DNA from: Thermococcus eurythermalis
GTDB lineage: Archaea > Methanobacteriota_B > Thermococci > Thermococcales > Thermococcaceae
Direction of reading: 5' to 3'
Length of the DNA: 64,000 nucleotides
NCBI RefSeq assembly: GCF_000769655.1
Contig: NZ_CP008887.1
Location: forward strand, 682,001 to 746,000
This document shows, piece by piece, positions 1-64,000 of this stretch; positions within the stretch are counted from its first letter, which is position 1; each line of letters begins with the position of its first letter. The translations under genes were made by a program, and so were the position numbers. The notes under the pieces are model-generated. The model saw nothing but the letters and a program-made list of their open reading frames with translations. It had not been told where the DNA came from and made no database searches.

Positions 1-54
1 CTGAAAGAAGTTGAGGAGTGGATGAATGAGTGGAGCCCTCAACATAAGTGCTAG
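1..54 (+). CDS. 3' end of a gene entering from the left (partial)
   Basis: Seventeen sense codons run in frame from the first base to a TAG stop at 52-54, ending in the residues WSPQHKC. The stretch is acidic and helix-like (KEVEEWMNEW). The stop overlaps by four bases the stop of the convergent gene on the minus strand, a spacing common in compact archaeal genomes. If real, this is only the last part of a gene whose body lies outside the window. The fragment is too short to identify and no function is proposed. Confidence 0.4.
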   Translation: MKEVEEWMNEWSPQHKC

Positions 55-1520
55 ACGTATTTGGCGATTTCTGTAATCTTGTCCGTTAGGTATTTTTCAA
101 ATGCCTTTTTGTTTAATACGATGAAAGGTGCAGCATCTGGCCGTGTAACTAGCCGTGAAGTGATTCCAAGTCTGTTCATATCTGCCAACACCTCGGCTAC
201 TGCTGTCTCAGGGAGTTCTAATATCTGTAGGAGTTCCTCATAGGTTCTCCGGGCAGTTTGTGCATGCACTATTTCGGAAACTCTAGCAATCACATAATAA
301 GCACTCAGCTTTTGGGCGTAATATGCTAACTGTGGTGGCTCTTTCGTGCGCGAGATAAAGAACTCAAAGAGCTCTCTGGGAGCTTTATAAACTTCCTCAA
401 TGGGGTGCCATCTTGAGTCATACAGGTAATCCTTTATTGCAAGTCCAAATCTTTCTAGTTCTTCAAAGAGGCTAAGCGCAAAGTCTCTTAGTGTTGTATA
501 CGCTACAAACTTTGTGAATAGTGCTATGGATGGGGAGGTAAGACGAATGTATGAGCTTCTTCCTATATAGATTGATTTCATGATTTTCAGTGGATTTTTC
601 TCATAGGGTTCTGGTTTGTATAGTACTCCGTCGTAGAGTTTCCTCATTGGATTTATTGGATAGCTTATGTAAAAGTCATCTTGGCCTGGATACCTTGTTG
701 ATAATGAACCCATCAAGACAATCCATATCTGGGAGCCATAATTTTGAATGAGCCTGCCAAGTTCGTCCTGATATTTACTGATTGTTTTAGTAACAATTGC
801 GTGACCTGCTTCTCTCCCCCGTTCGTTCGGGAATAACACCAACTTTCTGCTGTATCCAGTTCCGACTCGTTGAGTGTTAACAAGTTGTAGTTTCTCAAGG
901 ATTGCTAACACTTCCGGTGGAATGTTTACAGTTTGATATTCCCCAGGCATCCTTGCCGCAGGGTTATATCCCACTCGTTTTTCCGCTTGGAGTTCCCCCG
1001 AAATGTAGACTCTTCTCAGTGCATCAAACACGTCTTTCTCGTACATCTCCAAGCCAATGTCATAGAGTTCATCTCGTATCTCTTGGAGGATGGAAGAGGC
1101 TATGTTTTCTATCTCAATCTCTGGTTCTTGTTGGAGTCCCCCTCTAAAATACGGGTGAGTTGGAGGTATTCTTAGGTCCCGGCGAAGCTCATGTTCAAAG
1201 GAAGTCGGATCGAGAACCTTTACAATTTCTCCATCAACCAAAATTTTATCCACGTGTTTTGAAGGGCGAAGGACGATAATGTATTTGTATGTGTACCCAT
1301 TCATTACCAGCTTCTTGGCATCTCTGGCGACATCCCCGCTGTCTACAATCTCCACTCCTATTGTTATATGGCCCTTTTTACCGACGACGTCGGTTCTTCC
1401 GTATCCTCCTTCTGGGATTCTCGCAGGTGTTTCTTCTTGAGCCGTGAATCCATAGAATCGAAGAATCTGCACAACGTCTTTTTGTATTAAGTTATGGTCA
1501 GAAAATGTCCATTCAGTCAT
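51..1520 (-). CDS. Unrecognised protein with nuclease-like N-terminus and C-terminal winged-helix-like region
   Basis: The protein has about 490 residues and I do not recognise its family. The first 110 residues contain a D-x(n)-(E/x)-x-E-like arrangement (GRTDVV, then VGVEIVDSGD, then a K-rich strand and YIIVLRPS) that could be a PD-(D/E)XK nuclease-like fold; this is inference from pattern only. The middle holds LMGSLSTRYPGQDD, which weakly recalls a nucleotidyltransferase GS...D motif. The last 80 residues (YEELLQILELPETAV onward) look like a winged helix. I chose the ATG at 1520 over a GTG at 1529 because a GGTGA ribosome site at 1526-1530 covers the GTG and sits five bases before the ATG. 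It is a single gene lying downstream of, and in the same direction as, ileS. Confidence 0.7.
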   Translation of the reverse strand: MTEWTFSDHNLIQKDVVQILRFYGFTAQEETPARIPEGGYGRTDVVGKKGHITIGVEIVDSGDVARDAKKLVMNGYTYKYIIVLRPSKHVDKILVDGEIVKVLDPTSFEHELRRDLRIPPTHPYFRGGLQQEPEIEIENIASSILQEIRDELYDIGLEMYEKDVFDALRRVYISGELQAEKRVGYNPAARMPGEYQTVNIPPEVLAILEKLQLVNTQRVGTGYSRKLVLFPNERGREAGHAIVTKTISKYQDELGRLIQNYGSQIWIVLMGSLSTRYPGQDDFYISYPINPMRKLYDGVLYKPEPYEKNPLKIMKSIYIGRSSYIRLTSPSIALFTKFVAYTTLRDFALSLFEELERFGLAIKDYLYDSRWHPIEEVYKAPRELFEFFISRTKEPPQLAYYAQKLSAYYVIARVSEIVHAQTARRTYEELLQILELPETAVAEVLADMNRLGITSRLVTRPDAAPFIVLNKKAFEKYLTDKITEIAKYV

Positions 1521-1610
1521 AGCTGTCACCGTAATTGATGTCTGAGAATTTAATTTTAACTTTTACGATTAAAATGGTGAAACAAGTGAAGGCTGAAATA
1601 AAAAAATTCC

Positions 1611-4600
1611 TCACTCCACCTTCTCAATCCCTATCTTCGCCTGCACTTCGGGCCACTCGACGACGAATCCCTTCGCCTCTCCGAAGACCACCTCGGTTGC
1701 CCTCGTCTCCTTCTTTATGTAGTCGAGGTTCTCCTCGAGCAGTTCGCGGTTCTCGTCGGTGGTCTCGATGGTGACGGCAATTCTGTCGTTGACGTCCAAA
1801 TCAAGGCGCTTGCGCATCTCCTGTATCCTCCTGACGAACTCTCTGGCGAGGCCCTCGGCGAGGAGCTCCCTCGTGAGGGTCTTGTCCACGAAGACCCTTC
1901 CTCCCTCGAACTCCTCGCTGACGAAGAAGTCGGGCAGTTTCTCCTCGATGGTCAGGTGCTCCCTCGTGAGGTGGAAGGTCTTTCCTTCGAGTTCAACGTC
2001 CATCTCACCCTTCTCGTAGAGTTCCCTTCCGTGCTCGTTTATCCAGTCTATCACGAGTTTTGCGTCGCCCTTGAACTCCGGCCCGACCTTGGCGAAGTTG
2101 GGCTTGATGACGAGCTCGCGCTCGACCTTTCCGACGACCACTTCTTTGGCGTTGAGCTGGTCGCGCAGGATTCTGTTGAGCCTCTCAACGGCCTTCTTCA
2201 CGGTCTCGTCCTCGGTCTCGACGATTATCCTCCTGACCGGGTAGCGGAGCTTTATCTTGGCCCTCTGCCTCGCTGAAGAGCCAGCCTCGACTATCTTCCT
2301 TACCGCCTCCATCTCGCGCTCAAGCTCCTCGTCTATGGCTTCCTCGTCGGGCTTTGGCCAGTCGAGCATGTGGACGCTTTCCACGCCGAGGAACGGCCTG
2401 AGCATGTTCTGGTATATCTCCTCGGCTATGTAGGGCGTGAACGGGGCCATCAGCCTCAGCAGGACGTCGAAGACCTTCCAGACGGTGTAGTAGGCCGCCA
2501 ACTTGTCCGGGTCGTCGCCCTCGACCCACATGCGCTTCCTGATTAAGCGAACGTACCACCTGCTCAGGTCCTCGACGACGAAGTTGTAAATGGCTCTCGT
2601 CGCTTTCGTCAGCCTGAAGGTCTCTATACCCTCTTCGACGTCCTTTATGAGCCCGTTGACCCTGCTGAGTATCCACCTGTCTTCCTCGCGGAACGGAAGC
2701 TCCTCTGGCTTGAGCTTCGTCGGGTCAAAGTTGTCGAGGCTCATGTATGTGGCGCTGAGCACGTAAACGTTCCAGAGTATGTTGAGCATTCTCTTGACCT
2801 GAGCCAGGCCCTTCCAGCTGAAGCGGAGGTTCTCCCAGGGGTTGGTGGCCCAGAGCATGTAGAACCTGAATGGGTCCCTTCCCTCCTTCTGGACGACCTC
2901 CTCGGGCCTTATGATGTTGCCGAGGCTCTTGCTCATCTTGTCTCCCTTCTCATCGAGGACGTAGCCGTGCATGGCCACCTTCCTGTACGGCACGGTGTCG
3001 AAGGCTATGACGCTCGCGGCCTGCTGGGAGTAGAACCACTTGGTGACCTGGTCTTCGCCCTCGACTATGAAGTCGGCCGGCCAGAGCTTCTCAAAGAGCT
3101 CCTTGTTGCGTGGGTAGTCGAGCGACGCCCAGCTCGCTATTCCGCTGTCGAACCACACATCAACGACGTCTTTAACGCGCCTCATTTCCTTGCCGTTGAC
3201 CTTTATGATGAAGGCATCGACGTAGGGCCTGTGCAAATCTTCTGGGCCAAGCTTCTCCTCTATGACCCTGAGCTTCTCGTTGTAGTCCTCCGGAAGTTCT
3301 ATCCTCTCGCCGTTAACCTCTATGGCCACAGAAAGTCTTACAAGCTCCTCAAAGCTTCCAACGACGTATATCTCGCCGTCCTCGCTCTGCCATATCGGGA
3401 GCGGTATTCCCCAGTACCTCTGCCTGCTTATGACCCAGTCGCCCGAGTTCATGACGCCGTTGTCGTACCTTACTTTGACCCACTCGGGATACCACGTAAC
3501 CTTCTCGTCGTTCTCCTTGATTATCTTGTCCTTCACCTTGCTGACCTTGAGGAACCACTGGTCGGTCGCCCTGAAAATCAGCGGGGTCTTACAGCGCCAG
3601 CAGTGCGGGTACTTGTGCTCTATCGTTCCGGCCTTCACGAGGTAGCCCTTCTCCTTTAGGTGCTCTATTATCTCCGGGTCGGCGTCCTTGACGTAGACGC
3701 CCTTCCACCTGCCCTCGGTGTAGCGACCCTGGTCGTTGACCGGGCTGTAAACAGGCAGACCGTACTTCTGCCCGACCTCGAAGTCCTCCTCACCGTGGCC
3801 CGGCGCGGTGTGAACCAGTCCGGTACCGTCCTCAAGCGTAACGTGCTCGCCGAGGATTACGCGGTGCGCCCACTCGTACTTCTCGCGGAACTCCCTCTGC
3901 CTCGGGTACTCGTCGAGAAGGACGTGAACGTATCTCACTCCCTCAAGCTCCTCGCCCTTGAACTCCTCGACCACCTCGCCCCTGACCCCAACCTCAGCAA
4001 GAACGCGCTCGACGAGAGCCTTCGCGATTATCCAGTACTCCTCGCCGTTCTCGGTCTCGACCCTAACCCTCGCGTAGTCGTACTCGGGGTGAACGGTAAC
4101 GGCTAAGTTGGCCGGGAGCGTCCACGGTGTGGTAGTCCAGATGAGGAGATACTCGTTCTCCTTGCCCTCGACCGGGAACTTGACGTAGATGCTCGGGTCC
4201 TTCCTGACCTTGTACTCACCGCGAACCTCGTGCTCGGCCAGAGCGGTCTCACAGCGCGGGCACCAGTGGAGGACGCGCTTGTCCTTCTCCAAAAGCCCCT
4301 TCTCCCAGGCCTTCTTGAGCGTGAACCAGCCGGACTCTATGTACTCGTTCTTTATGGTCATGTAGGGATTGTCCCAGTCCATCCAGATTCCGAGCATCTT
4401 GAACTGCTCGGTCATTATCTTCAGGTTGTTGAGGGCGAACTCCTTACACTTCTTGATGAAGTTGTCAACACCTATCTCGGTCTCGATGTCCTTCTTGGTT
4501 TTGAGCCCGAGGGCCTGCTCGACCTTGACCTCTATCGGCAGGCCGTGCATGTCGAAGCCCGGCTGTCTCCTAACGTTGTAGCCCTGCATGGTCCTGAAGC

Positions 4601-4811
4601 GGATTATCATGTCCTTGATTATCTTGTTCCAGGCCGTTCCGAGGTGTATCGCACCGCTCACATAGGGTGGTCCGTCGAGGAAGTAGTACTTCGGGCCGTT
4701 CGCCCTGCTGGCCTTGACCTTCTCGTAGGTGTTGTTCTCTTTCCAGAACGCCTCTATCTTTTCCTCAAGCTTGCCTGGGTTGTATTCTCTAAACTCTGGC
4801 TCCTTAATCAT
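1611..4811 (-). CDS. ileS: Isoleucyl-tRNA synthetase
   Basis: This class I aminoacyl-tRNA synthetase (1066 residues) charges tRNA-Ile with isoleucine in the cytoplasm, using ATP. The HIGH-type motif is present as HLGT at residues 56-59 after GPPYVSGAI, and the KMSKS loop is present as DKMSKSLGN near residue 625. Two CxxC pairs, HWCPRCETA and PHCWRCKTP, lie in the editing and catalytic halves. The length matches archaeal IleS. The anticodon-binding and C-terminal regions are complete, ending GIEKVE. A GAGGG ribosome site precedes the ATG. It is transcribed divergently from the NTP phosphatase gene at 4972. Confidence 0.98.
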   Translation of the reverse strand: MIKEPEFREYNPGKLEEKIEAFWKENNTYEKVKASRANGPKYYFLDGPPYVSGAIHLGTAWNKIIKDMIIRFRTMQGYNVRRQPGFDMHGLPIEVKVEQALGLKTKKDIETEIGVDNFIKKCKEFALNNLKIMTEQFKMLGIWMDWDNPYMTIKNEYIESGWFTLKKAWEKGLLEKDKRVLHWCPRCETALAEHEVRGEYKVRKDPSIYVKFPVEGKENEYLLIWTTTPWTLPANLAVTVHPEYDYARVRVETENGEEYWIIAKALVERVLAEVGVRGEVVEEFKGEELEGVRYVHVLLDEYPRQREFREKYEWAHRVILGEHVTLEDGTGLVHTAPGHGEEDFEVGQKYGLPVYSPVNDQGRYTEGRWKGVYVKDADPEIIEHLKEKGYLVKAGTIEHKYPHCWRCKTPLIFRATDQWFLKVSKVKDKIIKENDEKVTWYPEWVKVRYDNGVMNSGDWVISRQRYWGIPLPIWQSEDGEIYVVGSFEELVRLSVAIEVNGERIELPEDYNEKLRVIEEKLGPEDLHRPYVDAFIIKVNGKEMRRVKDVVDVWFDSGIASWASLDYPRNKELFEKLWPADFIVEGEDQVTKWFYSQQAASVIAFDTVPYRKVAMHGYVLDEKGDKMSKSLGNIIRPEEVVQKEGRDPFRFYMLWATNPWENLRFSWKGLAQVKRMLNILWNVYVLSATYMSLDNFDPTKLKPEELPFREEDRWILSRVNGLIKDVEEGIETFRLTKATRAIYNFVVEDLSRWYVRLIRKRMWVEGDDPDKLAAYYTVWKVFDVLLRLMAPFTPYIAEEIYQNMLRPFLGVESVHMLDWPKPDEEAIDEELEREMEAVRKIVEAGSSARQRAKIKLRYPVRRIIVETEDETVKKAVERLNRILRDQLNAKEVVVGKVERELVIKPNFAKVGPEFKGDAKLVIDWINEHGRELYEKGEMDVELEGKTFHLTREHLTIEEKLPDFFVSEEFEGGRVFVDKTLTRELLAEGLAREFVRRIQEMRKRLDLDVNDRIAVTIETTDENRELLEENLDYIKKETRATEVVFGEAKGFVVEWPEVQAKIGIEKVE

Positions 4812-4935
4812 CCCAGAACCCTCCAGAAGTGATAGTTACGGCTAACCCAGAAGAGGGCTTAAGCCTCGAAACGGGCGGAGCGAAGGATAAAACACTCCCC
4901 CCTCATGGGTATCGGGCCAGAATTGGGAAGCGAGC

Positions 4936-4942
4936 TTATAAG
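4936..4942 (+). promoter_or_regulatory. TATA box for the NTP phosphatase gene
   Basis: TTATAAG lies about 33 bases upstream of the ATG at 4972, with a GGTGGTG ribosome site just before that ATG. Transcription starting 25 bases downstream would give a very short leader that still contains the ribosome site. The assignment is by position and composition only. Confidence 0.5.
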
Positions 4943-4971
4943 GTTTTCTACCAACTGGCTTCGGTGGTGGT

Positions 4972-5514
4972 ATGAGAATCGCGGTCGGCTCAACCAACCC
5001 AACGAAGGTCAAAGCCGTTGAGAACGTGATGAGACGGATTTATGGCGACGTTGAGGTCTTTGGCGTTGAAGTGGACAGCGGCGTTTCAGACCAGCCTATC
5101 GGTCTGGAGGAGACAACGCGGGGAGCAGTTAACAGGGCAAAACAGGCCTTGGAGAAGACCGGTGCCGACCTCGGCGTGGGAATCGAGGCGGGGATATACC
5201 CGTTCCCAAAAACGCTGACGGGCTACCTCGATATTCAGGTCTGCGCGGTGGCGAGCCCAGATGGGATGATAACCGTCGGCCACGGGCCGGGCTTTGAGTA
5301 CCCGCCGGTCGTCATCGAGAAAGTCCTCAATGAGGGCGTTGAAGTGGGAATCGCTATGGGCGAGCTCGTCAAAGACCCTGAGCTCAAGAAGAAAATCGGC
5401 GCGATAGGCGTCCTGAGCAAAGGGTTGCTCACGAGAACGGAACTCAACGAGATTGCAGTCCTGATGGCGATGATACCGAGGCTGAACCGTGAGCTCTATT
5501 TCGAGAAGGAATAA
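4972..5514 (+). CDS. Inosine/xanthosine triphosphatase, YjjX (DUF84) family
   Basis: The protein has 180 residues. YjjX-family enzymes hydrolyse non-canonical purine nucleoside triphosphates (ITP, XTP) to keep them out of nucleic acids. The N-terminus [17 protein letters not shown] carries the S-x-N-x-x-K phosphate-binding signature. The central GIEAGIYPF and the downstream VCAVASPDG with [10 protein letters not shown] are typical of the family. The length is normal and the start is supported by GGTGGTG directly upstream. It is a single gene divergent from ileS. The chance that it belongs to the related HAM1/RdgB group is low, because that family has a different N-terminal motif. Confidence 0.92.
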
Positions 5515-5524
5515 CGGGAGTGTA

Positions 5525-5576
5525 CCCTCCCCGACCGTCCCCCGCTCATTCATCACGGGGGTGTGAGAGGGGAGGG
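5525..5576. repeat. Nested GC-rich inverted repeat
   Basis: The outer arms CCCTCCCC (5525-5532) and GGGGAGGG (5569-5576) are perfect complements. Inside them, CCCCC (5539-5543) pairs with GGGGG (5557-5561). It begins 10 bases after the NTP phosphatase stop and could form a long hairpin in the transcript. It has no T-tract, so it is not a classical archaeal terminator; it may be an RNA-stability element or a decayed repeat. Confidence 0.55.
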
Positions 5577-5645
5577 CGGTTACGGTTAGGCTTTCGGGTT
5601 TTAAGATTTTATGGAGTTTTAGCCAAGCACTGTCAACGGTAGAGT

Positions 5646-5654
5646 TTTATAATC
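5646..5654 (+). promoter_or_regulatory. TATA box of the PIN gene pair
   Basis: The run TTTTATAAT lies about 20-30 bases upstream of the two candidate start codons of the small gene at 5671/5683. Transcription would begin close to the first ATG, which argues for the second ATG (5683) as the translated start. Confidence 0.55.
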
Positions 5655-5682
5655 CGTCGCGGATAAAAGAATGGGGAGAGTT

Positions 5683-6015
5683 ATGGCGTCTGATGTAAGG
5701 GCGATTGAGTTAATGCTTAAGACCGACGAAGAAGCCAGGCGTTCGGTTAGTGAATGGATTGTCCAGCTCGCGAGGAAAATTCATGAGAAGCCCGAGGACA
5801 TAGTGTGGTTTTTTGAGATGAAACGACTGATGAGGGAAGTTGAAAGGCTGGCCACTACCGTTACTGATGAAGAGCTTGAAAAGTGGGAACGTGAACTGGA
5901 GGAGGAGCATGTTGGGATAGATTACAACCTTGAGGAACTTATGAAGATAGGTGAGCGGAGCTTTAAGAAGTTTAAACGCATCGAGGTGAAGTTGAGAGAG
6001 TTAGGAGTTGTTTGA
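5683..6015 (+). CDS. Small helical protein upstream of a PIN-domain gene, possible antitoxin
   Basis: The protein has about 110 residues, is charged and almost certainly helical (MASDVRAIELMLKTDEEARRS at the start, KFKRIEVKLRELGVV at the end). I do not recognise the family and see no DNA-binding motif such as AbrB or ribbon-helix-helix. The ATG at 5683 follows GGGGAGAGTT; a further ATG at 5671 in the same frame has a weaker ribosome site. The stop at 6013-6015 is one base before the ATG of the PIN gene, so the two are co-transcribed and probably translationally coupled. That layout fits a toxin-antitoxin pair, but the role is inferred only from context. Confidence 0.7.
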   Translation: MASDVRAIELMLKTDEEARRSVSEWIVQLARKIHEKPEDIVWFFEMKRLMREVERLATTVTDEELEKWERELEEEHVGIDYNLEELMKIGERSFKKFKRIEVKLRELGVV

Positions 6016-6016
6016 G

Positions 6017-6496
6017 ATGGCGGGTAAAATCAAAGTTGTGTTAGATACATCCGTCCTTATTAGTGCGTTGAAGTCTAAGGACCTTCCAAAATCTCCAGCG
6101 TGGCATATATTAAAGGCCCTTCAAAGGGGCTATATCGTAAATTTTGTCTCAGATGAAATCATCGAGGAAATGAAAACTCAGGTTCTCGGCATCGGTATGG
6201 AAACGGGGTTTACGAGACGTGCATTGCGGATTTTGGCGATGGTTATTAAAAACAGTGTCATGGTTCGTCCTCGGCGAAAGTTCTCCGATGACCATGAGTT
6301 CCTAAAGAACCTGGGGGACCCGAATGACGCTAAGTTCTTTGACGTGGCCTACGCCAAGAAAGTGGATTATATTATCTCGGAAAACACGAAGCACATCGTC
6401 CAGATGAGGGATGAAGCCACCAAAACTTATCGTTTTGATGGAAGAAAAGTTAAAATCCTGAGGGCGGGAGAATTTGTAAGAGAAGCCTTACGATGA
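6017..6496 (+). CDS. PIN-domain ribonuclease-like protein
   Basis: The protein has about 159 residues and covers one PIN domain. PIN proteins are Mg-dependent ribonucleases, often VapC-type toxins. The first acidic site is in VVLDTSVLISAL near the N-terminus, a middle acidic patch is SDEIIEEM, and the C-terminal acidic residues are in GDPNDAKFFDVAY and DYIISEN. It best resembles the 'putative toxin, PIN family' group rather than the shortest VapC proteins. The ATG at 6017 is supported by GGAG at 6004-6007; a TTG at 6008 is less likely. The gene overlaps the convergent gene on the minus strand by nine bases at its 3' end. Confidence 0.85.
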   Translation: MAGKIKVVLDTSVLISALKSKDLPKSPAWHILKALQRGYIVNFVSDEIIEEMKTQVLGIGMETGFTRRALRILAMVIKNSVMVRPRRKFSDDHEFLKNLGDPNDAKFFDVAYAKKVDYIISENTKHIVQMRDEATKTYRFDGRKVKILRAGEFVREALR

Positions 6497-6871
6497 AGCT
6501 TTCTCCTCGACCTGTCTCTCCTCCTCGGGCTCGCCCCTTCTCCTGCTCTCGTTCTTGATGACCTGAATGACGTAGTCGATGAACTTCCTGACCTCCTCAA
6601 GGTCTTCCTCGGGGATGTCCTGGATTTTCTTGTTCTTGGTCTTGTACGTCAGCAGTTTAAGGAGCGCGAGCCTTCCGAGGGCCGTCTTGGTGCTTATCTC
6701 TCCGTTCTTCCAGTCGCGCCATATGGCGTTTGCTATGCCGTAGAACTCCGGGATGCTGTCAAGCCCGGGATCGTCAACGTCTATGACTTCCTTTCCCAAG
6801 TACTTGTAGCGCTTCTCCTTTTCTTCCTTTGAGAACTCTCTGGTCTTCTTCTTGATGTAAGCGTGCACCAT
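6488..6871 (-). CDS. Conserved-looking hypothetical protein, charged and helical
   Basis: The protein has 127 residues with no motif I can name. It is rich in K, E and R, is probably all-helical, and ends in a disordered acidic tail (EPEEERQVEEKASS). A perfect GGAGGTG ribosome site at 6878-6884 sits six bases before the ATG at 6871. An in-frame GTG at 6880 lies inside that site and is therefore unlikely to be the start. It stands alone between the transporter and the PIN gene. The strong ribosome site and host-like codon use support a real gene. Confidence 0.75.
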   Translation of the reverse strand: MVHAYIKKKTREFSKEEKEKRYKYLGKEVIDVDDPGLDSIPEFYGIANAIWRDWKNGEISTKTALGRLALLKLLTYKTKNKKIQDIPEEDLEEVRKFIDYVIQVIKNESRRRGEPEEERQVEEKASS

Positions 6872-6934
6872 GGCAACCACCTCCGGAAAATGGTTCGCTC
6901 TGATAATTTATTAACCTTTTGTTTCCAAATCTCT

Positions 6935-7765
6935 CTACCGGTGGTTCCGTATCTCGTTCCAAACGCCTGCCATGATTAAAGCCGCACCGAGGTAGCCCTT
7001 GAGGCTCAGGACTTCTCCTATCGTCAGAAAGGCCGATATGTGGCCGAATATCGGCTCGGCAGAGTATATCAGCGCCGCTTTATGGGCCTTCGTGTTCCTC
7101 TGGTGCTTCACCTGGAGTGTGAACGCTATAACGGTAGCGAATACCGAGGTGTATAAGATGCCGAGCCAGGGGAGGGGGTTCTTTGGAAGTACGAAAGGTT
7201 CAAAGATGAGGGCAAACGCCAGCGAGAGGACGAAGTTCCAGAATATCTGCCAGAATGCCAGGCTGAGGTAGTCTTTCTCCCCGAACTTCTGGATGAGAAC
7301 TATCTGGAAGGCGAAGCTGAGGGCGCAGAACACTGTGAGCAGGTCGCCGTAGTTGAAGTCCAGGCTCGCCCCTGAAATCAGGTAGAGACCTGCCAGGGCC
7401 ACCGCCAGCGAGATTACATCCCGTGGCTTGAGCCTATCTCTGAGAATGAAATACGCTATGAACGGTGTAAAGACGACGTAGAGCGAAGTGATGAAGGCTG
7501 AATTCGAGGCTGTAGTGTATTTGAGGCCCACTATCTGGAACCCGTGGCCGAAGAACAGAGTGAGCCCAACGATAAACCCCTCCTTGAGTGTCTCCTTCTT
7601 CAAGACCTTTGACCTGAAAACGAGGAGCATCAGGAGGGACGCCAGACCGAAGCGGTAAGCTAGAAAGAGTATCGGCGGGAGGTAGTCAAGGCTAACCTTC
7701 ATCGCGGGGAATGTAAAGCCCCATATCGCCGTGATGCCGAGGAGTATGAGCTCCGAGCGGTTCAT
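6935..7765 (-). CDS. DMT-superfamily transporter with EamA repeats
   Basis: This 276-residue membrane protein has about ten predicted transmembrane segments arranged as two EamA halves. The first opens with LILLGITAIWGFTFPAMK, and the second begins near GDLLTVFCALSFAFQIVL. The pattern AIWGFTFPA in helix 1 and EPIFGHISAFLTIGE in helix 9 are typical of drug/metabolite transporters. These proteins move small metabolites across the cytoplasmic membrane; the substrate cannot be read from sequence. It ends on a short charged tail (EIRNHR). It is a single gene with no close partner. Confidence 0.9.
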   Translation of the reverse strand: MNRSELILLGITAIWGFTFPAMKVSLDYLPPILFLAYRFGLASLLMLLVFRSKVLKKETLKEGFIVGLTLFFGHGFQIVGLKYTTASNSAFITSLYVVFTPFIAYFILRDRLKPRDVISLAVALAGLYLISGASLDFNYGDLLTVFCALSFAFQIVLIQKFGEKDYLSLAFWQIFWNFVLSLAFALIFEPFVLPKNPLPWLGILYTSVFATVIAFTLQVKHQRNTKAHKAALIYSAEPIFGHISAFLTIGEVLSLKGYLGAALIMAGVWNEIRNHR

Positions 7766-7956
7766 CGCGTTCGTTACTGTCCCTGTGTGTTTATAAACTA
7801 TTTCATCGAAGAAGACAATTCAGATGAATATTGGGTCGTTAAGGCAGGAGAAGCTGAGGAAATCAAAAAGCGCCTGAGTCTTTAACCTTTTCTTTTAAAC
7901 CTCTGGTTTTGGTGGCCTTTTTAAGGCATTACTGCCAAAGTAATAACGGTGATGTT

Positions 7957-8388
7957 ATGGTCGAGTATAAGGACATGGTTCTAAAGGTTGTTGGAGAGAG
8001 GCTCTCCCCGACCAAGATGAAGGTCAAGGCCGGAGATTTTGAGATAGTGATGGACAAGCTCGGTGGAGAGGCTCCTAGCCCAATAGACTACGTTCTTGCC
8101 GCCCTCGCCGGCTGTATAAACATAGTTGCCACCCTTGTTGCCAAGGACATGGGGATAAACATCGAAGACCTGAGCGTTGAGGTCGAGGGCGTCTTCAACC
8201 CCGGGAAGCTCTACGGCAAGGGGGACCAGAGGGCCGGATACAAGGAGATAAGGGTCAAGGTTAAGGTGAAGACCGACGCGGACGAGGAGACCCTCAAGAA
8301 GTGGCTTGAGCAGGTCGAGGAGCGCTGTCCGGTCAGCGACAACCTGGCCAACCCGACCCCCGTAAAAGTCGAGTTCGAGAAGTGCTGA
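7957..8388 (+). CDS. OsmC/Ohr-family protein
   Basis: The protein has 143 residues. OsmC-like proteins reduce organic peroxides through two cysteines. Both are visible: Cys53 in ALAGCINI and Cys124 in EERCPVSDN, with the usual GEAPSPIDYVLAALAGC context. I chose the ATG at 7957 because GGTGAT lies just upstream and because the 16 codons before it in frame (from a GTG at 7909) run through a TATA-like CTTTTTAAGG. It is a single gene, and peroxide defence is the family-level role. Confidence 0.9.
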   Translation: MVEYKDMVLKVVGERLSPTKMKVKAGDFEIVMDKLGGEAPSPIDYVLAALAGCINIVATLVAKDMGINIEDLSVEVEGVFNPGKLYGKGDQRAGYKEIRVKVKVKTDADEETLKKWLEQVEERCPVSDNLANPTPVKVEFEKC

Positions 8389-8460
8389 AGGTTCCAGCTC
8401 TCCTTCTTTTGTATTCCTCTTGGGTAGCTTGAAAAGTTTGAGTGCGGTTTATTGAACTGA

Positions 8461-8640
8461 CCTCCTCCCCGCCCTAAAGGGCGAGGGTTCCAACGAGTTA
8501 ACCCCTCGCCAGTGATGGGGAGGTTTGAGGGGTTCTCATTAGGGCAACCCTTGAAAAGGGTTCTTCGAACCCCTCGGGGAGGGTCTTCCCCCCGTTACCC
8601 CTCCTCTGAGCATAAAGCCCGCCCAGATTCGGGGTTATGG
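8461..8640 (-). ncRNA. Candidate omega RNA (reRNA) overlapping the tnpB 3' end
   Basis: In characterised systems the TnpB guide RNA is transcribed from the 3' part of tnpB through the right end. Here that stretch is dense in hairpins: AACCC/GGGTT at 8546-8562, CCCTCCCC-type pairs around 8570-8590, and the terminal CGCCC/GGGCG at 8470-8483. The matching protein tail after residue 390 is low in recognisable fold, as expected where an RNA scaffold constrains the codons. The guide would be read from flanking DNA below about 8460. This is inferred by analogy; limits are rough. Confidence 0.35.
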
Positions 8641-9811
8641 TTTTCACAACCTTCTTCAAAATGTTGAAAGCACCAACTAAATCCGCGTTAAAAACAAGCC
8701 CCGTTGCGGGACACTTAAACAAACCCCTAACAAACCTCGCCCCCTCGTGAGGCTTCCCGCAGACAGGGCAAACCTTAGAAGTGAAAGCCTCACCAACAAT
8801 CAAAACCTCAATACCATACTCTTCCGCAACTTCCCTAAGACGCTTAATAACCGTATTGAACCGCCACACGTGGGAGAGGAGGAAGTTCTGCCTTTTGCCC
8901 CTATCAGAATTCCGAGCTATGCTCTTAGGATAACCAACGACAATTTTAGAAACTCCCAACTCGTAGAGCTTTCTAACCGTTCCTCTTACGGCAGTGTTAA
9001 TGTAGTGTTTAGCCTGAAGTTTCGCTTTATCGTGCATTCTCCTGAGTTTTCTACTCGCTTTAGCTCCACTCTTGTTGAGTTTTGACTGGTAGTCAGCAAT
9101 TTTTCTCCTCCAGTAGAAGTCAATGCTTTTAAGCGGTCTTCCATTGACCAGGAAACTCTCGCCATTCTCCACGTAAACGGCCATGAGATTGTTCACTCCC
9201 AGGTCAATGCCCGCTGAAAGGCTCCCTTGTGGCGTTCTTGGAACGCTTACCCATTCCCCACCCTCAAGTTTTTCCTCGACAGTAAGGCTAACGTGAGCAT
9301 ACCATTTCCGCTTAACGGGGTCGTAGGTTATCTCTAACCGCCCCTGCTTGCCCTTCAGGTGAATTCTTCCCTTAAACTGGACTTCAAGGCGTTTAAACTT
9401 GCCAAGGCCTTTGAAGATTAGTTTGTTCCCTTCAACCTTGTACTGGTCGTTCCTGAGAACGATTAAGGGTTTCCTCCTCCCGTCTTCTTTGAGGTAGAGT
9501 GGAGGTTTTGGTTTGAGCCAAGAGGGGAGTTCTCCATTCCTCTTCTTCCTCAGGAGTGAGAAGAAACTCCGCCAGGCTTCAGCGTTTTTTCTCGCTATCT
9601 GCTGAACCGTGGCAGAACCGATTTCTCGTTTAAACTCTTCGTAAACGGTTTTTTCAGTTGAATTGAAGTCCACGATTTTGTGTTGGAAGAATTCTTGTCG
9701 CCTCAAGTAGTTTACTCGGTTCCAGGCTTTGGCTCCTGAATCGGCTAACTGGTGGAGGATTTTTGCTTGTTCTTTAGAGGGCTGGAGTTTTACTGTTACT
9801 GAGCGCTTCAT
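8498..9811 (-). CDS. tnpB: TnpB, RNA-guided nuclease of the IS200/IS605 family
   Basis: The protein has 437 residues: a helical N-terminal half, a RuvC-like nuclease and a zinc-ribbon insert. RuvC-I is GIDLGVNNL with Asp203. At the usual RuvC-II site the sequence is IVVGYPKSIA, with Gly293 where many family members have Glu; a Glu is found instead at 341 in VGEAFTSKVCPVCG. RuvC-III is FNADLVGAFNIL with Asp377. The ribbon has Cys348, Cys351 and Cys367, but its fourth Cys is replaced (CPAT); His355 might substitute. TnpB proteins cut DNA matching a guide from the element's right end and help retain the element. The ORF is intact, with a TATA-like AAATTTATA upstream of the ATG. Confidence 0.93.
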   Translation of the reverse strand: MKRSVTVKLQPSKEQAKILHQLADSGAKAWNRVNYLRRQEFFQHKIVDFNSTEKTVYEEFKREIGSATVQQIARKNAEAWRSFFSLLRKKRNGELPSWLKPKPPLYLKEDGRRKPLIVLRNDQYKVEGNKLIFKGLGKFKRLEVQFKGRIHLKGKQGRLEITYDPVKRKWYAHVSLTVEEKLEGGEWVSVPRTPQGSLSAGIDLGVNNLMAVYVENGESFLVNGRPLKSIDFYWRRKIADYQSKLNKSGAKASRKLRRMHDKAKLQAKHYINTAVRGTVRKLYELGVSKIVVGYPKSIARNSDRGKRQNFLLSHVWRFNTVIKRLREVAEEYGIEVLIVGEAFTSKVCPVCGKPHEGARFVRGLFKCPATGLVFNADLVGAFNILKKVVKTITPNLGGLYAQRRGNGGKTLPEGFEEPFSRVALMRTPQTSPSLARG

Positions 9812-9946
9812 ATCAAGGCATGGTATAAATTTTAGGCTTTAAAATAGTTTTGCCTTCCTGCCTAAAGGCCGGTTGGGTGGTTTACTGCATCCCCGCCGTG
9901 AACGGCGAGGCTTTCAAAAGAAAAATGTAAGTTCCGGGTTGCTTTC

Positions 9947-10255
9947 TCACTCGCCAGGCCCATTGACACATGACATGTTCATAGCCAGGAGCATCTCGAC
10001 GTAGCCTGATTCGAGGTTTTTCTTTATTTTGTCCGCCAGCTCCCTGAACTCCTCAACTGTGAGCGGCCTCTTGGTTTTGAGCCACTTAATCTTGCCATCG
10101 TTCTTGTCGAGGACTACCACCTCTTCTTCAGTTATGAGCGGGACGTAGTTCATCTTCACCCCGTACAGCTCCTCGGCAAAGGCCAGCTTCGCCCTCAGAA
10201 GCTCAAGGTAGTTGGCAAGGTCTTCCCCCAGAATCTTCCTGAACTCGCGCTCCAT
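9947..10255 (-). CDS. Small hypothetical protein
   Basis: This 102-residue protein belongs to no family I recognise. It opens with a helical EFRKILGEDLANYLELLRAK and has a central strand-rich part (VPLITEEEVVVLDKNDGK) and an amphipathic C-terminal helix. It ends MNMSCVNGPGE with a single cysteine. GGTGG sits just before the ATG, and a TATA-like ATTAATAAACC is about 35 bases upstream. It is divergent from the GH57 gene. The signals support a real gene, but nothing indicates its role. Confidence 0.7.
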   Translation of the reverse strand: MEREFRKILGEDLANYLELLRAKLAFAEELYGVKMNYVPLITEEEVVVLDKNDGKIKWLKTKRPLTVEEFRELADKIKKNLESGYVEMLLAMNMSCVNGPGE

Positions 10256-10379
10256 CTTTCCACCGCTGAAATTTCAATGCACAGGTTTATTAATCTATCG
10301 GGCACATCTGTGTAAAAATGCCCTTTAATTTTTCCGAAACTGAGATAAGGCCGAGGGATGTATCACCACAGGTGAGACA

Positions 10380-12107
10380 ATGAAGATGAAGTATGCCCAC
10401 CACTTCCACGCATACCAGCCTGGTGACATAGTTTACGTTAAAGATGGAGACGGCTCCGGGCCGATAGAGTATGAGGAAAGAAAGAGCCCCGTAGCGATAA
10501 AAATCCGGGGGGAGGAAGTTAAGGGTGAGAACTGGACGAGGGCGATGCTCTACTCCTATGAGCACATAGCGGACACGCTCTCGCGCATGAAGGGCATCAG
10601 CGTTGACATAGAGCCCTTCACGTTCCTTATGCTCCTCCACTACCATAAGAGCGCCTTCGAAGACGCCGTTGAGCTTCTGGGGAAGTTTGACGCTGTTCCA
10701 ACGACCCCGTTCCACCCGATAGTCCCCCACTTTGACGAGTTCGAGCAGAGAATCCTCGCGAGAGTTTCATTCGACTTCTACGCCCCCCTTATTGGAAACG
10801 AACCTGTAATCGGCTACTGGCTCCCCGAGGCGGTCATAACACGCCGCAGTGCCGAGCTCATCGAGTCCTCAACCGACAGGAAGCTTGTGTTCCTCCTCGA
10901 CGAAAGGCAACTCCTCTACGACTTCCCCCAGGCCAAGCACTCCTGCAACCGCTACGGCAACTCCTTTGTCTTCGGGAGGGAGTGGAGCATAAGCGACGCC
11001 TTCGCCTTCAACACCCTCGACGTCCCCGGCCTGGTTTCGGCCACCCTCGCCCTCAGGGATGGGCACAAGGAGAAGCTCGGCGTCCCCTATTTGGTCTTCA
11101 CCGCGAGCGACCTTGAGAGCCTCCTCGGGAACCCCGCCCAGCTCGACCGCTTCACCGCCTGGATGGAGGGACTTGAGAGGAACGGCGTCGAACGGGTCTC
11201 GGCAATGGAGTTCGTGAGGAAGAAGCTCACCGGGGGGTTCAAGCGCTTGGACGGCGAGTGCTCCTTTGAGATGGGCGTCAAGGACTACTCAAGCTGGAGC
11301 GACTACTTTGACCTGAGCACGGACGGCAAGACGAGCGACTGCCGGTGGCTTGGATACAGGAGGGCAGACGGAAAGGTCTTCGCGAGAGAAGTGAACGGCA
11401 GGAAAATCTCTCAGCTCTGGAAGGTCGCCTTCACACGCCTCTTCGAGGAGCTGAACAGGGTGGTGAGGCGGGGAGTCTTGAAGGGCCTCGAAGGGCTTGG
11501 GGCCAACGCTGAGGAGTTCCTCGTCCGCTACGCTAGGGTATTCTTTAGGGACTACTACGATTACTTCGGCATGGATACTTCGCTCGACTACGTGCTTGAG
11601 CCTGCTGGCGGAGACAGAAATGCCCTGAAGCTCGGAAGGGTTTACTACCTCATGCTCCTCGCAAACCACTCCTGCCCGCGCTTCTGGGAGAACCTCGACA
11701 CCCGCGTCGCCTTCGGCAACGTCGCGGTAATGACGAAGGCTTTAATAGAACTCATAGACTACTTTGACGGGGATGAGCTCCAGAACCTCTTCGTGGAAGC
11801 CTACCTGAAGCTACTCAACTTTGAGAGCCTATATCACATCTGGAACTTCGGGGCGATGCCTTCCCTGGAGGGCTGGGAGACGAGTGAAGACGCCTGGAGG
11901 GACGCTCTTAGACCGGAAGTCCCCAACAGCGGCTACAACGTGGTGACGAGGGCCGCTCTATACGTCGGCAGGCGCGACCTTGGGGGCGAACTGAGGGCAC
12001 TCATTGAGGGCTATAACCTCGACTGGGCAGTGGCTGATACCGGCCACATACCGGGCGAGAGGCACGGCCACTGGGAGAACCAGGAGTGGTGCGAGCACAG
12101 GAGATGA
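10380..12107 (+). CDS. Glycoside hydrolase family 57 protein
   Basis: The protein has 575 residues. GH57 enzymes act on alpha-glucans as amylases, 4-alpha-glucanotransferases or branching enzymes. The family's first motif is HHFHAYQPG at 7-15, a second block is PFHPIVPHFDEFEQRI at 110-125, and the nucleophile motif is GYWLPEAVI with Glu150. The C-terminal half (FEELNRVVRR onward) is helical. There is no signal peptide, so it should act in the cytoplasm, perhaps on storage glucan. AGGTGA precedes the ATG at 10380; an ATG two codons later is also possible. The exact activity is not decided by sequence. Confidence 0.88.
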   Translation: MKMKYAHHFHAYQPGDIVYVKDGDGSGPIEYEERKSPVAIKIRGEEVKGENWTRAMLYSYEHIADTLSRMKGISVDIEPFTFLMLLHYHKSAFEDAVELLGKFDAVPTTPFHPIVPHFDEFEQRILARVSFDFYAPLIGNEPVIGYWLPEAVITRRSAELIESSTDRKLVFLLDERQLLYDFPQAKHSCNRYGNSFVFGREWSISDAFAFNTLDVPGLVSATLALRDGHKEKLGVPYLVFTASDLESLLGNPAQLDRFTAWMEGLERNGVERVSAMEFVRKKLTGGFKRLDGECSFEMGVKDYSSWSDYFDLSTDGKTSDCRWLGYRRADGKVFAREVNGRKISQLWKVAFTRLFEELNRVVRRGVLKGLEGLGANAEEFLVRYARVFFRDYYDYFGMDTSLDYVLEPAGGDRNALKLGRVYYLMLLANHSCPRFWENLDTRVAFGNVAVMTKALIELIDYFDGDELQNLFVEAYLKLLNFESLYHIWNFGAMPSLEGWETSEDAWRDALRPEVPNSGYNVVTRAALYVGRRDLGGELRALIEGYNLDWAVADTGHIPGERHGHWENQEWCEHRR

Positions 12108-12376
12108 GCCTTGTGTTATCTCCTCTTTCCAATCCTGTGGAGGTGGCGGTGTTGGAGGAGAAGAAAAAGGAGTGCCCCGAAGAAGTGCCCTCCGACTGCA
12201 TTTCCCTGCTGACGAAGCTCGGTGGAGAGGATTGCTTGAAGCTCAAGCGTATACTGGAAGACATTAAAGAAAAGATGGCGAGGAAAGAAACCCTACTGCT
12301 GGCCCTTCAGGTTCCACTTCTCTCTGCTCAGGAAGAGATATGCGTCCTCCTCCAGCTCCTTGGGAACGTAGTCTAG
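12104..12376 (+). CDS. Possible small acidic protein coupled to the GH57 gene
   Basis: The frame begins at an ATG that overlaps the GH57 stop (ATGA), or at a GTG at 12113 eight to nine bases after an AGGAG. It encodes a charged, helix-rich stretch (LEEKKKECPEEVPSDC, then EDCLKLKRILEDIKEK) that looks protein-like. The last 28 codons run antisense through the 3' end of cca, giving a hydrophobic tail that may be unnatural. The true gene may have been longer or may have lost its stop by frameshift. No family is recognised. Confidence 0.35.
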   Translation: MSLVLSPLSNPVEVAVLEEKKKECPEEVPSDCISLLTKLGGEDCLKLKRILEDIKEKMARKETLLLALQVPLLSAQEEICVLLQLLGNVV

Positions 12377-13666
12377 CAGGATTTTTGCGTTTTTTATATC
12401 TTCCCTCACGTTCTTTCCCAGCGCGACCTGGTTCTTCTCTATGAGCTCCAAGATGACGTCAATGATGTTCTCCTTAACTCTCTTCTCAGCGTAGAGTCTC
12501 TTGCCGATGACCCACACCTTCTCGTTCTTCCTGTAGAAGTCCCAGCCCCTCTCGGTGAAGAACTCCGGCCCGGGCTTTATCGTGACCTTCTCCCTTTCTC
12601 TCCTGTCCACCTCAAGCATCACGAACGCCTCCCCGGCCCTGTGCCCGGCGTCCCAGCCGAGGACTCTGAACCCTTCCCTTGATAGAGCCCTCTCAAAGCC
12701 CCTGGCGCTCCTCTCCAGCTGTGGGAGGAGGACGTCATCAACGAGGTCTGGCTTTGGAAACATTATGGTAACGAGGTGGGTTCCCTTCCTTCTGAGCTCT
12801 TCTAGATAGTTCCCCGTTTTCTGAGTTTTTCCAAAAAAGAACTCTTCAGAGGGGTTTTCCAGGAACTGGTGCGCCTTGAAGTAGAAGATTCCGTAGCGCT
12901 CCCAGCTCAGGTTGGCTGAAACGTTCCGCCTCGGGTCGACGGGGTCTATAACTATCAGCGGTTTATCCTCCTCGGTCTCCCTCTTCACGGTCTTTAGCGC
13001 TATCTCTGGCTCCTTCTTCAGCCAGTTCTCGGGGTCTATTACCTTCTGCCTCAGCATGAAATCCGCTTTCTCCAGGACGTCCAGGAACGAGCCGTACTTG
13101 ATGATGAGTATTTCGGCCAGGTAGCCGGAGAAGCCCCTCACATAAATCTCGCTCCCGTAGGCGTTTATCCCCTTGAGGAAGCGCTTCAAGAGCCTGACCT
13201 CGTCGTTCCTGCCGCTGAGGTTCTCAAGGGCCCACTTCGTGTGGAGTATCGAGCGGTCAACGGCCGTCCTAACCTCTTTCCAGCTTCTGACGTCGTAGCA
13301 GGGCACGAGGTCAACGCTCACACCCTTATATTTGGCCCTCACGTAGGGGTGCTCAGCGTAGGCCACTTCATAGCCGTCAAGGCCTTCAGCAATGGCCTTT
13401 CCGAGCTCAAGGCCCCTCTCTCTAAGCTCTTCGAGGGGGGTATCGAGGGGAAAAGCAAGGAAAAGGTCAACGTCGTGGTCTCCGGCCAGATAAGTATCCT
13501 TGGCTAGGGAGCCAACGAAGTAGGGCTTGACGTCGAGGCCCAGCCTTTCGATTGCTTCTTTTGCGATTTTCCCTAATTCTCTCACCAGCCCTTCAACAAA
13601 GGCCCTCTCTTCCTCCGTTGGGCGGATTCTCTGGAGGACTTGCCCTATCACTGCCTTGACGTCCAT
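12293..13666 (-). CDS. cca: CCA tRNA nucleotidyltransferase, archaeal class I
   Basis: The protein has 457 residues. This enzyme adds or repairs the CCA 3' end of tRNAs without a nucleic acid template. The nucleotidyltransferase core has GSLAKDTYLAGDHDVDLFL at 52-70, with the catalytic Asp65 and Asp67, and a further acidic strand in KYKGVSVDLVPCYDV. The length and the C-terminal body and tail domains agree with archaeal enzymes. It lies downstream of thpR in the same direction with a nine-base gap, so the two RNA-end enzymes probably share a transcript. Confidence 0.96.
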   Translation of the reverse strand: MDVKAVIGQVLQRIRPTEEERAFVEGLVRELGKIAKEAIERLGLDVKPYFVGSLAKDTYLAGDHDVDLFLAFPLDTPLEELRERGLELGKAIAEGLDGYEVAYAEHPYVRAKYKGVSVDLVPCYDVRSWKEVRTAVDRSILHTKWALENLSGRNDEVRLLKRFLKGINAYGSEIYVRGFSGYLAEILIIKYGSFLDVLEKADFMLRQKVIDPENWLKKEPEIALKTVKRETEEDKPLIVIDPVDPRRNVSANLSWERYGIFYFKAHQFLENPSEEFFFGKTQKTGNYLEELRRKGTHLVTIMFPKPDLVDDVLLPQLERSARGFERALSREGFRVLGWDAGHRAGEAFVMLEVDRREREKVTIKPGPEFFTERGWDFYRKNEKVWVIGKRLYAEKRVKENIIDVILELIEKNQVALGKNVREDIKNAKILLDYVPKELEEDAYLFLSREKWNLKGQQ

Positions 13667-13675
13667 TTCAACACC

Positions 13676-14230
13676 TCACTCCGCCAGCTCGAACCTCGCG
13701 ACGGTCTCGTAGATGGGGCCCTTTGGGGTCAGTGTGCTCTTCTTCAGCTCTATTGCCTCAACCTCAAACTCGCCGAAGTCCTCGTTGGCAAGGTCTTTGA
13801 GCGCCATCGCCAGTTCAACCTTATCGCGAACGAACTTGACGCGCCCGATTGTTATGTGGGCCACGAAGTCTTTGTCCTTCTTGAAGCCGAGCCTCCTCAT
13901 CTCGCGCTCTACGTCATTGGCTATCGCCTTAATGCCTTCGTCGTTCTCGATTCCGGCCCATATTACCCTAACGTAGTTCGGGTTCGGGAAGACGCCGATG
14001 CCCTTAACGCGAACGCGGTGCTTTTTGTGCTTCCTCGCTATCTCCTCCAGGGCCTTCTTAACCTCTTCCGCCGTTACCTCGTCAATCTCGCCGAGGAACT
14101 TGAGCGTGACGTGGAAGTTCTCCCTCTCGACGAACTTTATTTTCGCTGCTTTGTTTCCAATCCTCTCCTGAGCCTTAATGAGGTTATCCCTCACCTTGTC
14201 GCTAACATCAATAGCTATGAACGCCCTCAT
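13676..14230 (-). CDS. thpR: RNA 2',3'-cyclic phosphodiesterase (2'-5' RNA ligase family)
   Basis: The protein has 184 residues. Family members open 2',3'-cyclic phosphates on RNA and were first described as 2'-5' tRNA ligases. The two catalytic HxT motifs are visible: HVTL at 40-43 and HITI at 125-128, and [10 protein letters not shown] is the usual start. It precedes cca by nine bases on the same strand, forming a small RNA-processing operon. A GGTGGTAT ribosome-type sequence lies directly before the ATG. Confidence 0.94.
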
Positions 14231-14302
14231 ACCACCACCGAGAAAAGTTGGAGGATGGGTTAAAGAGGGTTTCGAATGACCTGTTCACAGTTCCCCGGAG
14301 CG

Positions 14303-15544
14303 TCACGGCTCGCGTTTAGCCAACATCAGAGCGGTTCCAATTAGTATTGCGATTAAAAGGACGACACTGAAGTATTCCTGGCCGTCCCGCTGTTTTTCGG
14401 AATGTATTTTGGGCTGACGGTTTGTTCTCTGTAGTGTCAGCACTTGCAGGGGAGCGTCGGGAGTACTGAACTTCGTGGGGTGGATTTCCACTTTGACAGG
14501 TATTTCTCTGAAAGGGATTCCTACTGTGTAGCACTTTTCTGTTCCTTCACTTTGGTTGAGAGGGATTGTGAGTAGTGTCCAGTTCGAGAGTATGAGTGCT
14601 GAGTCATTAACGATTCCTGTAACCTTCCCCGAAACGTTGAGGTATATAGGGAAAGTTCCATCAGTATCAAGGACAAAAGTTCCGGTGGTGGTTCCAAGAA
14701 CGCAAATCTTTTTGTTGCAAGATAAGCCCAGTACTTTCATGCTCCAAAAGTCGTCCCAGTCCTTCTCGTGGGGGCAGGTGTAGGAGTTGAACCACTCGAT
14801 TCTGCCCTCTGTGGATACCTTCAGAACGAAGTAGTTGGCTATCCACGGCGCGTCGCTTCCACCCCCGTAGACCCCTGCGATGACCGCGTGCTCTCCGGAG
14901 CGGAACGCTCCATCAACCCTATCGTAATAGTCTGTGTTGAGAACCTTTGTCCATAGCAGGCTCCCGTTCAACGAAACCGCCCCGATGAGGATATGGGACT
15001 TTGGGTCTCCTGGAAAGCTGACGGTTCCGGTTACGATGAGGGCATTGCCGAGGGGCACAGCATCCTCCAGGTAAATGCCAGTTCCTGGGACTGTTTCCTC
15101 GGTTCCGTTCAGGAGAAGTTGGTAGGCCCTTATAGTGGCTCCTTTTGGGTCTATAACCCCTAACAGGTTCTCGCTCACAAAAACGACACTGCCATCGGGT
15201 AGTACTCCGGCATCGTCTGCACTCATGTTTTTTGCCCAGAGGAGGCCTCCATCACCGTCAATTCTGGCGAGGACACCGCCGACGAGAGTTACTCCTTCAG
15301 GGGCAGGTGCGAGGTAAAATTTGATCCCTCCTGAAAGCTCTGCCTCCCAGAGGGCTTCCAGCTCTTCCGTAACCTTCATGAGAGTGCCGTTATCGGTTAA
15401 AACGTATATGCCGTCCCCTGAAACCACCGCATCTTCGAGCGTCCAGTCCTGGGCGAGTGCGTGGTTTGGGCAACACAACGGAAGCAGGGTTATTAAGAGA
15501 ACGATGTAATGGAACCTCGGCGTGTTCCTGTTTCCCTGTTGCAT
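14303..15544 (-). CDS. Membrane-anchored extracellular beta-propeller-like protein
   Basis: The protein has 413 residues. An N-terminal hydrophobic signal (YIVLLITLLPLCCPNHALAQ) is followed by a strand-rich body of repeated units such as SGDGIYVLTDNGTLMKV and GGVLARIDGDGGLLWAKN, which resemble PQQ-type beta-propeller blades. The C-terminus is a single hydrophobic anchor (VVLLIAILIGTALML) with a short basic tail, AKREP. It should face the cell exterior. No catalytic residues are evident. It is a single gene with a clear TATA box at 15579-15590. Confidence 0.8.
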   Translation of the reverse strand: MQQGNRNTPRFHYIVLLITLLPLCCPNHALAQDWTLEDAVVSGDGIYVLTDNGTLMKVTEELEALWEAELSGGIKFYLAPAPEGVTLVGGVLARIDGDGGLLWAKNMSADDAGVLPDGSVVFVSENLLGVIDPKGATIRAYQLLLNGTEETVPGTGIYLEDAVPLGNALIVTGTVSFPGDPKSHILIGAVSLNGSLLWTKVLNTDYYDRVDGAFRSGEHAVIAGVYGGGSDAPWIANYFVLKVSTEGRIEWFNSYTCPHEKDWDDFWSMKVLGLSCNKKICVLGTTTGTFVLDTDGTFPIYLNVSGKVTGIVNDSALILSNWTLLTIPLNQSEGTEKCYTVGIPFREIPVKVEIHPTKFSTPDAPLQVLTLQRTNRQPKIHSEKQRDGQEYFSVVLLIAILIGTALMLAKREP

Positions 15545-15578
15545 AGCACTTACCCGTTTCTAAAAGTACATGTCCACG

Positions 15579-15590
15579 CTTATATAATTT
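15579..15590 (-). promoter_or_regulatory. TATA box for the surface propeller gene
   Basis: On the minus strand AAATTATATAAG lies about 40 bases upstream of the ATG at 15544. Transcription would start near 15558, leaving a leader of about 14 bases. Confidence 0.6.
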
Positions 15591-15702
15591 TCCCCAAGTT
15601 TTAGTAATGAGAAATACTGCCTTTCTGGGTGATAGTGTCTTGGTGGGTTTTGATGGGTCGCCCAAAATGACCGAAGGTGGATAAAGTCTAAAGAGAAAGA
15701 GC

Positions 15703-16167
15703 TCATTCCCTGACAACGACCGGGAACTCCTCCCAGGGGAAGACTATCCATTTGTCCGTCCTGAAGACGTAGAAGTCGGGAACGACCTTCGTCCAGGGCT
15801 TCATACTGAGGCAGGCGACCTTAACCTCCTCTGCCCCGGCCTTCTTGACCTCCTCGATGACGACTTCGAGGGTTTTTCCGGTGTCGCTGACGTCATCCAC
15901 GATGACAACCTTCTTGCCCTCCAGCGAGCCGTGGAGCGGAATCGTAACGACAGGCTTTTCCATCCTCTCGTCTATGCCCTTGTAGAACTTTACGTCTATG
16001 ACCTTGAGCTCCACATCGCCCAGAACGTGGCTCAGCCTCACCGCTGGAATAAGCCCGCCCCTCGCGATTCCGACTATCACGTCGGGCATGAAGTGCTTTC
16101 TCAGTTCTTCGGCGAGCGCGAAGACGGCCCTATCAATCTGCCACCAGGTTAGGTAAACCTTGTCCAT
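15703..16167 (-). CDS. Purine phosphoribosyltransferase (xanthine/guanine or hypoxanthine type)
   Basis: The protein has 154 residues. It transfers phosphoribose from PRPP to a purine base in the salvage pathway. The PRPP-binding loop is VVIVDDVSDTGKTL around 88-102, and IVGIARGGLIPAVRLS is the conserved upstream loop. The hood region (FYVFRTDKWIVFPWE) resembles xanthine-guanine phosphoribosyltransferases of Thermococcales, but base preference is not certain. A GGAGGTG ribosome site precedes the ATG. It is a single gene between the surface protein and nrdJ. Confidence 0.9.
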   Translation of the reverse strand: MDKVYLTWWQIDRAVFALAEELRKHFMPDVIVGIARGGLIPAVRLSHVLGDVELKVIDVKFYKGIDERMEKPVVTIPLHGSLEGKKVVIVDDVSDTGKTLEVVIEEVKKAGAEEVKVACLSMKPWTKVVPDFYVFRTDKWIVFPWEEFPVVVRE

Positions 16168-16327
16168 AGGAACACCTCCGAATAGCGTGAGTTCTCAACG
16201 CCGAACTTAAGCTTTGGGTGAGTGGTAGAAGTTAAAAGATAGGCCTTAAAAAACCTATTTTGGCAGGAGGATGTTAAAAGGTGCTCGGGGGAATGAAATT
16301 AGGGGGCAAAGAAAACGGAAGAAACCC

Positions 16328-21529
<5,202 letters not shown>

Positions 21530-21685
21530 TCATTATACATAATTTTGTCAATTAGTAAAATCATCAGTGCCCCATTTTCGGCCTAGTCTCCTAATATACC
21601 TTACCCTGGTTAACGTTGCCACCATGACGAATTCTGGGTTATCACATTGGATGGTATGGAATGATGTAGAAAAAGCGGTGGATGA

Positions 21686-22117
21686 TTAGAGGGTCTCGTA
21701 CAGGAGCTTCAGCCTGTACGCGTGGGTAAGCTCTTCCCTCGCGAGGTGGAGAAAGAGGTCGTTGAAGGGCTCTCCGAGGAGCTTTGAGAGTCTCATGTAC
21801 ATCTCGTAGGCGTGTCGCTCCCTCACCACCGCTTCAACCACTAGCTCTTCGAGGCTCTGGGGTTCTGCCCTCTCGTCGCTGAGGACTGGCTCTATCGAGA
21901 GCTCCTCGGTGTAGTCCACTATCAGATTTTCGAGTGTTCCCTCGCCCAGGAGCCCCTTCAGGGTCTCCCTGTGCCTCAGCTCCTCCTCCGCTATGAGCAT
22001 GAATGTGTCCCTCATCTCGGGCCTCTCGAAGAGGGCAAAGGTCTCCCCGAGCTTGTAGAGGTTGTAGAGCTCGTTCTCCTGCCATATGAGCCTCTCGATG
22101 AGCTCCCTGGCCTTCAT
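21686..22117 (-). CDS. Ferritin-like / rubrerythrin-type helical protein
   Basis: The protein has 143 residues and is all-helical. Two ExxH-type metal-ligand motifs stand out, EEELRHRETL near residue 46 and REELTHAYRL near 128, and ENELYNLYKLGE and RERHAYEMY supply the partner glutamates. This is the four-helix di-iron pattern of rubrerythrin-like proteins, without the rubredoxin tail. A role in iron or peroxide handling is likely but not proven. Its start overlaps the stop of the HAD phosphatase gene by four bases (ATGA). Confidence 0.82.
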   Translation of the reverse strand: MKARELIERLIWQENELYNLYKLGETFALFERPEMRDTFMLIAEEELRHRETLKGLLGEGTLENLIVDYTEELSIEPVLSDERAEPQSLEELVVEAVVRERHAYEMYMRLSKLLGEPFNDLFLHLAREELTHAYRLKLLYETL

Positions 22118-22914
22118 TCTACCACCGCTTTGAGGTAGTCGAGGAGCCCCTTTATGCTCGGCAGGACGAGGTCGGGCTTGACTTCACTCTTCTCGACGTC
22201 ATTCAGGGTGCTGACGCCCGTGAGAACCATCAATGCCTTCATGCCGAAGCGCTTTGCAAATGCTATGTCCGTGTCAAGCCTGTCGCCGACCATCCAGATT
22301 TCGTCAACGTTGCCGAGCTTTGTTTTTACAACCTCACAGGCCGGCTCGTTCGGCTTTCCGATTATGAGGGGTTCCCTGTCAGTTGATGCCTTCAGCGACG
22401 CTATTATTGCCCCGGCGCCGGGGTAGAGGCCCCCCTCTGCCGGGTAAGTGGTGTCGGGGTTCGTCCCTATAAATGTCGCCCCGTTCCTGATGGCGAGCGT
22501 CCCGTACTTGAGCTTCTCGTAGGTCAGCTCCGGGTCGAGGCCGACGACTACGTGCCTGATTTCCTTCCACTTTCCTTCCCTGCACTCTTCAAGGCTCACC
22601 GTCCCCCAGCCGAGGTTTTCCATCTCCTCGTGGAGCCCCTTGCCGCCTATGACAAAGACCTTCCCGGGCTCCATGTGTTCCTTCATGTAGAGCCTCGTCG
22701 CCAGCCCGGAGGTGACTATTCTCTCCTCTGGGACGTCTATGCCCATGGAGAGGAGCTTTTCTCGATACATTTTGGGTGTTCTGGTGGAGTTGTTGGTGAG
22801 GAAGACAAAGGGGATTCCCTTCTCCTTGAGGTACTCGATTGCCTCCTTTGCCCCCTCGATGCGCTGGTTACCCCTGTAAACGACACCGTCCATATCGAAT
22901 ATTATTCCAATCAT
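22114..22914 (-). CDS. HAD-superfamily phosphatase, NagD-like (subclass IIA)
   Basis: The protein has 266 residues. Motif I is IFDMDGVVY with Asp7 and Asp9, motif II is FLTNNSTRT, the lysine motif is IIGKPNEPA, and motif III is MVGDRLDTDIAFA. This order with a C2-type cap is the NagD-like group, which includes p-nitrophenyl phosphatases and sugar phosphatases; the true substrate is unknown. GGTGG precedes the ATG. It is translationally coupled to the ferritin-like gene, though no functional link is evident. Confidence 0.92.
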   Translation of the reverse strand: MIGIIFDMDGVVYRGNQRIEGAKEAIEYLKEKGIPFVFLTNNSTRTPKMYREKLLSMGIDVPEERIVTSGLATRLYMKEHMEPGKVFVIGGKGLHEEMENLGWGTVSLEECREGKWKEIRHVVVGLDPELTYEKLKYGTLAIRNGATFIGTNPDTTYPAEGGLYPGAGAIIASLKASTDREPLIIGKPNEPACEVVKTKLGNVDEIWMVGDRLDTDIAFAKRFGMKALMVLTGVSTLNDVEKSEVKPDLVLPSIKGLLDYLKAVVE

Positions 22915-22952
22915 GCTTCCACCGGGAAAAATTGGAGGGAGGTATTAAAAGT

Positions 22953-23534
22953 TCACTGGCCGGCGTCCACTCTTATTGTCAGCTTTACTCCATCAGTCTG
23001 GCACTCGTTGCCGGCTTCTTTAGGCAGTTCGAAGGTCATCTCGACCTGTGCGCTCTCATCTGGCTTGAGCATCTGTGGGAGCGTTATTGCCTTTCCGCTG
23101 AGTGAGTTGAGGGTTTCGTTGACTTTAATTTTCCTTCCGTTGACTGTGATTGCCCTCAGTGTCAGCCACTTTCCGAGTTCACCCTCTTCGGGTGTTGAGT
23201 CTACCTCCTTCTCCGCCGGCGACATCTTAACTTCGTAGTTCCTGACGTTTAGGGTCAGCGTGAGCCTTCCCATATCAACAGTGCCCCTGTTCTTGACGTA
23301 GAACGTTACAGTCCTGTTTTCTCCAGGGAGCAGGTTTTCTACCTCAAAGAGCTTCAGCTCGTTGTAGAAGCGCTTTCCGTCTTTGCTGATGGCAACGTCG
23401 AGCTCTCCGGTGGTTATGGTGTTGCCTTCGGAGAGCGCCGTGTCCGTGAAGTAAGACCTGGCCACGCCCGATAACGCCAGCATGGCCAGGATTGCGGACA
23501 CGATGGCCAGGTGTTTCATATTGACTGCACTCAT
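22953..23534 (-). CDS. TasA/camelysin-like secreted fibre protein
   Basis: The protein has about 193 residues. After a signal peptide (MKHLAIVSAILAMLALSGV) comes SYFTDTALSEGNTITTGELDVAI, the start typical of TasA/CalY proteins. The body is beta-rich and includes a CARDB-like turn (ENLLPGENRTVTFYVKNRGT). TasA-family proteins assemble into extracellular fibres or coats. I prefer the ATG at 23534, which follows GGTG; a second ATG at 23519 also leaves a full signal peptide. It lies just downstream of the DUF1616 gene in the same direction with a 63-base gap, and the pair resembles surface-protein loci of Thermococcales. Confidence 0.8.
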   Translation of the reverse strand: MSAVNMKHLAIVSAILAMLALSGVARSYFTDTALSEGNTITTGELDVAISKDGKRFYNELKLFEVENLLPGENRTVTFYVKNRGTVDMGRLTLTLNVRNYEVKMSPAEKEVDSTPEEGELGKWLTLRAITVNGRKIKVNETLNSLSGKAITLPQMLKPDESAQVEMTFELPKEAGNECQTDGVKLTIRVDAGQ

Positions 23535-23597
23535 TAGTAACACCGTAGACTATTGAAGAGATCGTTTATATACTTTTCGATACTGCCAAGTAATTGC

Positions 23598-24587
23598 TCA
23601 CTCAAGCACCTGTATATTCAGTTTAAGACTTTGGGTGGTTCCGTTTATGGCGTCCAGTATTAGGTTCTTGGCCTCTGTCTCGGCGTAGTTTCCGTCTGGT
23701 GGTGCCGGTGGGAGTTCTGGCGGTTCGTCTTTGAAGAGGAGGAACCATAGTTGCCACTTTCCGGGTCTGTTTATGCTGAAGGTGTAGTTCGTCTCGAACT
23801 GGGGCGTCCAGTTGCCTTCAATGTCCACTGGAACGTGAGGCAGAGTCACGTTGAACCAGCCGGGCATCGGGTACATCTCGTGGATTATGGTGGTGTTTGT
23901 AGTGTTGTCCCAGGTCAGGTTTACGAGCCAGGTCTGGACGTAGTATGTCACGTTCCTGTGTTCGTGGTTGACGATGCCGATTATTACTGTGGCGTTTTCT
24001 CCGATGAACAGCTCGGTTGGGTAATCAGCGGCCTTTCCCTCGGGCCCGAGGATGTAGAACTCTGTGAAGGCCTCGCCGGGCTTGGAATGTGTCACCACGT
24101 AGGCGAGGGTACCAATGGAGGTCATTATCGCGATTATAAGGACTACCGTCAGGGCCTTGTCGAGCCTGCTGGACTGCTCCCACCCAAGCTCCTCCTTTAT
24201 CTTTTCGAGCGTTATCCTGGGAACCCAGGGGTAGATTGCGTTCCTCCTGCGGTAGATGGCTATGAGCGCGAAGGCTACGTTGAAGGCCGTCAGGCTGACG
24301 AGGATTGGCTTGAGCCTTATGCCCCAGGGCGTGTAGTTGAGGCCGAGGCCTATGAGGGGGACGATGGCTATGCTCAGGCCGAAGCTCAGCGCGAGCCTCT
24401 CAAGGTTGTCGAGTTCTTTTTTCTCGGGGAAAAGGGCGGTTATGAAGACGTAGCCCGGGAAGAAGAGCACGAAGGCCAGCCCGAGGGCCTTCCTAAGCAG
24501 GCTGTCGGGGTAGAAAGCGATGAGGAAGTCAAGGATGAGCGAGAGCGCGATGATCGTTATCAGGTCCCAGTAGTCTCTCCAGTCCAT
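23598..24587 (-). CDS. DUF1616-family membrane protein
   Basis: The protein has 329 residues. Four N-terminal membrane segments (starting LITIIALSLILDFLIAFY, with the family mark FFPGYVFITALFP) are followed by a loop, a further membrane segment (ALTVVLIIAIMTSIGTLAY) and an extracellular domain of beta strands with NHEHRNVTYYVQTWLVNL and several N-x-S/T sequons. This matches DUF1616 proteins, which have no proven function and are often next to secreted surface-protein genes, as here. GGTGGTCGA precedes the ATG. Confidence 0.85.
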   Translation of the reverse strand: MDWRDYWDLITIIALSLILDFLIAFYPDSLLRKALGLAFVLFFPGYVFITALFPEKKELDNLERLALSFGLSIAIVPLIGLGLNYTPWGIRLKPILVSLTAFNVAFALIAIYRRRNAIYPWVPRITLEKIKEELGWEQSSRLDKALTVVLIIAIMTSIGTLAYVVTHSKPGEAFTEFYILGPEGKAADYPTELFIGENATVIIGIVNHEHRNVTYYVQTWLVNLTWDNTTNTTIIHEMYPMPGWFNVTLPHVPVDIEGNWTPQFETNYTFSINRPGKWQLWFLLFKDEPPELPPAPPDGNYAETEAKNLILDAINGTTQSLKLNIQVLE

Positions 24588-24646
24588 TCGACCACCGATA
24601 ACAGGGGGAGTGCTTAAAATGGTTTTCCTTCTAACAGAGTCAGAAA

Positions 24647-26032
24647 TTACCCGCGTAAAAGCAGCCTTTCAAGGTCCCTTAAATCCCAGCAGATTGCGCC
24701 ATTGGCCCTCTTTTTGAAGCTCTTCGCAATGATTAGAAACTCTTTTTTGCCTTTCCATTTGGTTAAATCTACCTTTTCCTTCAGGTCATTGAGGATGGCC
24801 TCGGCATTAACGCCGTCCCGCCACTTCACTTCAACGAACAAGGCCTTATCGCCTTTTATACCGACGAGGTCAATCTCGTAGCTGCCTTTCTTGGCCTTGC
24901 CCCATTGGGGCCCTATCTCCTCAAACTCCACAACACCTCTTTGGTTCAGTTCGACCAGAATGTCCCTGACGACTCTCTCGAATATCCTGCCGAAATATGT
25001 CGAGAAATTGGCCTCTATCTTCTTTATTAGAGCATCATAGTTTTCAGTTTCAACCAAACCCTGGTTTTTTCGTATGAACGTGAACCAGAAGTTTAGGAAG
25101 TAGTCACTAATAATATAGCGGGACTTTTTGGCCCTCTTTTCTAGAACAGGCTTTTCTCTCGAAATCAAGTTGAAATAATCTTCAAGGGATTTCAGGTATT
25201 TCGTTATGGTCGTTGGTTTCTGTGAAATTGCGTTCGCTATCTCCACGAGTGTGTTTCTGCCGCTTGCAATTGCCTCGAGTATAGAGAAGTATATTTTGTG
25301 GGCCCTCCCGAACTCCTCTATGAGAAGGGCCTCGCCCTCGCTCTGGAGGATTGATGAAAACCTGAGCATCTGCTCCAGAAAATCAAAGAAATTCTCTTCT
25401 TTGAAGAGCTCAAGATATTCGTAGTACTTCGGCACGCCGCCAAAAACACCGTAGAACTTTATTTTTTCCTCAAAGTCTTTCACACCCATGTCGTCGAGCA
25501 TCTGAAAGACCGTGCCAGGTTTTAATGGTTTGAGGTCTATGTAAAGGTCGCTCCTCCCGTACAGCGGTGACCTCCGGAGGAGGAACACTTTTCGCATCAT
25601 CCCGATGTAAGAGCCAGAAAGCACTATGAAGAACTTTTTGTCCTCCTTATACCTGTCCCAGAATTTCTGGAAGTCATGAACTATGGAGGGGTTTATCTTC
25701 AGGAAGTTCTGAAATTCGTCAAAAAACACGGCTGTCCTATCCTGTGTCCGGAACAGGAAGTTCATGAAATCCTCAAAACTTTCGAATTTGGGAGAATAGC
25801 CGAGTTTTTCTTCAATCTCCTCCCGAAAATCCTCCAGCAGAAGGCGCTCCTCCTTAACCGAGACAAAGAAGTCAAGGTACGGGATGTTTTTCCTTGAGAA
25901 AAATTCCTTAACAAGTCTTGTTTTCCCAATTCTGCGCCTGCCCGTGATTATGACCAGCGAAGACCTGGTATCAGTAAGGCCAAAGCTTTTTTCCAGAGCT
26001 TCAAGTTCCCTCTCTCTGTTATAGAATTTCAT
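24647..26032 (-). CDS. Archaeal AAA-type ATPase with DUF234-like C-terminus
   Basis: The protein has 461 residues. The Walker A motif is TGRRRIGKT at 30-38 and Walker B is AVFFDEFQNF. The sensor strand is FFIVLSGSYIGMM, followed by a winged-helix region (IANAISQKPTTITKYLKSLED). The C-terminal DUF234-like region contains EIDLVGIKGDKALFVEVKWRD, a restriction-endonuclease-like D...E-x-K pattern. Proteins of this kind are numerous in Thermococcales and poorly understood. It is a single gene at the edge of the glycan island. Confidence 0.9.
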   Translation of the reverse strand: MKFYNRERELEALEKSFGLTDTRSSLVIITGRRRIGKTRLVKEFFSRKNIPYLDFFVSVKEERLLLEDFREEIEEKLGYSPKFESFEDFMNFLFRTQDRTAVFFDEFQNFLKINPSIVHDFQKFWDRYKEDKKFFIVLSGSYIGMMRKVFLLRRSPLYGRSDLYIDLKPLKPGTVFQMLDDMGVKDFEEKIKFYGVFGGVPKYYEYLELFKEENFFDFLEQMLRFSSILQSEGEALLIEEFGRAHKIYFSILEAIASGRNTLVEIANAISQKPTTITKYLKSLEDYFNLISREKPVLEKRAKKSRYIISDYFLNFWFTFIRKNQGLVETENYDALIKKIEANFSTYFGRIFERVVRDILVELNQRGVVEFEEIGPQWGKAKKGSYEIDLVGIKGDKALFVEVKWRDGVNAEAILNDLKEKVDLTKWKGKKEFLIIAKSFKKRANGAICWDLRDLERLLLRG

Positions 26033-26115
26033 TCATAATCCACCAACAGGATTATCCTGTTTTAGGATATTTATATTTTTCGATTGGTATCCTGCTTTCT
26101 GGGAAAATACCAAAG

Positions 26116-26358
26116 TCACCCGCTCAGGACTTCGTAGACTTTCTTCATCACCACTATGGCGAATATAACGAGAAGGAGCTCGACGAGAGGCTTCAGGTTT
26201 TCCTTCTGCTCCCTGCTCAGGAACAGGCCGCCAACCTCCAGTGTTATCAAAAGCCCTATCAGTGCCAGGGTTAGGAAAACGTCGATACTTCTCGTCGCTA
26301 ACGCGGATATGAGAACCCACGCTGACAGGAAGAGCAGAATGTAGTCCTCTACATCCAT
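26116..26358 (-). CDS. Small membrane protein
   Basis: The protein has 80 residues with three hydrophobic segments (ILLFLSAWVLISALA, VFLTLALIGLLITLEV, LVELLLVIFAIVVM). The ATG is preceded by a strong GGGGGAG ribosome site, and the gene overlaps by ten bases the end of the truncated upstream frame, so the two were probably one operon. No family is recognised. It is the last intact gene before the island junction. Confidence 0.65.
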   Translation of the reverse strand: MDVEDYILLFLSAWVLISALATRSIDVFLTLALIGLLITLEVGGLFLSREQKENLKPLVELLLVIFAIVVMKKVYEVLSG

Positions 26359-26444
26359 TCCCTAACTCCCCCGAGCTTTCTGGCCTTTATCTCGACGCCG
26401 TAGTCCTTCTTCTCAAAGTTCTCCACGCCTATGAGGTTGTCCAT
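26349..26444 (-). pseudogene. C-terminal remnant of a truncated gene at the island edge
   Basis: A 31-codon frame from the ATG at 26444 reads MDNLIGVENFEKKDYGVEI and ends VREWM before a TAG. Codon use is of the GC-rich housekeeping type. Going upstream, the frame runs into DNA that on the other strand is the glycosyltransferase at 26447, so the 5' part of this gene has been replaced. Family not recognised. Confidence 0.5.
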
Positions 26445-26446
26445 TT

Positions 26447-27511
26447 GTGAAAGGTGGAGTTGAAAAAAGAGTATACGAGATAGGAAGGAGACTTGCGAAA
26501 AAACATGAAGTTTATTGGTATGGCCTAGACTGGAGGGATTTAACAGAGATCAAGCTTCACAAGGTCGGACGATGGTTGTCTCTCTACTCTGGAGGCAGAC
26601 GTTCCATTAGGGGGGCGGTATACTTTGCAGTGAAGCTACTTTCCAAATTTAATGGGAGTTATGATATCGTAGACTGCCAGCAATTTCCGTATCTCTCTTG
26701 CTTCTCAATTAAGTTTCACTCGGCCCTAAAAAACATCCCTCTGGTGGTCACGTGGCACGAAGTTTGGGGAGAATACTGGATGGAGTACCTGGGAAGTTTG
26801 GGAGTATTTGGGGCTCAAATAGAAAAATTAACGAGTAAACTGACGACAAACAATATTTCTGTCTCTAAACTAACTCAAAAGAGACTGAGGTCTTTGGGAG
26901 TGACGAGCGAGTTTATTCCGAACGGTATTGATTTTGAGAAAATAAGCAAGGTGAAAAAAGCAGAGGATGAGTACGATGTGGTCTTCGTGGGACGTCTGAT
27001 TAAAGAGAAAAATGTTGAGTTGCTCTTAGAGGCACTAGTGGAAGTGAAGAAAAATATGCCAGACATTAGTGCTCTCATAGTAGGAGACGGGCCGGAAAAG
27101 TATCAGCTGGAAAAATTAGCCTTTGACTTAGGGCTGTCTGAAAATGTGAAATTTGTGGGATTCCTTGAGTCACATGATGAGGTAATCTCATACATGAAAT
27201 CATCAAAAGCCTTCGTTCTCCCTTCAAAAAGAGAAGGCTTTGGTATAGTGGCTCTGGAAGCAAACGCTTCCGGCCTGCCTGTAGTGACAGTGAACTATCC
27301 AATGAACGCTGTCGAGGGTTTAATAATACACGGGTACACTGGCTTCGTATCGCAACCCTCTCCGACCTCCCTAGCAAAATATATTGAAATATCGCTCTCT
27401 CGTGGAAAAAAGCTTAAAAGAAACTGCATAAAAAACGCCAAACGGTATGACTGGAGCAACATAGCCGAATTAACAGAAAAATTTTATGAGAGGGTTCTAG
27501 ATGGGCGTTGA
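26447..27511 (+). pseudogene. GT4 glycosyltransferase lacking its N-terminus
   Basis: The frame of 354 codons begins at a GTG and reads VKGGVEKRVYEIGRRLAKKH. The paralogue at 47238 has 17 residues before the same point (MGETLRIAFVYDVIYPW), which form the first Rossmann strand of the GT-B fold. Here an in-frame TGA at 26432 and unrelated DNA replace them. The rest is intact: NGIDFEKISKV, VVFVGRLIKEKN and REGFGIVALEANASG with the E-x7-E motif. It may be inactive or start weakly from GTG. Its end overlaps the next gene by 11 bases. GT4 enzymes transfer a sugar from a nucleotide donor. Confidence 0.7.
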
Positions 27512-28622
27512 AGTTTCAGTGATTTTGCCAACCATGAACGAAGAAAAGGCAGTTGCTAAGATTATAAGCCAGATAAAAGAGACCCTCGAGCAGATGGGGA
27601 TATCTTACGAGATCATAGTTGTGGACAAGAGCAGTGATAGGACTCCAGAAATCGCAAGAAACCTGGGTGCAAAGGTTGTTCGGCAGAAAAGAAAGGGCTA
27701 CGGGGATGCATATTTAGAGGGCTTCGCGGTTGCAAAGGGGAAGTACATTGTAATGATGGATGCGGACGGGAGCTATGACCCAAGGGACATCCCAAAGTTT
27801 CTGGAGATGCTGAAAAATGAAGATGTTGATTTTGTCATGGGTACGCGGTTGAAAGGCGAGATCAAACCCGGGGCCATGCCCTGGTTGCACCGCTACGTGG
27901 GAAACCCTCTCCTGACGAAGATCCTGAATTTATTTTTCAAGGCAGGAATTTCCGACGCCCACTGTGGATTCAGGGCGATAAAACGGGAGGCCCTTGAGAA
28001 GCTTCCCCTAAAATGTAGGGGCATGGAGTTCGCGAGCGAAATGGTGATAGAGGCGGCAAAGGCCGGTTTAAGGATTGCGGAGGTGCCTATAACTTATTAT
28101 CCAAGAATTGGGGACTCAAAGCTTCACTCGTTCAGGGACGGGTGGAGGCACCTGAGGCTGATGCTCCTCTATTCGCCCTCTTATCTATTTTTACTTCCGG
28201 GGCTGTTTTTGGTTATCATTGGTTTTGGTCTCATAGCTTACGCTTACAATACGGATCCGTTGAGAATGCACACTATGATCTTGGGAAGCCTTTTGACAAT
28301 AGTGGGCTTTCAGGTGATAAATTTCGGAATATCTGGAAAGGTCTACGCCGTCAAAGAAGGGCTGGATAGGCCTGACAGAATAACTAAGTTTTTCATGAGG
28401 TATTCAATTTTGGAGGAAGGGCTCATACTCGGTGGGACACTGTTTGTTGCGGGCTTGACTTTGGGCGTAAGGATATTCCTGAAGTGGAGGGAGGCAGGAT
28501 ATGGTGAGCTGTTTGAGGTAAGGTCAGCCATAATTGTCCTGACTCTGATAGCGCTGAGCATCCAGCTTATATTCTTCTCCTTCTTTATAAGCTCTCTAAT
28601 GTTGAAGGAGGGCTTTGAGTGA
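27501..28622 (+). CDS. GT2 glycosyltransferase with C-terminal membrane segments (dolichyl-phosphate sugar synthase-like)
   Basis: The protein has 373 residues. The GT-A domain opens VSVILPTMNEEKAVAKII, has the DxD motif at Asp87-Asp89 (MMDADGSYD) and the lid HCGFRAIKREALEKL. After residue 225 come four membrane segments. This architecture is that of polyprenyl/dolichyl-phosphate glucose or mannose synthases, which load sugars on a lipid carrier at the inner face of the membrane. It overlaps the truncated GT4 upstream by 11 bases and the GT4 downstream by four (GTGA), so it is in an operon. Confidence 0.88.
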   Translation: MGVEVSVILPTMNEEKAVAKIISQIKETLEQMGISYEIIVVDKSSDRTPEIARNLGAKVVRQKRKGYGDAYLEGFAVAKGKYIVMMDADGSYDPRDIPKFLEMLKNEDVDFVMGTRLKGEIKPGAMPWLHRYVGNPLLTKILNLFFKAGISDAHCGFRAIKREALEKLPLKCRGMEFASEMVIEAAKAGLRIAEVPITYYPRIGDSKLHSFRDGWRHLRLMLLYSPSYLFLLPGLFLVIIGFGLIAYAYNTDPLRMHTMILGSLLTIVGFQVINFGISGKVYAVKEGLDRPDRITKFFMRYSILEEGLILGGTLFVAGLTLGVRIFLKWREAGYGELFEVRSAIIVLTLIALSIQLIFFSFFISSLMLKEGFE

Positions 28623-29680
28623 GGGTTCTGATAGTTTCTCCCTACTTTTACCCGGAAGGGGGTGGGCTGGAGAGGTACGCATACGAAATGGTCAAAGAGC
28701 TGAGTAAAGAGAATGAAGTGGTCGTCGTGTGTTCCACAAAGGAAGCAGATAGGCACGAGAAAATTGGAAAAATCGAGGTTTTGAGGAAAAAACCTGACTT
28801 TATTCTCTCGAACACTCCGATTAGGCTTTTTCTCCCCTTTGAGCTCCTGAAAATGATGAAAAGAGAGAATTTCGAGCTTTTAATTGCCCATACTCCAGTT
28901 CCTTTTTTTGCCGATGTGGCATCCTTTGTTGCCACGCTTTTGAAGAAGCCAGTGGTCATTGTTTATCACTCCGGAGAGCTCAAAAAGGGCTCATGGGTGG
29001 ATCTTCTCGCAGGGCTTTATGAGAGGACTGTTGAAAAAATAACGCTGAAAAACGCCAGATTGGTTTCGGTTTCTAGGTACGTTCAAAGGGTTCTGTGGAA
29101 AAAGGGGTTTTATTCGAAGGTGAAATACCCGAAAGTTAGTGAAGAGTTCCTTCTCGCCAAGCCCGATTTCAAAGGGGAAGGGAACGTTATCCTCTTCGTG
29201 GGGCAACTGGGAAAGTTCCACAGGTGGAAGAACCTAGACTTACTGTTACGGGCATTAGTTCTAGTCAAAAGGGAGATTCCCAACGTTAGACTTATCATAA
29301 TCGGAGATGGAGATTTGAGAGGATACTATGAAGAGCTGTCCAGGGAACTGGGCCTTGAGAGCAACGTTAGGTTCCTTGGCTTTGTGAGCAAAAAAGAGCT
29401 GATAGAGAACTACAAGAAGGCCAGGCTTCTGGTTCTGCCTTCGTCTAAAAGCGAGGCCTTTGGAATGGTAGTCCTGGAAGCGTTGGCTTTAGGGACGCCA
29501 GTTATAACGAGCAAAGCAGGGGAATTTCCAGTAATTGTCGAAGAAAAAAAGAATGGCCTCCTGGCCGAATTGGACGAAAAAGACCTTGCGGAGAATATTC
29601 TGCTCCTGCTGAACGACGAAAAGACAAGAAGGAAAATGGCGATAATCGGAAGGAAAACGGTTAGACGCTTCACTTCCTGA
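28619..29680 (+). CDS. GT4 glycosyltransferase, C-terminus cut short
   Basis: The protein has 353 residues and starts at GTG inside a GTGA overlap with the previous stop. N-terminal MRVLIVSPYFYPEGGGLERY and C-terminal SKSEAFGMVVLEALALG (E-x7-E) identify a GT-B enzyme of family GT4 that uses a nucleotide sugar. The chain stops at GRKTVRRFTS, whereas paralogues in this window continue about 20 residues with a W-x-E-containing helix (as in YDWEEIVDVLERYYQEL). The end coincides with the boundary of the convergent gene, suggesting a recombination joint there. Activity is uncertain. Confidence 0.8.
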   Translation: MRVLIVSPYFYPEGGGLERYAYEMVKELSKENEVVVVCSTKEADRHEKIGKIEVLRKKPDFILSNTPIRLFLPFELLKMMKRENFELLIAHTPVPFFADVASFVATLLKKPVVIVYHSGELKKGSWVDLLAGLYERTVEKITLKNARLVSVSRYVQRVLWKKGFYSKVKYPKVSEEFLLAKPDFKGEGNVILFVGQLGKFHRWKNLDLLLRALVLVKREIPNVRLIIIGDGDLRGYYEELSRELGLESNVRFLGFVSKKELIENYKKARLLVLPSSKSEAFGMVVLEALALGTPVITSKAGEFPVIVEEKKNGLLAELDEKDLAENILLLLNDEKTRRKMAIIGRKTVRRFTS

Positions 29681-31037
29681 ACTTCCAGAGCCTCAGGTCA
29701 CTCGGAACGACGTACTTTCCTATTGCACCATTTTCCTTGGCATGAATCAACAAGTACGGACCCGCTGAATATATCTCCAGTTCCCCTATTTCATGGGGGT
29801 TTTCCCTAAAATTGACCCAGCTCTCGAAAGTTATGATCCAGTCGGGGTTTAGTTCTATGGCTCTTTGTATATTCCTGTCGGCCCATTTCCAGTTCTCGAA
29901 GCCTAAAAGGGCTGGGTGTGGAGTTCCGGCAAAAAATTCATCTGGATTGGCGTTTTCTTTTAGAATTCTGAAAACTTCCCTGTCGTACCAGTAGCCGTAG
30001 TCTTGGATGCCCTTTGCCCTTATATCACTGAGCTTTAGGACGGCAGCGTTGAAAAATAAAAACTGGACAATTAGAAACACGGCAACCCATCTTTTAATCG
30101 TTAAAATGTTTATGGCTTTAATCTTAGGCCTTAACTCTTCGTAAAGCTTGATTATTCCATGGCCAGCGGAGATGCTCATCAAAGCTAAAGGTCCGAAGGT
30201 ATAGCGCTCGAACGGGCCGTTGAGCAGGAATCCGTTCACGCCATTTAAGGTTAGTATCGAGGGAAGGACAACCCACAGGAGATTTCTATTCTTTGAGTCT
30301 TTTAGGACGGCATAAACGAAACCAATGACAATCAGAGGATAACCTATTAAGAATTCAAGCCAGCTCCTCAGTGCATGGCTTAAAATTCCACTCAACCCCC
30401 AGCTTAATGTATCTCGCGTGTTGTACCCCAATGGGCTTCCGTAGAAGTTGATCGACGCAATAAACAGCAGGTTCAAGGCTACTGGGAGCGCTGAAGTTAT
30501 CAGGATTTTTGGGAAATCTTCTTTTTTTCTTTTCCATGCGTACATCAAGAAGAAGGGGTACGTTGTGAGCCAGGTTTCCCTTGCACAAAACGCCAAACCT
30601 GTGAAGAAGGCCGACAGTAAGGGCTTTTCGTGGAAATAATAAATGGCCAGAAGAATAAAGAAAGCCCCCCAGGGTTCTAGAGTGTATCTCGCACCATACC
30701 GTAGGGTAACGAATGACAGCAGAAACATTAGTGAACCCAAGAATCCGGCCCTTTTTCCGTAATGCCTTTTGCCTATTTCGTAGATTAGGAGCAGATCCAA
30801 GAGTGTTATCAAAGAAGTTGCAATCCTCGGAAGAAAGACCTTCAAGTCAAAGCTTTCGAACGCCATAAACGGGGACGTCAGGATAAAAACGAGCGAAGAC
30901 CTTGGGGAAAACTCAAACTGCAGGGCTTTTCTTGAGATGATTAAGTATAACATCTCGTCCTGAAAGAGCCTCAAAGTGAAGAGGGGAATGAAAATTAGGA
31001 GGAACCAGAGCAAGATTAGTTTATTCTTCTCTTTCAT
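29670..31037 (-). CDS. Polytopic membrane glycosyltransferase of GT-C type (PMT/ArnT-like)
   Basis: The protein has 455 residues and about ten membrane segments. The first loop carries FQDEMLYLIISRKAL, in which the Asp-Glu pair occupies the position of the catalytic acidic residue of GT-C enzymes. A later conserved stretch is RYGARYTLEPWGAFF. GT-C enzymes use lipid-linked sugars outside the membrane. The ATG at 31037 follows GGTGA; a GTG at 31046 lies in that site. The start overlaps the previous gene. It is the last gene of a nine-gene minus-strand run. Confidence 0.8.
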   Translation of the reverse strand: MKEKNKLILLWFLLIFIPLFTLRLFQDEMLYLIISRKALQFEFSPRSSLVFILTSPFMAFESFDLKVFLPRIATSLITLLDLLLIYEIGKRHYGKRAGFLGSLMFLLSFVTLRYGARYTLEPWGAFFILLAIYYFHEKPLLSAFFTGLAFCARETWLTTYPFFLMYAWKRKKEDFPKILITSALPVALNLLFIASINFYGSPLGYNTRDTLSWGLSGILSHALRSWLEFLIGYPLIVIGFVYAVLKDSKNRNLLWVVLPSILTLNGVNGFLLNGPFERYTFGPLALMSISAGHGIIKLYEELRPKIKAINILTIKRWVAVFLIVQFLFFNAAVLKLSDIRAKGIQDYGYWYDREVFRILKENANPDEFFAGTPHPALLGFENWKWADRNIQRAIELNPDWIITFESWVNFRENPHEIGELEIYSAGPYLLIHAKENGAIGKYVVPSDLRLWKFRK

Positions 31038-32493
31038 CCTCCTCACCGTCTGTTCTCAGAATTATGAACCCATCTTCCGTTTCACCGATTATCTTGACTT
31101 CCTCAATGTTTCTCTTTTTGACTCCCTTTTCTTTTTTGAAAAGTCTGCGTATTTGTTTTATTTTTAATATCCCAACAGCAGTCCCTATGATTAACACCGC
31201 CACCGCTGGATAAACTGTCAGGGTGTCCCTTGAGAGGTACATCAAGAGGGCGAGGAGGTAAACACTGATGGCTTCCCTCACGTCTTCCCTATCCCATCTG
31301 GGCTCCAGATATTCAACCCATTCGTTTAGGACGCCAACGAGGAGAAGGTAATAGACTACAATAGCAACATCATTGGCGTAGTTTTCAGCCCCAAATGCAA
31401 GGATAACCGCTGCAATTATCAGCCCTATTACAGCGAAGAACACGAACTTCTGTCCTATTGAGAATTCCTTGTATGTTTTAGTTATCAACTTCCAGTACTT
31501 TTTAAGCAGAAGCACGGTTCCAAAAAAGAGCGTTATTACGGTTATAACAAACAGGAACCACTTTGCGTTGGGCTTTACCGTTATTGACGTGCTTATCTCT
31601 TTCGTTTCCCTGCCCGCTGGAGTTATGTAGAACTTTAAAGTATACTTCCCGGGGGGAGTTATCATTGGGAGCTTGGATTCGTGGAATATGTGAATAGTTT
31701 TCCCTTCGCTGTATTCACGCCAGGAAGGATGTTCATAAGAGAAAACCTTGACTCCAAAGTAGTAAACTTCGAGCCTGATGTCTATTTCGTTAACTACTCC
31801 CTTCTTGTTGGTTATGTAGAAGTCCGCTCTGATTGTATCTCCAGGGTGGTAAGTTTTGTTTAGAAGGATTTCGACTTTAATGTCCTCATCGTCAATCAGG
31901 AGCCTTTGGATGTTTTCCGTTTCGTTTGTTGGGGTTTCTTCTTTGGTTTCTTGGGGGATCGTAGCCTTGGTGCTTTCTGGTGTTTCAGTTTTAGTTTGGC
32001 TTGTACTTGTCTCTGCCTTTGGTTTTTCTATTGGCTTGGCCTCGGTAATGGTTAAGTTATCAAGATAAACCGTCCCGGTGCTGTTTATCACAATAACCAG
32101 GGCGGAGAATCTGGCCTCTTTTGAAGGCAGGGCAACCATTTCTACTTCTTTCCACTCAAAAGAGCTCTTTCCTATGAACGTAAGGTTCTTTGCGAAGAGA
32201 AACGTTTTATTTTCATTGAAATAAGCTATCTCAGCCAAAATGCCGCTGGCGTTTTCGGCTTTTATTGAGAATGAGTACTTTAGAGTTGTATTAATAGGGA
32301 TTAGTGGTGAAACTAGGGTACTAAATCCCCTTCCTACGGAAGTTGCCTTTAGAATTGTGTCATTGTTGATTGTCAAATGTTCTACCTTAACCCCGTTGCC
32401 TTGCCATTCTTTGCTTTCCTCTACGTTAGCTGAAACGGAGGTGAGCAGTAAAGAGATGAAAATCAGAAGGATTAACTTTTTCGTAACGATCAC
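31021..32493 (-). CDS. Secreted/membrane protein with beta-sandwich and Ig-like modules
   Basis: The protein has about 490 residues. A signal peptide (KKLILLIFISLLLTSVSA) is followed by a strand-rich domain resembling a carbohydrate-binding module, a Thr/Glu/Ser-rich linker (TSTSQTKTETPESTK), an Ig-like domain (YHPGDTIRADFYITNKKG) and four membrane segments near the C-terminus, ending in an acidic tail. I take GTG at 32493 as start, in a GTGA overlap with the preceding gene; the frame extends further upstream into that gene, but those codons lack a signal peptide position. It probably assists surface glycan assembly; no enzyme motif is seen. Confidence 0.72.
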   Translation of the reverse strand: MIVTKKLILLIFISLLLTSVSANVEESKEWQGNGVKVEHLTINNDTILKATSVGRGFSTLVSPLIPINTTLKYSFSIKAENASGILAEIAYFNENKTFLFAKNLTFIGKSSFEWKEVEMVALPSKEARFSALVIVINSTGTVYLDNLTITEAKPIEKPKAETSTSQTKTETPESTKATIPQETKEETPTNETENIQRLLIDDEDIKVEILLNKTYHPGDTIRADFYITNKKGVVNEIDIRLEVYYFGVKVFSYEHPSWREYSEGKTIHIFHESKLPMITPPGKYTLKFYITPAGRETKEISTSITVKPNAKWFLFVITVITLFFGTVLLLKKYWKLITKTYKEFSIGQKFVFFAVIGLIIAAVILAFGAENYANDVAIVVYYLLLVGVLNEWVEYLEPRWDREDVREAISVYLLALLMYLSRDTLTVYPAVAVLIIGTAVGILKIKQIRRLFKKEKGVKKRNIEEVKIIGETEDGFIILRTDGEEDEREE

Positions 32494-35400
32494 CTCCTGA
32501 AGATTCTGCTCTTGACGTTCTCTGCTAACCTTTTGAACTTCTCTTCCAATCTCCCTGCCCACCTGTCGCCTTTCTCTCTCCTCCAGTCGTAGAAGATATA
32601 GAAGATGCTCAAGACAAAGGTTGTTAAGGAGATTATCAGCCCCCTCTCAAACCAGTCTTGGGGAGTGTACCTTAGGACTATTTCAAGATCTCCTGTCTGG
32701 TTGATCCAGAAGCCGTTTATGACTCCGTATACTGGAACGGGCTTGACTTTCTCGACGAGCTTTCCATCCTTGTAGACCCTCGCCTCCCACAGCGGGTCAT
32801 AGGACTCGGCGAAGGTCAGGAAGAACGGCTTCGTGGCGTTGACTTTGACCTTCCAGAGGGTCGGGTTGATTTTTGTGTAGTTTTGGACTGTGGCGGGAGT
32901 TTCGTTGACGTTGAAGATGTCCTCGAGGGTCTCGTTGTTGTCTGTTGAATAGAGCCAGACGACATCTAAGATGGCATCCTTTGATACAGGAGTGATTTTT
33001 AGTTTATACTTTCCTTCTCTCAAGTAAAAAGTTGGGGTGTATCTGAATGTTAGATTCTCTGAGCTTAAAATGTAGCTGTAGTTCCCTATGGATACATTAA
33101 ATGTGCCTATACCCTTTAATGCAATCTTGTAGGTGCTGTTCTTCACTATTTCCATGTCTTGCCAAGCTTCCCCATCGTCTTTGAATTTTATGAGTTCTCC
33201 GTTGCTTGCGTTGAGGTTTTTAATGGTATCAGCATTAGAGTTGTAAAGGTCTGATTCAGCTTCAAATATGTAAATTACTGTCTTGTTCTGGAGTAATCGC
33301 TTAACTTCTTCCTTTGCTTTATAGTACTCGTTCTCTGGTACCAATGCAAATAAATTAACTGCATTGAAGCCTCTGACGTTTTCGAGAACTATTTTATGTT
33401 CTCCTTTTTCAAGCTTGAATGTGCCTAAATCCTTCCAAACAAATTTATTTAGCTGATCCTTGGTTTTGATATAAATCGGAGTTCCATCGAGATAGACCCT
33501 TATTGCTCCGCCTTTCTGGTTCTTAAAGTAGCGAATGAAAATCTTGTAATTATCGGTTTTATCGACTTTGAAGGGAATTTCGAGGGTGACTGGCTTAGTG
33601 TAGTTTGTTATGTCATAAACTTTCACATCATCTACCCAGATCACGTTGGGCAAAGGTTTATCTGTTTCATGACCGTGCCATATTTGGAGTTGGAGATACT
33701 TGGTGTTTTCATTTTCGGGCTGGTAATCAAAAGTTACAGTTTTCCAGTCGAAGGTGCCGCTTCCAACAGTTTTAACATATCTAGTCAATATTGGTGTACT
33801 ATCCTTGTCAAGTTCAAGAACCTTTATGTGCACCCCATGCGCATTGTATCCTTTAATCCTAAGTTCAAAATGATAAACATGACTCGAGCTTATATGTATG
33901 AGAGGAGATTTGACGGTTTTCCAGCCCCAAGTTGAGTTATATAGCGTTGTTACTAATGTGCCATTCTGCAGTGATAGAGTCTGTATAGAATTCCACTGTA
34001 TTTGGTCAGTATAATTTGCCCACGCTGATAACTCTCTCTTATCTTGAAATGTCCAAATTGCTACCAGCGTTTTATTTGAAATTGTGTTGGAGGATTTTTG
34101 AAATTCTGCATTAGTCATGACTAGCCCCTTGGAATAATCAAAATCCCAACTCCAAGGTAAAGTTTTTTCTTTTGATACTGCCCTCTGAAATGTTGGAGAT
34201 GAGATTTCTGGAACATACCTCCATCCTTTGTTATATGTAGTTACCATTCTGTCTGCATAAATTGCTGGAGGATATATTCTGGTTGAAGGTGTAGCGAATA
34301 TCGAAAAATCTTCTGGAGAATCTAGTACAACACTACTTGATATCTTTAAAATTTTGCTATTCCTATTGGTCTCGGAGTAAAAAACAAGTCCTAACTCTTG
34401 AAGGTCTCTAAAGTTTGCAGGATGTACAATTGATTCATATACCGGCAAACCCTTGTTTGTTATGACAATAATAGAACCGATTCTTATTCTACTAGACGTA
34501 TTGTTAAAAATTTGAAACATCGTTAGATAATTGCCGGTATACACTTCCCTAAATCCAAGCTGTCTTAACTGCCCTATCTTTGATTTAATATCCTCCGGAT
34601 TGATAGCAGAGCTATTTAGATCATAATGCAATATCAAATATTTTATATTAATAGAATAATACAACTTTGGTAAGTCTGTTCCTTTATATCCCGATAATGG
34701 ATATACAAAGGGAAACGGAGTCAGCGGCCCATAATAGTCAAAAAAGTATATATTCCTGTGATAATACACAGGTAGATTTGAATTCCTCATAGCGAAAATT
34801 CCCGCTGGTGGCCCTTCTAATCTTGTAGTGTTTAGCCATACTGGTCGCGCAGTTGAAAATGGAGGCACCCAAAGAGCGTGGTAATTAATGTTGTTCTCCA
34901 TAAGCGAGTTTGCAATAGTGTAATCGGTGGGAATCTTTGCTGGCGTCCAGTATCCGTTCATATCTCCTGTAAAAATTGGCCACGCGGAAATTGATGAGAT
35001 AACAACGATGGCAACAAGTACACTTGAAAATATTTTCTTATCAAGCCGCAACATAATTTTATATAAAAATATAGAAGTCATCATACTTAGTGCCAGCAAT
35101 GCGGGCATATAGTTTATTCTACCCTGCCTTAAAAGTCTCAAAAAGTACATCATTATTGAGCTTCTCCATAAAACCTCGACCCTGAATATATTCAGATCCT
35201 CAGATGTAAAGGGTAGATACACAAGGTAAATTGTGATGGGCAACAATAACATTGAATTGTTTGCTACAACTTGTTTTTTAGGTAGTATATATGATAACAA
35301 TGTCAGGAGCATTATAACTAAGAATAGATACATTAAAGAGTCCCAATATATTAATGACCAAGAATATACGCTAAACCTAGAAGCGAATACATTCACTGTC

Positions 35401-36215
35401 TTTTCCAACAACATGTAGCTATAATCAAAGTTTTTAGCAGGGGCAACTTGTGCGGGCATGCTTACTGAATACAATATTGGGGCAATAAATTTGCCCAAGC
35501 TAAATAATATGAAGAATCCCCCATAATATATGATTGATTTAAAGAGAGACATCAGGGAGGTACCATTTTTGTTAGAAACCAGATACCACATTATTGTAAC
35601 CAAGTATATAGGGATGATAACTGCAATATATCTGTAACTGGCCACCAAAGCTAACAATGTTGCTCCGATTATTGCATACCTTAATTTTTTATGTTCGAGA
35701 AGGGTTTTTAAAAAATACAGGTATGTAAGAGGTAAAAGAGCATGTTGAAATTTTAAACTTATATTATGCTGATACACAGCCACCCAGGGGTTTATTACGT
35801 ATATTATGGCTCCTACGATGCTCGCAATCTCTACTTTAAAATCCTCTTGAGAAATCAGAAATGTGTTTTTGATGAAATATTTCAAAAGACAATAAGCAAA
35901 AATAAATCCTAAAGGAAACTGAAGACCAAGTAATAATATTTCAAATGACCTAAAGGATAAATGGAAGATATTTTTGCTAACTAATATTAAGAAGTTGTAT
36001 AGGTAAACCTTTGGGAACTCTTCTAATGGGAATAATCCTACCTGGCAATCCCAGGCAAATTTATACATTGGCCAAAATTTCTCATAACTAATTGCCTCCA
36101 GTTGCTCGGAAAGTATTACGTATCCTTGATAAAGCAAAAGTGCTCTAACACTTACCAAAAAGAGGGATATTGCAACGATAAATAGGATTATGTATCTTTG
36201 ATGTTTCTTAAGCAT
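32490..36215 (-). CDS. Very large membrane protein, GT-C-like core with extracellular carbohydrate-binding-like domains
   Basis: The protein has 1241 residues. The first 430 residues hold about eleven membrane segments with an early acidic loop (WDCQVGLFPLEEFP). A long extracellular region follows with strand-rich domains, one of them resembling the CBM-like domain of the next gene (FDWKTVTFDYQPENEN), and a final membrane segment (GLIISLTTFVLSIFYIFY). The layout recalls YfhO or AftD-type envelope glycosyltransferases. GGTGAT precedes the ATG, and the start lies next to the pyruvyl transferase stop. The middle part is AT-rich. Function is inferred from architecture and context only. Confidence 0.78.
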   Translation of the reverse strand: MLKKHQRYIILFIVAISLFLVSVRALLLYQGYVILSEQLEAISYEKFWPMYKFAWDCQVGLFPLEEFPKVYLYNFLILVSKNIFHLSFRSFEILLLGLQFPLGFIFAYCLLKYFIKNTFLISQEDFKVEIASIVGAIIYVINPWVAVYQHNISLKFQHALLPLTYLYFLKTLLEHKKLRYAIIGATLLALVASYRYIAVIIPIYLVTIMWYLVSNKNGTSLMSLFKSIIYYGGFFILFSLGKFIAPILYSVSMPAQVAPAKNFDYSYMLLEKTVNVFASRFSVYSWSLIYWDSLMYLFLVIMLLTLLSYILPKKQVVANNSMLLLPITIYLVYLPFTSEDLNIFRVEVLWRSSIMMYFLRLLRQGRINYMPALLALSMMTSIFLYKIMLRLDKKIFSSVLVAIVVISSISAWPIFTGDMNGYWTPAKIPTDYTIANSLMENNINYHALWVPPFSTARPVWLNTTRLEGPPAGIFAMRNSNLPVYYHRNIYFFDYYGPLTPFPFVYPLSGYKGTDLPKLYYSINIKYLILHYDLNSSAINPEDIKSKIGQLRQLGFREVYTGNYLTMFQIFNNTSSRIRIGSIIVITNKGLPVYESIVHPANFRDLQELGLVFYSETNRNSKILKISSSVVLDSPEDFSIFATPSTRIYPPAIYADRMVTTYNKGWRYVPEISSPTFQRAVSKEKTLPWSWDFDYSKGLVMTNAEFQKSSNTISNKTLVAIWTFQDKRELSAWANYTDQIQWNSIQTLSLQNGTLVTTLYNSTWGWKTVKSPLIHISSSHVYHFELRIKGYNAHGVHIKVLELDKDSTPILTRYVKTVGSGTFDWKTVTFDYQPENENTKYLQLQIWHGHETDKPLPNVIWVDDVKVYDITNYTKPVTLEIPFKVDKTDNYKIFIRYFKNQKGGAIRVYLDGTPIYIKTKDQLNKFVWKDLGTFKLEKGEHKIVLENVRGFNAVNLFALVPENEYYKAKEEVKRLLQNKTVIYIFEAESDLYNSNADTIKNLNASNGELIKFKDDGEAWQDMEIVKNSTYKIALKGIGTFNVSIGNYSYILSSENLTFRYTPTFYLREGKYKLKITPVSKDAILDVVWLYSTDNNETLEDIFNVNETPATVQNYTKINPTLWKVKVNATKPFFLTFAESYDPLWEARVYKDGKLVEKVKPVPVYGVINGFWINQTGDLEIVLRYTPQDWFERGLIISLTTFVLSIFYIFYDWRREKGDRWAGRLEEKFKRLAENVKSRIFRR

Positions 36216-36219
36216 AGCA

Positions 36220-37383
36220 TCACCTTTGGAATATCTTTATCTTTTTTAATTCATTTATTAGTTCATCAAATGACAGATCCTCTGCTTGAATGACTTTTTT
36301 CCCAGTATCAACTAAAAAATTTGTGCACTTCTCGTCATAACTTATTCCCACATATGGGACACCTACTTTATATGCAAAAACAAGCGCATGATATCTCATC
36401 CCAATGATTACATCTAAATGTTTAATTATTGAAAGCATAATACTAGGAGGATAGTAACTTATAACTTTGCATCTCTGCTTGTATCGTTCGGGAAGCTGTG
36501 AGATTATTCGCATAGCAAACTCACTATCTGAAACTCTGCTCACGTATGCTGGTCCAAATGGCAAAAATATAATATATGCATTGGCATTATCAACTATCCA
36601 CTTTATGACTTCGGGCAATACTCTAACTACCTTCTCGTTTGCGACCTTACTATCAGTATACCTTACTGAGATTCCAACCAATGTGACCTCATAGTTGACT
36701 GGCACTCCCTCGTGAATTAAAATTTCCCTCCCATACTGAGGAGACGCTGGAAGGAGGAAGGGAAATAGCGTTATGTCCTTGGTTATCATAACTCTGTCAG
36801 GTTTAACTCCAAGGGAAAGTATATTATTTAAGGATTGATAATCTCTTACAGATATTATGTCTGCAACACTTAAGGGCAATTTCGATATTTCTTTAACAAA
36901 TCTTTTGGTACTCTTTGAATAACCTATTCCTGCAAATATTAATCGTTTTTTGAACAATGTCCTTGCGAGGAACCCCAATATTGAACTAAACACTGTCCCT
37001 ATTCCAGATTCTTGTGAATATATACTTCCTCCTCCGATAATGATAGTATCCGCACAAAGGAACGAAAGCAAAATCCGAATCACATCAAGAAAGTATATTG
37101 GAAATATTGAAGGATACTTATGCTTATAAGTTACCGAAATAAAACTTGGATTTTTAGTTGGGATATATACAGAATTCACGTTCAGTTTATGGAGATATCT
37201 GAGCAATATTAGTAGCATTGCTTCGTCTCCTAAATTTCCATCTCCATAGTTCCCAATAATCACAACTCTTTTATCTCTGATAAATTCTGGAGGAATTACT
37301 GTATTTAGGCCTGTTATCATACTATATCTAAGGTCGCTGTTTTTCTTATGTTTCATTAAGTAATTTACTAAATGCTCTTTCAT
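36220..37383 (-). CDS. Polysaccharide pyruvyl transferase family protein
   Basis: The protein has 387 residues. The opening IGNYGDGNLGDEAML and the later IIIGGGSIYSQESG, ITKDITLFPF and IGMRYHALVFAYKVG are the marks of the CsaB/WcaK family, which attach pyruvate as a ketal to sugar residues of surface polymers using phosphoenolpyruvate. The fold is GT-B-like. The first ATG lies 38 bases inside the preceding glycosyltransferase gene and lacks a clear ribosome site, so an internal start is possible. It sits in the AT-rich part of the nine-gene run. Confidence 0.88.
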   Translation of the reverse strand: MKEHLVNYLMKHKKNSDLRYSMITGLNTVIPPEFIRDKRVVIIGNYGDGNLGDEAMLLILLRYLHKLNVNSVYIPTKNPSFISVTYKHKYPSIFPIYFLDVIRILLSFLCADTIIIGGGSIYSQESGIGTVFSSILGFLARTLFKKRLIFAGIGYSKSTKRFVKEISKLPLSVADIISVRDYQSLNNILSLGVKPDRVMITKDITLFPFLLPASPQYGREILIHEGVPVNYEVTLVGISVRYTDSKVANEKVVRVLPEVIKWIVDNANAYIIFLPFGPAYVSRVSDSEFAMRIISQLPERYKQRCKVISYYPPSIMLSIIKHLDVIIGMRYHALVFAYKVGVPYVGISYDEKCTNFLVDTGKKVIQAEDLSFDELINELKKIKIFQR

Positions 37384-38428
37384 ATATTGCCACCCAATAA
37401 AACTTTTTTGAGAGCTGACGACATCTTATACTGAGCTTGCGATATTCTTTTTTACTAAGTCTCCCCTTTGATAGGCTCCTAATGATATTCTCAAGTTCCT
37501 GTCTATTGGAGTATACAACTCCACATTTATAAAATAAAATTTCCTTGTAGAATGGAACTGCCCTCGATATTATTACTGGAAGCCCACAGGATAAATACTC
37601 AATAACTTTTAATGGAAAACCATACTTAACATGACTCACTTTTGTGTTATAGGGAGCGATTCCTATCCATTCTTGTGAAAGCAGTATTTTCAAAACTTTG
37701 TCATGCTCAAGTTTTCCGAGAAACTTCGTCGTGCAACTTTCTGAAATGTCCTTGAGATGTGTTAGTTGTGGTCCGTCTCCTATGATATATAGTTGAACCT
37801 TATAATGGTTAGCAAGTTCTATTACCTCTTGTAGATCAAATTGATTTCCAACTGTTCCTACAAAAACAAGAGGAAATATCCCTTTTGATATATTTTTTCG
37901 GATTCCTTTTGGAATATCCCAAATCCCATTGGGAACGTATATAACCTTTTCTGGAGGTGCCCCCTCAAGTATCCTACCTCTAATCATTTCATGCGAGACA
38001 CACCATATATAATCCGAAAACTTTACTGCTATTTTATCAATAAGCTTGTAGATCCCATTTAGCAATAAGTTTTTGAACCGTCTCGGACTATAATCTAAAG
38101 AATAAAACACTACAACGGACTTATCCCGCTTCTGAAGTATTTTCAACACTATCCCAATTATGACACTCAATGGATCTGCACCAATATATACTTTCCAGTT
38201 ATATCTGGATGCAAGTGTACTCCCAAATATAATATCGGCCAAATAGCTATTTACAACATTACCACCGGATATTGCAGAGATATTGTCATTATGTAATACC
38301 ATGTACGGCAAATCTGTGTGCTTGTTTAATGGCAATAGGAGTGCAACAAATGTTATGTGATTCTCTTTGAGATACCTAATCAGCTGATGTGACGTTCCTG
38401 GTATGTTTGTATAATGGGTAACAAGCAA
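37346..38428 (-). CDS. GT4-like glycosyltransferase with TTG start
   Basis: The protein has about 360 residues and a GT-B fold. The N-terminal LLVTHYTNIPGTSHQLIRYL and the donor-site region VIYVPNGIWDI, PLVFVGTVGNQFD and KYGFPLKVIEYLSCGLPVI identify the superfamily. The first Glu of the E-x7-E motif is replaced by Lys-Tyr. No ATG or GTG is available in frame after an upstream TAG; the best start is the TTG at 38428, without an obvious ribosome site, ten bases after the previous stop. Low-level or coupled translation is likely. Confidence 0.75.
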   Translation of the reverse strand: MLVTHYTNIPGTSHQLIRYLKENHITFVALLLPLNKHTDLPYMVLHNDNISAISGGNVVNSYLADIIFGSTLASRYNWKVYIGADPLSVIIGIVLKILQKRDKSVVVFYSLDYSPRRFKNLLLNGIYKLIDKIAVKFSDYIWCVSHEMIRGRILEGAPPEKVIYVPNGIWDIPKGIRKNISKGIFPLVFVGTVGNQFDLQEVIELANHYKVQLYIIGDGPQLTHLKDISESCTTKFLGKLEHDKVLKILLSQEWIGIAPYNTKVSHVKYGFPLKVIEYLSCGLPVIISRAVPFYKEILFYKCGVVYSNRQELENIIRSLSKGRLSKKEYRKLSIRCRQLSKKFYWVAIYERAFSKLLNET

Positions 38429-38438
38429 GACATCAACA

Positions 38439-39257
38439 TTATTTTGAGAATATATACCCCATCCCCCCAGCTAAATATTCCAATCCTTTTAAAACAATTA
38501 CGCCAAAAGCCAAATGTGGTTTACTCCAAAATCTCTTTCTCTTAAAAAACAATCCGAATCTGTAAAACAAACTTATCTGTTTGCTTCCATACTCTCTATA
38601 TTTTGCTTTGTACATTTTAGCTGTCTTTCCATAATAATATTTCTTTTTAAGCCATTTTAATAATGAGAAGTTTTCCTCGTGGTGGAGAATATACGATGAG
38701 ATTCTCGCCTTTACATTATATCCAAGTTTCTCAATCTTCTGAGGAAGTGTAGACTCCTCAAAGAACACAACGTCTTCATCGAAACCACCAACTTGTAAAG
38801 CTAGGTCTTTTCTAAAAAAGCGCGCGGACTCTATCTCTGTTCCGGCATAAAAACTTCTTTCAAAATCTCTAACCTTGACCCAATAACTATTACCAACAGA
38901 GCGTTCGGGGATTATTATGCCACCAATTTTAGGATCTGATTCAATCAGTATGACACCCTCCTCTATAACCTTTGGAGTTAATTCCATGTCGGAATCAATA
39001 AATAGAACATACTTTCCGTTTGCATTCTTTAGTCCAACATTCTTCGCTTTTGTTCTCTCGCTCTTGATTTGGATGACCTTTGCATTGTATTTTTTGCATA
39101 TCTCAACTGTTCTATCTCGAGAAAAATTATCAACAACAATAATCTCTACATTTTTGTAAGTCTGGTTTTTAATAGATTCCAAACACCTTCCAATCGTTTT
39201 TTCCGAATTATACGTTGGAATAATAACTGAAACCAACGGCATCTCTTCTTTCCCCAT
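38439..39257 (-). CDS. GT2 glycosyltransferase
   Basis: The protein has about 272 residues. The GT-A motifs are VSVIIPTYNSEKTIGRCL, DNFSRDRT, the DxD Asp88-Ser-Asp90 (LFIDSDMEL) and GGFDEDVVFFEES. A basic C-terminal part with a short hydrophobic stretch may bind the membrane. The ATG at 39257 is favoured because GGTGA lies five bases upstream, just at the stop of the preceding gene. It transfers a sugar from a nucleotide donor to a growing glycan; donor and acceptor unknown. Confidence 0.88.
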   Translation of the reverse strand: MGKEEMPLVSVIIPTYNSEKTIGRCLESIKNQTYKNVEIIVVDNFSRDRTVEICKKYNAKVIQIKSERTKAKNVGLKNANGKYVLFIDSDMELTPKVIEEGVILIESDPKIGGIIIPERSVGNSYWVKVRDFERSFYAGTEIESARFFRKDLALQVGGFDEDVVFFEESTLPQKIEKLGYNVKARISSYILHHEENFSLLKWLKKKYYYGKTAKMYKAKYREYGSKQISLFYRFGLFFKRKRFWSKPHLAFGVIVLKGLEYLAGGMGYIFSK

Positions 39258-39258
39258 T

Positions 39259-40338
39259 TCACTCACCAACTGTGGATTTTAAAATCTCTTCAAACCTCTC
39301 TGCACTCTCGTCCCAATCAAACCTTTTTGCCCATTCCAAAGCATTTTCACTTAATCTTTTCCTAAGGGCTTCATCTTCATACAATTCTTCAAGTGCTTCG
39401 CTCATAGCCTTGGGATTTGGTTCACACAGCAAACCGTTGTAGCCGTGCTTTATTGAGTCTCTAAGCCCCGGAACGTTGTATCCAACAACTGGTGTTCCTA
39501 GGGCATTTGCCTCAATTACCACCCGTCCCCACCCTTCTCTTATCCCTGGAACCAACAGCACATGGGCTCTTTTCATGAGCTCAATTTTCTCGTTCTCCGG
39601 GACGAAGCCTTTAAAATCAATATTATCCTGACCATACCGTTTTTTAAGCTTTTCCATGAGCTCTCCCCTGCCAACGACCCAGAGCTTGCCTTTATCGAAC
39701 ATTTTGAACGCTTTTATAGCGTCTTCAGGCTTTTTGGTTGGAGTTAGTCTGCCAACAAATATAGCTGTGAATTCTTCTTCCTTTTCAGGAACTTCTTCTA
39801 AGATGTTCCCATCCAATCCATTGTAAACTATCTCGACATCTTTAAACCCTAATCTCTCTAAATCTGCCTTCGTGGATTCAGAAACGGTTATAGTTTTTAT
39901 ATTAACGTAATGCCTCAGCCAGTATGGCTCCAAAAAGTGCTTTCCAATAAGATTAATCGGAAAAGGGGTTTTATAATCCCAAAACTCAACTGCCAGTTGG
40001 TGTATCAGCGCTATGATCGGCTTGTCAACGTATTTAGGGGTTAAGAACGGTCGCGTGTTTATTTCATCAATAACCAAATCAAACTCATCTTTATTCTCCC
40101 TGTAAAATCTCTTTGCATGCGAGTAAACAGTGTCAAAAAGCCCAACTATTTTTCCTTCCCTGACTATTTCAATCCCATCAATCTCGTCCCTTCTTTCTGC
40201 CCCTTTAAAGTGTGAGGTAAAGAGAGTGACTTCATAGCCTTTCTTGACAAGCCTTTTTGCTATTTCATGAGTATATACCTCTGCTCCTCCCGCTTCTGGA
40301 TGTTGTATATCCTTCCAGTTGAGCCAGAGGATCTTCAT
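39259..40338 (-). CDS. GT4 glycosyltransferase
   Basis: The protein has 359 residues. MKILWLNWKDIQHPEAGGAEVYTHE is the N-terminal donor-fold mark of the GT4 group; further motifs are VYNGLDGNILEEV, AIFVGRLTPTKKPE and the E-x7-E in REGWGRVVIEANALG. The length is normal and both ends are complete. The gene overlaps the next upstream gene by four bases. It is probably one step of the lipid-linked glycan made by this run. Confidence 0.9.
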   Translation of the reverse strand: MKILWLNWKDIQHPEAGGAEVYTHEIAKRLVKKGYEVTLFTSHFKGAERRDEIDGIEIVREGKIVGLFDTVYSHAKRFYRENKDEFDLVIDEINTRPFLTPKYVDKPIIALIHQLAVEFWDYKTPFPINLIGKHFLEPYWLRHYVNIKTITVSESTKADLERLGFKDVEIVYNGLDGNILEEVPEKEEEFTAIFVGRLTPTKKPEDAIKAFKMFDKGKLWVVGRGELMEKLKKRYGQDNIDFKGFVPENEKIELMKRAHVLLVPGIREGWGRVVIEANALGTPVVGYNVPGLRDSIKHGYNGLLCEPNPKAMSEALEELYEDEALRKRLSENALEWAKRFDWDESAERFEEILKSTVGE

Positions 40339-41060
40339 TCCCTATCACCGTTGTAGTAATGTAATATGTTTTTCCTGTAAAATACTGCCATCGTGTCGAC
40401 AAACATCCGTGCTATCTCTCTGTAGTTTATGGAGGAGTTAAAAGTATTGTGTTCGATTTTAATGGGTATCTCGTGAATTCTGTAGCCGTACATATTTATT
40501 ACAGTTAAAAGCTCCACATCGAAAGCATATTTTTTGACCAGAACTTTTGAGAAGGCTTTCTCTAAAACTTCCCTTTTGAACACTTTCAATCCAACTTGGG
40601 TATCTGTGACGTCCAAATTTAGCAGAACTTTTACCAAAGTTCTGTAGAGAATGCTGAAGAGTCTGCGTTTTTCAGAATACTTTACTCTAGCTCCTGGCAA
40701 ATATTTAGAGCCAATGACAACATCGTATCCATTATCTAGAGCTCTTAAAAATCTCCGTATTTGGGATGGGGGTATATCGAGGTCAGAATCAAAGAACACG
40801 ATTATATCCCCACGACTTTTTTCAAAACCTTTTTTGAGAGCGTATCCCTTCCCCTTATTCTGGGGGTAGCTTACTAGCTTAACCTCTTTATAACTATCAC
40901 ACAGCATTTTAGCGACTTCTTCGGTATCGTCATTTGAACCATCGTTGATCATGATAATTTCGTAGTCTAACCCCTTCAGCTCCTTCATTGTGGTTTTTAC
41001 TGCATTTTCCAGTCCTTTTCCCTCGTTGTATGCGGGCATTAACACCGAGATTAGAGCCAT
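40335..41060 (-). CDS. GT2 glycosyltransferase, DPM1-like
   Basis: The protein has 241 residues: a compact GT-A domain without membrane segments. The motifs are ISVLMPAYNEGKGLENAV, MINDGSNDDTEE, the DxD in FFDSDLDIP (Asp91, Asp93) and DTQVGLKVFKREVLEK. This resembles soluble dolichyl-phosphate mannose/glucose synthases. The ATG at 41060 overlaps the flippase stop as TAATG and follows GGAGG; a longer frame from 41075 lies in the flippase gene. It probably charges the lipid carrier. Confidence 0.9.
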   Translation of the reverse strand: MALISVLMPAYNEGKGLENAVKTTMKELKGLDYEIIMINDGSNDDTEEVAKMLCDSYKEVKLVSYPQNKGKGYALKKGFEKSRGDIIVFFDSDLDIPPSQIRRFLRALDNGYDVVIGSKYLPGARVKYSEKRRLFSILYRTLVKVLLNLDVTDTQVGLKVFKREVLEKAFSKVLVKKYAFDVELLTVINMYGYRIHEIPIKIEHNTFNSSINYREIARMFVDTMAVFYRKNILHYYNGDRE

Positions 41061-42310
41061 TAAACCTGCCTCCATGCAGATACGAGCAACGTACTAACTG
41101 TGATCAAACCAATGGCAATTAGTGTGTTTATTATTGTGAGAATATCTCTGGTTATGGAGAGCACTCCTATCTCCACTATTAGCATACCCAACACATACCA
41201 AGCTACCTTTGTCTTGTTTATGGACAGCATGTAGTTAATAGTTACACTCGCCATTGCAAAGAACATCATCGCCAGCCCATACCTCCAGAGATAAGGGGCA
41301 ACGCTGAGGTATTTTTCGCCGTAGATGAAGGTGATTATGAATTCTGGGAAGAGTGCATAGGCCAAAACGATGCCCCCTGAGATTAAAGATACTAGGGCCA
41401 GTCCCCTGAGTAGAATATGAAAGTGTCCTTCTCCTCTCTCATGGTTCTCTGCCGCTTTGGGAAATACCACCATGCTCACAGCTCCGGGAGCAAAGAGGGC
41501 TATCTTACCTAGAACAGAGATTGCAGAGTAGTTTCCTGCCTCTGTAGGAGATAAGTAGTGCTTCACGAGAATAACGTCAATGTTCCACATAGTTGTGTAG
41601 GCAAATATTGCCAAAAAAGCTGGCACACTGTACTTTATGATGTCCGTGAGCTCCACCTTATGATTATCGCCGTCTCTATAGCCAAACAAGTCTCTCAGAA
41701 AGAGCAGCGTTATCAGAAATGCCCCAACGTGTGCCAAGAAAACTCCCAGCACACCGCCCAGAACACCATAGCCGAGCAACACAAGGAGAACACCGAAGAT
41801 GAGCTTGAAGAGCGCCCATGATGAAACGCTCACCCCCAGAGCGACAAACCTCTGGAGTCCTCTGAGGATTCCCTGGTGGGCGGGGAGCACTAGTCCAAAG
41901 GGTATCGAGGCGAAAAGGGCTATCACATAAACCCTGTTTTCAATGTGTAAAAAGCTGGATATAAAGGGCGATAGCAGAATCAGTACAACATACACTCCAA
42001 TGCCTAAAAGTGAAAGGCTTTTGGTGGCCTTGATTAAAAGGGCCTTGATTTTCCCATATTCGTTGTTCACCTTATACACTGCGGTGAATTTGGTCATGGA
42101 TGCGTTTACAGTATTGGAAAGCACCGAGAATATGTAGAACAGCGATAGAAGGCTGAAAAGCTCGCCGTATTCCTGCGGAGTTAATAGACGACCCATCAAG
42201 AGCTGATACAGGTAGTTGAAGAAGTTGGACAGTGTCATGGCCACCATCATGATGAAAGCGTCCCTGTAAAATCCATATCTAAGGGCACTGAGCTTTGTTG
42301 TCAGGTTCAT
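41060..42310 (-). CDS. Oligosaccharide flippase (Wzx-like, MOP superfamily)
   Basis: The protein has 416 residues and 12 to 14 membrane segments. The start (SNFFNYLYQLLMGRLLTPQEYGELFSL, split by the first two helices) is typical of Wzx-type exporters that turn lipid-linked oligosaccharides across the cytoplasmic membrane. It is the first gene of the nine-gene minus-strand run and divergent from aglB, with a 196-base promoter region between. A TATA-like TTTTAAAATTATG lies upstream on its strand. Confidence 0.9.
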   Translation of the reverse strand: MNLTTKLSALRYGFYRDAFIMMVAMTLSNFFNYLYQLLMGRLLTPQEYGELFSLLSLFYIFSVLSNTVNASMTKFTAVYKVNNEYGKIKALLIKATKSLSLLGIGVYVVLILLSPFISSFLHIENRVYVIALFASIPFGLVLPAHQGILRGLQRFVALGVSVSSWALFKLIFGVLLVLLGYGVLGGVLGVFLAHVGAFLITLLFLRDLFGYRDGDNHKVELTDIIKYSVPAFLAIFAYTTMWNIDVILVKHYLSPTEAGNYSAISVLGKIALFAPGAVSMVVFPKAAENHERGEGHFHILLRGLALVSLISGGIVLAYALFPEFIITFIYGEKYLSVAPYLWRYGLAMMFFAMASVTINYMLSINKTKVAWYVLGMLIVEIGVLSITRDILTIINTLIAIGLITVSTLLVSAWRQV

Positions 42311-42506
42311 TATTGAACCTCCCTGTTTGGGGTAATCTTTACCAGTTAGTTAAAACCAACTCATAATTTTAAAACCTTTTCCTTGTCCCGCAAGGTTATG
42401 AAATCGACTGGATATTGAAGTTTGGTGAAATTTTTATTTTGAAACCCGATGTGGTTTATGAATTAACTTTTTAACAGGGGATGATACTATTGGGTAAGGG
42501 ATATTT

Positions 42507-44813
42507 ATGAGTGAGCGCTGTCTATTGGGTCAAAAAGTAGCTTTAGGCGTAGTTGTCACAATCGCGCTAATAGTACGGTTGCTCTCGATTAGGTTCAAGT
42601 ATCTTCTCGGTTATGACCCCTATTTTCATTTAGCTTACATCGAGGAAGTTCTGAAGGCCGGTGAGTGGTTCAACTTTTTCACGATTGCCAACGGCCCGTG
42701 GGGATTTCAAGTTAAGGACTTCCATCCCCTTGGGCTCTGGATGACTCCGGCTTACGTTTATAAGGTTTTAAGCGTCTTTGGAATTTCTCTCCAAACGGCA
42801 TTTAAAATAACTCCCGTGATTTTTGGGGTTTTAACGGTAGTCTTCCTTTATCTTGCGCTCCTTAAGCTCTATGATATAAAGAGAGCATTTTTTGCATCAC
42901 TGTTTCTAGCCCTAAGCTTTGGGCACATCTTCCGGTCAATGGCAAATTATTATAGGGGAGATAACTATATGCTCTTCTGGTATTCGGTAGCTTTGTCTGG
43001 TATCGCTCTGGCACTCAGTGCCGATAGAAAAGAGTGGGGATTCAAGAGGTTCGCTTTTTATCTGATCCCTGCCCTTGCGAGTGGTTTTGCTGCAATCTTC
43101 TGGCAGGCGTATTATCCAATCTTTGTGTTCCTGCTGGCAAATGGTGTTTTCCTAGCTACTGGAGCTTTCATCCTAGACAAAAAAGAAAACCTGCTTGATG
43201 CTTTCGCTTTGATTCTCTCAACAGTACTCGGGGCGGTCATCGCAAATTTCTTGGGTGGGAAATTCGGCTACGGCATGTTTGGGTACACCAAAGGGATTGG
43301 GAAGTCCCTTGCGACAGAGCTGGGGGTTGAATTTGGGCTGATAAAGGACGCATACCTTTTGGTTCACCTCTATTACCTCGTACCGCTTTCGCTGGCTTTT
43401 GTGGTGCTCCTTATACTACTTTTAAAATTCGTGAAGGATAAAAAAGCACGGATAGGTATTATAATTGGCCTGTCTACTTTGTCCTTCCTCGTGATCATCA
43501 CTAAGTTCCCGGCATTGAGGGGGCTGTTCAGTGTTTTCGGTATGTTCGAGGGCGTCCCGATAATGGAGACAAGGCCCACGACCTTCCAGGACCTGTGGAA
43601 GGCGTTTTCGATAAGCCTCTTCTTGAGCCCGCTATTCCTCCTGCGCTTTCGTCCAAAGCACGTGAAGGCGGAAGACTTCCTTCTCTTGGGGCTGATAATG
43701 CCGAGTCTCTACCTGCTCTCCATTTGGGTGAGGTTTGTTTCAATAGGCTCACTGGCGATAGCCATTATGGCCGGAGTTGGGTTGGCGGAGGCCCACAATG
43801 TGGTAATGCCCCGACTTAAAGACAAGAGGGCGTATGGGGCCGCTTTGGCCCTTCTGATGTTACTTCCGGCGATAAACGGGGCCTTTGCGTTCAAAAATGT
43901 CCTGGACACGAAGCCCTTTATGAACGAAGCATGGGAGGACGCCCTAACATGGCTAAAAGACAACTCGAACGAGAACGACATCGTCTTAGCCTGGTGGGAT
44001 TACGGTACGTGGGTAACCTACTATTCTAGAAGAAGCCCCGTGGCAGAGATAGCCCCCAATTCAGATGTTGCCCTCTACTACCTGGGAAAGAGGGATGAGA
44101 ACTGGGCCGTGAGCCTAGGAGTCGACTACGTCATCGTGAGCTACTATGACTTCCTCAAGTTCGGGGCCATCGTCGAGACGGCAAACGGGCATCCAAAGTA
44201 CAACATCACCGAGAAGTACGGAGTTTTAGTCATGCCACTCACCTCCAGCGCAGGGGCGTTGATATTCCAGAAAGGAGGCCATACTATAATAGCAAAGCCT
44301 GGAGAGAGGTGGGATGTGCAGGTCAATCTCAACGGGCAGTTAATTGCACCAAAAGAAGTCTATGTCGAGTACGGGCAGAAGACCTTAAAGCCCGAGCTCT
44401 CAATCTCGAACTCCAATACTTATCTCTACATAAACTTGAACTATAAATACGCAATATTCATGAATGAGGAGACGTTCAATACAACTCTCGCGAAGCTCTT
44501 CATAAGGCCTGAAAAGCCCTACGAGCTGGTTTATTCAGACGGTGGATTGATAAAAGTCTTGAGGCTCAAGCACCCGAACGTCCGGGTTGAGAAAGATAAT
44601 GGTATAATAATCTTCCACTTTGAAAACGCGACCGGAACGAGGCTGGGAATCTGGGGCTTCTTGGACAACGGAACCCAAGTCTTCAACAAATGGTACGACG
44701 TAAAGGGGAAGGAAGAGTTCGAGCTTCCCGAAGAGGTCAACGGGACAGTCATAAGGTACGCTTATGCTATGGATAAGAAAGTCATTGACAGAGGGATATT
44801 TAGAAGAGGTTGA
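42507..44813 (+). CDS. aglB: Oligosaccharyltransferase AglB (STT3 family)
   Basis: The protein has 768 residues. AglB moves a lipid-linked oligosaccharide onto Asn in N-x-S/T sequons of secreted proteins. The N-terminal membrane half has the first acidic motif GYDPYFH with Asp37 and the second near residue 151 (NYYRGDN). The extracellular half carries WWDYG at 496-500 in VLAWWDYGTWVTYYSRR. The length places it with the shorter archaeal AglB forms. It stands at the centre of the glycan island, divergent from the flippase operon. The ATG follows AAGGGATATTT. Confidence 0.95.
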   Translation: MSERCLLGQKVALGVVVTIALIVRLLSIRFKYLLGYDPYFHLAYIEEVLKAGEWFNFFTIANGPWGFQVKDFHPLGLWMTPAYVYKVLSVFGISLQTAFKITPVIFGVLTVVFLYLALLKLYDIKRAFFASLFLALSFGHIFRSMANYYRGDNYMLFWYSVALSGIALALSADRKEWGFKRFAFYLIPALASGFAAIFWQAYYPIFVFLLANGVFLATGAFILDKKENLLDAFALILSTVLGAVIANFLGGKFGYGMFGYTKGIGKSLATELGVEFGLIKDAYLLVHLYYLVPLSLAFVVLLILLLKFVKDKKARIGIIIGLSTLSFLVIITKFPALRGLFSVFGMFEGVPIMETRPTTFQDLWKAFSISLFLSPLFLLRFRPKHVKAEDFLLLGLIMPSLYLLSIWVRFVSIGSLAIAIMAGVGLAEAHNVVMPRLKDKRAYGAALALLMLLPAINGAFAFKNVLDTKPFMNEAWEDALTWLKDNSNENDIVLAWWDYGTWVTYYSRRSPVAEIAPNSDVALYYLGKRDENWAVSLGVDYVIVSYYDFLKFGAIVETANGHPKYNITEKYGVLVMPLTSSAGALIFQKGGHTIIAKPGERWDVQVNLNGQLIAPKEVYVEYGQKTLKPELSISNSNTYLYINLNYKYAIFMNEETFNTTLAKLFIRPEKPYELVYSDGGLIKVLRLKHPNVRVEKDNGIIIFHFENATGTRLGIWGFLDNGTQVFNKWYDVKGKEEFELPEEVNGTVIRYAYAMDKKVIDRGIFRRG

Positions 44814-44814
44814 A

Positions 44815-45060
44815 ATGAGCACCCGCCCCGCTGGTTATTATGAGGGCACTGCCGACGGCCCTCTCTTTGTATTCAGGATAGAACCGGATTATAGCAAAGT
44901 TCATGCCTAGCATTGAAAGCTGGAACGTCAGGTTTAGTGCTGAAACAATGGCGCTCGCAACCCCAACGTCCTCAGCGGGATAAAGCCTCGCGGCGATTGC
45001 CCAGAAGAGGAAACCGGCAACGGTGGTTGTTAGGGATGATAGCCTCAGGAGTCAGAGCAT
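44815..45060 (-). pseudogene. Remnant of a second flippase, N-terminal part
   Basis: The minus strand reads from an ATG at 45060, preceded by GGAGG and a TATA-like CTTTAAATACT, as ML-stop-LLRLSSLTTTVAGFLFW and continues AARLYPAEDVGVASAIV and LGMNFAIIRFYPEYKERAV. This is the start of a Wzx-type flippase. The third codon is TGA, and homology ends directly behind the aglB stop, where the rest of the gene is gone. GC-rich codon use differs from the AT-rich DNA to its right. Confidence 0.75.
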
Positions 45061-45439
45061 CTTCTGGCCTCCTTAGACCTTATTTTGGGGTTAGTATTTA
45101 AAGCTTTCACTGGCTCTTTCCGCTGTCCTTCAAACGAATCCTCACGACCTATTTTCGGTTTTAGCTGTGGATGTGGTTAAACTTAACATTTTGCTTTGCA
45201 TTTGCGTTTGCGAGTCGCGATTTCTTATCCCACTTATATGTCGCGTCAATAATTGACGCTGATGCTTCGAAGTGGTGCATATATCCGAGCCCTTACTGCG
45301 TTTCATTCCTGCAGATAGTGCAACGCGAAGATATTCTCGGTCAAAATTTTTGCAAAATGCAAAAGGACTTAACTAAACCTAAATAGATCTCCATTAAGGA
45401 CAAGTTTTTCTGGAAAATAGGCTCTCTGCGGGGTCTTTG

Positions 45440-45464
45440 AGTTAACTTAACTCTTAAGTTAACT
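45440..45464. repeat. Perfect 11-bp inverted repeat with 3-bp centre
   Basis: AGTTAACTTAA (45440-45450) and TTAAGTTAACT (45454-45464) are exact complements around CTC. A second dyad, CTGCAA/TTGCAG (45463-45480), starts where the first ends. Both are long enough to be protein-binding sites. Confidence 0.6.
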
Positions 45465-45547
45465 GCAAATACAGTTGCAGAGGGTTGCAAAACAGGTGCA
45501 ACACTAGTCTATTTGGTCTACCTTTTAAGTTTGAACAAGCAATAAAT

Positions 45548-45561
45548 TGCAAAGCTTTGCA
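45548..45561. repeat. Perfect 14-bp palindrome
   Basis: TGCAAAGCTTTGCA is self-complementary. It belongs to a cluster of at least nine TTGCA or TGCAA words between 45195 and 45561, including TTTTGCAAAA at 45348-45357. Confidence 0.55.
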
Positions 45562-45584
45562 GTTACTTCCTAGTCAACAGCATT

Positions 45585-45993
45585 AAGAGTTCGTCAATCA
45601 TCTCTGCTCAATGGAAACTCATCTTCAACCCCTAATTACATATTGGTGGAAGACGTGTTTAACTCTTTCATCAACGTATGGTGAAACTAATCCCTTAATT
45701 TTGCTTATTCCCCCGCTCAAGAGCTTGGCGTTTTCTATGCGCTTAGCGTTCCAAGCATCAAGCTTTTTGAGCTGGACTCTACCGATTGCACCGGCTATGT
45801 TTGTCATCCTTAAATTGTAGCCGAGCTCCACATGGAGATACCTCTCAACTTAGCCATGGTTTCTAATTAAATCTGCCCTCCTGGCTAACTCGTCATTATT
45901 GGTTACGACCATCCCGCCCTCGCCGGTGGTCATGTTTTTGGTTGGGTAGAAGCTGAAGGCTGCAATATCTCCATAGGTTCCTACCTTTTGGCA
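45585..45993 (-). pseudogene. C-terminal part of a DegT/DnrJ-type aminotransferase
   Basis: The minus strand from 45993 reads [20 protein letters not shown], with the PLP-binding lysine of the family, then [13 protein letters not shown] and RNHG-stop-VERYLHVELGYN. The stop is TAA where Gln (CAA) would be expected. It continues LRMTNIAGAIGRVQLKKLD and loses frame near 45622. These enzymes transfer an amino group to keto-sugar nucleotides. The N-terminal half lies on the other strand at 46453-46936, so the gene has been split by inversion. Confidence 0.8.
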
Positions 45994-46262
45994 TTCTTAC
46001 AAACGACCTCTATCCTAGGGCGTTCAACGAGGACTGGGAACTCGTTCCAACACTAGTTAAAAAAGGTGCTTCTATTGGAGCCCACGCAACTATAGTCTGC
46101 GGCGTAACGTTTGAAGGACTTCGTCTGCTACTGCGGAAGGCCCCCAAAGAAAAGGTGGGTGAGGATGAAGAGGGAATACTCTTTAAGTGCTCCCGCTGTG
46201 GAAAGGAAGTTAAAATTAGAAAAGAAGACTATGGGAGATATCTCAGGGAGAAAGATTTGTGA
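45994..46262 (+). pseudogene. C-terminal part of a sugar N-acetyltransferase (left-handed beta-helix type)
   Basis: From 45996 the plus strand reads [20 protein letters not shown] then VKKGASIGAHATIVCGVT, the conserved core of WbpD-like UDP-amino-sugar N-acetyltransferases. The next helix coils are deleted; a shifted frame continues KDFVCYCGRPPKK, and another shift gives FKCSRCGKEVKIRKEDYG, together a CxC...CxxC zinc ribbon. Its N-terminal half is on the minus strand at 46937-47186. Confidence 0.75.
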
Positions 46263-46274
46263 GAGTGCTGAACA

Positions 46275-46456
46275 ATGGATAGAGGTGGAAAGTTGGAGAT
46301 TTCTAGTGAGGAGCTATTAAACCTACTTGGAGACGAGTTTAAGAGATGGAGGAAATCCCAGATGAGAAGTACGAGGAATATTACAGGAGAGTTAAAGACC
46401 CCGAAATGAAAAGGACTCTCATGATATTTAAAGCAATTAAGGAGGAGGAAAAATGA
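46275..46456 (+). pseudogene. Frameshifted small open frame between acetyltransferase and aminotransferase
   Basis: From an ATG at 46275 the frame reads MDRGGKLEISSEELLNLLGD, then must shift by one base near 46345 to continue EEIPDEKYEEYYRRVKDPE and end AIKEEEK before a TGA that overlaps the aminotransferase ATG (ATGA). It looks like the C-terminal tail of an operon gene placed before the aminotransferase. Family not recognised. Confidence 0.45.
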
Positions 46457-46936
46457 TCCCAATTGCCAGACCTTTGATTTGCGAAGAAGAAATAAATGTG
46501 GTAACTGAAGGTTTTGAAGAGCGGAATGCTTGCAAGCGGAAAGGAAGTTGAGGCTTTTGAAAAAGAGTTCGCCCAATACTTGGGAGCAAAACATGCTATT
46601 GCAGTGACCACCGGTACCACGGCTTTGGATGTTGCCTTAAAAGTCCTCAAAATCGGCCCCGGCGATGAGGTCATCACAACGCCCTTCACATTCATAGCCT
46701 CTTTAAACTCAATCCTCTTCCAAGGAGCAAAGCCCGTTTTTGCAGACATAGATCCAAAGACGTTCAACCTCGACCCAAACGATGTTCTTGAAAAAAATAA
46801 CAGACAAAACCAGAGCAATTCTAGTAGTTCACCCCTACGGCCAGCCTACTAACATGAAGACCTTTAAAGAGATTGCCAAGGACTACAAGCTTTATCTAAT
46901 TGAGGACTGCGCCCAACCCACGGTGCAGAGTTTATG
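46453..46936 (+). pseudogene. N-terminal part of a DegT/DnrJ-type aminotransferase
   Basis: The start MIPIARPLICEEEIN is followed, after a frameshift near 46510, by KSGMLASGKEVEAFEKEFA and AIAVTTGTTALDVALKVL. A second shift lies in an A7 run near 46790 (LEK then ITDKTRAILVVHPYGQ), and a third lies near 46912 (EDCAQ then HGAEFM). The sequence is typical of PLP-dependent sugar aminotransferases. It stops abruptly at 46936, where the C-terminal half would continue as CQKVGTYGD, found inverted at 45993. Confidence 0.8.
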
Positions 46937-47186
46937 TCATGTGCGGGCCGAGAAAAATGTCATCTTCGACTTTTACTCCACGATAAACGCTCACTCCGTT
47001 CTGGATTTTAGCGTTGTTGCCTATCTCGACTCCGACGTCAATGTAAACGTCCTTCCCTATGTTGCAGTTCCTGCCTATTTTGGCGCCCTTCCTTATGTGG
47101 GCGAAGTGCCATATTCTAGTCCCTTCCCCAATTTCAACGTCATCTTCAACAACAGCTAAGGGATGAACGAAATACTTTTGAGCCAT
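46937..47186 (-). pseudogene. N-terminal part of a sugar N-acetyltransferase
   Basis: From the ATG at 47186 the minus strand reads MAQKYFVHPLAVVEDDVEIG, then hexapeptide repeats (GEGTRIWHFAHIRKGAKIG, NCNIGKDVYIDVGVEIG) and ends DDIFLGPHM at the breakpoint. This is the start of a WbpD-like left-handed beta-helix acetyltransferase. The missing part begins [11 protein letters not shown] and is found at 45994 on the other strand. GGTG precedes the ATG. Confidence 0.78.
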
Positions 47187-47237
47187 TTGGGACACCAAAT
47201 TTTAATAAAGCAGGAAAATTATAAGCTTTTGGTGGCT

Positions 47238-48374
47238 ATGGGAGAAACGTTAAGAATAGCGTTTGTTTACGATGTGATTTATCCATGGGTAAAAGGAGGC
47301 GTTGAAAAAAGGATCCATGAACTAGCCAAGCGGCTTGCAAAGAAACACGAAGTTCACGTATTCGGCTACAAGCTCTGGAATGGAAAAGAGGTTATTGAGA
47401 GAAGTGGAATTTTTTATCACGGGACGATAAGAGCTAAGAAAATTTACAGTAATGGAAGAAGGGCAATAACCCCTCCTCTGCTCCATGCCCTTAAGCTAGT
47501 TCCTTTATTTAGAAATGAAAAGTTTGACGTCATAGACTGCCAGGCTTCCCCATACTTTCCGGCGTATTCCTCTAAAGCTGGTGCAATGTTTCAAAATTCA
47601 AAGCTAATCATAACATGGCATGAATTCTGGGGGAAGTATTGGTTTGAATACTTGGGAAAAGCTGGCATGTTTGGACAAGCGACTGAGAGGGGGCTCTTTG
47701 AGTTAACAGATAGCCACGTGGCGGTTTCTTTGAAAACAAAAAGAGACCTCTATAATGCAGGACTAAGGAAAGATGTACACGTTATTCCCAATGGGATAGA
47801 CTTCAAAAGGATACAGAAAATAGAACAGGCTGAGTTGGAATCAGATATCATATTTGTGGGACGCTTGGTTAAAGAGAAAAACGTTCCTCTTTTGCTAAAT
47901 GCAATTAGAGTTATCAAAGAAGAAATTCCTGACATTAAAGCTCTTATCGTTGGGAATGGCCCAGAGCGGAAGAATTTGGAGAATTTGAGCAAAAGCTTGG
48001 GTACTTCGGACAATGTAGAGTTTTTGGGGTTCTTGGAGAGCCACGATGATGTAATTGCTCACATGAAGGTCTCTAAGGTCTTTGCGTTCCCCTCCTTGAG
48101 AGAAGGGTTTGGAATCGTAGTTCTGGAGGCAAATGCATCTGGCCTGCCTGTCGTTACGGTCAATTATGAGATGAACGCTTCAAAGGACTTAATTGTAAGT
48201 GGCAAGAACGGATTCGTCAGCGAACTCAACGAAAAGGACTTTGCAGAAAAGATTTTAACTGCACTTGAAAGGAGGAGAAAAATGAAAAGCATTGCCATAA
48301 ATATTGCGAGTATGTATGATTGGGAAGAGATAGTTGATGTGCTTGAAAGGTACTATCAGGAGCTTATATGTTAG
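47238..48374 (+). CDS. GT4 glycosyltransferase
   Basis: The protein has 378 residues. The ATG at 47238 follows GGTGG; an earlier in-frame start at 47163 would cross the broken acetyltransferase. The motifs are RIAFVYDVIYPWVKGGVEKR, VIPNGIDFKRIQ, IIFVGRLVKEKN and the E-x7-E in REGFGIVVLEANASG. It is the full-length paralogue of the truncated gene at 26447, with which it shares long stretches of near-identical protein. It opens the plus-strand run. Confidence 0.9.
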   Translation: MGETLRIAFVYDVIYPWVKGGVEKRIHELAKRLAKKHEVHVFGYKLWNGKEVIERSGIFYHGTIRAKKIYSNGRRAITPPLLHALKLVPLFRNEKFDVIDCQASPYFPAYSSKAGAMFQNSKLIITWHEFWGKYWFEYLGKAGMFGQATERGLFELTDSHVAVSLKTKRDLYNAGLRKDVHVIPNGIDFKRIQKIEQAELESDIIFVGRLVKEKNVPLLLNAIRVIKEEIPDIKALIVGNGPERKNLENLSKSLGTSDNVEFLGFLESHDDVIAHMKVSKVFAFPSLREGFGIVVLEANASGLPVVTVNYEMNASKDLIVSGKNGFVSELNEKDFAEKILTALERRRKMKSIAINIASMYDWEEIVDVLERYYQELIC

Positions 48375-48453
48375 GGTCATCTAAATTTCAGTTTGGACAC
48401 CAAAGATTTTTAACTTTTGTAGATGAGTGTCTTATAAGGGTGTGAAGAGCAGT

Positions 48454-49626
48454 ATGAGAGTTGCAATGATAATAGAAGCTTGGGAGCCCATATGGGGTGG
48501 GGGACAAGTTCATGTGTATGAAATTTGCAAGAGGCTAGTTAAGCGTGGAGTTGAAATTGATTTGTATGTGATGGCATTAAAAGATAAATATGGTAATGTT
48601 TATGCTGAAAATGAAGAACTTTTTGGGGGAAAGTTGAGGATAATTAGAGTTGGATTTCCAAGGTCGTTTACTTTTTTGAACAGAATTTTCTGGGTTTTTG
48701 AAGTTATGAAGGCAATTGTGCACAACCATAAAAAAGCTCCTTATTCATTAATTCATGCTCACGCAAATTTACCTGGATTGCCTGCGAAAATTCTTTCGAG
48801 GTTACTTAATATTCCTGTCTTATATACTGTCCATGGGAGTGGCATTGAGGCTTTAGAAAGGATGTATGGAAGGGGAATTAAAAGTAGAATTCTACATATG
48901 TTTGAAGTTTTTTTGCAAAGAAAAATCGAATATAATATTGAGATGACAGTGGATAGGAGATTCTTGAAATATCCTAACGTAAATAGGCCAATCTACATCC
49001 CAAATGGGGTCGACGTTAAGAAGTTTGATAAAATTAGTGTTGCAAAAAGTAAAATGTTCAAAATCCTGTTTGTGGGGCGTATTCATCCACAAAAGGGTCT
49101 GAGGTATCTAGTTGAGGCTATTAAAGAAATACAGGGGGAATTTGATGGAAATATGGGGGTTGTAGTAATTGTGGGGGGAAGCGCTGAGTGGACACCTGAA
49201 GAAAAAGAAGTTCGTGCGCTTATTAAAAAATTGGGCTTGGAGAGATATTTCATTTTTAAGGGAAAACTATCCGAGAAAGAGCTTTTGAAGGAATACAAAT
49301 CGTCTACACTTTTTGTCCTTCCGTCTCTCTTTGAGGGTATGCCTCTAACTTTACTTGAGGCATGGGCTTCAAAGCTCCCGGTTATAGCAACTAAAGTCGG
49401 CGAAAATCCATATCTAATAAAACACAGATATAATGGGTGGTTAGTTGAGCCGGGGAATGTTGAAGATCTTGCAGAGGCTTTAAGAGATGCGTTAAATACT
49501 CCTAGAACAAAGCTTGAAATAATGGGGGGGAGGGGTTACATGATAGTTTTCGAGAAGTTCAATTGGGACGATATAGCTGAGCGTCTGCTAATATTATATA
49601 CCAAGGCTCAACATTTAGCCAATTAA
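48454..49626 (+). CDS. GT4 glycosyltransferase
   Basis: The protein has 390 residues. The opening MRVAMIIEAWEPIWGGGQVH is the GT-B N-terminal motif, and HAHANLPGLPAKIL, VYIPNGV-type PIYIPNGVDVKKF, LFVGRIHPQKGLRYL and FEGMPLTLLEAWASK follow in normal order. The ATG at 48454 was preferred to one at 48427. The DNA is AT-rich from here to 53.8 kb, unlike the flanking housekeeping genes, which suggests acquisition from another source. Confidence 0.9.
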   Translation: MRVAMIIEAWEPIWGGGQVHVYEICKRLVKRGVEIDLYVMALKDKYGNVYAENEELFGGKLRIIRVGFPRSFTFLNRIFWVFEVMKAIVHNHKKAPYSLIHAHANLPGLPAKILSRLLNIPVLYTVHGSGIEALERMYGRGIKSRILHMFEVFLQRKIEYNIEMTVDRRFLKYPNVNRPIYIPNGVDVKKFDKISVAKSKMFKILFVGRIHPQKGLRYLVEAIKEIQGEFDGNMGVVVIVGGSAEWTPEEKEVRALIKKLGLERYFIFKGKLSEKELLKEYKSSTLFVLPSLFEGMPLTLLEAWASKLPVIATKVGENPYLIKHRYNGWLVEPGNVEDLAEALRDALNTPRTKLEIMGGRGYMIVFEKFNWDDIAERLLILYTKAQHLAN

Positions 49627-49642
49627 GTAGTGGTGGGTTATT

Positions 49643-50467
49643 ATGAAAACCCCTAATGTCTCGGTGTTACTGCCTGTTGCTAATGAACCACTAAAATATG
49701 TAAAGTTAAGCCTTAGAAGTATTATTAATCAGACGTATCGAAATCTAGAAATCATCGTACTTGTTGATAGACCAGATAATAAAGAAGTTGTTGAGTATAT
49801 AAAAGCTGAGCAAGAAAGAGATAACAGAATTAGATTACACGTAAATCAACGTCCTTTAGGTCTTACGAAGACATTAAACGTTGGTATTTCAATGGCTTCT
49901 GGGGTATATATAGCTAGAATGGATGCGGATGACATAAGTCTACCAACTCGCATTGAACGTCAAGTGGCGTTTATGGAACAGAATCCCGACTATGGTTTAT
50001 GTGGTACCAAGGCATACTTTATAAACGAAGAGGGGAAACTTATACTGAATCCTAAGATTTCACTTAATAATAACATAGTTACACATGAGAACATCCAACG
50101 AGCTATATTAAGATTTAATCCATTCATACATTCATCGATTTTACTAAGAACTCAAACCTTAGAGCAAATTGGGGGTTATAATGAAAGGTTTGAAACTAGC
50201 CAGGATTATGAATTATGGCTGAGGGTATGTAGAAGATATAAATGCTATATACTCCCTAAACGTTTGATTCTCTATAGAATACGAACTCATGGAATTAGCT
50301 ACAGCAAGATGAGGACTTCTCTTAAATATTCTCTTTGTGCTAGATACTTGGCGATAACAAAATACGGGTATCCCAAGTGGGGGATTATATATTTAATTTG
50401 GCCAACAATTTCATATATTGTGCCAGTACGAATTAAGCAAATAATCTTTAGGAGGCATCTGAGATGA
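49643..50467 (+). CDS. GT2 glycosyltransferase
   Basis: The protein has 274 residues. The GT-A motifs are VSVLLPVANEPLKYVKLSL, LVDRPDNKE, the DxD in ARMDADDISLP (Asp94, Asp96) and the acceptor-site block ETSQDYELWLRVC. It resembles bacterial and archaeal enzymes that add hexoses to surface glycans. GGTGG precedes the ATG and the end overlaps the next gene by four bases (ATGA). Confidence 0.9.
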   Translation: MKTPNVSVLLPVANEPLKYVKLSLRSIINQTYRNLEIIVLVDRPDNKEVVEYIKAEQERDNRIRLHVNQRPLGLTKTLNVGISMASGVYIARMDADDISLPTRIERQVAFMEQNPDYGLCGTKAYFINEEGKLILNPKISLNNNIVTHENIQRAILRFNPFIHSSILLRTQTLEQIGGYNERFETSQDYELWLRVCRRYKCYILPKRLILYRIRTHGISYSKMRTSLKYSLCARYLAITKYGYPKWGIIYLIWPTISYIVPVRIKQIIFRRHLR

Positions 50468-51594
50468 ATAAAAAACTTAAAATTGGATTAATCTTTACCT
50501 TTAACGTTTCCCTAAAAACGTGGAAAGAAAAAGGTCTTTTCTCAAGAGAAATTAGACTGTATGAGGAACTTTTAAATCAGAACCCAAATTTGGAATTGTA
50601 CCTTTTTACCTATGGGGAGCACGACAGAGAATATGAACAAGAGCTCCCAGCAAATATAACTGTTGTTCCAATGCCGAGGATTTTTAACTGTTATTTTGGT
50701 AAGATCCTATACTCGGTTTTAATGCCATTAATTCACCGAAACTTGTTTAAGGATCTCGATATTATAAAAACCAACCAGATGATTGGTGCATGGACAGCCA
50801 TGATAGCGTCTTGGCTTTTTAAAAAACCATTGATTGTCAGAACTGGGTATACTTGGAGCCTGTTCGAGAAAAATAAAATCAAAAAAATCATTGCAGATTT
50901 ATTGGAGAGTATTTCATGTAAAAAGGCAGATGTGTATTTAGTTGCCTCTCGTGAGGATAAAATGTATCTTCTTAGGAAACACAAATGCGAGGTATGTAAA
51001 ATATTGCCAAATTATGTGGATACTAATAGATTTAGACCACTTTCTGTTTCAAAGCAAAGATTATCTGCTGTATTTGTAGGTAGGTTTGTTTCTCAAAAAA
51101 ATTTAGATGTTTTGATACAAAGTCTTGAGAAGTTACCAAGTGTATGTCTCTCTCTTTATGGTCATGGGGAGTTATTGGGGTATCTCGAGCAATTAGCAAG
51201 GGCTCTTAGAGTCTGTGTGCATTTTTTTGCTCCAGTTCCTAATGAAGAGATTCCCCTTATTCTAAACAAGTATCAAATATTTGTACTCCCATCATTATAT
51301 GAAGGCATGCCTAAGGCTTTGCTTGAGGCTATGTCTTGTGGTCTTGCGTGTATTGCCACTAACGTTCCAGGTAATAGAGAAGTTATTGACCATATGAAAA
51401 CTGGACTGCTCGTAGATGTTTCTCTTGATTCGATCAGGGGGGCAATCTTTATATTGGTATTCAATCCAAAATTGGCCAAAAAGCTTGGTCGAACTGCAAG
51501 GAATAAACTTATGAAAGATTATAGTTTACAAGTAATTGCCAAACAAGAACTCTGCTTATACCATGCTATAACTAATAGGGGTGTTCATAAATGA
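50464..51594 (+). CDS. GT4 glycosyltransferase
   Basis: The protein has 376 residues with a GT-B fold. Recognisable blocks are LPNYVDTNRFRPL, AVFVGRFVSQKNLDVL, LYGHGELLGYLEQL and the E-x7-E in YEGMPKALLEAMSCG. The N-terminal domain is diverged and lacks the usual glycine-rich turn (FNVSLKTWKEKGLFSRE), as often in enzymes with a different acceptor. It overlaps both neighbours by four bases, so the run 49643-52553 is one tightly coupled unit. Confidence 0.88.
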   Translation: MNKKLKIGLIFTFNVSLKTWKEKGLFSREIRLYEELLNQNPNLELYLFTYGEHDREYEQELPANITVVPMPRIFNCYFGKILYSVLMPLIHRNLFKDLDIIKTNQMIGAWTAMIASWLFKKPLIVRTGYTWSLFEKNKIKKIIADLLESISCKKADVYLVASREDKMYLLRKHKCEVCKILPNYVDTNRFRPLSVSKQRLSAVFVGRFVSQKNLDVLIQSLEKLPSVCLSLYGHGELLGYLEQLARALRVCVHFFAPVPNEEIPLILNKYQIFVLPSLYEGMPKALLEAMSCGLACIATNVPGNREVIDHMKTGLLVDVSLDSIRGAIFILVFNPKLAKKLGRTARNKLMKDYSLQVIAKQELCLYHAITNRGVHK

Positions 51595-52553
51595 TATTGA
51601 TAACGGGAGTGGCTGGATTTATAGGCTTTCATTTGGCAAGAACTCTCCTTGAACAGGGGGAGGATGTTATTGGAGTTGATAACCTTAATCCCTATTACAG
51701 TGTGAAGCTAAAAGAGAAAAGATTGGAAATCTTGAGTGAGTATTCAAACTTTTCCTTTATAAAGACGGATCTTGGAAACTGGAATGAGTTTTATTCTTCG
51801 CTTAAGGATGTTCCAATTGATTTAATAGTGCATCTTGGGGCTCAGGCGGGGGTAAGGTACTCTCTAGAAAATCCATGGGTATATATTCACTCAAATGAAT
51901 ACGGGACACTCAACGTATTTGAACTAGCAAGAAGAAAAGATGTTGAACAAGTTGTTTATGCATCTTCATCCTCAGTATATGGAGGGAATACTAAGATACC
52001 ATTTTCGGAAAACGATAGGGTGGACAAACCGATATCACTCTATGCAGCAACAAAAAGAGCAAATGAGCTGATGGCTTATACGTACCATCACCTTTATGGT
52101 ACAAGAATGATAGGGTTACGATTCTTCACGGTTTATGGTGAATTTGGTCGCCCTGATATGGCGTATTTTAAGTTTGCCAAGAATATAATGCTTGGTAAGG
52201 AGATTGAGATCTATGGATATGGAAAGTTAAAGAGGGATTTTACTTATATCTCCGACATTGTAGAGGGAATTAAGAGAGCGATGAGCCTGGACACGGAGTA
52301 CGAAATAATAAACCTTGGTAACAATAGGCCCGTAGAACTAGACTATTTTGTATCCCTGCTTGAAAAGTATCTGGGAAAGGAGGCCAAGAAAAAGTACGTT
52401 GAAAAGCCAAAGGCTGACGTTGAGATAACTTATGCAGACATAACAAAGGCGAAAGAGATTTTGGGATGGGAACCAAAAGTAAAAATTGAAGATGGCTTGA
52501 AGAAGTTCTGCGACTGGTTCGTAAAAAATTGGGAGTGGATAAAAACCATTTGA
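51591..52553 (+). CDS. NAD-dependent nucleotide-sugar epimerase, UDP-glucuronate 4-epimerase-like
   Basis: This 320-residue protein is a short-chain dehydrogenase of the extended type. The NAD motif is GVAGFIGFH, and DNLNPYYSVKLKEKRL is the signature of CapI/GAE-like UDP-glucuronate 4-epimerases. The catalytic residues are Ser near 127, Tyr151 and Lys155 (YAATK). It would interconvert UDP-glucuronate and UDP-galacturonate, using the product of Ugd encoded at 56718. The last third of the gene is richer in GC than the rest, which may mark a recombination joint. Confidence 0.85.
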   Translation: MILITGVAGFIGFHLARTLLEQGEDVIGVDNLNPYYSVKLKEKRLEILSEYSNFSFIKTDLGNWNEFYSSLKDVPIDLIVHLGAQAGVRYSLENPWVYIHSNEYGTLNVFELARRKDVEQVVYASSSSVYGGNTKIPFSENDRVDKPISLYAATKRANELMAYTYHHLYGTRMIGLRFFTVYGEFGRPDMAYFKFAKNIMLGKEIEIYGYGKLKRDFTYISDIVEGIKRAMSLDTEYEIINLGNNRPVELDYFVSLLEKYLGKEAKKKYVEKPKADVEITYADITKAKEILGWEPKVKIEDGLKKFCDWFVKNWEWIKTI

Positions 52554-52559
52554 CCGAAA

Positions 52560-53078
52560 TTGTTTGTGGGGGAATATATTATGAATATGGAGTATGTCCT
52601 GAGTTCCTTAAGAAAAATTAGATATAGACGATATATACAGTTCGGTAAAGGAGTGCGGATATATGGGAGACTAATTATAATAGGGAAGAAAAAAAATATA
52701 AAAATTGGAGATTATTCAACATTAAATGAGGGTGTTCTCCTAAACGCAAGAGATAAAATAATAATAGGCAGATACTGCCGTATTTCACCGTATGCTCAAT
52801 TACATACTGGGGGACTTGACTTAACTAAGCCTTATACAAATAGGCCTCATATATCTAAGCCAATAATAATAGAAGACGGTGTTTGGATAGGGGCTGGAGC
52901 AATCATTCTTCCAGGAGTTAAAATCGGAGAAGGTAGTGTTATAGCTGCTGGTGCCGTTGTCACGAAAGATGTTCCACCTTATGAACTTTGGGGGGGGTGT
53001 TCCTGCAAAAAAGATAAAAGACCTGAAATAAAATGGAAATGGACAATAAAACGAATACTACTGAGTGTAGGAGGGTGA
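52560..53078 (+). CDS. Left-handed beta-helix acyltransferase with out-of-frame C-terminus
   Basis: The frame of 172 codons begins with the ATG at 52560-52586 region (MEYVLSSLRKIRYRRYIQ preferred). Hexapeptide repeats and IEDGVWIGAGAIILPGVKIG identify an O-acetyltransferase of the WbbJ/maltose acetyltransferase type. After PPYELWGG the expected family ending VPAKKIKDLK is present in the DNA, but in another frame: a run of eight G (52990-52997) shifts the reading by one, giving CSCKKDKRPEIKWK instead. With seven G the protein would end near 53032. The repeat core is complete either way. Confidence 0.78.
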   Translation: MFVGEYIMNMEYVLSSLRKIRYRRYIQFGKGVRIYGRLIIIGKKKNIKIGDYSTLNEGVLLNARDKIIIGRYCRISPYAQLHTGGLDLTKPYTNRPHISKPIIIEDGVWIGAGAIILPGVKIGEGSVIAAGAVVTKDVPPYELWGGCSCKKDKRPEIKWKWTIKRILLSVGG

Positions 53079-53082
53079 TGAA

Positions 53083-53835
53083 ATGAGCTATAACCTTGGA
53101 ATATTAAAAACTTTGTTGTGTGATCGAAAATTCAGAGTACCACGTATGTGGTCTAATAATGAACTTAAAAAATTTGCTCATTTATTTAGTGGCAGGGTTA
53201 TTAATGTAAGCGGTTGGAAAGATATTGATAAGGAGGGTAGCAGGTACAAAGATTATTTTGTGAATGCTGAAGAATACTGGATTTCAAATTATAAATCGGA
53301 ATATCGGGGTTTTCAAGGGACTCTGGAAAATGAAATATTCTTGGATTTAACGCAACCCTTGCCTAAAGAATTAAGACATAAATTTGATGTTGTATTTAAT
53401 CATACTACACTAGAACATATATTCGATGTATTTACAGCTTTTAAAAATCTATGTGAATTAAGCAAAGACATAGTTATAATAGTTGTTCCGTTTATCCAAG
53501 AGCAACATGCGGATTATGGGGATTACTGGCGATTTACACCACTTGCTATAAGAGAATTATTTAAAAGAAACGGGTTGGAACTTATATATATAAATTTTAA
53601 TGACTGGTCTAATAGTAGCATTTACATCTTTGCAATTGGATCAAGACACCCAGATAAATGGGAAAAAATACGAAATCACCCCGATAATAAACTGAATTAT
53701 ATTGATAATTATTTTGTTGGAACAAAAATAATTAGAAACTCAATTCTATATAACATTTTTACAATCACTAAAAACTGCTTGCAATATTTGAAAAATTTAA
53801 GATATAAAATAAAAATGCGAAACGTAAAACGTTGA
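53083..53835 (+). CDS. Class I SAM-dependent methyltransferase-like protein
   Basis: The protein has 250 residues. The central block FDVVFNHTTLEHIFDVFTAF is the post-II region of Methyltransf_11-type enzymes, and VIIVVPFIQEQHADYGDYWRF follows as in sugar-modifying methyltransferases. The SAM-binding glycine loop is weak (SGRVINVSGWKDIDKE), so cofactor binding is not certain. GGAGGGTGATGA precedes the ATG. It is the last gene of the plus-strand run and lies in AT-rich DNA. Confidence 0.72.
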   Translation: MSYNLGILKTLLCDRKFRVPRMWSNNELKKFAHLFSGRVINVSGWKDIDKEGSRYKDYFVNAEEYWISNYKSEYRGFQGTLENEIFLDLTQPLPKELRHKFDVVFNHTTLEHIFDVFTAFKNLCELSKDIVIIVVPFIQEQHADYGDYWRFTPLAIRELFKRNGLELIYINFNDWSNSSIYIFAIGSRHPDKWEKIRNHPDNKLNYIDNYFVGTKIIRNSILYNIFTITKNCLQYLKNLRYKIKMRNVKR

Positions 53836-54114
53836 ACATTACAAATATTGTATCTCTCCCAAATTACGTTCTCAATTAACTTCTGTAAACTCTCTTTCTC
53901 TAAAAGCCAACCAAGTAATAGACATTCATATATTACTTGTATTCATTTAATTCTAATAGATGGCCTTTAATACGTTGGATTAGCTCTCTTTCTATGTCCG
54001 AGAGAGATTAAATTGCTTGTCGTTTGTGGATTTAAATAATCTCTGAGTTGTAGATGAGACTTCCGGTGTGCATTTATTTGCAATTTTCTCTTTAAAAAGA
54101 ATGAAGAGTTATAC
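53836..54114. other. Gene-free AT-rich gap between convergent runs
   Basis: Between the ends of two convergent runs lie 279 bases with no convincing gene. On the minus strand a short frame ending NEYK (IERELIQRIKGHLLELNEYK, about 24 codons around 53935-54010) has coding character but no start and may be a relic. T-rich tracts near both gene ends could terminate transcription. Confidence 0.4.
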
Positions 54115-55005
54115 CTACAGCTTTACAGCACTTTTCAAATCTTCACGTATTTTGTTGAGAATTGCATTTAGAAGATTTGAGAGTCCCGAGTACATCTCTT
54201 TGTAATATATAAATTTGTCTTTATTGTCCTTTATGAACTCTAGCAATTCTCTGTATGTTAATTCTAGATTGTTTATCTCCTTTTTCTCTTCAATATTTAA
54301 CTCTTTAAAAATCTCTTGGTACTGATCGTAGCTCAATTTCGGTTTTTTCACCTTGTTTTTTCGTGCATACTCAATTGCTAGATATGCAACTTCAAAATCT
54401 AAATTGGTTTTACGTAACTTTTCAAACCTAGACTCCAAATATTTTCTTGTTGTTGAAGAAGATTTAAAGTATCTTGTGATGACTCGCCTAAATATGTCTC
54501 TCCTATATTGCTCAAACTCGTGAAGTGCCGATGGATAATCAAAATCAATTGAAAGATACCCCAATCTGCGCATCCTTTTAACAACGAACGTTTCTGGTCT
54601 CAATGAAACAGACTCATCTTGTATAAGTTTGATAGCCACTTGCAAATGACTAGTTCTATACAGACGGGGACCATTGCGTATAATTAGTCCAGATAAATAG
54701 TCATAAGCCAAAGGGTTCATAAAAAATATTTTATTTGGCAACCTCTCCATAGCTTCGACCATAACCCCTAATGTATTTGGCAGAATAATCATATCGGCAT
54801 CTATGAAAAATGTATATTTTTTACCGTATTCAAGCGCTAGCTTATATCCTTCTTCTAAAGCCTTGGAAAAGGGAGATATATTTTTTACGTAAATGATGTT
54901 CTCTTTGTCTATTCCATTTTGTAGCACGGCATATTCACATAATTTTTCGGTTCTTTCTCCAGTACTCCTAATAACTACCAAAATGTCATCTAGATCCAAA
55001 GACAT
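54115..55005 (-). CDS. GT-A-like glycosyltransferase, unclassified
   Basis: The protein has 296 residues. The N-terminal third has a GT-A-like pattern: ILVVIRSTGERTEKL as first strand and a DxD at Asp69-Asp71 in FFIDADMIILPN. A long helical C-terminal region (LRKTNLDFEVAYLAIEYARK onward) follows and is not familiar. GGTGAT lies five bases before the ATG at 55005, directly after the previous stop. Its partner is the GT-D-type gene upstream; the two probably act on the same glycan. Confidence 0.7.
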   Translation of the reverse strand: MSLDLDDILVVIRSTGERTEKLCEYAVLQNGIDKENIIYVKNISPFSKALEEGYKLALEYGKKYTFFIDADMIILPNTLGVMVEAMERLPNKIFFMNPLAYDYLSGLIIRNGPRLYRTSHLQVAIKLIQDESVSLRPETFVVKRMRRLGYLSIDFDYPSALHEFEQYRRDIFRRVITRYFKSSSTTRKYLESRFEKLRKTNLDFEVAYLAIEYARKNKVKKPKLSYDQYQEIFKELNIEEKKEINNLELTYRELLEFIKDNKDKFIYYKEMYSGLSNLLNAILNKIREDLKSAVKL

Positions 55006-55015
55006 TTTTATCACC

Positions 55016-55861
55016 TTAAACACTTAGTGACTTCATGTGATATTTCTTCAACGTTTCTAGGTGAATAACCCGAAACGAATCAAAATAATGGCCTATATCT
55101 AGAACCCAATATCCTCTATCTGAAAGGATGTAACTTAAAACTTTTCCTGTTGGGCCCGCTGATATTAATATTGGATTCTTACAATGGGTATGAATCTCAT
55201 GAATTCTGTCTATGATATTGTGCAATTCTAAAAATGCATTCCTTTTGGGTATGTTTATGTAATTTAGCGTAATATCCTTTGTGAGATTATATTTGTCACT
55301 AGTTGTTTTCCAGAGGTAAGTAACTGTATGTCTTGTATACTCATTTGCAACGATGGTTATTTCATCCGGACATGGCCTTATGCGCAACAAAATTTTCTCG
55401 AAGATATTCACGCCTATTCTAGCAAGGTGACGAAAGACAAATGCATCTCCGTATATGGTATTTGGGTCAAAATATCTAGAGAATACAATTTTAAATGGAA
55501 TCCAAAAATGAGTTTTTTTCCATTTTTTGAGGGTTTCTGAATCCATTACAAGGTATCGCCATGGAATTCCCAGGACGTAGGGTGATTTATCATTATATTC
55601 TTTTAAAATCCTTTTTAGATAGTATGCTAATTCCGGCGTGTACTCCTGAAAGCGTATATCAAATCCTAAGAGTAGCGATATTTCTCCATCCCCGAATCTA
55701 ATTATGCTTTTTCTGTTTTTTACCACGGTACTAATGGTTTCTACTAGATTAAGAAAATTATCTGAGTGAAAGTCGATATCTACAACGCCACTTAAGACTG
55801 TAGCATATTTAAGATAAAATAAAGGATGTTTTACAAACGCTTTCATAAACTTAAGCTTCAT
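55016..55861 (-). CDS. GT-D-fold glycosyltransferase (DUF1792-like)
   Basis: The protein has 281 residues. SIIRFGDGEISLLLG (RFGDGE at 55-60) is the nucleotide-sugar and metal site described for GT-D enzymes, and ILISAGPTGKVLSYIL with VLDIGHYFDSF near the C-terminus completes the family pattern. Known members add glucose in bacterial adhesin glycans; in an archaeal surface-glycan cluster a comparable transferase step is plausible. The ATG overlaps the galU stop by four bases (ATGA). Confidence 0.82.
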   Translation of the reverse strand: MKLKFMKAFVKHPLFYLKYATVLSGVVDIDFHSDNFLNLVETISTVVKNRKSIIRFGDGEISLLLGFDIRFQEYTPELAYYLKRILKEYNDKSPYVLGIPWRYLVMDSETLKKWKKTHFWIPFKIVFSRYFDPNTIYGDAFVFRHLARIGVNIFEKILLRIRPCPDEITIVANEYTRHTVTYLWKTTSDKYNLTKDITLNYINIPKRNAFLELHNIIDRIHEIHTHCKNPILISAGPTGKVLSYILSDRGYWVLDIGHYFDSFRVIHLETLKKYHMKSLSV

Positions 55862-56721
55862 TTGCCTTCCCACCTATTTAAGCTTGGGATAACAACTTTT
55901 CTAACCCACTCTGTGAAACTTTCTCCAATCTCCTTATCCTCAAGTGCAAGCTCAACATTTGCCTTCAGCCATTCCAGCTTATTTCCAATGTCGTATCTCC
56001 TACCGGGATAGAGGTAACCATATACTGCAACATCTTTTGCCATATCTCTAAGTGCATCCGTAAGCTGGATCTCGCCTCCATATCCGGGTTTTGTCCTCTC
56101 AAGATATTCAAATATTTCGGGAGTTAAGACATATCTTCCAAGTGTGGCTATATCCGAGGGAGCCTCTTCAACTTTTGGCTTCTCAATCATATTCTCAATT
56201 TTATATATGCCTGGCTCGATCTCTTTTCCCTGTATTATACCATGATAAGGAATTCTTTCCTTGGGAACCCTTTCAACCGCTATTATTGAGCTTCTATATT
56301 TTTTGAAGACGTCTATTAGCATTTTTGTACATGGTGGGATTGTTATATTATCTCCCAATAATAGCGCAAAGGGCTCGTCTTCTACGAAAGGTTTTGCATA
56401 TTTAACAGCATCTCCTAATCCTTTTTGCTCTCTCTGTCGTACAAAAAATATGTCAACTTCTGCAAGAATTCTGTCCAGCTCTTCCATGTATTTATTTTTC
56501 TTTTTAATCTCACTCCGATCAAAATGATCCTCAATAGCACGTTTGTGCTTTCCGGTTATTATTAATATTTCCCGAATCCCAGAGTAATATGCCTCTTCCA
56601 CAACATATTGAATCACTGGCTTATGAACCACCGGAACCATTTCCTTCGGCTGTGCCCGTGTTATTGGCAGCATTCTTGTTCCCAATCCTGCAGCTGGAAT
56701 AACAGCTTTCCTAACCTTCAC
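55858..56721 (-). CDS. galU: UTP-glucose-1-phosphate uridylyltransferase
   Basis: The protein has about 287 residues. It makes UDP-glucose from UTP and glucose-1-phosphate. The signature is VIPAAGLGTRMLPITRAQPKEMVPV, with VIQYVVEEAYYSGI and later LLGDNITIPP and PGYGGEIQLTDAL. I take the GTG at 56721, in a GTGA overlap with the ugd stop, as the start. Product and substrate link it to Ugd, which precedes it in the operon: GalU feeds UDP-glucose to the dehydrogenase. Confidence 0.94.
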   Translation of the reverse strand: MKVRKAVIPAAGLGTRMLPITRAQPKEMVPVVHKPVIQYVVEEAYYSGIREILIITGKHKRAIEDHFDRSEIKKKNKYMEELDRILAEVDIFFVRQREQKGLGDAVKYAKPFVEDEPFALLLGDNITIPPCTKMLIDVFKKYRSSIIAVERVPKERIPYHGIIQGKEIEPGIYKIENMIEKPKVEEAPSDIATLGRYVLTPEIFEYLERTKPGYGGEIQLTDALRDMAKDVAVYGYLYPGRRYDIGNKLEWLKANVELALEDKEIGESFTEWVRKVVIPSLNRWEGK

Positions 56722-57989
56722 CAGCAAACCCCCTCATAGATTTTTGCTGTTTTTTCAGCACTTCTAATTCTTCTCCCATCGATCACGATCTTTCCAGAGT
56801 AATCTAGCTCCTCAAACTCAGGCCACTCAGTTACAATTAAAATCACATCAGTCTTTTCCAGAACCTCTTGAGCTGAGTTAGCGTATTCGATTTGTGAGAA
56901 TAAGCGCTTAAAGTTTTTCATTGCTTTAGGATCATAGGCAATGACTTTTGCTCCCTCCTCCAGAAGTTTTTCCACGATAATTATTGACCTTGCCTCCCTA
57001 ATATCATCAGTGTTAGGTTTAAATGCCAAACCCAAAATACCAACAGTCTTTCCTTTTAACTCCGGAACGTGCTTCTTTAAAAGCCCAATCAATTTTAATG
57101 GTTGTTTTTCATTGACTTCAATTACTGCTTTCAAGATTAAGGGTTCTTCACCAGTTTCTTCGGCTTTCCTGATCAATGCCTTAACGTCTTTGGGGAAGCA
57201 TGAACCGCCGAAGCCGAGGCCACTCTTGAAGAAGTTGGGGCTGATCCTGTGGTCTAAACCAACACCTTCAAAGACTTTCCATGAATCAATGCCGAGCCTT
57301 TTGCAGATGTTTCCAATCTCATTGGCAAAGCTGATTTTAGTTGCAAGAAAAGCGTTGGAAGCGTATTTAATCATTTCAGCAGTTTTGATATCAACAATCA
57401 ACTTTGGAGCGTTAATTGGCTCGTAAAGCTTTTCCAAAATCTGTCTAGTTTTTTCATCCTTAACTCCAATGACTATTCTATCTGGGTTCAAGAAATCTCT
57501 TAATGCCACCCCTTCTCTCAGGAATTCTGGGTTCATTGCTAAACCAAAGTCTTCGAAAGCTTTTTTGCCAGAATGTTCCTCAATGATAGGCTTTACAACC
57601 TCCTCGGTAGTTCCTGGAAGAACAGTGCTTTTGACTACAACAACATGGTAACCTTCTTTCTCTCTCAAGGCCTTTCCAATTTCTTCGGCGGCCTTTTTAA
57701 CATAAGTCAAATCAATGCTCCCGTCTTCTCCTGATGGCGTTCCAACGCAGATGAATGTGATGTCTGAGTTTAGAATGGCCTCATGGTAGTCTTTCGTCGC
57801 ATAATATTTTCCCTTGAATTCCTTCATTAACTCTTCTAAGCCTTCCTCATAAATTGGTGGAGTAGCTTGGTTGATCATCTTAATTTTTTCGTCATCAATA
57901 TCAATGAAAACAACGTCATTTCCCAACTTAATAAAGCCCATACCTGTAACGAGACCAACATAACCCGAACCAACAATTGAAACTCTCAT
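56718..57989 (-). CDS. UDP-glucose 6-dehydrogenase (nucleotide-sugar dehydrogenase family)
   Basis: The protein has 423 residues. It oxidises UDP-glucose (or a related sugar nucleotide) to the uronate with two NAD. The NAD site is VGSGYVGLVTGMGF and the catalytic Cys264 is in GFGGSCFPKDVKAL; MNPEFLREG and IKYASNAFLATKISF are family motifs. The central and UDP-binding domains are complete. It is the partner of GalU through a four-base overlap and is coupled to the flippase upstream by another. UDP-N-acetylhexosamine as substrate is not excluded. Confidence 0.93.
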   Translation of the reverse strand: MRVSIVGSGYVGLVTGMGFIKLGNDVVFIDIDDEKIKMINQATPPIYEEGLEELMKEFKGKYYATKDYHEAILNSDITFICVGTPSGEDGSIDLTYVKKAAEEIGKALREKEGYHVVVVKSTVLPGTTEEVVKPIIEEHSGKKAFEDFGLAMNPEFLREGVALRDFLNPDRIVIGVKDEKTRQILEKLYEPINAPKLIVDIKTAEMIKYASNAFLATKISFANEIGNICKRLGIDSWKVFEGVGLDHRISPNFFKSGLGFGGSCFPKDVKALIRKAEETGEEPLILKAVIEVNEKQPLKLIGLLKKHVPELKGKTVGILGLAFKPNTDDIREARSIIIVEKLLEEGAKVIAYDPKAMKNFKRLFSQIEYANSAQEVLEKTDVILIVTEWPEFEELDYSGKIVIDGRRIRSAEKTAKIYEGVCW

Positions 57990-59227
57990 TTCGACGACCC
58001 CCTAAGAGGTATTGTGTATGAACTTAAAACACTTGCTATCCCCTGGCTCACCACCGTCGCCACCGCCGCCCCCTCGGCACCGTAGTTCAGTATCAGAACG
58101 TAGTTTAGAACCACGTTCAGCAACGCCGTAAACCCCGTGATCTTTGTAAAGGTCAGCTCCCTTCCGGTCGCGTTCATGTAGCTCCCAAAGAGGGAGTTGA
58201 GGAACATGAAGGGAACTGCAAACGCTAAAATCCTCAGAACGGGAACGCTCGGCAGGAACTTCTCCCCAAAGACTATCAAAATCCCAAGCCTGGCAAAGAT
58301 ATAGTAGCCAGCCAAGCCACCAATTCCTATAAGGGCAAGCATCTGAAAGCTCTTCTTGAAGAGCGTCTCAAGTGTCTTCCTGTCCTCCTTCCACAGTCTA
58401 GCCATAGAAGGCATCGTCGTTGAGACGACTATCCCTGGGATGAACAGGGAAACCTCAATCAGCGTGAAGGCCGCCCTGTAAATTCCCGTCTCATAATCCC
58501 CCCTAAGGAGGCTGAGCATCACCATGTCCGTGCGGTAGTAGATGAGCGTGAAGAGCCCTATGAACCAGAATGGATAGGATTTCATCAGGAGGTTCTTCCA
58601 GACTTCCGGCCTAAAGCGAACCCTGAGTTCATCAACGAACCGAAGGCTCCACCTTATCCTCAGGAGTTCCCTCAGCGTATAACCAGCTAAAAGTGCAACT
58701 ATAAACGGTGAGAGGGATTTAAACACATACAAAACGGCCCCACCAACGAAGAATGCCCAGAATCTCTCAACGGCCCTCGCCATCGCCTCATACTTTGTGA
58801 CCTCATGAGCATATATGATGCGAACAAAAATCCCGGCAATCCAAGTAAGCACCGCCTCGGCTCCAGCTAAAATGATGAGAACCTTCATCCACCCCGGCTT
58901 CGGGAGGAAAAGTGTAATTCCTACAATTATTAAGAAGTTAATACCTGCTAAAACTATCTTGAAGCCTAAGACGTCTGGAAGTAGCTCTTTCAGTCTGCTT
59001 TTATCCCTCGCGACCTCACGCATGAAGTAGTAACCAACGCCCAGATCGGAGAAGATTCCAAGGAGCCCAACATAATAGAATATAAAGGAGTACTGCCCAA
59101 GTCCCTCCGGGCCGAGGGTTCTGCTCAAAATCACTATCACACCGTAGGCCAATAGCTTCGAAATAATCTCTGCCCCAAAAAGCCAGCCCGCGTTTTTGAT
59201 TAACCTTAGCTTTAAGCTCTCCGCCAT
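57986..59227 (-). CDS. Oligosaccharide flippase (Wzx-like, MOP superfamily)
   Basis: The protein has 413 residues and 12 to 14 membrane segments. LIKNAGWLFGAEIISKLLAYG and ILSRTLGPEGLGQYSFIFYY at the start are standard for Wzx-type exporters. The ATG at 59227 follows a GAGG; three codons before it in frame lack an ATG. It would export the lipid-linked glycan made by this minus-strand run. DNA composition here returns to the GC-rich type. Confidence 0.9.
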   Translation of the reverse strand: MAESLKLRLIKNAGWLFGAEIISKLLAYGVIVILSRTLGPEGLGQYSFIFYYVGLLGIFSDLGVGYYFMREVARDKSRLKELLPDVLGFKIVLAGINFLIIVGITLFLPKPGWMKVLIILAGAEAVLTWIAGIFVRIIYAHEVTKYEAMARAVERFWAFFVGGAVLYVFKSLSPFIVALLAGYTLRELLRIRWSLRFVDELRVRFRPEVWKNLLMKSYPFWFIGLFTLIYYRTDMVMLSLLRGDYETGIYRAAFTLIEVSLFIPGIVVSTTMPSMARLWKEDRKTLETLFKKSFQMLALIGIGGLAGYYIFARLGILIVFGEKFLPSVPVLRILAFAVPFMFLNSLFGSYMNATGRELTFTKITGFTALLNVVLNYVLILNYGAEGAAVATVVSQGIASVLSSYTIPLRGSSK

Positions 59228-59265
59228 AGACCTCAAAACTGATAAAAAAGGAGCGGTATAAAAAC

Positions 59266-60261
59266 CTAATCCCCCCTCTGTATCTTCGCGTGGCCTCCGA
59301 CAAGGCTCTTCCTGAGCTCAAGGTTCCTTATTTCACACTTCTCGTCTATTATGGAGCGCCATATCGTCGAGCTCCTGATGATCGTCTTCCGGAAGATTAT
59401 CGAATCACTCACGTCAGAGTTCTCGATGACGCAGTCCTCGCCGATGTAGGCAAAGGGCCCGATTATCGAGCGGCCCAGTATCTTGGCACCGCGCTTTATG
59501 ACAACAGGTGGGATTATCTTCGAGTAGGGGCTTATCTGAATTTCCTCGATGTGGCTCTCCTTCAAAAGCGTCTTCAGGGCCTCAAGGTAACTATCAGCGG
59601 AGCCTATGTCGTACCAGTACTCCGAGAAGCGGTAAGCCTTGATGGGCTCGCCCCTTGAGAGGAGCCACTGGACGAAGTAGCCCGGTGAGTCCCTGTTCCC
59701 GTTGCTCAGATACTCGTCAAGGAGCCCCATAACCCTCTCCGGGAAAACGTAAACGCCGGTACTGATCAGGGTCGAGCGCGGCTGGGCCGGCTTCTCCTCG
59801 AAGGCAACAACCCTGTCACCTTCAAGGACAACAACACCGTATCTCTTGGCCAGCTCAAGGTCACCAACGTCGTAAACTGCTATGAGGGTCTCACCCGAAT
59901 AGCGCGCGAGGAAGTCCTCAAGCGAGAACGAGAAGAGGTTGTCGCCCGCTATTACAAGATAATCGTCCAGGCCGAGCTCCTCAACGGCCTTCTTCATAGC
60001 CCCAATCGTCCCGAGCTTCTCCTCCTCGTGGAGAGTGTCCTCAACGATGAGCCCAACGCCGTATTTTTCAGCGATCGGCCTGAAGTGAGACTCGAAGAAG
60101 CGGTTCGTGGAGATGTAAACGGGCAGGTCGAGCTTAAGGGCCTTTTCAAGGATATAATCAATTATCCTCTTCTCTCCAACAGGAAGCAGCGCCTTTGGAT
60201 TGTCCTTGGTTATGGGCCAAAGGCGAGTTGCGTAGCCGCCCGCCATAATCAGGACTTTCAT
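59266..60261 (-). CDS. NDP-sugar pyrophosphorylase with beta-helix tail
   Basis: The protein has 331 residues. The nucleotidyltransferase domain begins MKVLIMAGGYATRLWPITKD and has AGDNLFSFSLEDF and FEEKPAQPRSTLISTGVYVF. After residue 240 come left-handed beta-helix repeats (IIPPVVIKRGAKILGRSIIG). The enzyme would activate a sugar-1-phosphate with a nucleotide; glucose-1-phosphate thymidylyl- and mannose-1-phosphate guanylyl-transferases share this layout and cannot be told apart here. It heads the minus-strand run that includes the flippase, Ugd and GalU. Confidence 0.88.
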   Translation of the reverse strand: MKVLIMAGGYATRLWPITKDNPKALLPVGEKRIIDYILEKALKLDLPVYISTNRFFESHFRPIAEKYGVGLIVEDTLHEEEKLGTIGAMKKAVEELGLDDYLVIAGDNLFSFSLEDFLARYSGETLIAVYDVGDLELAKRYGVVVLEGDRVVAFEEKPAQPRSTLISTGVYVFPERVMGLLDEYLSNGNRDSPGYFVQWLLSRGEPIKAYRFSEYWYDIGSADSYLEALKTLLKESHIEEIQISPYSKIIPPVVIKRGAKILGRSIIGPFAYIGEDCVIENSDVSDSIIFRKTIIRSSTIWRSIIDEKCEIRNLELRKSLVGGHAKIQRGD

Positions 60262-60307
60262 GGTTCTTCCCTCCCCGATATCTCAACATAACAAAGCTAT
60301 AAACTTT

Positions 60308-60715
60308 TCATCGTATTCCAAGGGCCTCCCGCCGGTACATCCTTAGATAGTAGGAATAATCGTGGTACTCCCTCATGGTCATCTCCTCAAAATCACACCT
60401 GGCCCTCTCGTCCCTGCTGAAGAGGAGCAGGCCCCCGATGGCCCGGAACCTGAAGGTCACCGGTGCGTTGTTGAGAAGCCTGACATCGACGGGAAGCCCC
60501 ATCAGCCTTGAGAGCTCCTCTTCAAGCTCTTCCTCGTAGAATGGAGGGGCATTGCCCTTTACATAAACGGCAATATCAACGTCCCTGAAGGGCCTATCTT
60601 CAGTAAATGAGCCGTGCAGGTAAGCAAAAACTACCTCCTTCATTTTCAGGAGGTGCTCTCTGAGTAACTCAATGATTTTTTCCTTCTCTTCCTTGCTCAG
60701 CGTGTAAACCTGCAT
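60308..60715 (-). CDS. MNT-type nucleotidyltransferase-fold protein
   Basis: The protein has 135 residues. The minimal nucleotidyltransferase motif is LHGSFTEDRPFRDVDIAVY, with the GS and the D-x-D pair. Such proteins are usually encoded beside a HEPN ribonuclease toxin and silence it by AMP transfer; no HEPN gene is adjacent here. Its C-terminal part is helical (MREYHDYSYYLRMYRREAL). It is divergent from the epimerase gene. It may act in trans or have lost its partner. Confidence 0.82.
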   Translation of the reverse strand: MQVYTLSKEEKEKIIELLREHLLKMKEVVFAYLHGSFTEDRPFRDVDIAVYVKGNAPPFYEEELEEELSRLMGLPVDVRLLNNAPVTFRFRAIGGLLLFSRDERARCDFEEMTMREYHDYSYYLRMYRREALGIR

Positions 60716-60794
60716 GGTAAAAGATTGGGGATTGAATACAAAAAACTTTCCTAAAGCTTAATAACAGCCCCTCGAACTTTTGGTGGTGATAAAA

Positions 60795-61739
60795 ATGAAG
60801 GCCCTTGTGACCGGGGGAGCCGGGTTCATAGGCTCCCATCTGGTGGACAGGCTGATGGAGCAGGGGCACGAGGTACGGGTTCTCGACGACCTGAGCGCTG
60901 GAACCTTGGAAAACATAAAGCGGTGGCTCGACCACGAGCGCTTTGAGTTCATAAAAGGTGACATGAGAGATGCTGAATTCGTTAAGAAAGCAGTGGAGGG
61001 CGTTGACGTCGTCTTCCACCTCGCTGCAAACCCAGAGGTTAGAATAAGCTCCCAGAGCCCGGAACTCCTCTACGAGACTAACGTGCTCATAACCTACAAC
61101 CTGCTCAACGCCATGAGGGACTCAAACGTAGAATACATCGTCTTCACGAGCTCTTCTACCGTCTACGGCGATGCCGAGGTCATACCAACACCTGAAGACT
61201 ACGGCCCGCTCGAACCGATAAGCGTCTACGGCGGGGCCAAGCTCGCCGCTGAAGCGTTAATTTCCGGCTACGCCCACACCTTCGACTTTAAAGCCCTAAT
61301 CTTTCGCCTGGCGAACATCATAGGCGAGCGCTCGAACCACGGCGTCATCTACGACTTCATAAACAAGCTGAGGAAGAACCCCAAGGAGCTTGAGATACTC
61401 GGCGACGGGACGCAGAGGAAGAGCTACCTCCACGTGAGCGACACGGTTGAGGGCATGCTTCACATCTTCGAGCACTTCAAGAGGTCCGAAAAGACCGTCG
61501 ATTTTTACAACCTGGGCAACGACGACTGGATAACCGTGAAGGAGATAGCGGAGATAGTGAGCGAGGAAATGAGGCTGAGGCCGAGGTTCGTTTTCACCGG
61601 GGGAGTTGACGGAGGCCGCGGATGGAAGGGCGACGTCAAGTTCATGCGCCTGAGCATAGAGAAGGCAAAAGCAACCGGATGGAGGCCGAAGCTCAACAGC
61701 TACGAGGCGGTTCGGAGGACGGTTCGGGAGCTCCTCTGA
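60795..61739 (+). CDS. NAD-dependent nucleotide-sugar epimerase (UDP-glucose 4-epimerase-like)
   Basis: The protein has about 314 residues. The NAD motif is VTGGAGFIGSHLVDRL, and the catalytic Tyr145 and Lys149 are in VYGGAK, with Ser in FTSSSTVYGD. Blocks FRLANIIGERSNHGVIYDF and GDGTQRKSYLHVSD are typical of archaeal UDP-glucose 4-epimerase-like proteins. The ATG at 60795 follows GGTGGTGAT by four bases. It is a single gene at the right end of the island, GC-rich and probably part of the resident genome. Confidence 0.9.
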   Translation: MKALVTGGAGFIGSHLVDRLMEQGHEVRVLDDLSAGTLENIKRWLDHERFEFIKGDMRDAEFVKKAVEGVDVVFHLAANPEVRISSQSPELLYETNVLITYNLLNAMRDSNVEYIVFTSSSTVYGDAEVIPTPEDYGPLEPISVYGGAKLAAEALISGYAHTFDFKALIFRLANIIGERSNHGVIYDFINKLRKNPKELEILGDGTQRKSYLHVSDTVEGMLHIFEHFKRSEKTVDFYNLGNDDWITVKEIAEIVSEEMRLRPRFVFTGGVDGGRGWKGDVKFMRLSIEKAKATGWRPKLNSYEAVRRTVRELL

Positions 61740-61747
61740 CCGAAAAC

Positions 61748-61755
61748 TTTTTAAA
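61748..61755 (+). promoter_or_regulatory. TATA box for the tRNA-Glu/tRNA-Ile pair
   Basis: TTTTTAAA lies 28-35 bases upstream of the tRNA-Glu gene, the same distance at which a TATA box precedes the tRNA-Gln gene. Confidence 0.6.
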
Positions 61756-61782
61756 CCCTCCCTCTTCCTTAATGTCGGACAC

Positions 61783-61860
61783 GCCCCGGTGGTGTAGCCC
61801 GGTCAATCATGCGGGACTCTCGATCCCGCGACCCGGGTTCAAATCCCGGCCGGGGCACCA
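61783..61860 (+). tRNA. tRNA-Glu (CTC)
   Basis: The acceptor arms GCCCCGG and CCGGGGC pair perfectly. The anticodon stem CGGGA/TCCCG encloses CTCTCGA, giving anticodon CTC, and the T arm has GTTCAAATC. The CCA end is encoded (61858-61860). There is no intron. Ten bases separate it from tRNA-Ile, so both are probably on one transcript. Confidence 0.96.
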
Positions 61861-61870
61861 TAATTCTCCT

Positions 61871-61948
61871 GGGCCCGTGGCTCAGCCTGGTCAGAGCGCC
61901 CGCCTGATAAGCGGGAGGTCCGGGGTTCGAAGCCCCGCGGGCCCACCA
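61871..61948 (+). tRNA. tRNA-Ile (GAT)
   Basis: The acceptor arms GGGCCCG and CGGGCCC pair perfectly. The anticodon stem CCCGC/GCGGG encloses CTGATAA, giving anticodon GAT. The T arm has GTTCGAAGC and CCA is encoded at the end. No intron is seen. Confidence 0.96.
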
Positions 61949-61950
61949 TC

Positions 61951-61973
61951 GAAACTTTGCCCAGCAAAGTTTC
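61951..61973. repeat. Perfect 10-bp hairpin after tRNA-Ile
   Basis: GAAACTTTGC (61951-61960) and GCAAAGTTTC (61964-61973) pair perfectly around CCA. It starts two bases after the tRNA end and might help 3' processing or termination. Confidence 0.6.
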
Positions 61974-62072
61974 ATCAAAGTTCGTAGCCCCTTCTTGAAA
62001 TGCGAGTTTTGATGGGGCTTTCTAACTAAATAGTGAATTATCCTGAGTGAGAACTCCTTTAGAGGCTTTGTA

Positions 62073-62128
62073 AAGGGGTTTAACCTAAAAAGACGCCCTT
62101 CGGGCGTCAATGGAGAGTAAACCCCCTT
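62073..62128. repeat. Two-level stem-loop
   Basis: AAGGGGTTTA (62073-62082) can pair with TAAACCCCCTT (62118-62128) with one bulge, and inside lies GACGCCC-TTC-GGGCGTC (62092-62108). Such nested pairing suggests a folded RNA. Confidence 0.5.
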
Positions 62129-62232
62129 AATAAGCCCGGATTTTGTTCATTGTTCTCATTAAAAATAGGTTCTCAAAAGAAAGAAAACCAAACTTCCAAA
62201 CACCACAATGCAAAGAGCTACGAACTTTTGGT

Positions 62233-62253
62233 GAAGCTTTTTCCAAAAGCTTC
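62233..62253. repeat. Perfect 9-bp hairpin
   Basis: GAAGCTTTT (62233-62241) and AAAAGCTTC (62245-62253) pair around TCC. It resembles the hairpin at 62483-62506, where CAAGCTTTGC pairs with GCAAAGCTTG around GCAA. Confidence 0.55.
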
Positions 62254-62482
62254 AGCGCTGGCGGAAAAGATGTGCCTTTCTGAAAATTGCCAGTTTTAGA
62301 AGGGGATTTCTACTAGATTTGCTTCATCTGTGAGTGTTTCACTTGGAAAAGGCGCCTGAATGGCGCGTTTTTGAATTAAACCCCTTTCAATTGGCCATTT
62401 AACGTCAAACCCGCTTTAGGCCACGGCCCCTTGAAAGGCATGTCCTCCTCACAACCCTTTAGGACAGTTGGAACCCTTTGGT

Positions 62483-62506
62483 CAAGCTTTGCGCAAGCAA
62501 AGCTTG
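62483..62506. repeat. Perfect 10-bp hairpin upstream of tRNA-Gln promoter
   Basis: CAAGCTTTGC (62483-62492) and GCAAAGCTTG (62497-62506) are exact complements with a GCAA loop, ending 11 bases before the TATA box of tRNA-Gln. Confidence 0.55.
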
Positions 62507-62517
62507 CGGGGAGTAAA

Positions 62518-62527
62518 ATTTATAAAT
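62518..62527 (+). promoter_or_regulatory. TATA box for tRNA-Gln
   Basis: ATTTATAAAT lies 27-36 bases upstream of the tRNA-Gln gene, a normal archaeal tRNA promoter distance. Confidence 0.65.
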
Positions 62528-62553
62528 CCCCCATTGAACCTATCAACGGGCAC

Positions 62554-62629
62554 AGCCCCGTGGTGTAGCGGCCAAGCATGCGGGACTCTGGATCCCGCGA
62601 CCGGGGTTCGAATCCCCGCGGGGCTACCA
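62554..62629 (+). tRNA. tRNA-Gln (CTG)
   Basis: The acceptor arms AGCCCCG and CGGGGCT pair perfectly. The anticodon stem CGGGA/TCCCG encloses CTCTGGA, giving anticodon CTG. The T arm has GTTCGAATC and CCA is encoded. The body closely resembles tRNA-Glu upstream, as expected for related Glu/Gln tRNAs. Confidence 0.96.
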
Positions 62630-62721
62630 TCGTTCAAGGGCTCCAGAACCCCGAACCCCCTCTCTTAAACCCTTCTCGAACCTCATGTTATACATCAAGA
62701 TGTACCTTTTCCCTTTGCGGT

Positions 62722-62856
62722 TTATCCAATCCTAAGCCCGTTTTTGGCTATAATCTCTTTAATGCTTTCAGTAACCGGGTTACGTGTTCTTGTTTCGAGT
62801 CTTCTCTGGATAATATCCAAATGAAGTTTTGGTCGAGTATCTGCCTCACCCGTTCC
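62722..62856 (-). pseudogene. C-terminal fragment of an unidentified protein downstream of tRNA-Gln
   Basis: In the 389-base gap 62630-63018 the minus strand holds 44 codons ending in TAA with clear coding character: EADTRPKLHLDIIQRRLE, then TRTRNPVTESIKEIIAKNG. An in-frame TGA lies just upstream and no start codon follows it, so only a C-terminal piece remains. Position after a tRNA gene would fit a relic of an integrated element, but the family is not recognised. The rest of the gap shows only the promoter of the next gene. Confidence 0.35.
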
Positions 62857-62954
62857 TCACAGAGAAAAGAGCTGTTTGATGGTCGGCCGGGGAAATACGG
62901 GCTTGTTATTCCTTTATTTTCCTTAAACTTCTATATTCGAACTTTTTAGGTAGG

Positions 62955-62962
62955 TTTAAATA
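62955..62962 (+). promoter_or_regulatory. TATA box of the winged-helix gene pair
   Basis: TTTAAATA would direct transcription from about 62985. The leader would then begin with a hairpin, GGCTGG (62986-62991) pairing with CCAGCC (62999-63004), directly followed by the GGGAGGT ribosome site. Confidence 0.55.
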
Positions 62963-63018
62963 CTACCCCCCCGTATTTTTGTTGAGGCTGGCCTTACTCC
63001 AGCCGGGAGGTCCTAGTC

Positions 63019-63225
63019 ATGAGAGATAACTTCGAGAGTGAGATTGTCGACATGCTCCGCGAGGGGGAGCTGAGCGTTGCGTTCATTACCCGTTTCCTCA
63101 CGGAGCGGGGGTTCGACGTAACCAGGCAGAGGGTCGAGCGCACACTTAGGCGGCTGGTTGGGGAGGGAAAGGTGGAGTTCAGGGTCGGCAATAACGGAAG
63201 AAAGCAGTATCGGTTGGCACGGTGA
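63019..63225 (+). CDS. Small winged-helix protein
   Basis: The protein has 68 residues. The whole chain matches one winged helix: VDMLREGELSVAFITRFL as helices 1-2, TRQRVERTLRRLVGEGKVEF as recognition helix and first wing strand, NGRKQYRLAR as second strand. It is likely a DNA-binding regulator, possibly of its own operon or the secreted-protein gene downstream. GGGAGGT precedes the ATG. The stop overlaps the upstream frame of the next gene, whose chosen start is six bases further. Confidence 0.82.
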   Translation: MRDNFESEIVDMLREGELSVAFITRFLTERGFDVTRQRVERTLRRLVGEGKVEFRVGNNGRKQYRLAR

Positions 63226-63230
63226 TTGCC

Positions 63231-63662
63231 ATGGGAACTTCCTCGGTCATACTCGGAAACAGCAGGAGGATGCTCATGATAGAGTACCTCAAGAAGTCCG
63301 ATGGCCGGGCAGAGCTGAGGGAAATGGTGGAATACATCGCGGAGAACGAGGGGAACACCGACAGGAAGCACAGAAAGAGCGTGTACGTCAGCCTCGTTCA
63401 GACACATATCCCAAAACTTGAGCGTGAGGGCGTCATAACGTTCCGACACGGTGTCGTGACCCTTGTAAAGGTTCCTGACGACGTTACGGTCTATATGGAG
63501 ACGGTCAAAAAGAACGACATAAGCTGGAGCTCTTTTTACGTGGGGCTCTCGCTGATATTCCTCATACTTGCCGTTTCACTCAACGACCTTTATCTTGCCA
63601 TGGCCTCGCTGGTTTACGCTGGTGTTGGCGTTATCCACCACAGGAAAATGAAGCGCATTTAG
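63231..63662 (+). CDS. Winged-helix-like membrane protein
   Basis: The protein has 143 residues. An N-terminal winged-helix-like part (RRMLMIEYLKKSDGRAELRE, then SVYVSLVQTHIPKLEREGVI) is followed by two membrane segments (FYVGLSLIFLILAVSL and YLAMASLVYAGVGVI). Membrane-bound winged-helix proteins of this form (DUF7344-like) occur widely in archaea and may be membrane-linked regulators. The ATG at 63231 follows GGTGATTGCC. It is in an operon with the small winged-helix gene. Confidence 0.75.
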   Translation: MGTSSVILGNSRRMLMIEYLKKSDGRAELREMVEYIAENEGNTDRKHRKSVYVSLVQTHIPKLEREGVITFRHGVVTLVKVPDDVTVYMETVKKNDISWSSFYVGLSLIFLILAVSLNDLYLAMASLVYAGVGVIHHRKMKRI

Positions 63663-63712
63663 GCCTTCTTTTCTTGGGTAACCTACCATTACCTGCAGTT
63701 AACCCGACATTT

Positions 63713-63720
63713 CATATATA
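63713..63720 (+). promoter_or_regulatory. TATA box of the structured leader
   Basis: CATATATA lies about 25 bases before 63741-63745, so transcription would begin right at the first leader hairpin (GCAACCC/GGGTTGC). Confidence 0.6.
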
Positions 63721-63740
63721 CCCCAACGGCTCAAGGGATT

Positions 63741-63883
63741 AGTGAGCAACCCGCAAGGGGTTGCAGAGGCACTGCGTTGAGTTCACCGTTGCAGTGGTTG
63801 TTGAGTGTCCGAGGTCAGGGATGAACCTTCACTCTCACCGCTGGCTTCTCTGCCACAGTGCCTCCAATTCGGAGGCGAAAAAA
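63741..63883 (+). promoter_or_regulatory. Structured 5' leader with mutually exclusive helices, candidate cis-regulatory RNA
   Basis: Hairpin A: GCAACCC (63746-63752) with GGGTTGC (63758-63764). CACTGC (63770-63775) can pair with GCAGTG (63791-63796), or the overlapping GAGGCACTG (63766-63774) can pair with CAGTGCCTC (63856-63864). The latter overlaps GCCTCC (63860-63865), which can instead pair with the ribosome site GGAGGC (63871-63876) around AATTC. A further stem is GAGTG/CACTC (63803-63807 and 63830-63834) enclosing AGGT/ACCT. The two states would hide or expose the ribosome site. All pairings are read from sequence; function is inferred. Confidence 0.5.
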
Positions 63884-64000
63884 ATGAGAAAGAATCTTGC
63901 CTTAGGAATTTTTGGCCTGTTGGTGGCCTTTGGTCTCGTGTTAGGGGCTGGAGCCAACTTCAGGGACTACAACGCTGACAGGAGTGTCCACTGGGACATC
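63884..64000 (+). CDS. Secreted surface protein, N-terminus only (DUF1102/TasA-like)
   Basis: Thirty-nine codons are in the window. A signal peptide (NLALGIFGLLVAFGLVLGAG) is followed by ANFRDYNADRSVHWDI, which resembles the start of DUF1102 proteins of Thermococcales (a first strand with ADR then a short acidic repeat). GGAGGCG precedes the ATG by seven bases. It follows a 140-base structured leader. It probably forms part of the cell-surface coat; the rest lies outside the window. Confidence 0.7.
   Translation, partial: MRKNLALGIFGLLVAFGLVLGAGANFRDYNADRSVHWDI

Follow-up and report, generated by a model that had tools for sequence, protein, structure and literature searches.

N-glycosylation gene clusters of Haloferax are described as variable and recombining, and most of the genes transferred among haloarchaea are reported to enter by homologous recombination (PMC5867893). 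The glycan gene island considered here lies in a 64,000-nucleotide stretch of the Thermococcus eurythermalis genome (contig NZ_CP008887.1, positions 682,001 to 746,000; hereafter the window, with positions counted from its first letter). It resembles the Haloferax clusters of that account in being rich in glycosyltransferase genes, in carrying an AglB-like gene, in differing between relatives and in bearing traces of recombination and transfer, but differs from them in having a joint that is resolved to 3 bp and appears to be non-homologous. Archaeal end joining is described as error-prone and accompanied by loss of DNA (PMC7690668). The joint in the window recalls the microhomology-mediated form treated there in that a short sequence is shared and flanking DNA has been lost; it departs from that form in that its 3 bp are near chance, about 5% of random joints sharing at least as much.

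The glycan cluster of a second Thermococcus genome (G011) matches the window in the order and orientation of a GT4-GT2-GT4 series and later genes, with gaps, as far as the AglB-like gene, and in its right flank. It differs in that its GT4 gene is intact and preceded by a TATA-like motif, in an IS605-type hairpin at its HAD/GT4 border, and in that neither a gene here called gene X, nor the first gene of the operon that accompanies gene X in relatives, nor the window genes 46782-56718 in order were found there. Homology-facilitated illegitimate recombination is a bacterial mechanism in which one flank is homologous and the other joint forms with few shared bases. The window joint is similar in having at most a few shared bases and differs in that a homologous second endpoint was not located in the window. 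The joint is a new instance of known processes, not a new kind of event, and amounts to ordinary genome mosaicism; it is not described in the literature found among open-licence PMC articles by titles and abstract openings. Its significance is that one joint in the shuffling of a hyperthermophilic archaeal surface-glycan locus has been fixed to three bases, that the apparent edge of an island is a break with a conserved operon missing next to it, and that annotation of the 354-aa GT4 of this T. eurythermalis genome as an intact enzyme should be avoided. The comparisons below demonstrate a fusion point at which the GT4 gene has lost its first 11 codons, and neither the 5' part of gene X nor the first gene of the operon was found in the genome.

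The joint at positions 26440-26442

At 26440..26442, left-type DNA stops and right-type DNA starts, with the triplet TCC common to both parental types. In alignments, homology to a left-type relative (G023, a MAG) stops at 26442 and homology to the right-type relative G011 starts at 26440. Identity to G023 is 61/63 at 26380-26442 and then 25/78 at 26443-26520, and identity to G011 rises from 12/53 at 26380-26432 to 68/81 at 26440-26520, about 25% being expected for unrelated DNA. The two genes at the joint, gene X and the GT4 gene, face away from it and are both cut relative to their orthologues. The joint, at which DNA of two versions of the glycan gene region appears to have been joined end to end, is confirmed; the preliminary description had proposed a recombination joint from the cutting of two genes at one point and had placed an in-frame TGA at 26432, and both the switch in homology and the stop codon bear this out.

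Since TCC is the only sequence shared at the joint by the window, G023 and G011, the joint appears to be non-homologous or microhomology-based. The triplet is near the chance level and weak as a trace: because 5.4% of random joints between the two proxy loci (G023 and G011) share at least three bases, against the three observed, the microhomology is not proof of mechanism. No hairpin of IS605 type lies at the joint, the pattern occurring in the window only at 8464 (exact) and 9888 (three mismatches), and no tRNA gene lies there, those of the window being confined to 61783-62629.

Two genes cut at one point

The 3' remnant of gene X occupies 26349..26444 on the minus strand and holds about 30 codons; its ATG at 26444 was created by the joint. 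A search with its 31 residues matched 23 of 61 genomes of the genus, the window's own among them, and the other 22 matches sit in open frames of 143-297 codons, the frame of 143 being cut by a contig end. Loci were fetched for 17 of these 22 genomes (L048-L063 and L067; five were not fetched), and in them intact gene X encodes 246-297 aa. In G023 (contig DRGF01000190.1) it encodes 246 aa and is followed by the same small ORF as in the window, and over 32 aa the remnant shares 84% identity with the C-terminal end of that protein. With that 246-aa protein as query the own genome returned the remnant only, and the 5' part was not found. A profile search with alignment A1 placed gene X in 45 of the 61 genomes; among the 60 others it was present in full in 42, cut by contig ends in two (G034, G052) and unmatched in 16, some of which are incomplete. 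The C-terminal 31 residues standing alone in mid-contig were seen in the window's genome only, and a scan of genome contigs with the same alignment gave six loci.

The minus-strand frame had been proposed to be a cut gene that would be full length where the island is absent or different, and the homologues in the 17 fetched relatives and the 42 complete copies agree with this; the profile search of 61 genomes yielded no intact orthologue of the small frame's own length. Its description as housekeeping-type was not borne out, the G023 protein matching nothing in Pfam at E 0.001 and the gene itself going unmatched in 16 of 60 genomes. A sign of relaxed selection in the remnant (four non-synonymous to one synonymous change relative to G023; Fisher p 0.027 on 1/4 versus 30/10, with the small ORF counted by script as 28/12) was dropped, two of the three changed residues also occurring in the B45 homologue (L069).

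Right of the joint, 26447..27511 on the plus strand encodes a GT4 glycosyltransferase that, from Pfam matches, homologues, models and structural alignment, lacks its start codon and first beta-strand along with the region that lies upstream in its G011 orthologue. The gene comprises 354 codons from GTG 26447 and matches PF00534 (group 1 C-terminal domain, 3.4e-45) and PF13439 (GT4 N-terminal domain, 5.2e-20). Its best match, the G011 GT4 (62% identity), starts with MKIAYVYDAVYPF ahead of VKGG, of which the window retains PF only; 13 residues precede the V in G011, so that 11 codons have been lost, and a protein started at GTG 26447 would be 13 residues short. A beta-strand motif directly upstream of VKGG is found in all 19 homologues fetched, which were taken from 25 matches in other genomes, and is absent from the window GT4. 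The open frames that hold the 25 matches all have 372-459 codons, compared with 358 in the window, the G016 frame having an internal stop; a scan of genome contigs with the GT4 found no relative.

The preliminary description had the GT4 lacking its first 17 residues, with homology to the paralogue at 47238 beginning at P-x-V-K-G-G. This holds against the paralogue read from ATG 47238, in which 17 residues precede VKGG, where the homology starts; against G011 the figure is 13, with PF still encoded. GT4 orthologues starting at VKGGVEKR, which would have spoken against a truncation, were not seen, all 19 fetched carrying the strand upstream. The paralogue is listed as a 403-aa ORF at 47163-48374, and its likely start at ATG 47238 gives MGETLRIAF, matching homologue starts of the type MESLRIAF.

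A model of the window GT4 (five-sequence alignment, mean pLDDT 71.8) opens with a helix at 4-17 and no prior strand, and in a model of the intact paralogue (read from 47238; mean pLDDT 68.7) a strand at 6-10 comes ahead of the corresponding helix; the N-terminal half is largely of low confidence in both, and the folding of the shortened domain is not to be inferred from them. When the window model is aligned with solved structures, its first aligned residue (1, 2 or 4) corresponds to chain residue 10 or later in the 50 entries listed. The N-terminal Rossmann-like domain of the window GT4 is incomplete and without its first beta-strand.

A shortened protein could be made. The in-frame TGA (26432..26434, plus strand), which comes from left-type DNA, closes the GT4 frame upstream, and GTG 26447 is the sole near in-frame start. 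Nine nt ahead of it lies GAGGT (26433..26437, plus strand), a Shine-Dalgarno-like motif likewise from left-type DNA, with which the GTG could start a shortened GT4. Of 5465 NTG triplets scored across the window, about 10% are preceded by a stretch whose pairing with the anti-Shine-Dalgarno sequence is as good as that of GAGGT. In G011 a TATA-like TTTTTAAA begins 33 nt ahead of the GT4 ATG; in the 80 nt upstream of the window GT4 the best match to the TTTTTAAA octamer scores equally (6/8) but stands at -61, and TTTATATT lies at -377. The window GT4 is probably inactive, and the most that could be made of it is a shortened protein starting at GTG 26447. It is improbable that the GT4 is instead alive in a changed role, with a ribosome-binding motif drawn from the antisense strand of the broken gene, and that a cluster of G011 type and the DUF4129-MoxR operon are mutually exclusive, an exclusion suggested because the two genomes that most share the cluster (the own genome and G011) yielded no copy of the first gene of the operon.

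Two layouts of one locus

Two arrangements of this chromosomal region recur among relatives. In layout A, HAD, M73 and DUF1616 genes, a small ORF and gene X follow one another, gene X being divergent to an operon of DUF4129/DUF4350/MoxR/DUF58 type; in layout B, the HAD gene is followed directly, or after one or two genes, by the GT4-GT2 glycan genes. Gene X stands divergent to a large gene heading such an operon in 17/17 fetched loci. The large gene encodes 577-622 aa (in L058 it is broken into two frames, of 488 and 129 aa), and in the 16 loci where the contig continues, frames of about 340, 312, 430 and 185 aa come next, one being split in L059 and one lying on the other strand in L062. The operon of L051 has DUF4129, DUF4350, MoxR AAA and DUF58 domains; the first operon gene of G023 is 44% identical to that of L051, with domain matches only below curated cut-offs. 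The first gene of the operon was found in eight of 10 genomes tested and not found in the other two, the own genome and G011. GT4-GT2 genes lie near the HAD-phosphatase gene, and not beside the gene X block, in 7/7 other genomes examined (G011, G002, G005, G013, G019, G021 and G032), directly at HAD in G011 and elsewhere with an OST-like gene, sometimes with room for one more, between; the third gene after the pair differs in G032. In G002, G005 and G013 the operon and divergent gene X are inverted at the far end of the island. From these 17/17 and 7/7 counts, the window reads as layout A up to the joint and layout B beyond it. The joint had been taken for the left edge of the glycan island; a break is there, but it is not the usual island edge, which in the fetched loci with an intact gene lies beyond the large divergent gene (and, in the 16 of 17 whose contig continues, the operon) that separates gene X from the variable genes. 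Four further loci (L091-L094, in G016, G006, G020 and G008) have a lone GT4 of the same family beside counterparts of the genes at 59266 and 60780, present as fragments in G016, and no GT4-GT2 cluster.

We lean, with some reserve, towards the joint being a non-homologous fusion, with microhomology of at most 3 bp, of these two alternative layouts of one locus. DNA of one layout would have entered a cell of the other, paired by homology on one flank and been joined without homology at the 26440-26442 end, whether by homology-facilitated illegitimate recombination or by microhomology end joining, and the small ORF and DUF1616 gene would have been parted from their operon in consequence. The immediate parental layout was not found in any genome examined, and because its GT4 is only 62% identical, G011 is not a recent donor. 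Such a one-sided homologous exchange is moderately preferred to a plain deletion, in which an ancestor with gene X, operon and GT4 cluster in a row lost everything between roughly codon 215 of gene X and GT4 codon 12, and with it the operon and the promoter of the GT4. Deletion is a possibility to which we give tentative credence, as a single event requiring no foreign DNA: in a layout-A chromosome followed by the island it would give an identical joint, the orientations fit (gene X minus; operon and GT4 plus), glycan genes do follow the operon in many layout-A loci, and in G012 homologues of 56718 (79%) and 55858 (52%) stand directly behind it. However, GT4-GT2 lies near HAD rather than behind the operon in all seven other genomes examined, no GT4-GT2-GT4 row of the window's type stands behind the operon in the stretch fetched from G012, G031 and G009, and the relatives of the left block switch just ahead of the joint.

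The joint is known from the assembly alone, and the matches to its two sides stand side by side in none of 60 other genomes, as would be the case had two unrelated stretches been misjoined. Such an artefact is very improbable: the contig around the joint is 2.12 Mb long and belongs to a two-contig assembly rated 99.99% complete, in relatives the two sides form part of a single locus, the right flank (59266, 60780) agrees with G011 in order and orientation, and neither the 5' part of gene X nor the operon gene was found elsewhere in the assembly. An inversion breakpoint, the lost halves then lying somewhere else in the genome, recalls the inverted operon-gene X block at the far island end in G002, G005 and G013; barring later deletion of the other half, it is refuted by the search of the own genome, in which the 5' part of gene X was not found, and is scarcely credible. 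Hardly more tenable is the absence of any joint, with the GT4 starting natively at GTG 26447 behind its GAGGT motif and the small frame a chance ORF, a reading that is not supported by the homologue and remnant evidence: the additional strand is there in 19/19 homologues fetched, and the small frame matches the end of the G023 protein at 84% identity over 32 aa.

Mosaic flanks

The DNA on either side of the fusion is itself composite. To the left, all on the minus strand, lie camelysin-like (M73) and DUF1616 genes (22953..24587), which form the rest of the left-type block by gene order in relatives, an ATPase_2/DUF234 gene (24647..26032) between the DUF1616 gene and the small ORF, and the small ORF itself (26116..26358), membrane-type by its hydrophobic sequence and following gene X in relatives as well. 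The ATPase gene is identical to G023 at 1343/1353 nt (99.3%); the G023 contig ends within it, so that the comparison goes no further left. In a 15-kb sample of G023, matches of at least 180 bases are 71-88% identical and shorter ones down to 68%, so that G023 is ruled out as a sister genome; because of its 99.3% against this 71-88%, the ATPase gene looks recently mobile. The same place is occupied in G056 by a short piece related to it (L053:6992-7255) and in G018 by an ATPase of another kind, AAA_14/DUF4143 (L054:1601-2872).

As the small ORF is only 83.5% identical to G023 between two closer stretches, the left block is a mosaic. The last 122 nt ahead of the joint are 94% identical to G023, with seven mismatches, against 38 in the preceding 205 nt; seven in 122 nt at 16-18% divergence has p 5e-4 to 7e-5 for a stretch picked after inspection. 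An 18-kb sample elsewhere in the chromosome, of which the first 4.5 kb does not separate genomes, had its longest hits, among the matches listed, in G012 (86%) and G031 (87%), then G009. The rubrerythrin, HAD and M73 genes, though not DUF1616, are closest to the same three genomes; for the small ORF and the remnant G023 is closest, the three ranking well below it in the small ORF. The closest relatives thus switch somewhere between M73 and the small ORF, and the DNA that adjoins the joint on its left seems to have been exchanged recently, as a mosaic. Further left, a ribonucleotide reductase gene of 1727 codons (16328-21511) contains two intein-splicing domain stretches and LAGLIDADG domains.

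To the right, the truncated GT4 is followed by GT2 and GT4 genes (27501..29680, plus strand) in the order of G011. Gene order is common with G011, with gaps, from the GT4 to the AglB-like gene (42507), whose Pfam matches are weak and below cut-offs, and again at 57986-60780, the genes at 59266 and 60780 agreeing in order and orientation; no ordered counterpart of window genes 46782-56718 was found in the G011 island. Because homologues of 56718 and 55858 stand behind the operon in G012, some of the DNA to the right may have belonged to layout A all along, and the island too is a mosaic. GC content is 0.52-0.55 in most left genes (0.449 in the ATPase gene), 0.37-0.48 in the genes of 26447-59236 and 0.535 at 59266-61739. 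Just past the right end of the low-GC island, ARAGORN identified genes for tRNA-Glu(CTC), tRNA-Ile(GAT) and tRNA-Gln(CTG) at 61783-62629. Far to the left, at 8464-9811, lies an IS605-type TnpB gene (OrfB_IS605, Cas12f1-like) with the hairpin pattern at its end, and the same pattern occurs at the HAD/GT4 border of G011 (L064:9714-9736), where there is no room for a transposase gene.

Follow-up and report, generated by a model that had tools for sequence, protein, structure and literature searches.

A conserved 5' leader with two mutually exclusive helices as a probable translational control element of a bundling-pilus-like operon in Thermococcus

Leader and small RNAs described in Thermococcales include sscA, located in the leader of aEF1-alpha, as well as crcB (fluoride) and preQ1 candidates, and are mostly without proven function (PMC4247193). 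The 2014 primary transcriptome of Thermococcus kodakarensis noted no direct experimental support for in vivo attenuator or riboswitch control in archaea (PMC4247193). Here, a 5' leader (63741-63883) of Thermococcus eurythermalis is described from a window of 64,000 nucleotides (contig NZ_CP008887.1, positions 682,001 to 746,000, forward strand), to which all coordinates refer. Comparison of this leader with Rfam 15 returned nothing at gathering score and only chance-level matches at E values up to 5, in agreement with the initial annotation, which had recognised no known riboswitch class. Furthermore, no description of the leader was found in the literature searched (open-licence papers). Elsewhere in the window, an Rfam match to the Pab91 H/ACA guide RNA was identified on the minus strand (5521-5577). 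The leader is best read as a new, previously uncatalogued translational on/off leader, and we consider it probable that it controls the translation of a bundling-pilus-like operon by the choice between two helices. The output of the filament-like protein would then probably be controlled by RNA folding.

The leader precedes a plus-strand gene for a DUF1102 protein of 197 amino acids, a putative bundling-pilus-like subunit, which starts at ATG 63884, 8 nt 3' of the GGAGG site, and runs past the window end (63884-64000 within the window). A second DUF1102 gene and one for a signal peptidase-like protein come next in the genome, together with two more genes that match DUF11 and, below threshold, DUF5305. 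The predicted structure of the DUF1102 protein (mean pLDDT 80) has as its top PDB match 7ueg_A (E value 1.3e-5, probability 1.00), the bundling pilus subunit of Pyrobaculum calidifontis, related to TasA-type filaments. This fold match to a solved bundling-pilus subunit, with a whole-chain TM-score of only ~0.4 and 13% identity, refines the earlier designation of the gene as one encoding a surface protein. The structural match and the signal peptidase-like neighbour together make an extracellular filament role of the DUF1102 protein likely. No mention of DUF1102 was found in the open-licence papers searched. Among the 34 carriers of the leader described below, the gene starts with TTG in 17 and with ATG in 17.

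At the predicted 5' end of the transcript is the hairpin P0 (63746-63764), in which GCAACCC (63746-63752) pairs with GGGTTGC (63758-63764). It is followed by the 5' strand of P1 (63766-63779), comprising GAGGCACTG (63766-63774), a CGU bulge and UG (63778-63779), which pairs over a long range with a 3' strand (63854-63864) consisting of CA (63854-63855) and CAGTGCCTC (63856-63864); the UG/CA pairs thereby extend the helix across the 3-nt bulge. P1 encloses an interior (63780-63853) with variable stems and length and no conserved core. The hairpin over the ribosome site, PSD (63860-63876), is formed by GCCTCC (63860-63865), an AATTC loop and GGAGGC (63871-63876), and contains the Shine-Dalgarno site GGAGG (63871-63875). 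As GCCUC is common to both helices, P1 and PSD are mutually exclusive, an arrangement at the Shine-Dalgarno site that is typical of riboswitches, that is kept in all 34 leaders and by which access to the site may be controlled. The complementarities proposed in the initial annotation (63766-63774 with 63856-63864, CACTGC at 63770-63775 with GCAGTG at 63791-63796, and GCCTCC with GGAGGC) are all present at these positions, and its view of competing helices over the ribosome site agrees with the retention of P1 and PSD in 34 orthologous leaders. CACTGC/GCAGTG, which it had regarded as the second alternative stem, is present in T. eurythermalis but has not been kept across the leaders (paired in 62% of cells and without compensatory changes). 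The compensatory changes that the annotation had suggested looking for in both alternative stems were found in P1 (p ~0.002) and not in CACTGC/GCAGTG.

The common design, with P0, P1 and PSD all kept, was identified in 34/34 leaders from 34 Thermococcus species. In a sequence-only alignment of these leaders, 96.8% of P1 cells are paired and four pairs have changed on both sides, including exchanges of CACUG/CAGUG for CAUC..A/U.GAUG and of U-A via C-G to U-G. The covariation score of P1 was matched by none of 500 shuffles, and none of six slid versions of the helix came near it. A tree-based null, which lets every column change along the gene tree at its observed frequency, gave p = 0.002 for P1 with the sequence-only alignment and p = 0.004 when six bulged variants were hand-aligned; these values are moderate, with few independent changes behind them. 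A palindrome at the DNA level in place of an RNA helix is disfavoured, since the G-U pairs of P1 fit only the plus strand, that of the leader. The six-base stem of P0 (GCRRCC/GGYYGC) is intact or has one mismatch in 34/34 leaders, with AU, GC and GU exchanges and a covariation p of 0.03 against the same null. PSD is 100% paired in all 34 leaders with almost no variation and, being invariant, cannot itself be supported by covariation. An invariant C likewise follows GGAGG in the carriers, while this position is not conserved at other GGAGG start sites of the window; as the ribosome site itself does not need this C, its retention argues for PSD. Within the 64-kb window, the pattern GCCTC-N3..10-GGAGGC, which is palindromic and was therefore counted on both strands, occurs once (0.27 expected). 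Chance is untenable as an explanation of P1 and PSD because both are conserved across 34 leaders. RNAalifold applied to a MAFFT alignment picked P0 and PSD and missed P1, as expected from the conflict between the two helices. Mean column conservation is 0.51 in the interior versus 0.87-1.0 in P0, P1 and the Shine-Dalgarno site, and the length of the interior differs greatly among the 34 leaders, with conserved flanks of P1 on either side (UG after its 5' strand, UUCCA before its 3' strand). What the sequence comparison shows is the conservation of P0, P1 and PSD and the incompatibility of P1 with PSD; the direction and timing of control and the existence of a trigger are inferred.

A search with the start of the DUF1102 protein identified orthologues in most genomes of the genus. 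The leader element itself, searched with a covariance model built from the 34 leaders, is present in 34 of the 61 members of the genus and absent from the 33 other Thermococcales genomes; each carrier genome has exactly one strong copy, always before the DUF1102 gene. The pattern TGCCTC-N-GGAGGCGAAA gave the same answer as the covariance model in 32 genomes. Weaker matches of the model in the same or other Thermococcales genomes were read as coding or unrelated sequence, and a pattern match on a viral contig (L115), in an unrelated phage-like context, was read as chance. Orthologues in the remaining genus members are preceded by shorter leaders of a different kind. The carriers form one group in the protein tree, save for one weakly placed orthologue nested among them that has no leader (L037). 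The leader is also absent upstream of DUF1102 relatives in Geoglobus/Archaeoglobus assemblies (L109, L110, L111 and L112). These proteins are ~57-62% identical to the Thermococcus protein but lack the leader, which suggests mixed bins or a transferred gene. The sister clade has short leaders whose C-rich strands are able to pair with the ribosome site; no clear excess over shuffled leaders was seen, and a common logic was not adopted for them. One such leader (L113:1440-1500) contains GUGCCUC..GGGGCAC followed by GGAGGC, and the 5' strand of its hairpin could also pair with the ribosome site; it may represent the same logic with swapped strands, although the test applied did not set it apart from chance.

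Upstream of the leader, a TATA box (CATATATA, 63713-63720) was identified. With archaeal transcription starting ~23 bp downstream of TATA (PMC4247193), the transcript would begin at ~63740-63745, which fits the earlier proposal that the TATA box places the start at the first hairpin. The spacing from TATA to P0 is 29-34 nt in 34/34 leaders while the distance from TATA to the start codon varies from 132 to 188 nt, and P0 is therefore tied to the transcript start. Directly 5' of the TATA box lies the promoter-proximal motif GGTAA..ATTACC..GTTAACC (63677-63703). A motif of this kind (GGTAAT/ATTACC/GTAA, or GGTAA..TTACC..GTTAA/GGTAA) is kept at this place in nearly all carriers and also at sister-clade genes with an unrelated leader RNA; it is probably a transcription-factor site. 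Further upstream, two small genes (63019-63225 and 63222-63662) are candidate regulators, the second carrying a DUF7344 domain.

Folding energies are model values, obtained by extrapolating nearest-neighbour parameters (1 M NaCl) to 80-85 C. Each leader allows both folds; at 37 C, PSD is generally the more stable one, by ~0-12 kcal/mol in those listed. In a transcript ending just before GGAGGC, the median probability of P1 is 1.00 at 37 C, 0.97 at 70 C and 0.80 at 80 C. At full length it is 0.16 at 80 C, and the closed PSD hairpin wins in nearly all leaders; two (L036 and L026) are predicted to be open even at full length. In addition, the interior sequences favour P1 more than shuffled interiors do (p = 0.005).

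In the open state, P1 would capture GCCUC and leave the Shine-Dalgarno GGAGG free; in the closed state, GCCUCC would pair with GGAGGC and cover the ribosome site. P1 could form first in the nascent transcript because GGAGGC is made only after the 3' strand of P1. A new transcript would thus be open at first and later pass into the closed hairpin, unless P1 were stabilised, for which a protein, another RNA, ions or temperature are candidates. P0 probably protects the transcript or docks a factor.

A specific form of this explanation, with a trans-acting trigger, is that an RNA-binding protein or small RNA holds P1 or PSD, which we regard as possible. The conserved parts of the leader are the helices and their flanks and not an interior pocket, as this reading would have it, and control through the L7Ae leader exists in archaea (PMC6298567). 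However, no recognisable kink-turn was found in P1, to which this comparison was confined and where the 3-nt bulge is followed by U-A and G-C and not by tandem G-A, and no factor or antisense partner was identified.

More tentatively, the choice between the two helices may act as a kinetic RNA timer, open during transcription and closed afterwards, so that only fresh transcripts of the filament operon would be translated unless a factor holds P1. If true, this would constitute a native co-transcriptional translational switch in hyperthermophilic archaea.

We consider it unlikely that the leader is an RNA thermometer, in which heating melts PSD, the sole cover of the ribosome site, and P1 is secondary. 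In silico, PSD melts at ~92 C, close to the Thermococcus growth range, its median occupancy falling from 0.90 at 70 C through 0.73 (85 C) to 0.38 (95 C), which is no more than compatible with a heat response. Melting in this range would, however, be expected of any short GC-rich hairpin, and the conservation and covariation of P1 would be left unexplained. As the ribosome site has a median openness of only 17% at 85 C, heat alone is a weaker explanation, a thermosensor being possible.

A static structure, in which the helices stabilise the messenger or fix a constant low translation rate without switching, would suit the lack of any known condition dependence, as well as the hairpin at the 5' end, a typical messenger stabiliser. 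It would, however, not need two mutually exclusive conserved pairings of one segment, and is improbable on that account.

That the region inside P1 is the aptamer of a new class of metabolite riboswitch is very doubtful: although the opposition of P1 and a sequestering hairpin has the architecture of a translational on-switch and the conserved UG and UUCCA flank the region, an ordinary metabolite aptamer is unsupported because the interior is poorly conserved (0.51) and of very unequal length, and the leader always precedes one and the same structural operon, in which there is no metabolic gene, and has no Rfam match.

The preferred reading, a leader that governs translation through the choice between P1 and PSD, thus describes a compact candidate with comparative support, located before a surface-filament-like operon in a genus with a genetically tractable species. 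With it, switch-type RNA control can be tested directly in hyperthermophiles, and the question arises of what sets P1 against PSD. Of the known systems, the Pyrobaculum calidifontis bundling pilus (7ueg) is the best structural match of the DUF1102 protein and is consistent with the signal peptidase-like gene in the cluster, but bears on the controlled gene and not on the leader RNA. The sscA RNA and the crcB and preQ1 candidates belong to different genes, and no Rfam family matches the DUF1102 leader. Closer in kind is the L7Ae-responsive leader of archaeal L7Ae mRNA, likewise an archaeal structured leader proposed to control translation, which uses a kink-turn of a type not recognisable in P1 and precedes an unrelated gene (PMC6298567). 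In RNA thermometers, as in this leader, a short hairpin covers the ribosome site with predicted melting near the growth range; the Thermococcus leader differs by a further helix, both conserved and covarying, that competes with the hairpin for one segment. With translational riboswitches of the on-type it has in common two mutually exclusive helices that share an anti-Shine-Dalgarno segment, a P1-like helix freeing the ribosome site, but it has no conserved aptamer core, ligand or Rfam match and precedes a single structural operon. The leader shares the logic of translational riboswitches and of thermometers, and is at most a candidate member of either class.
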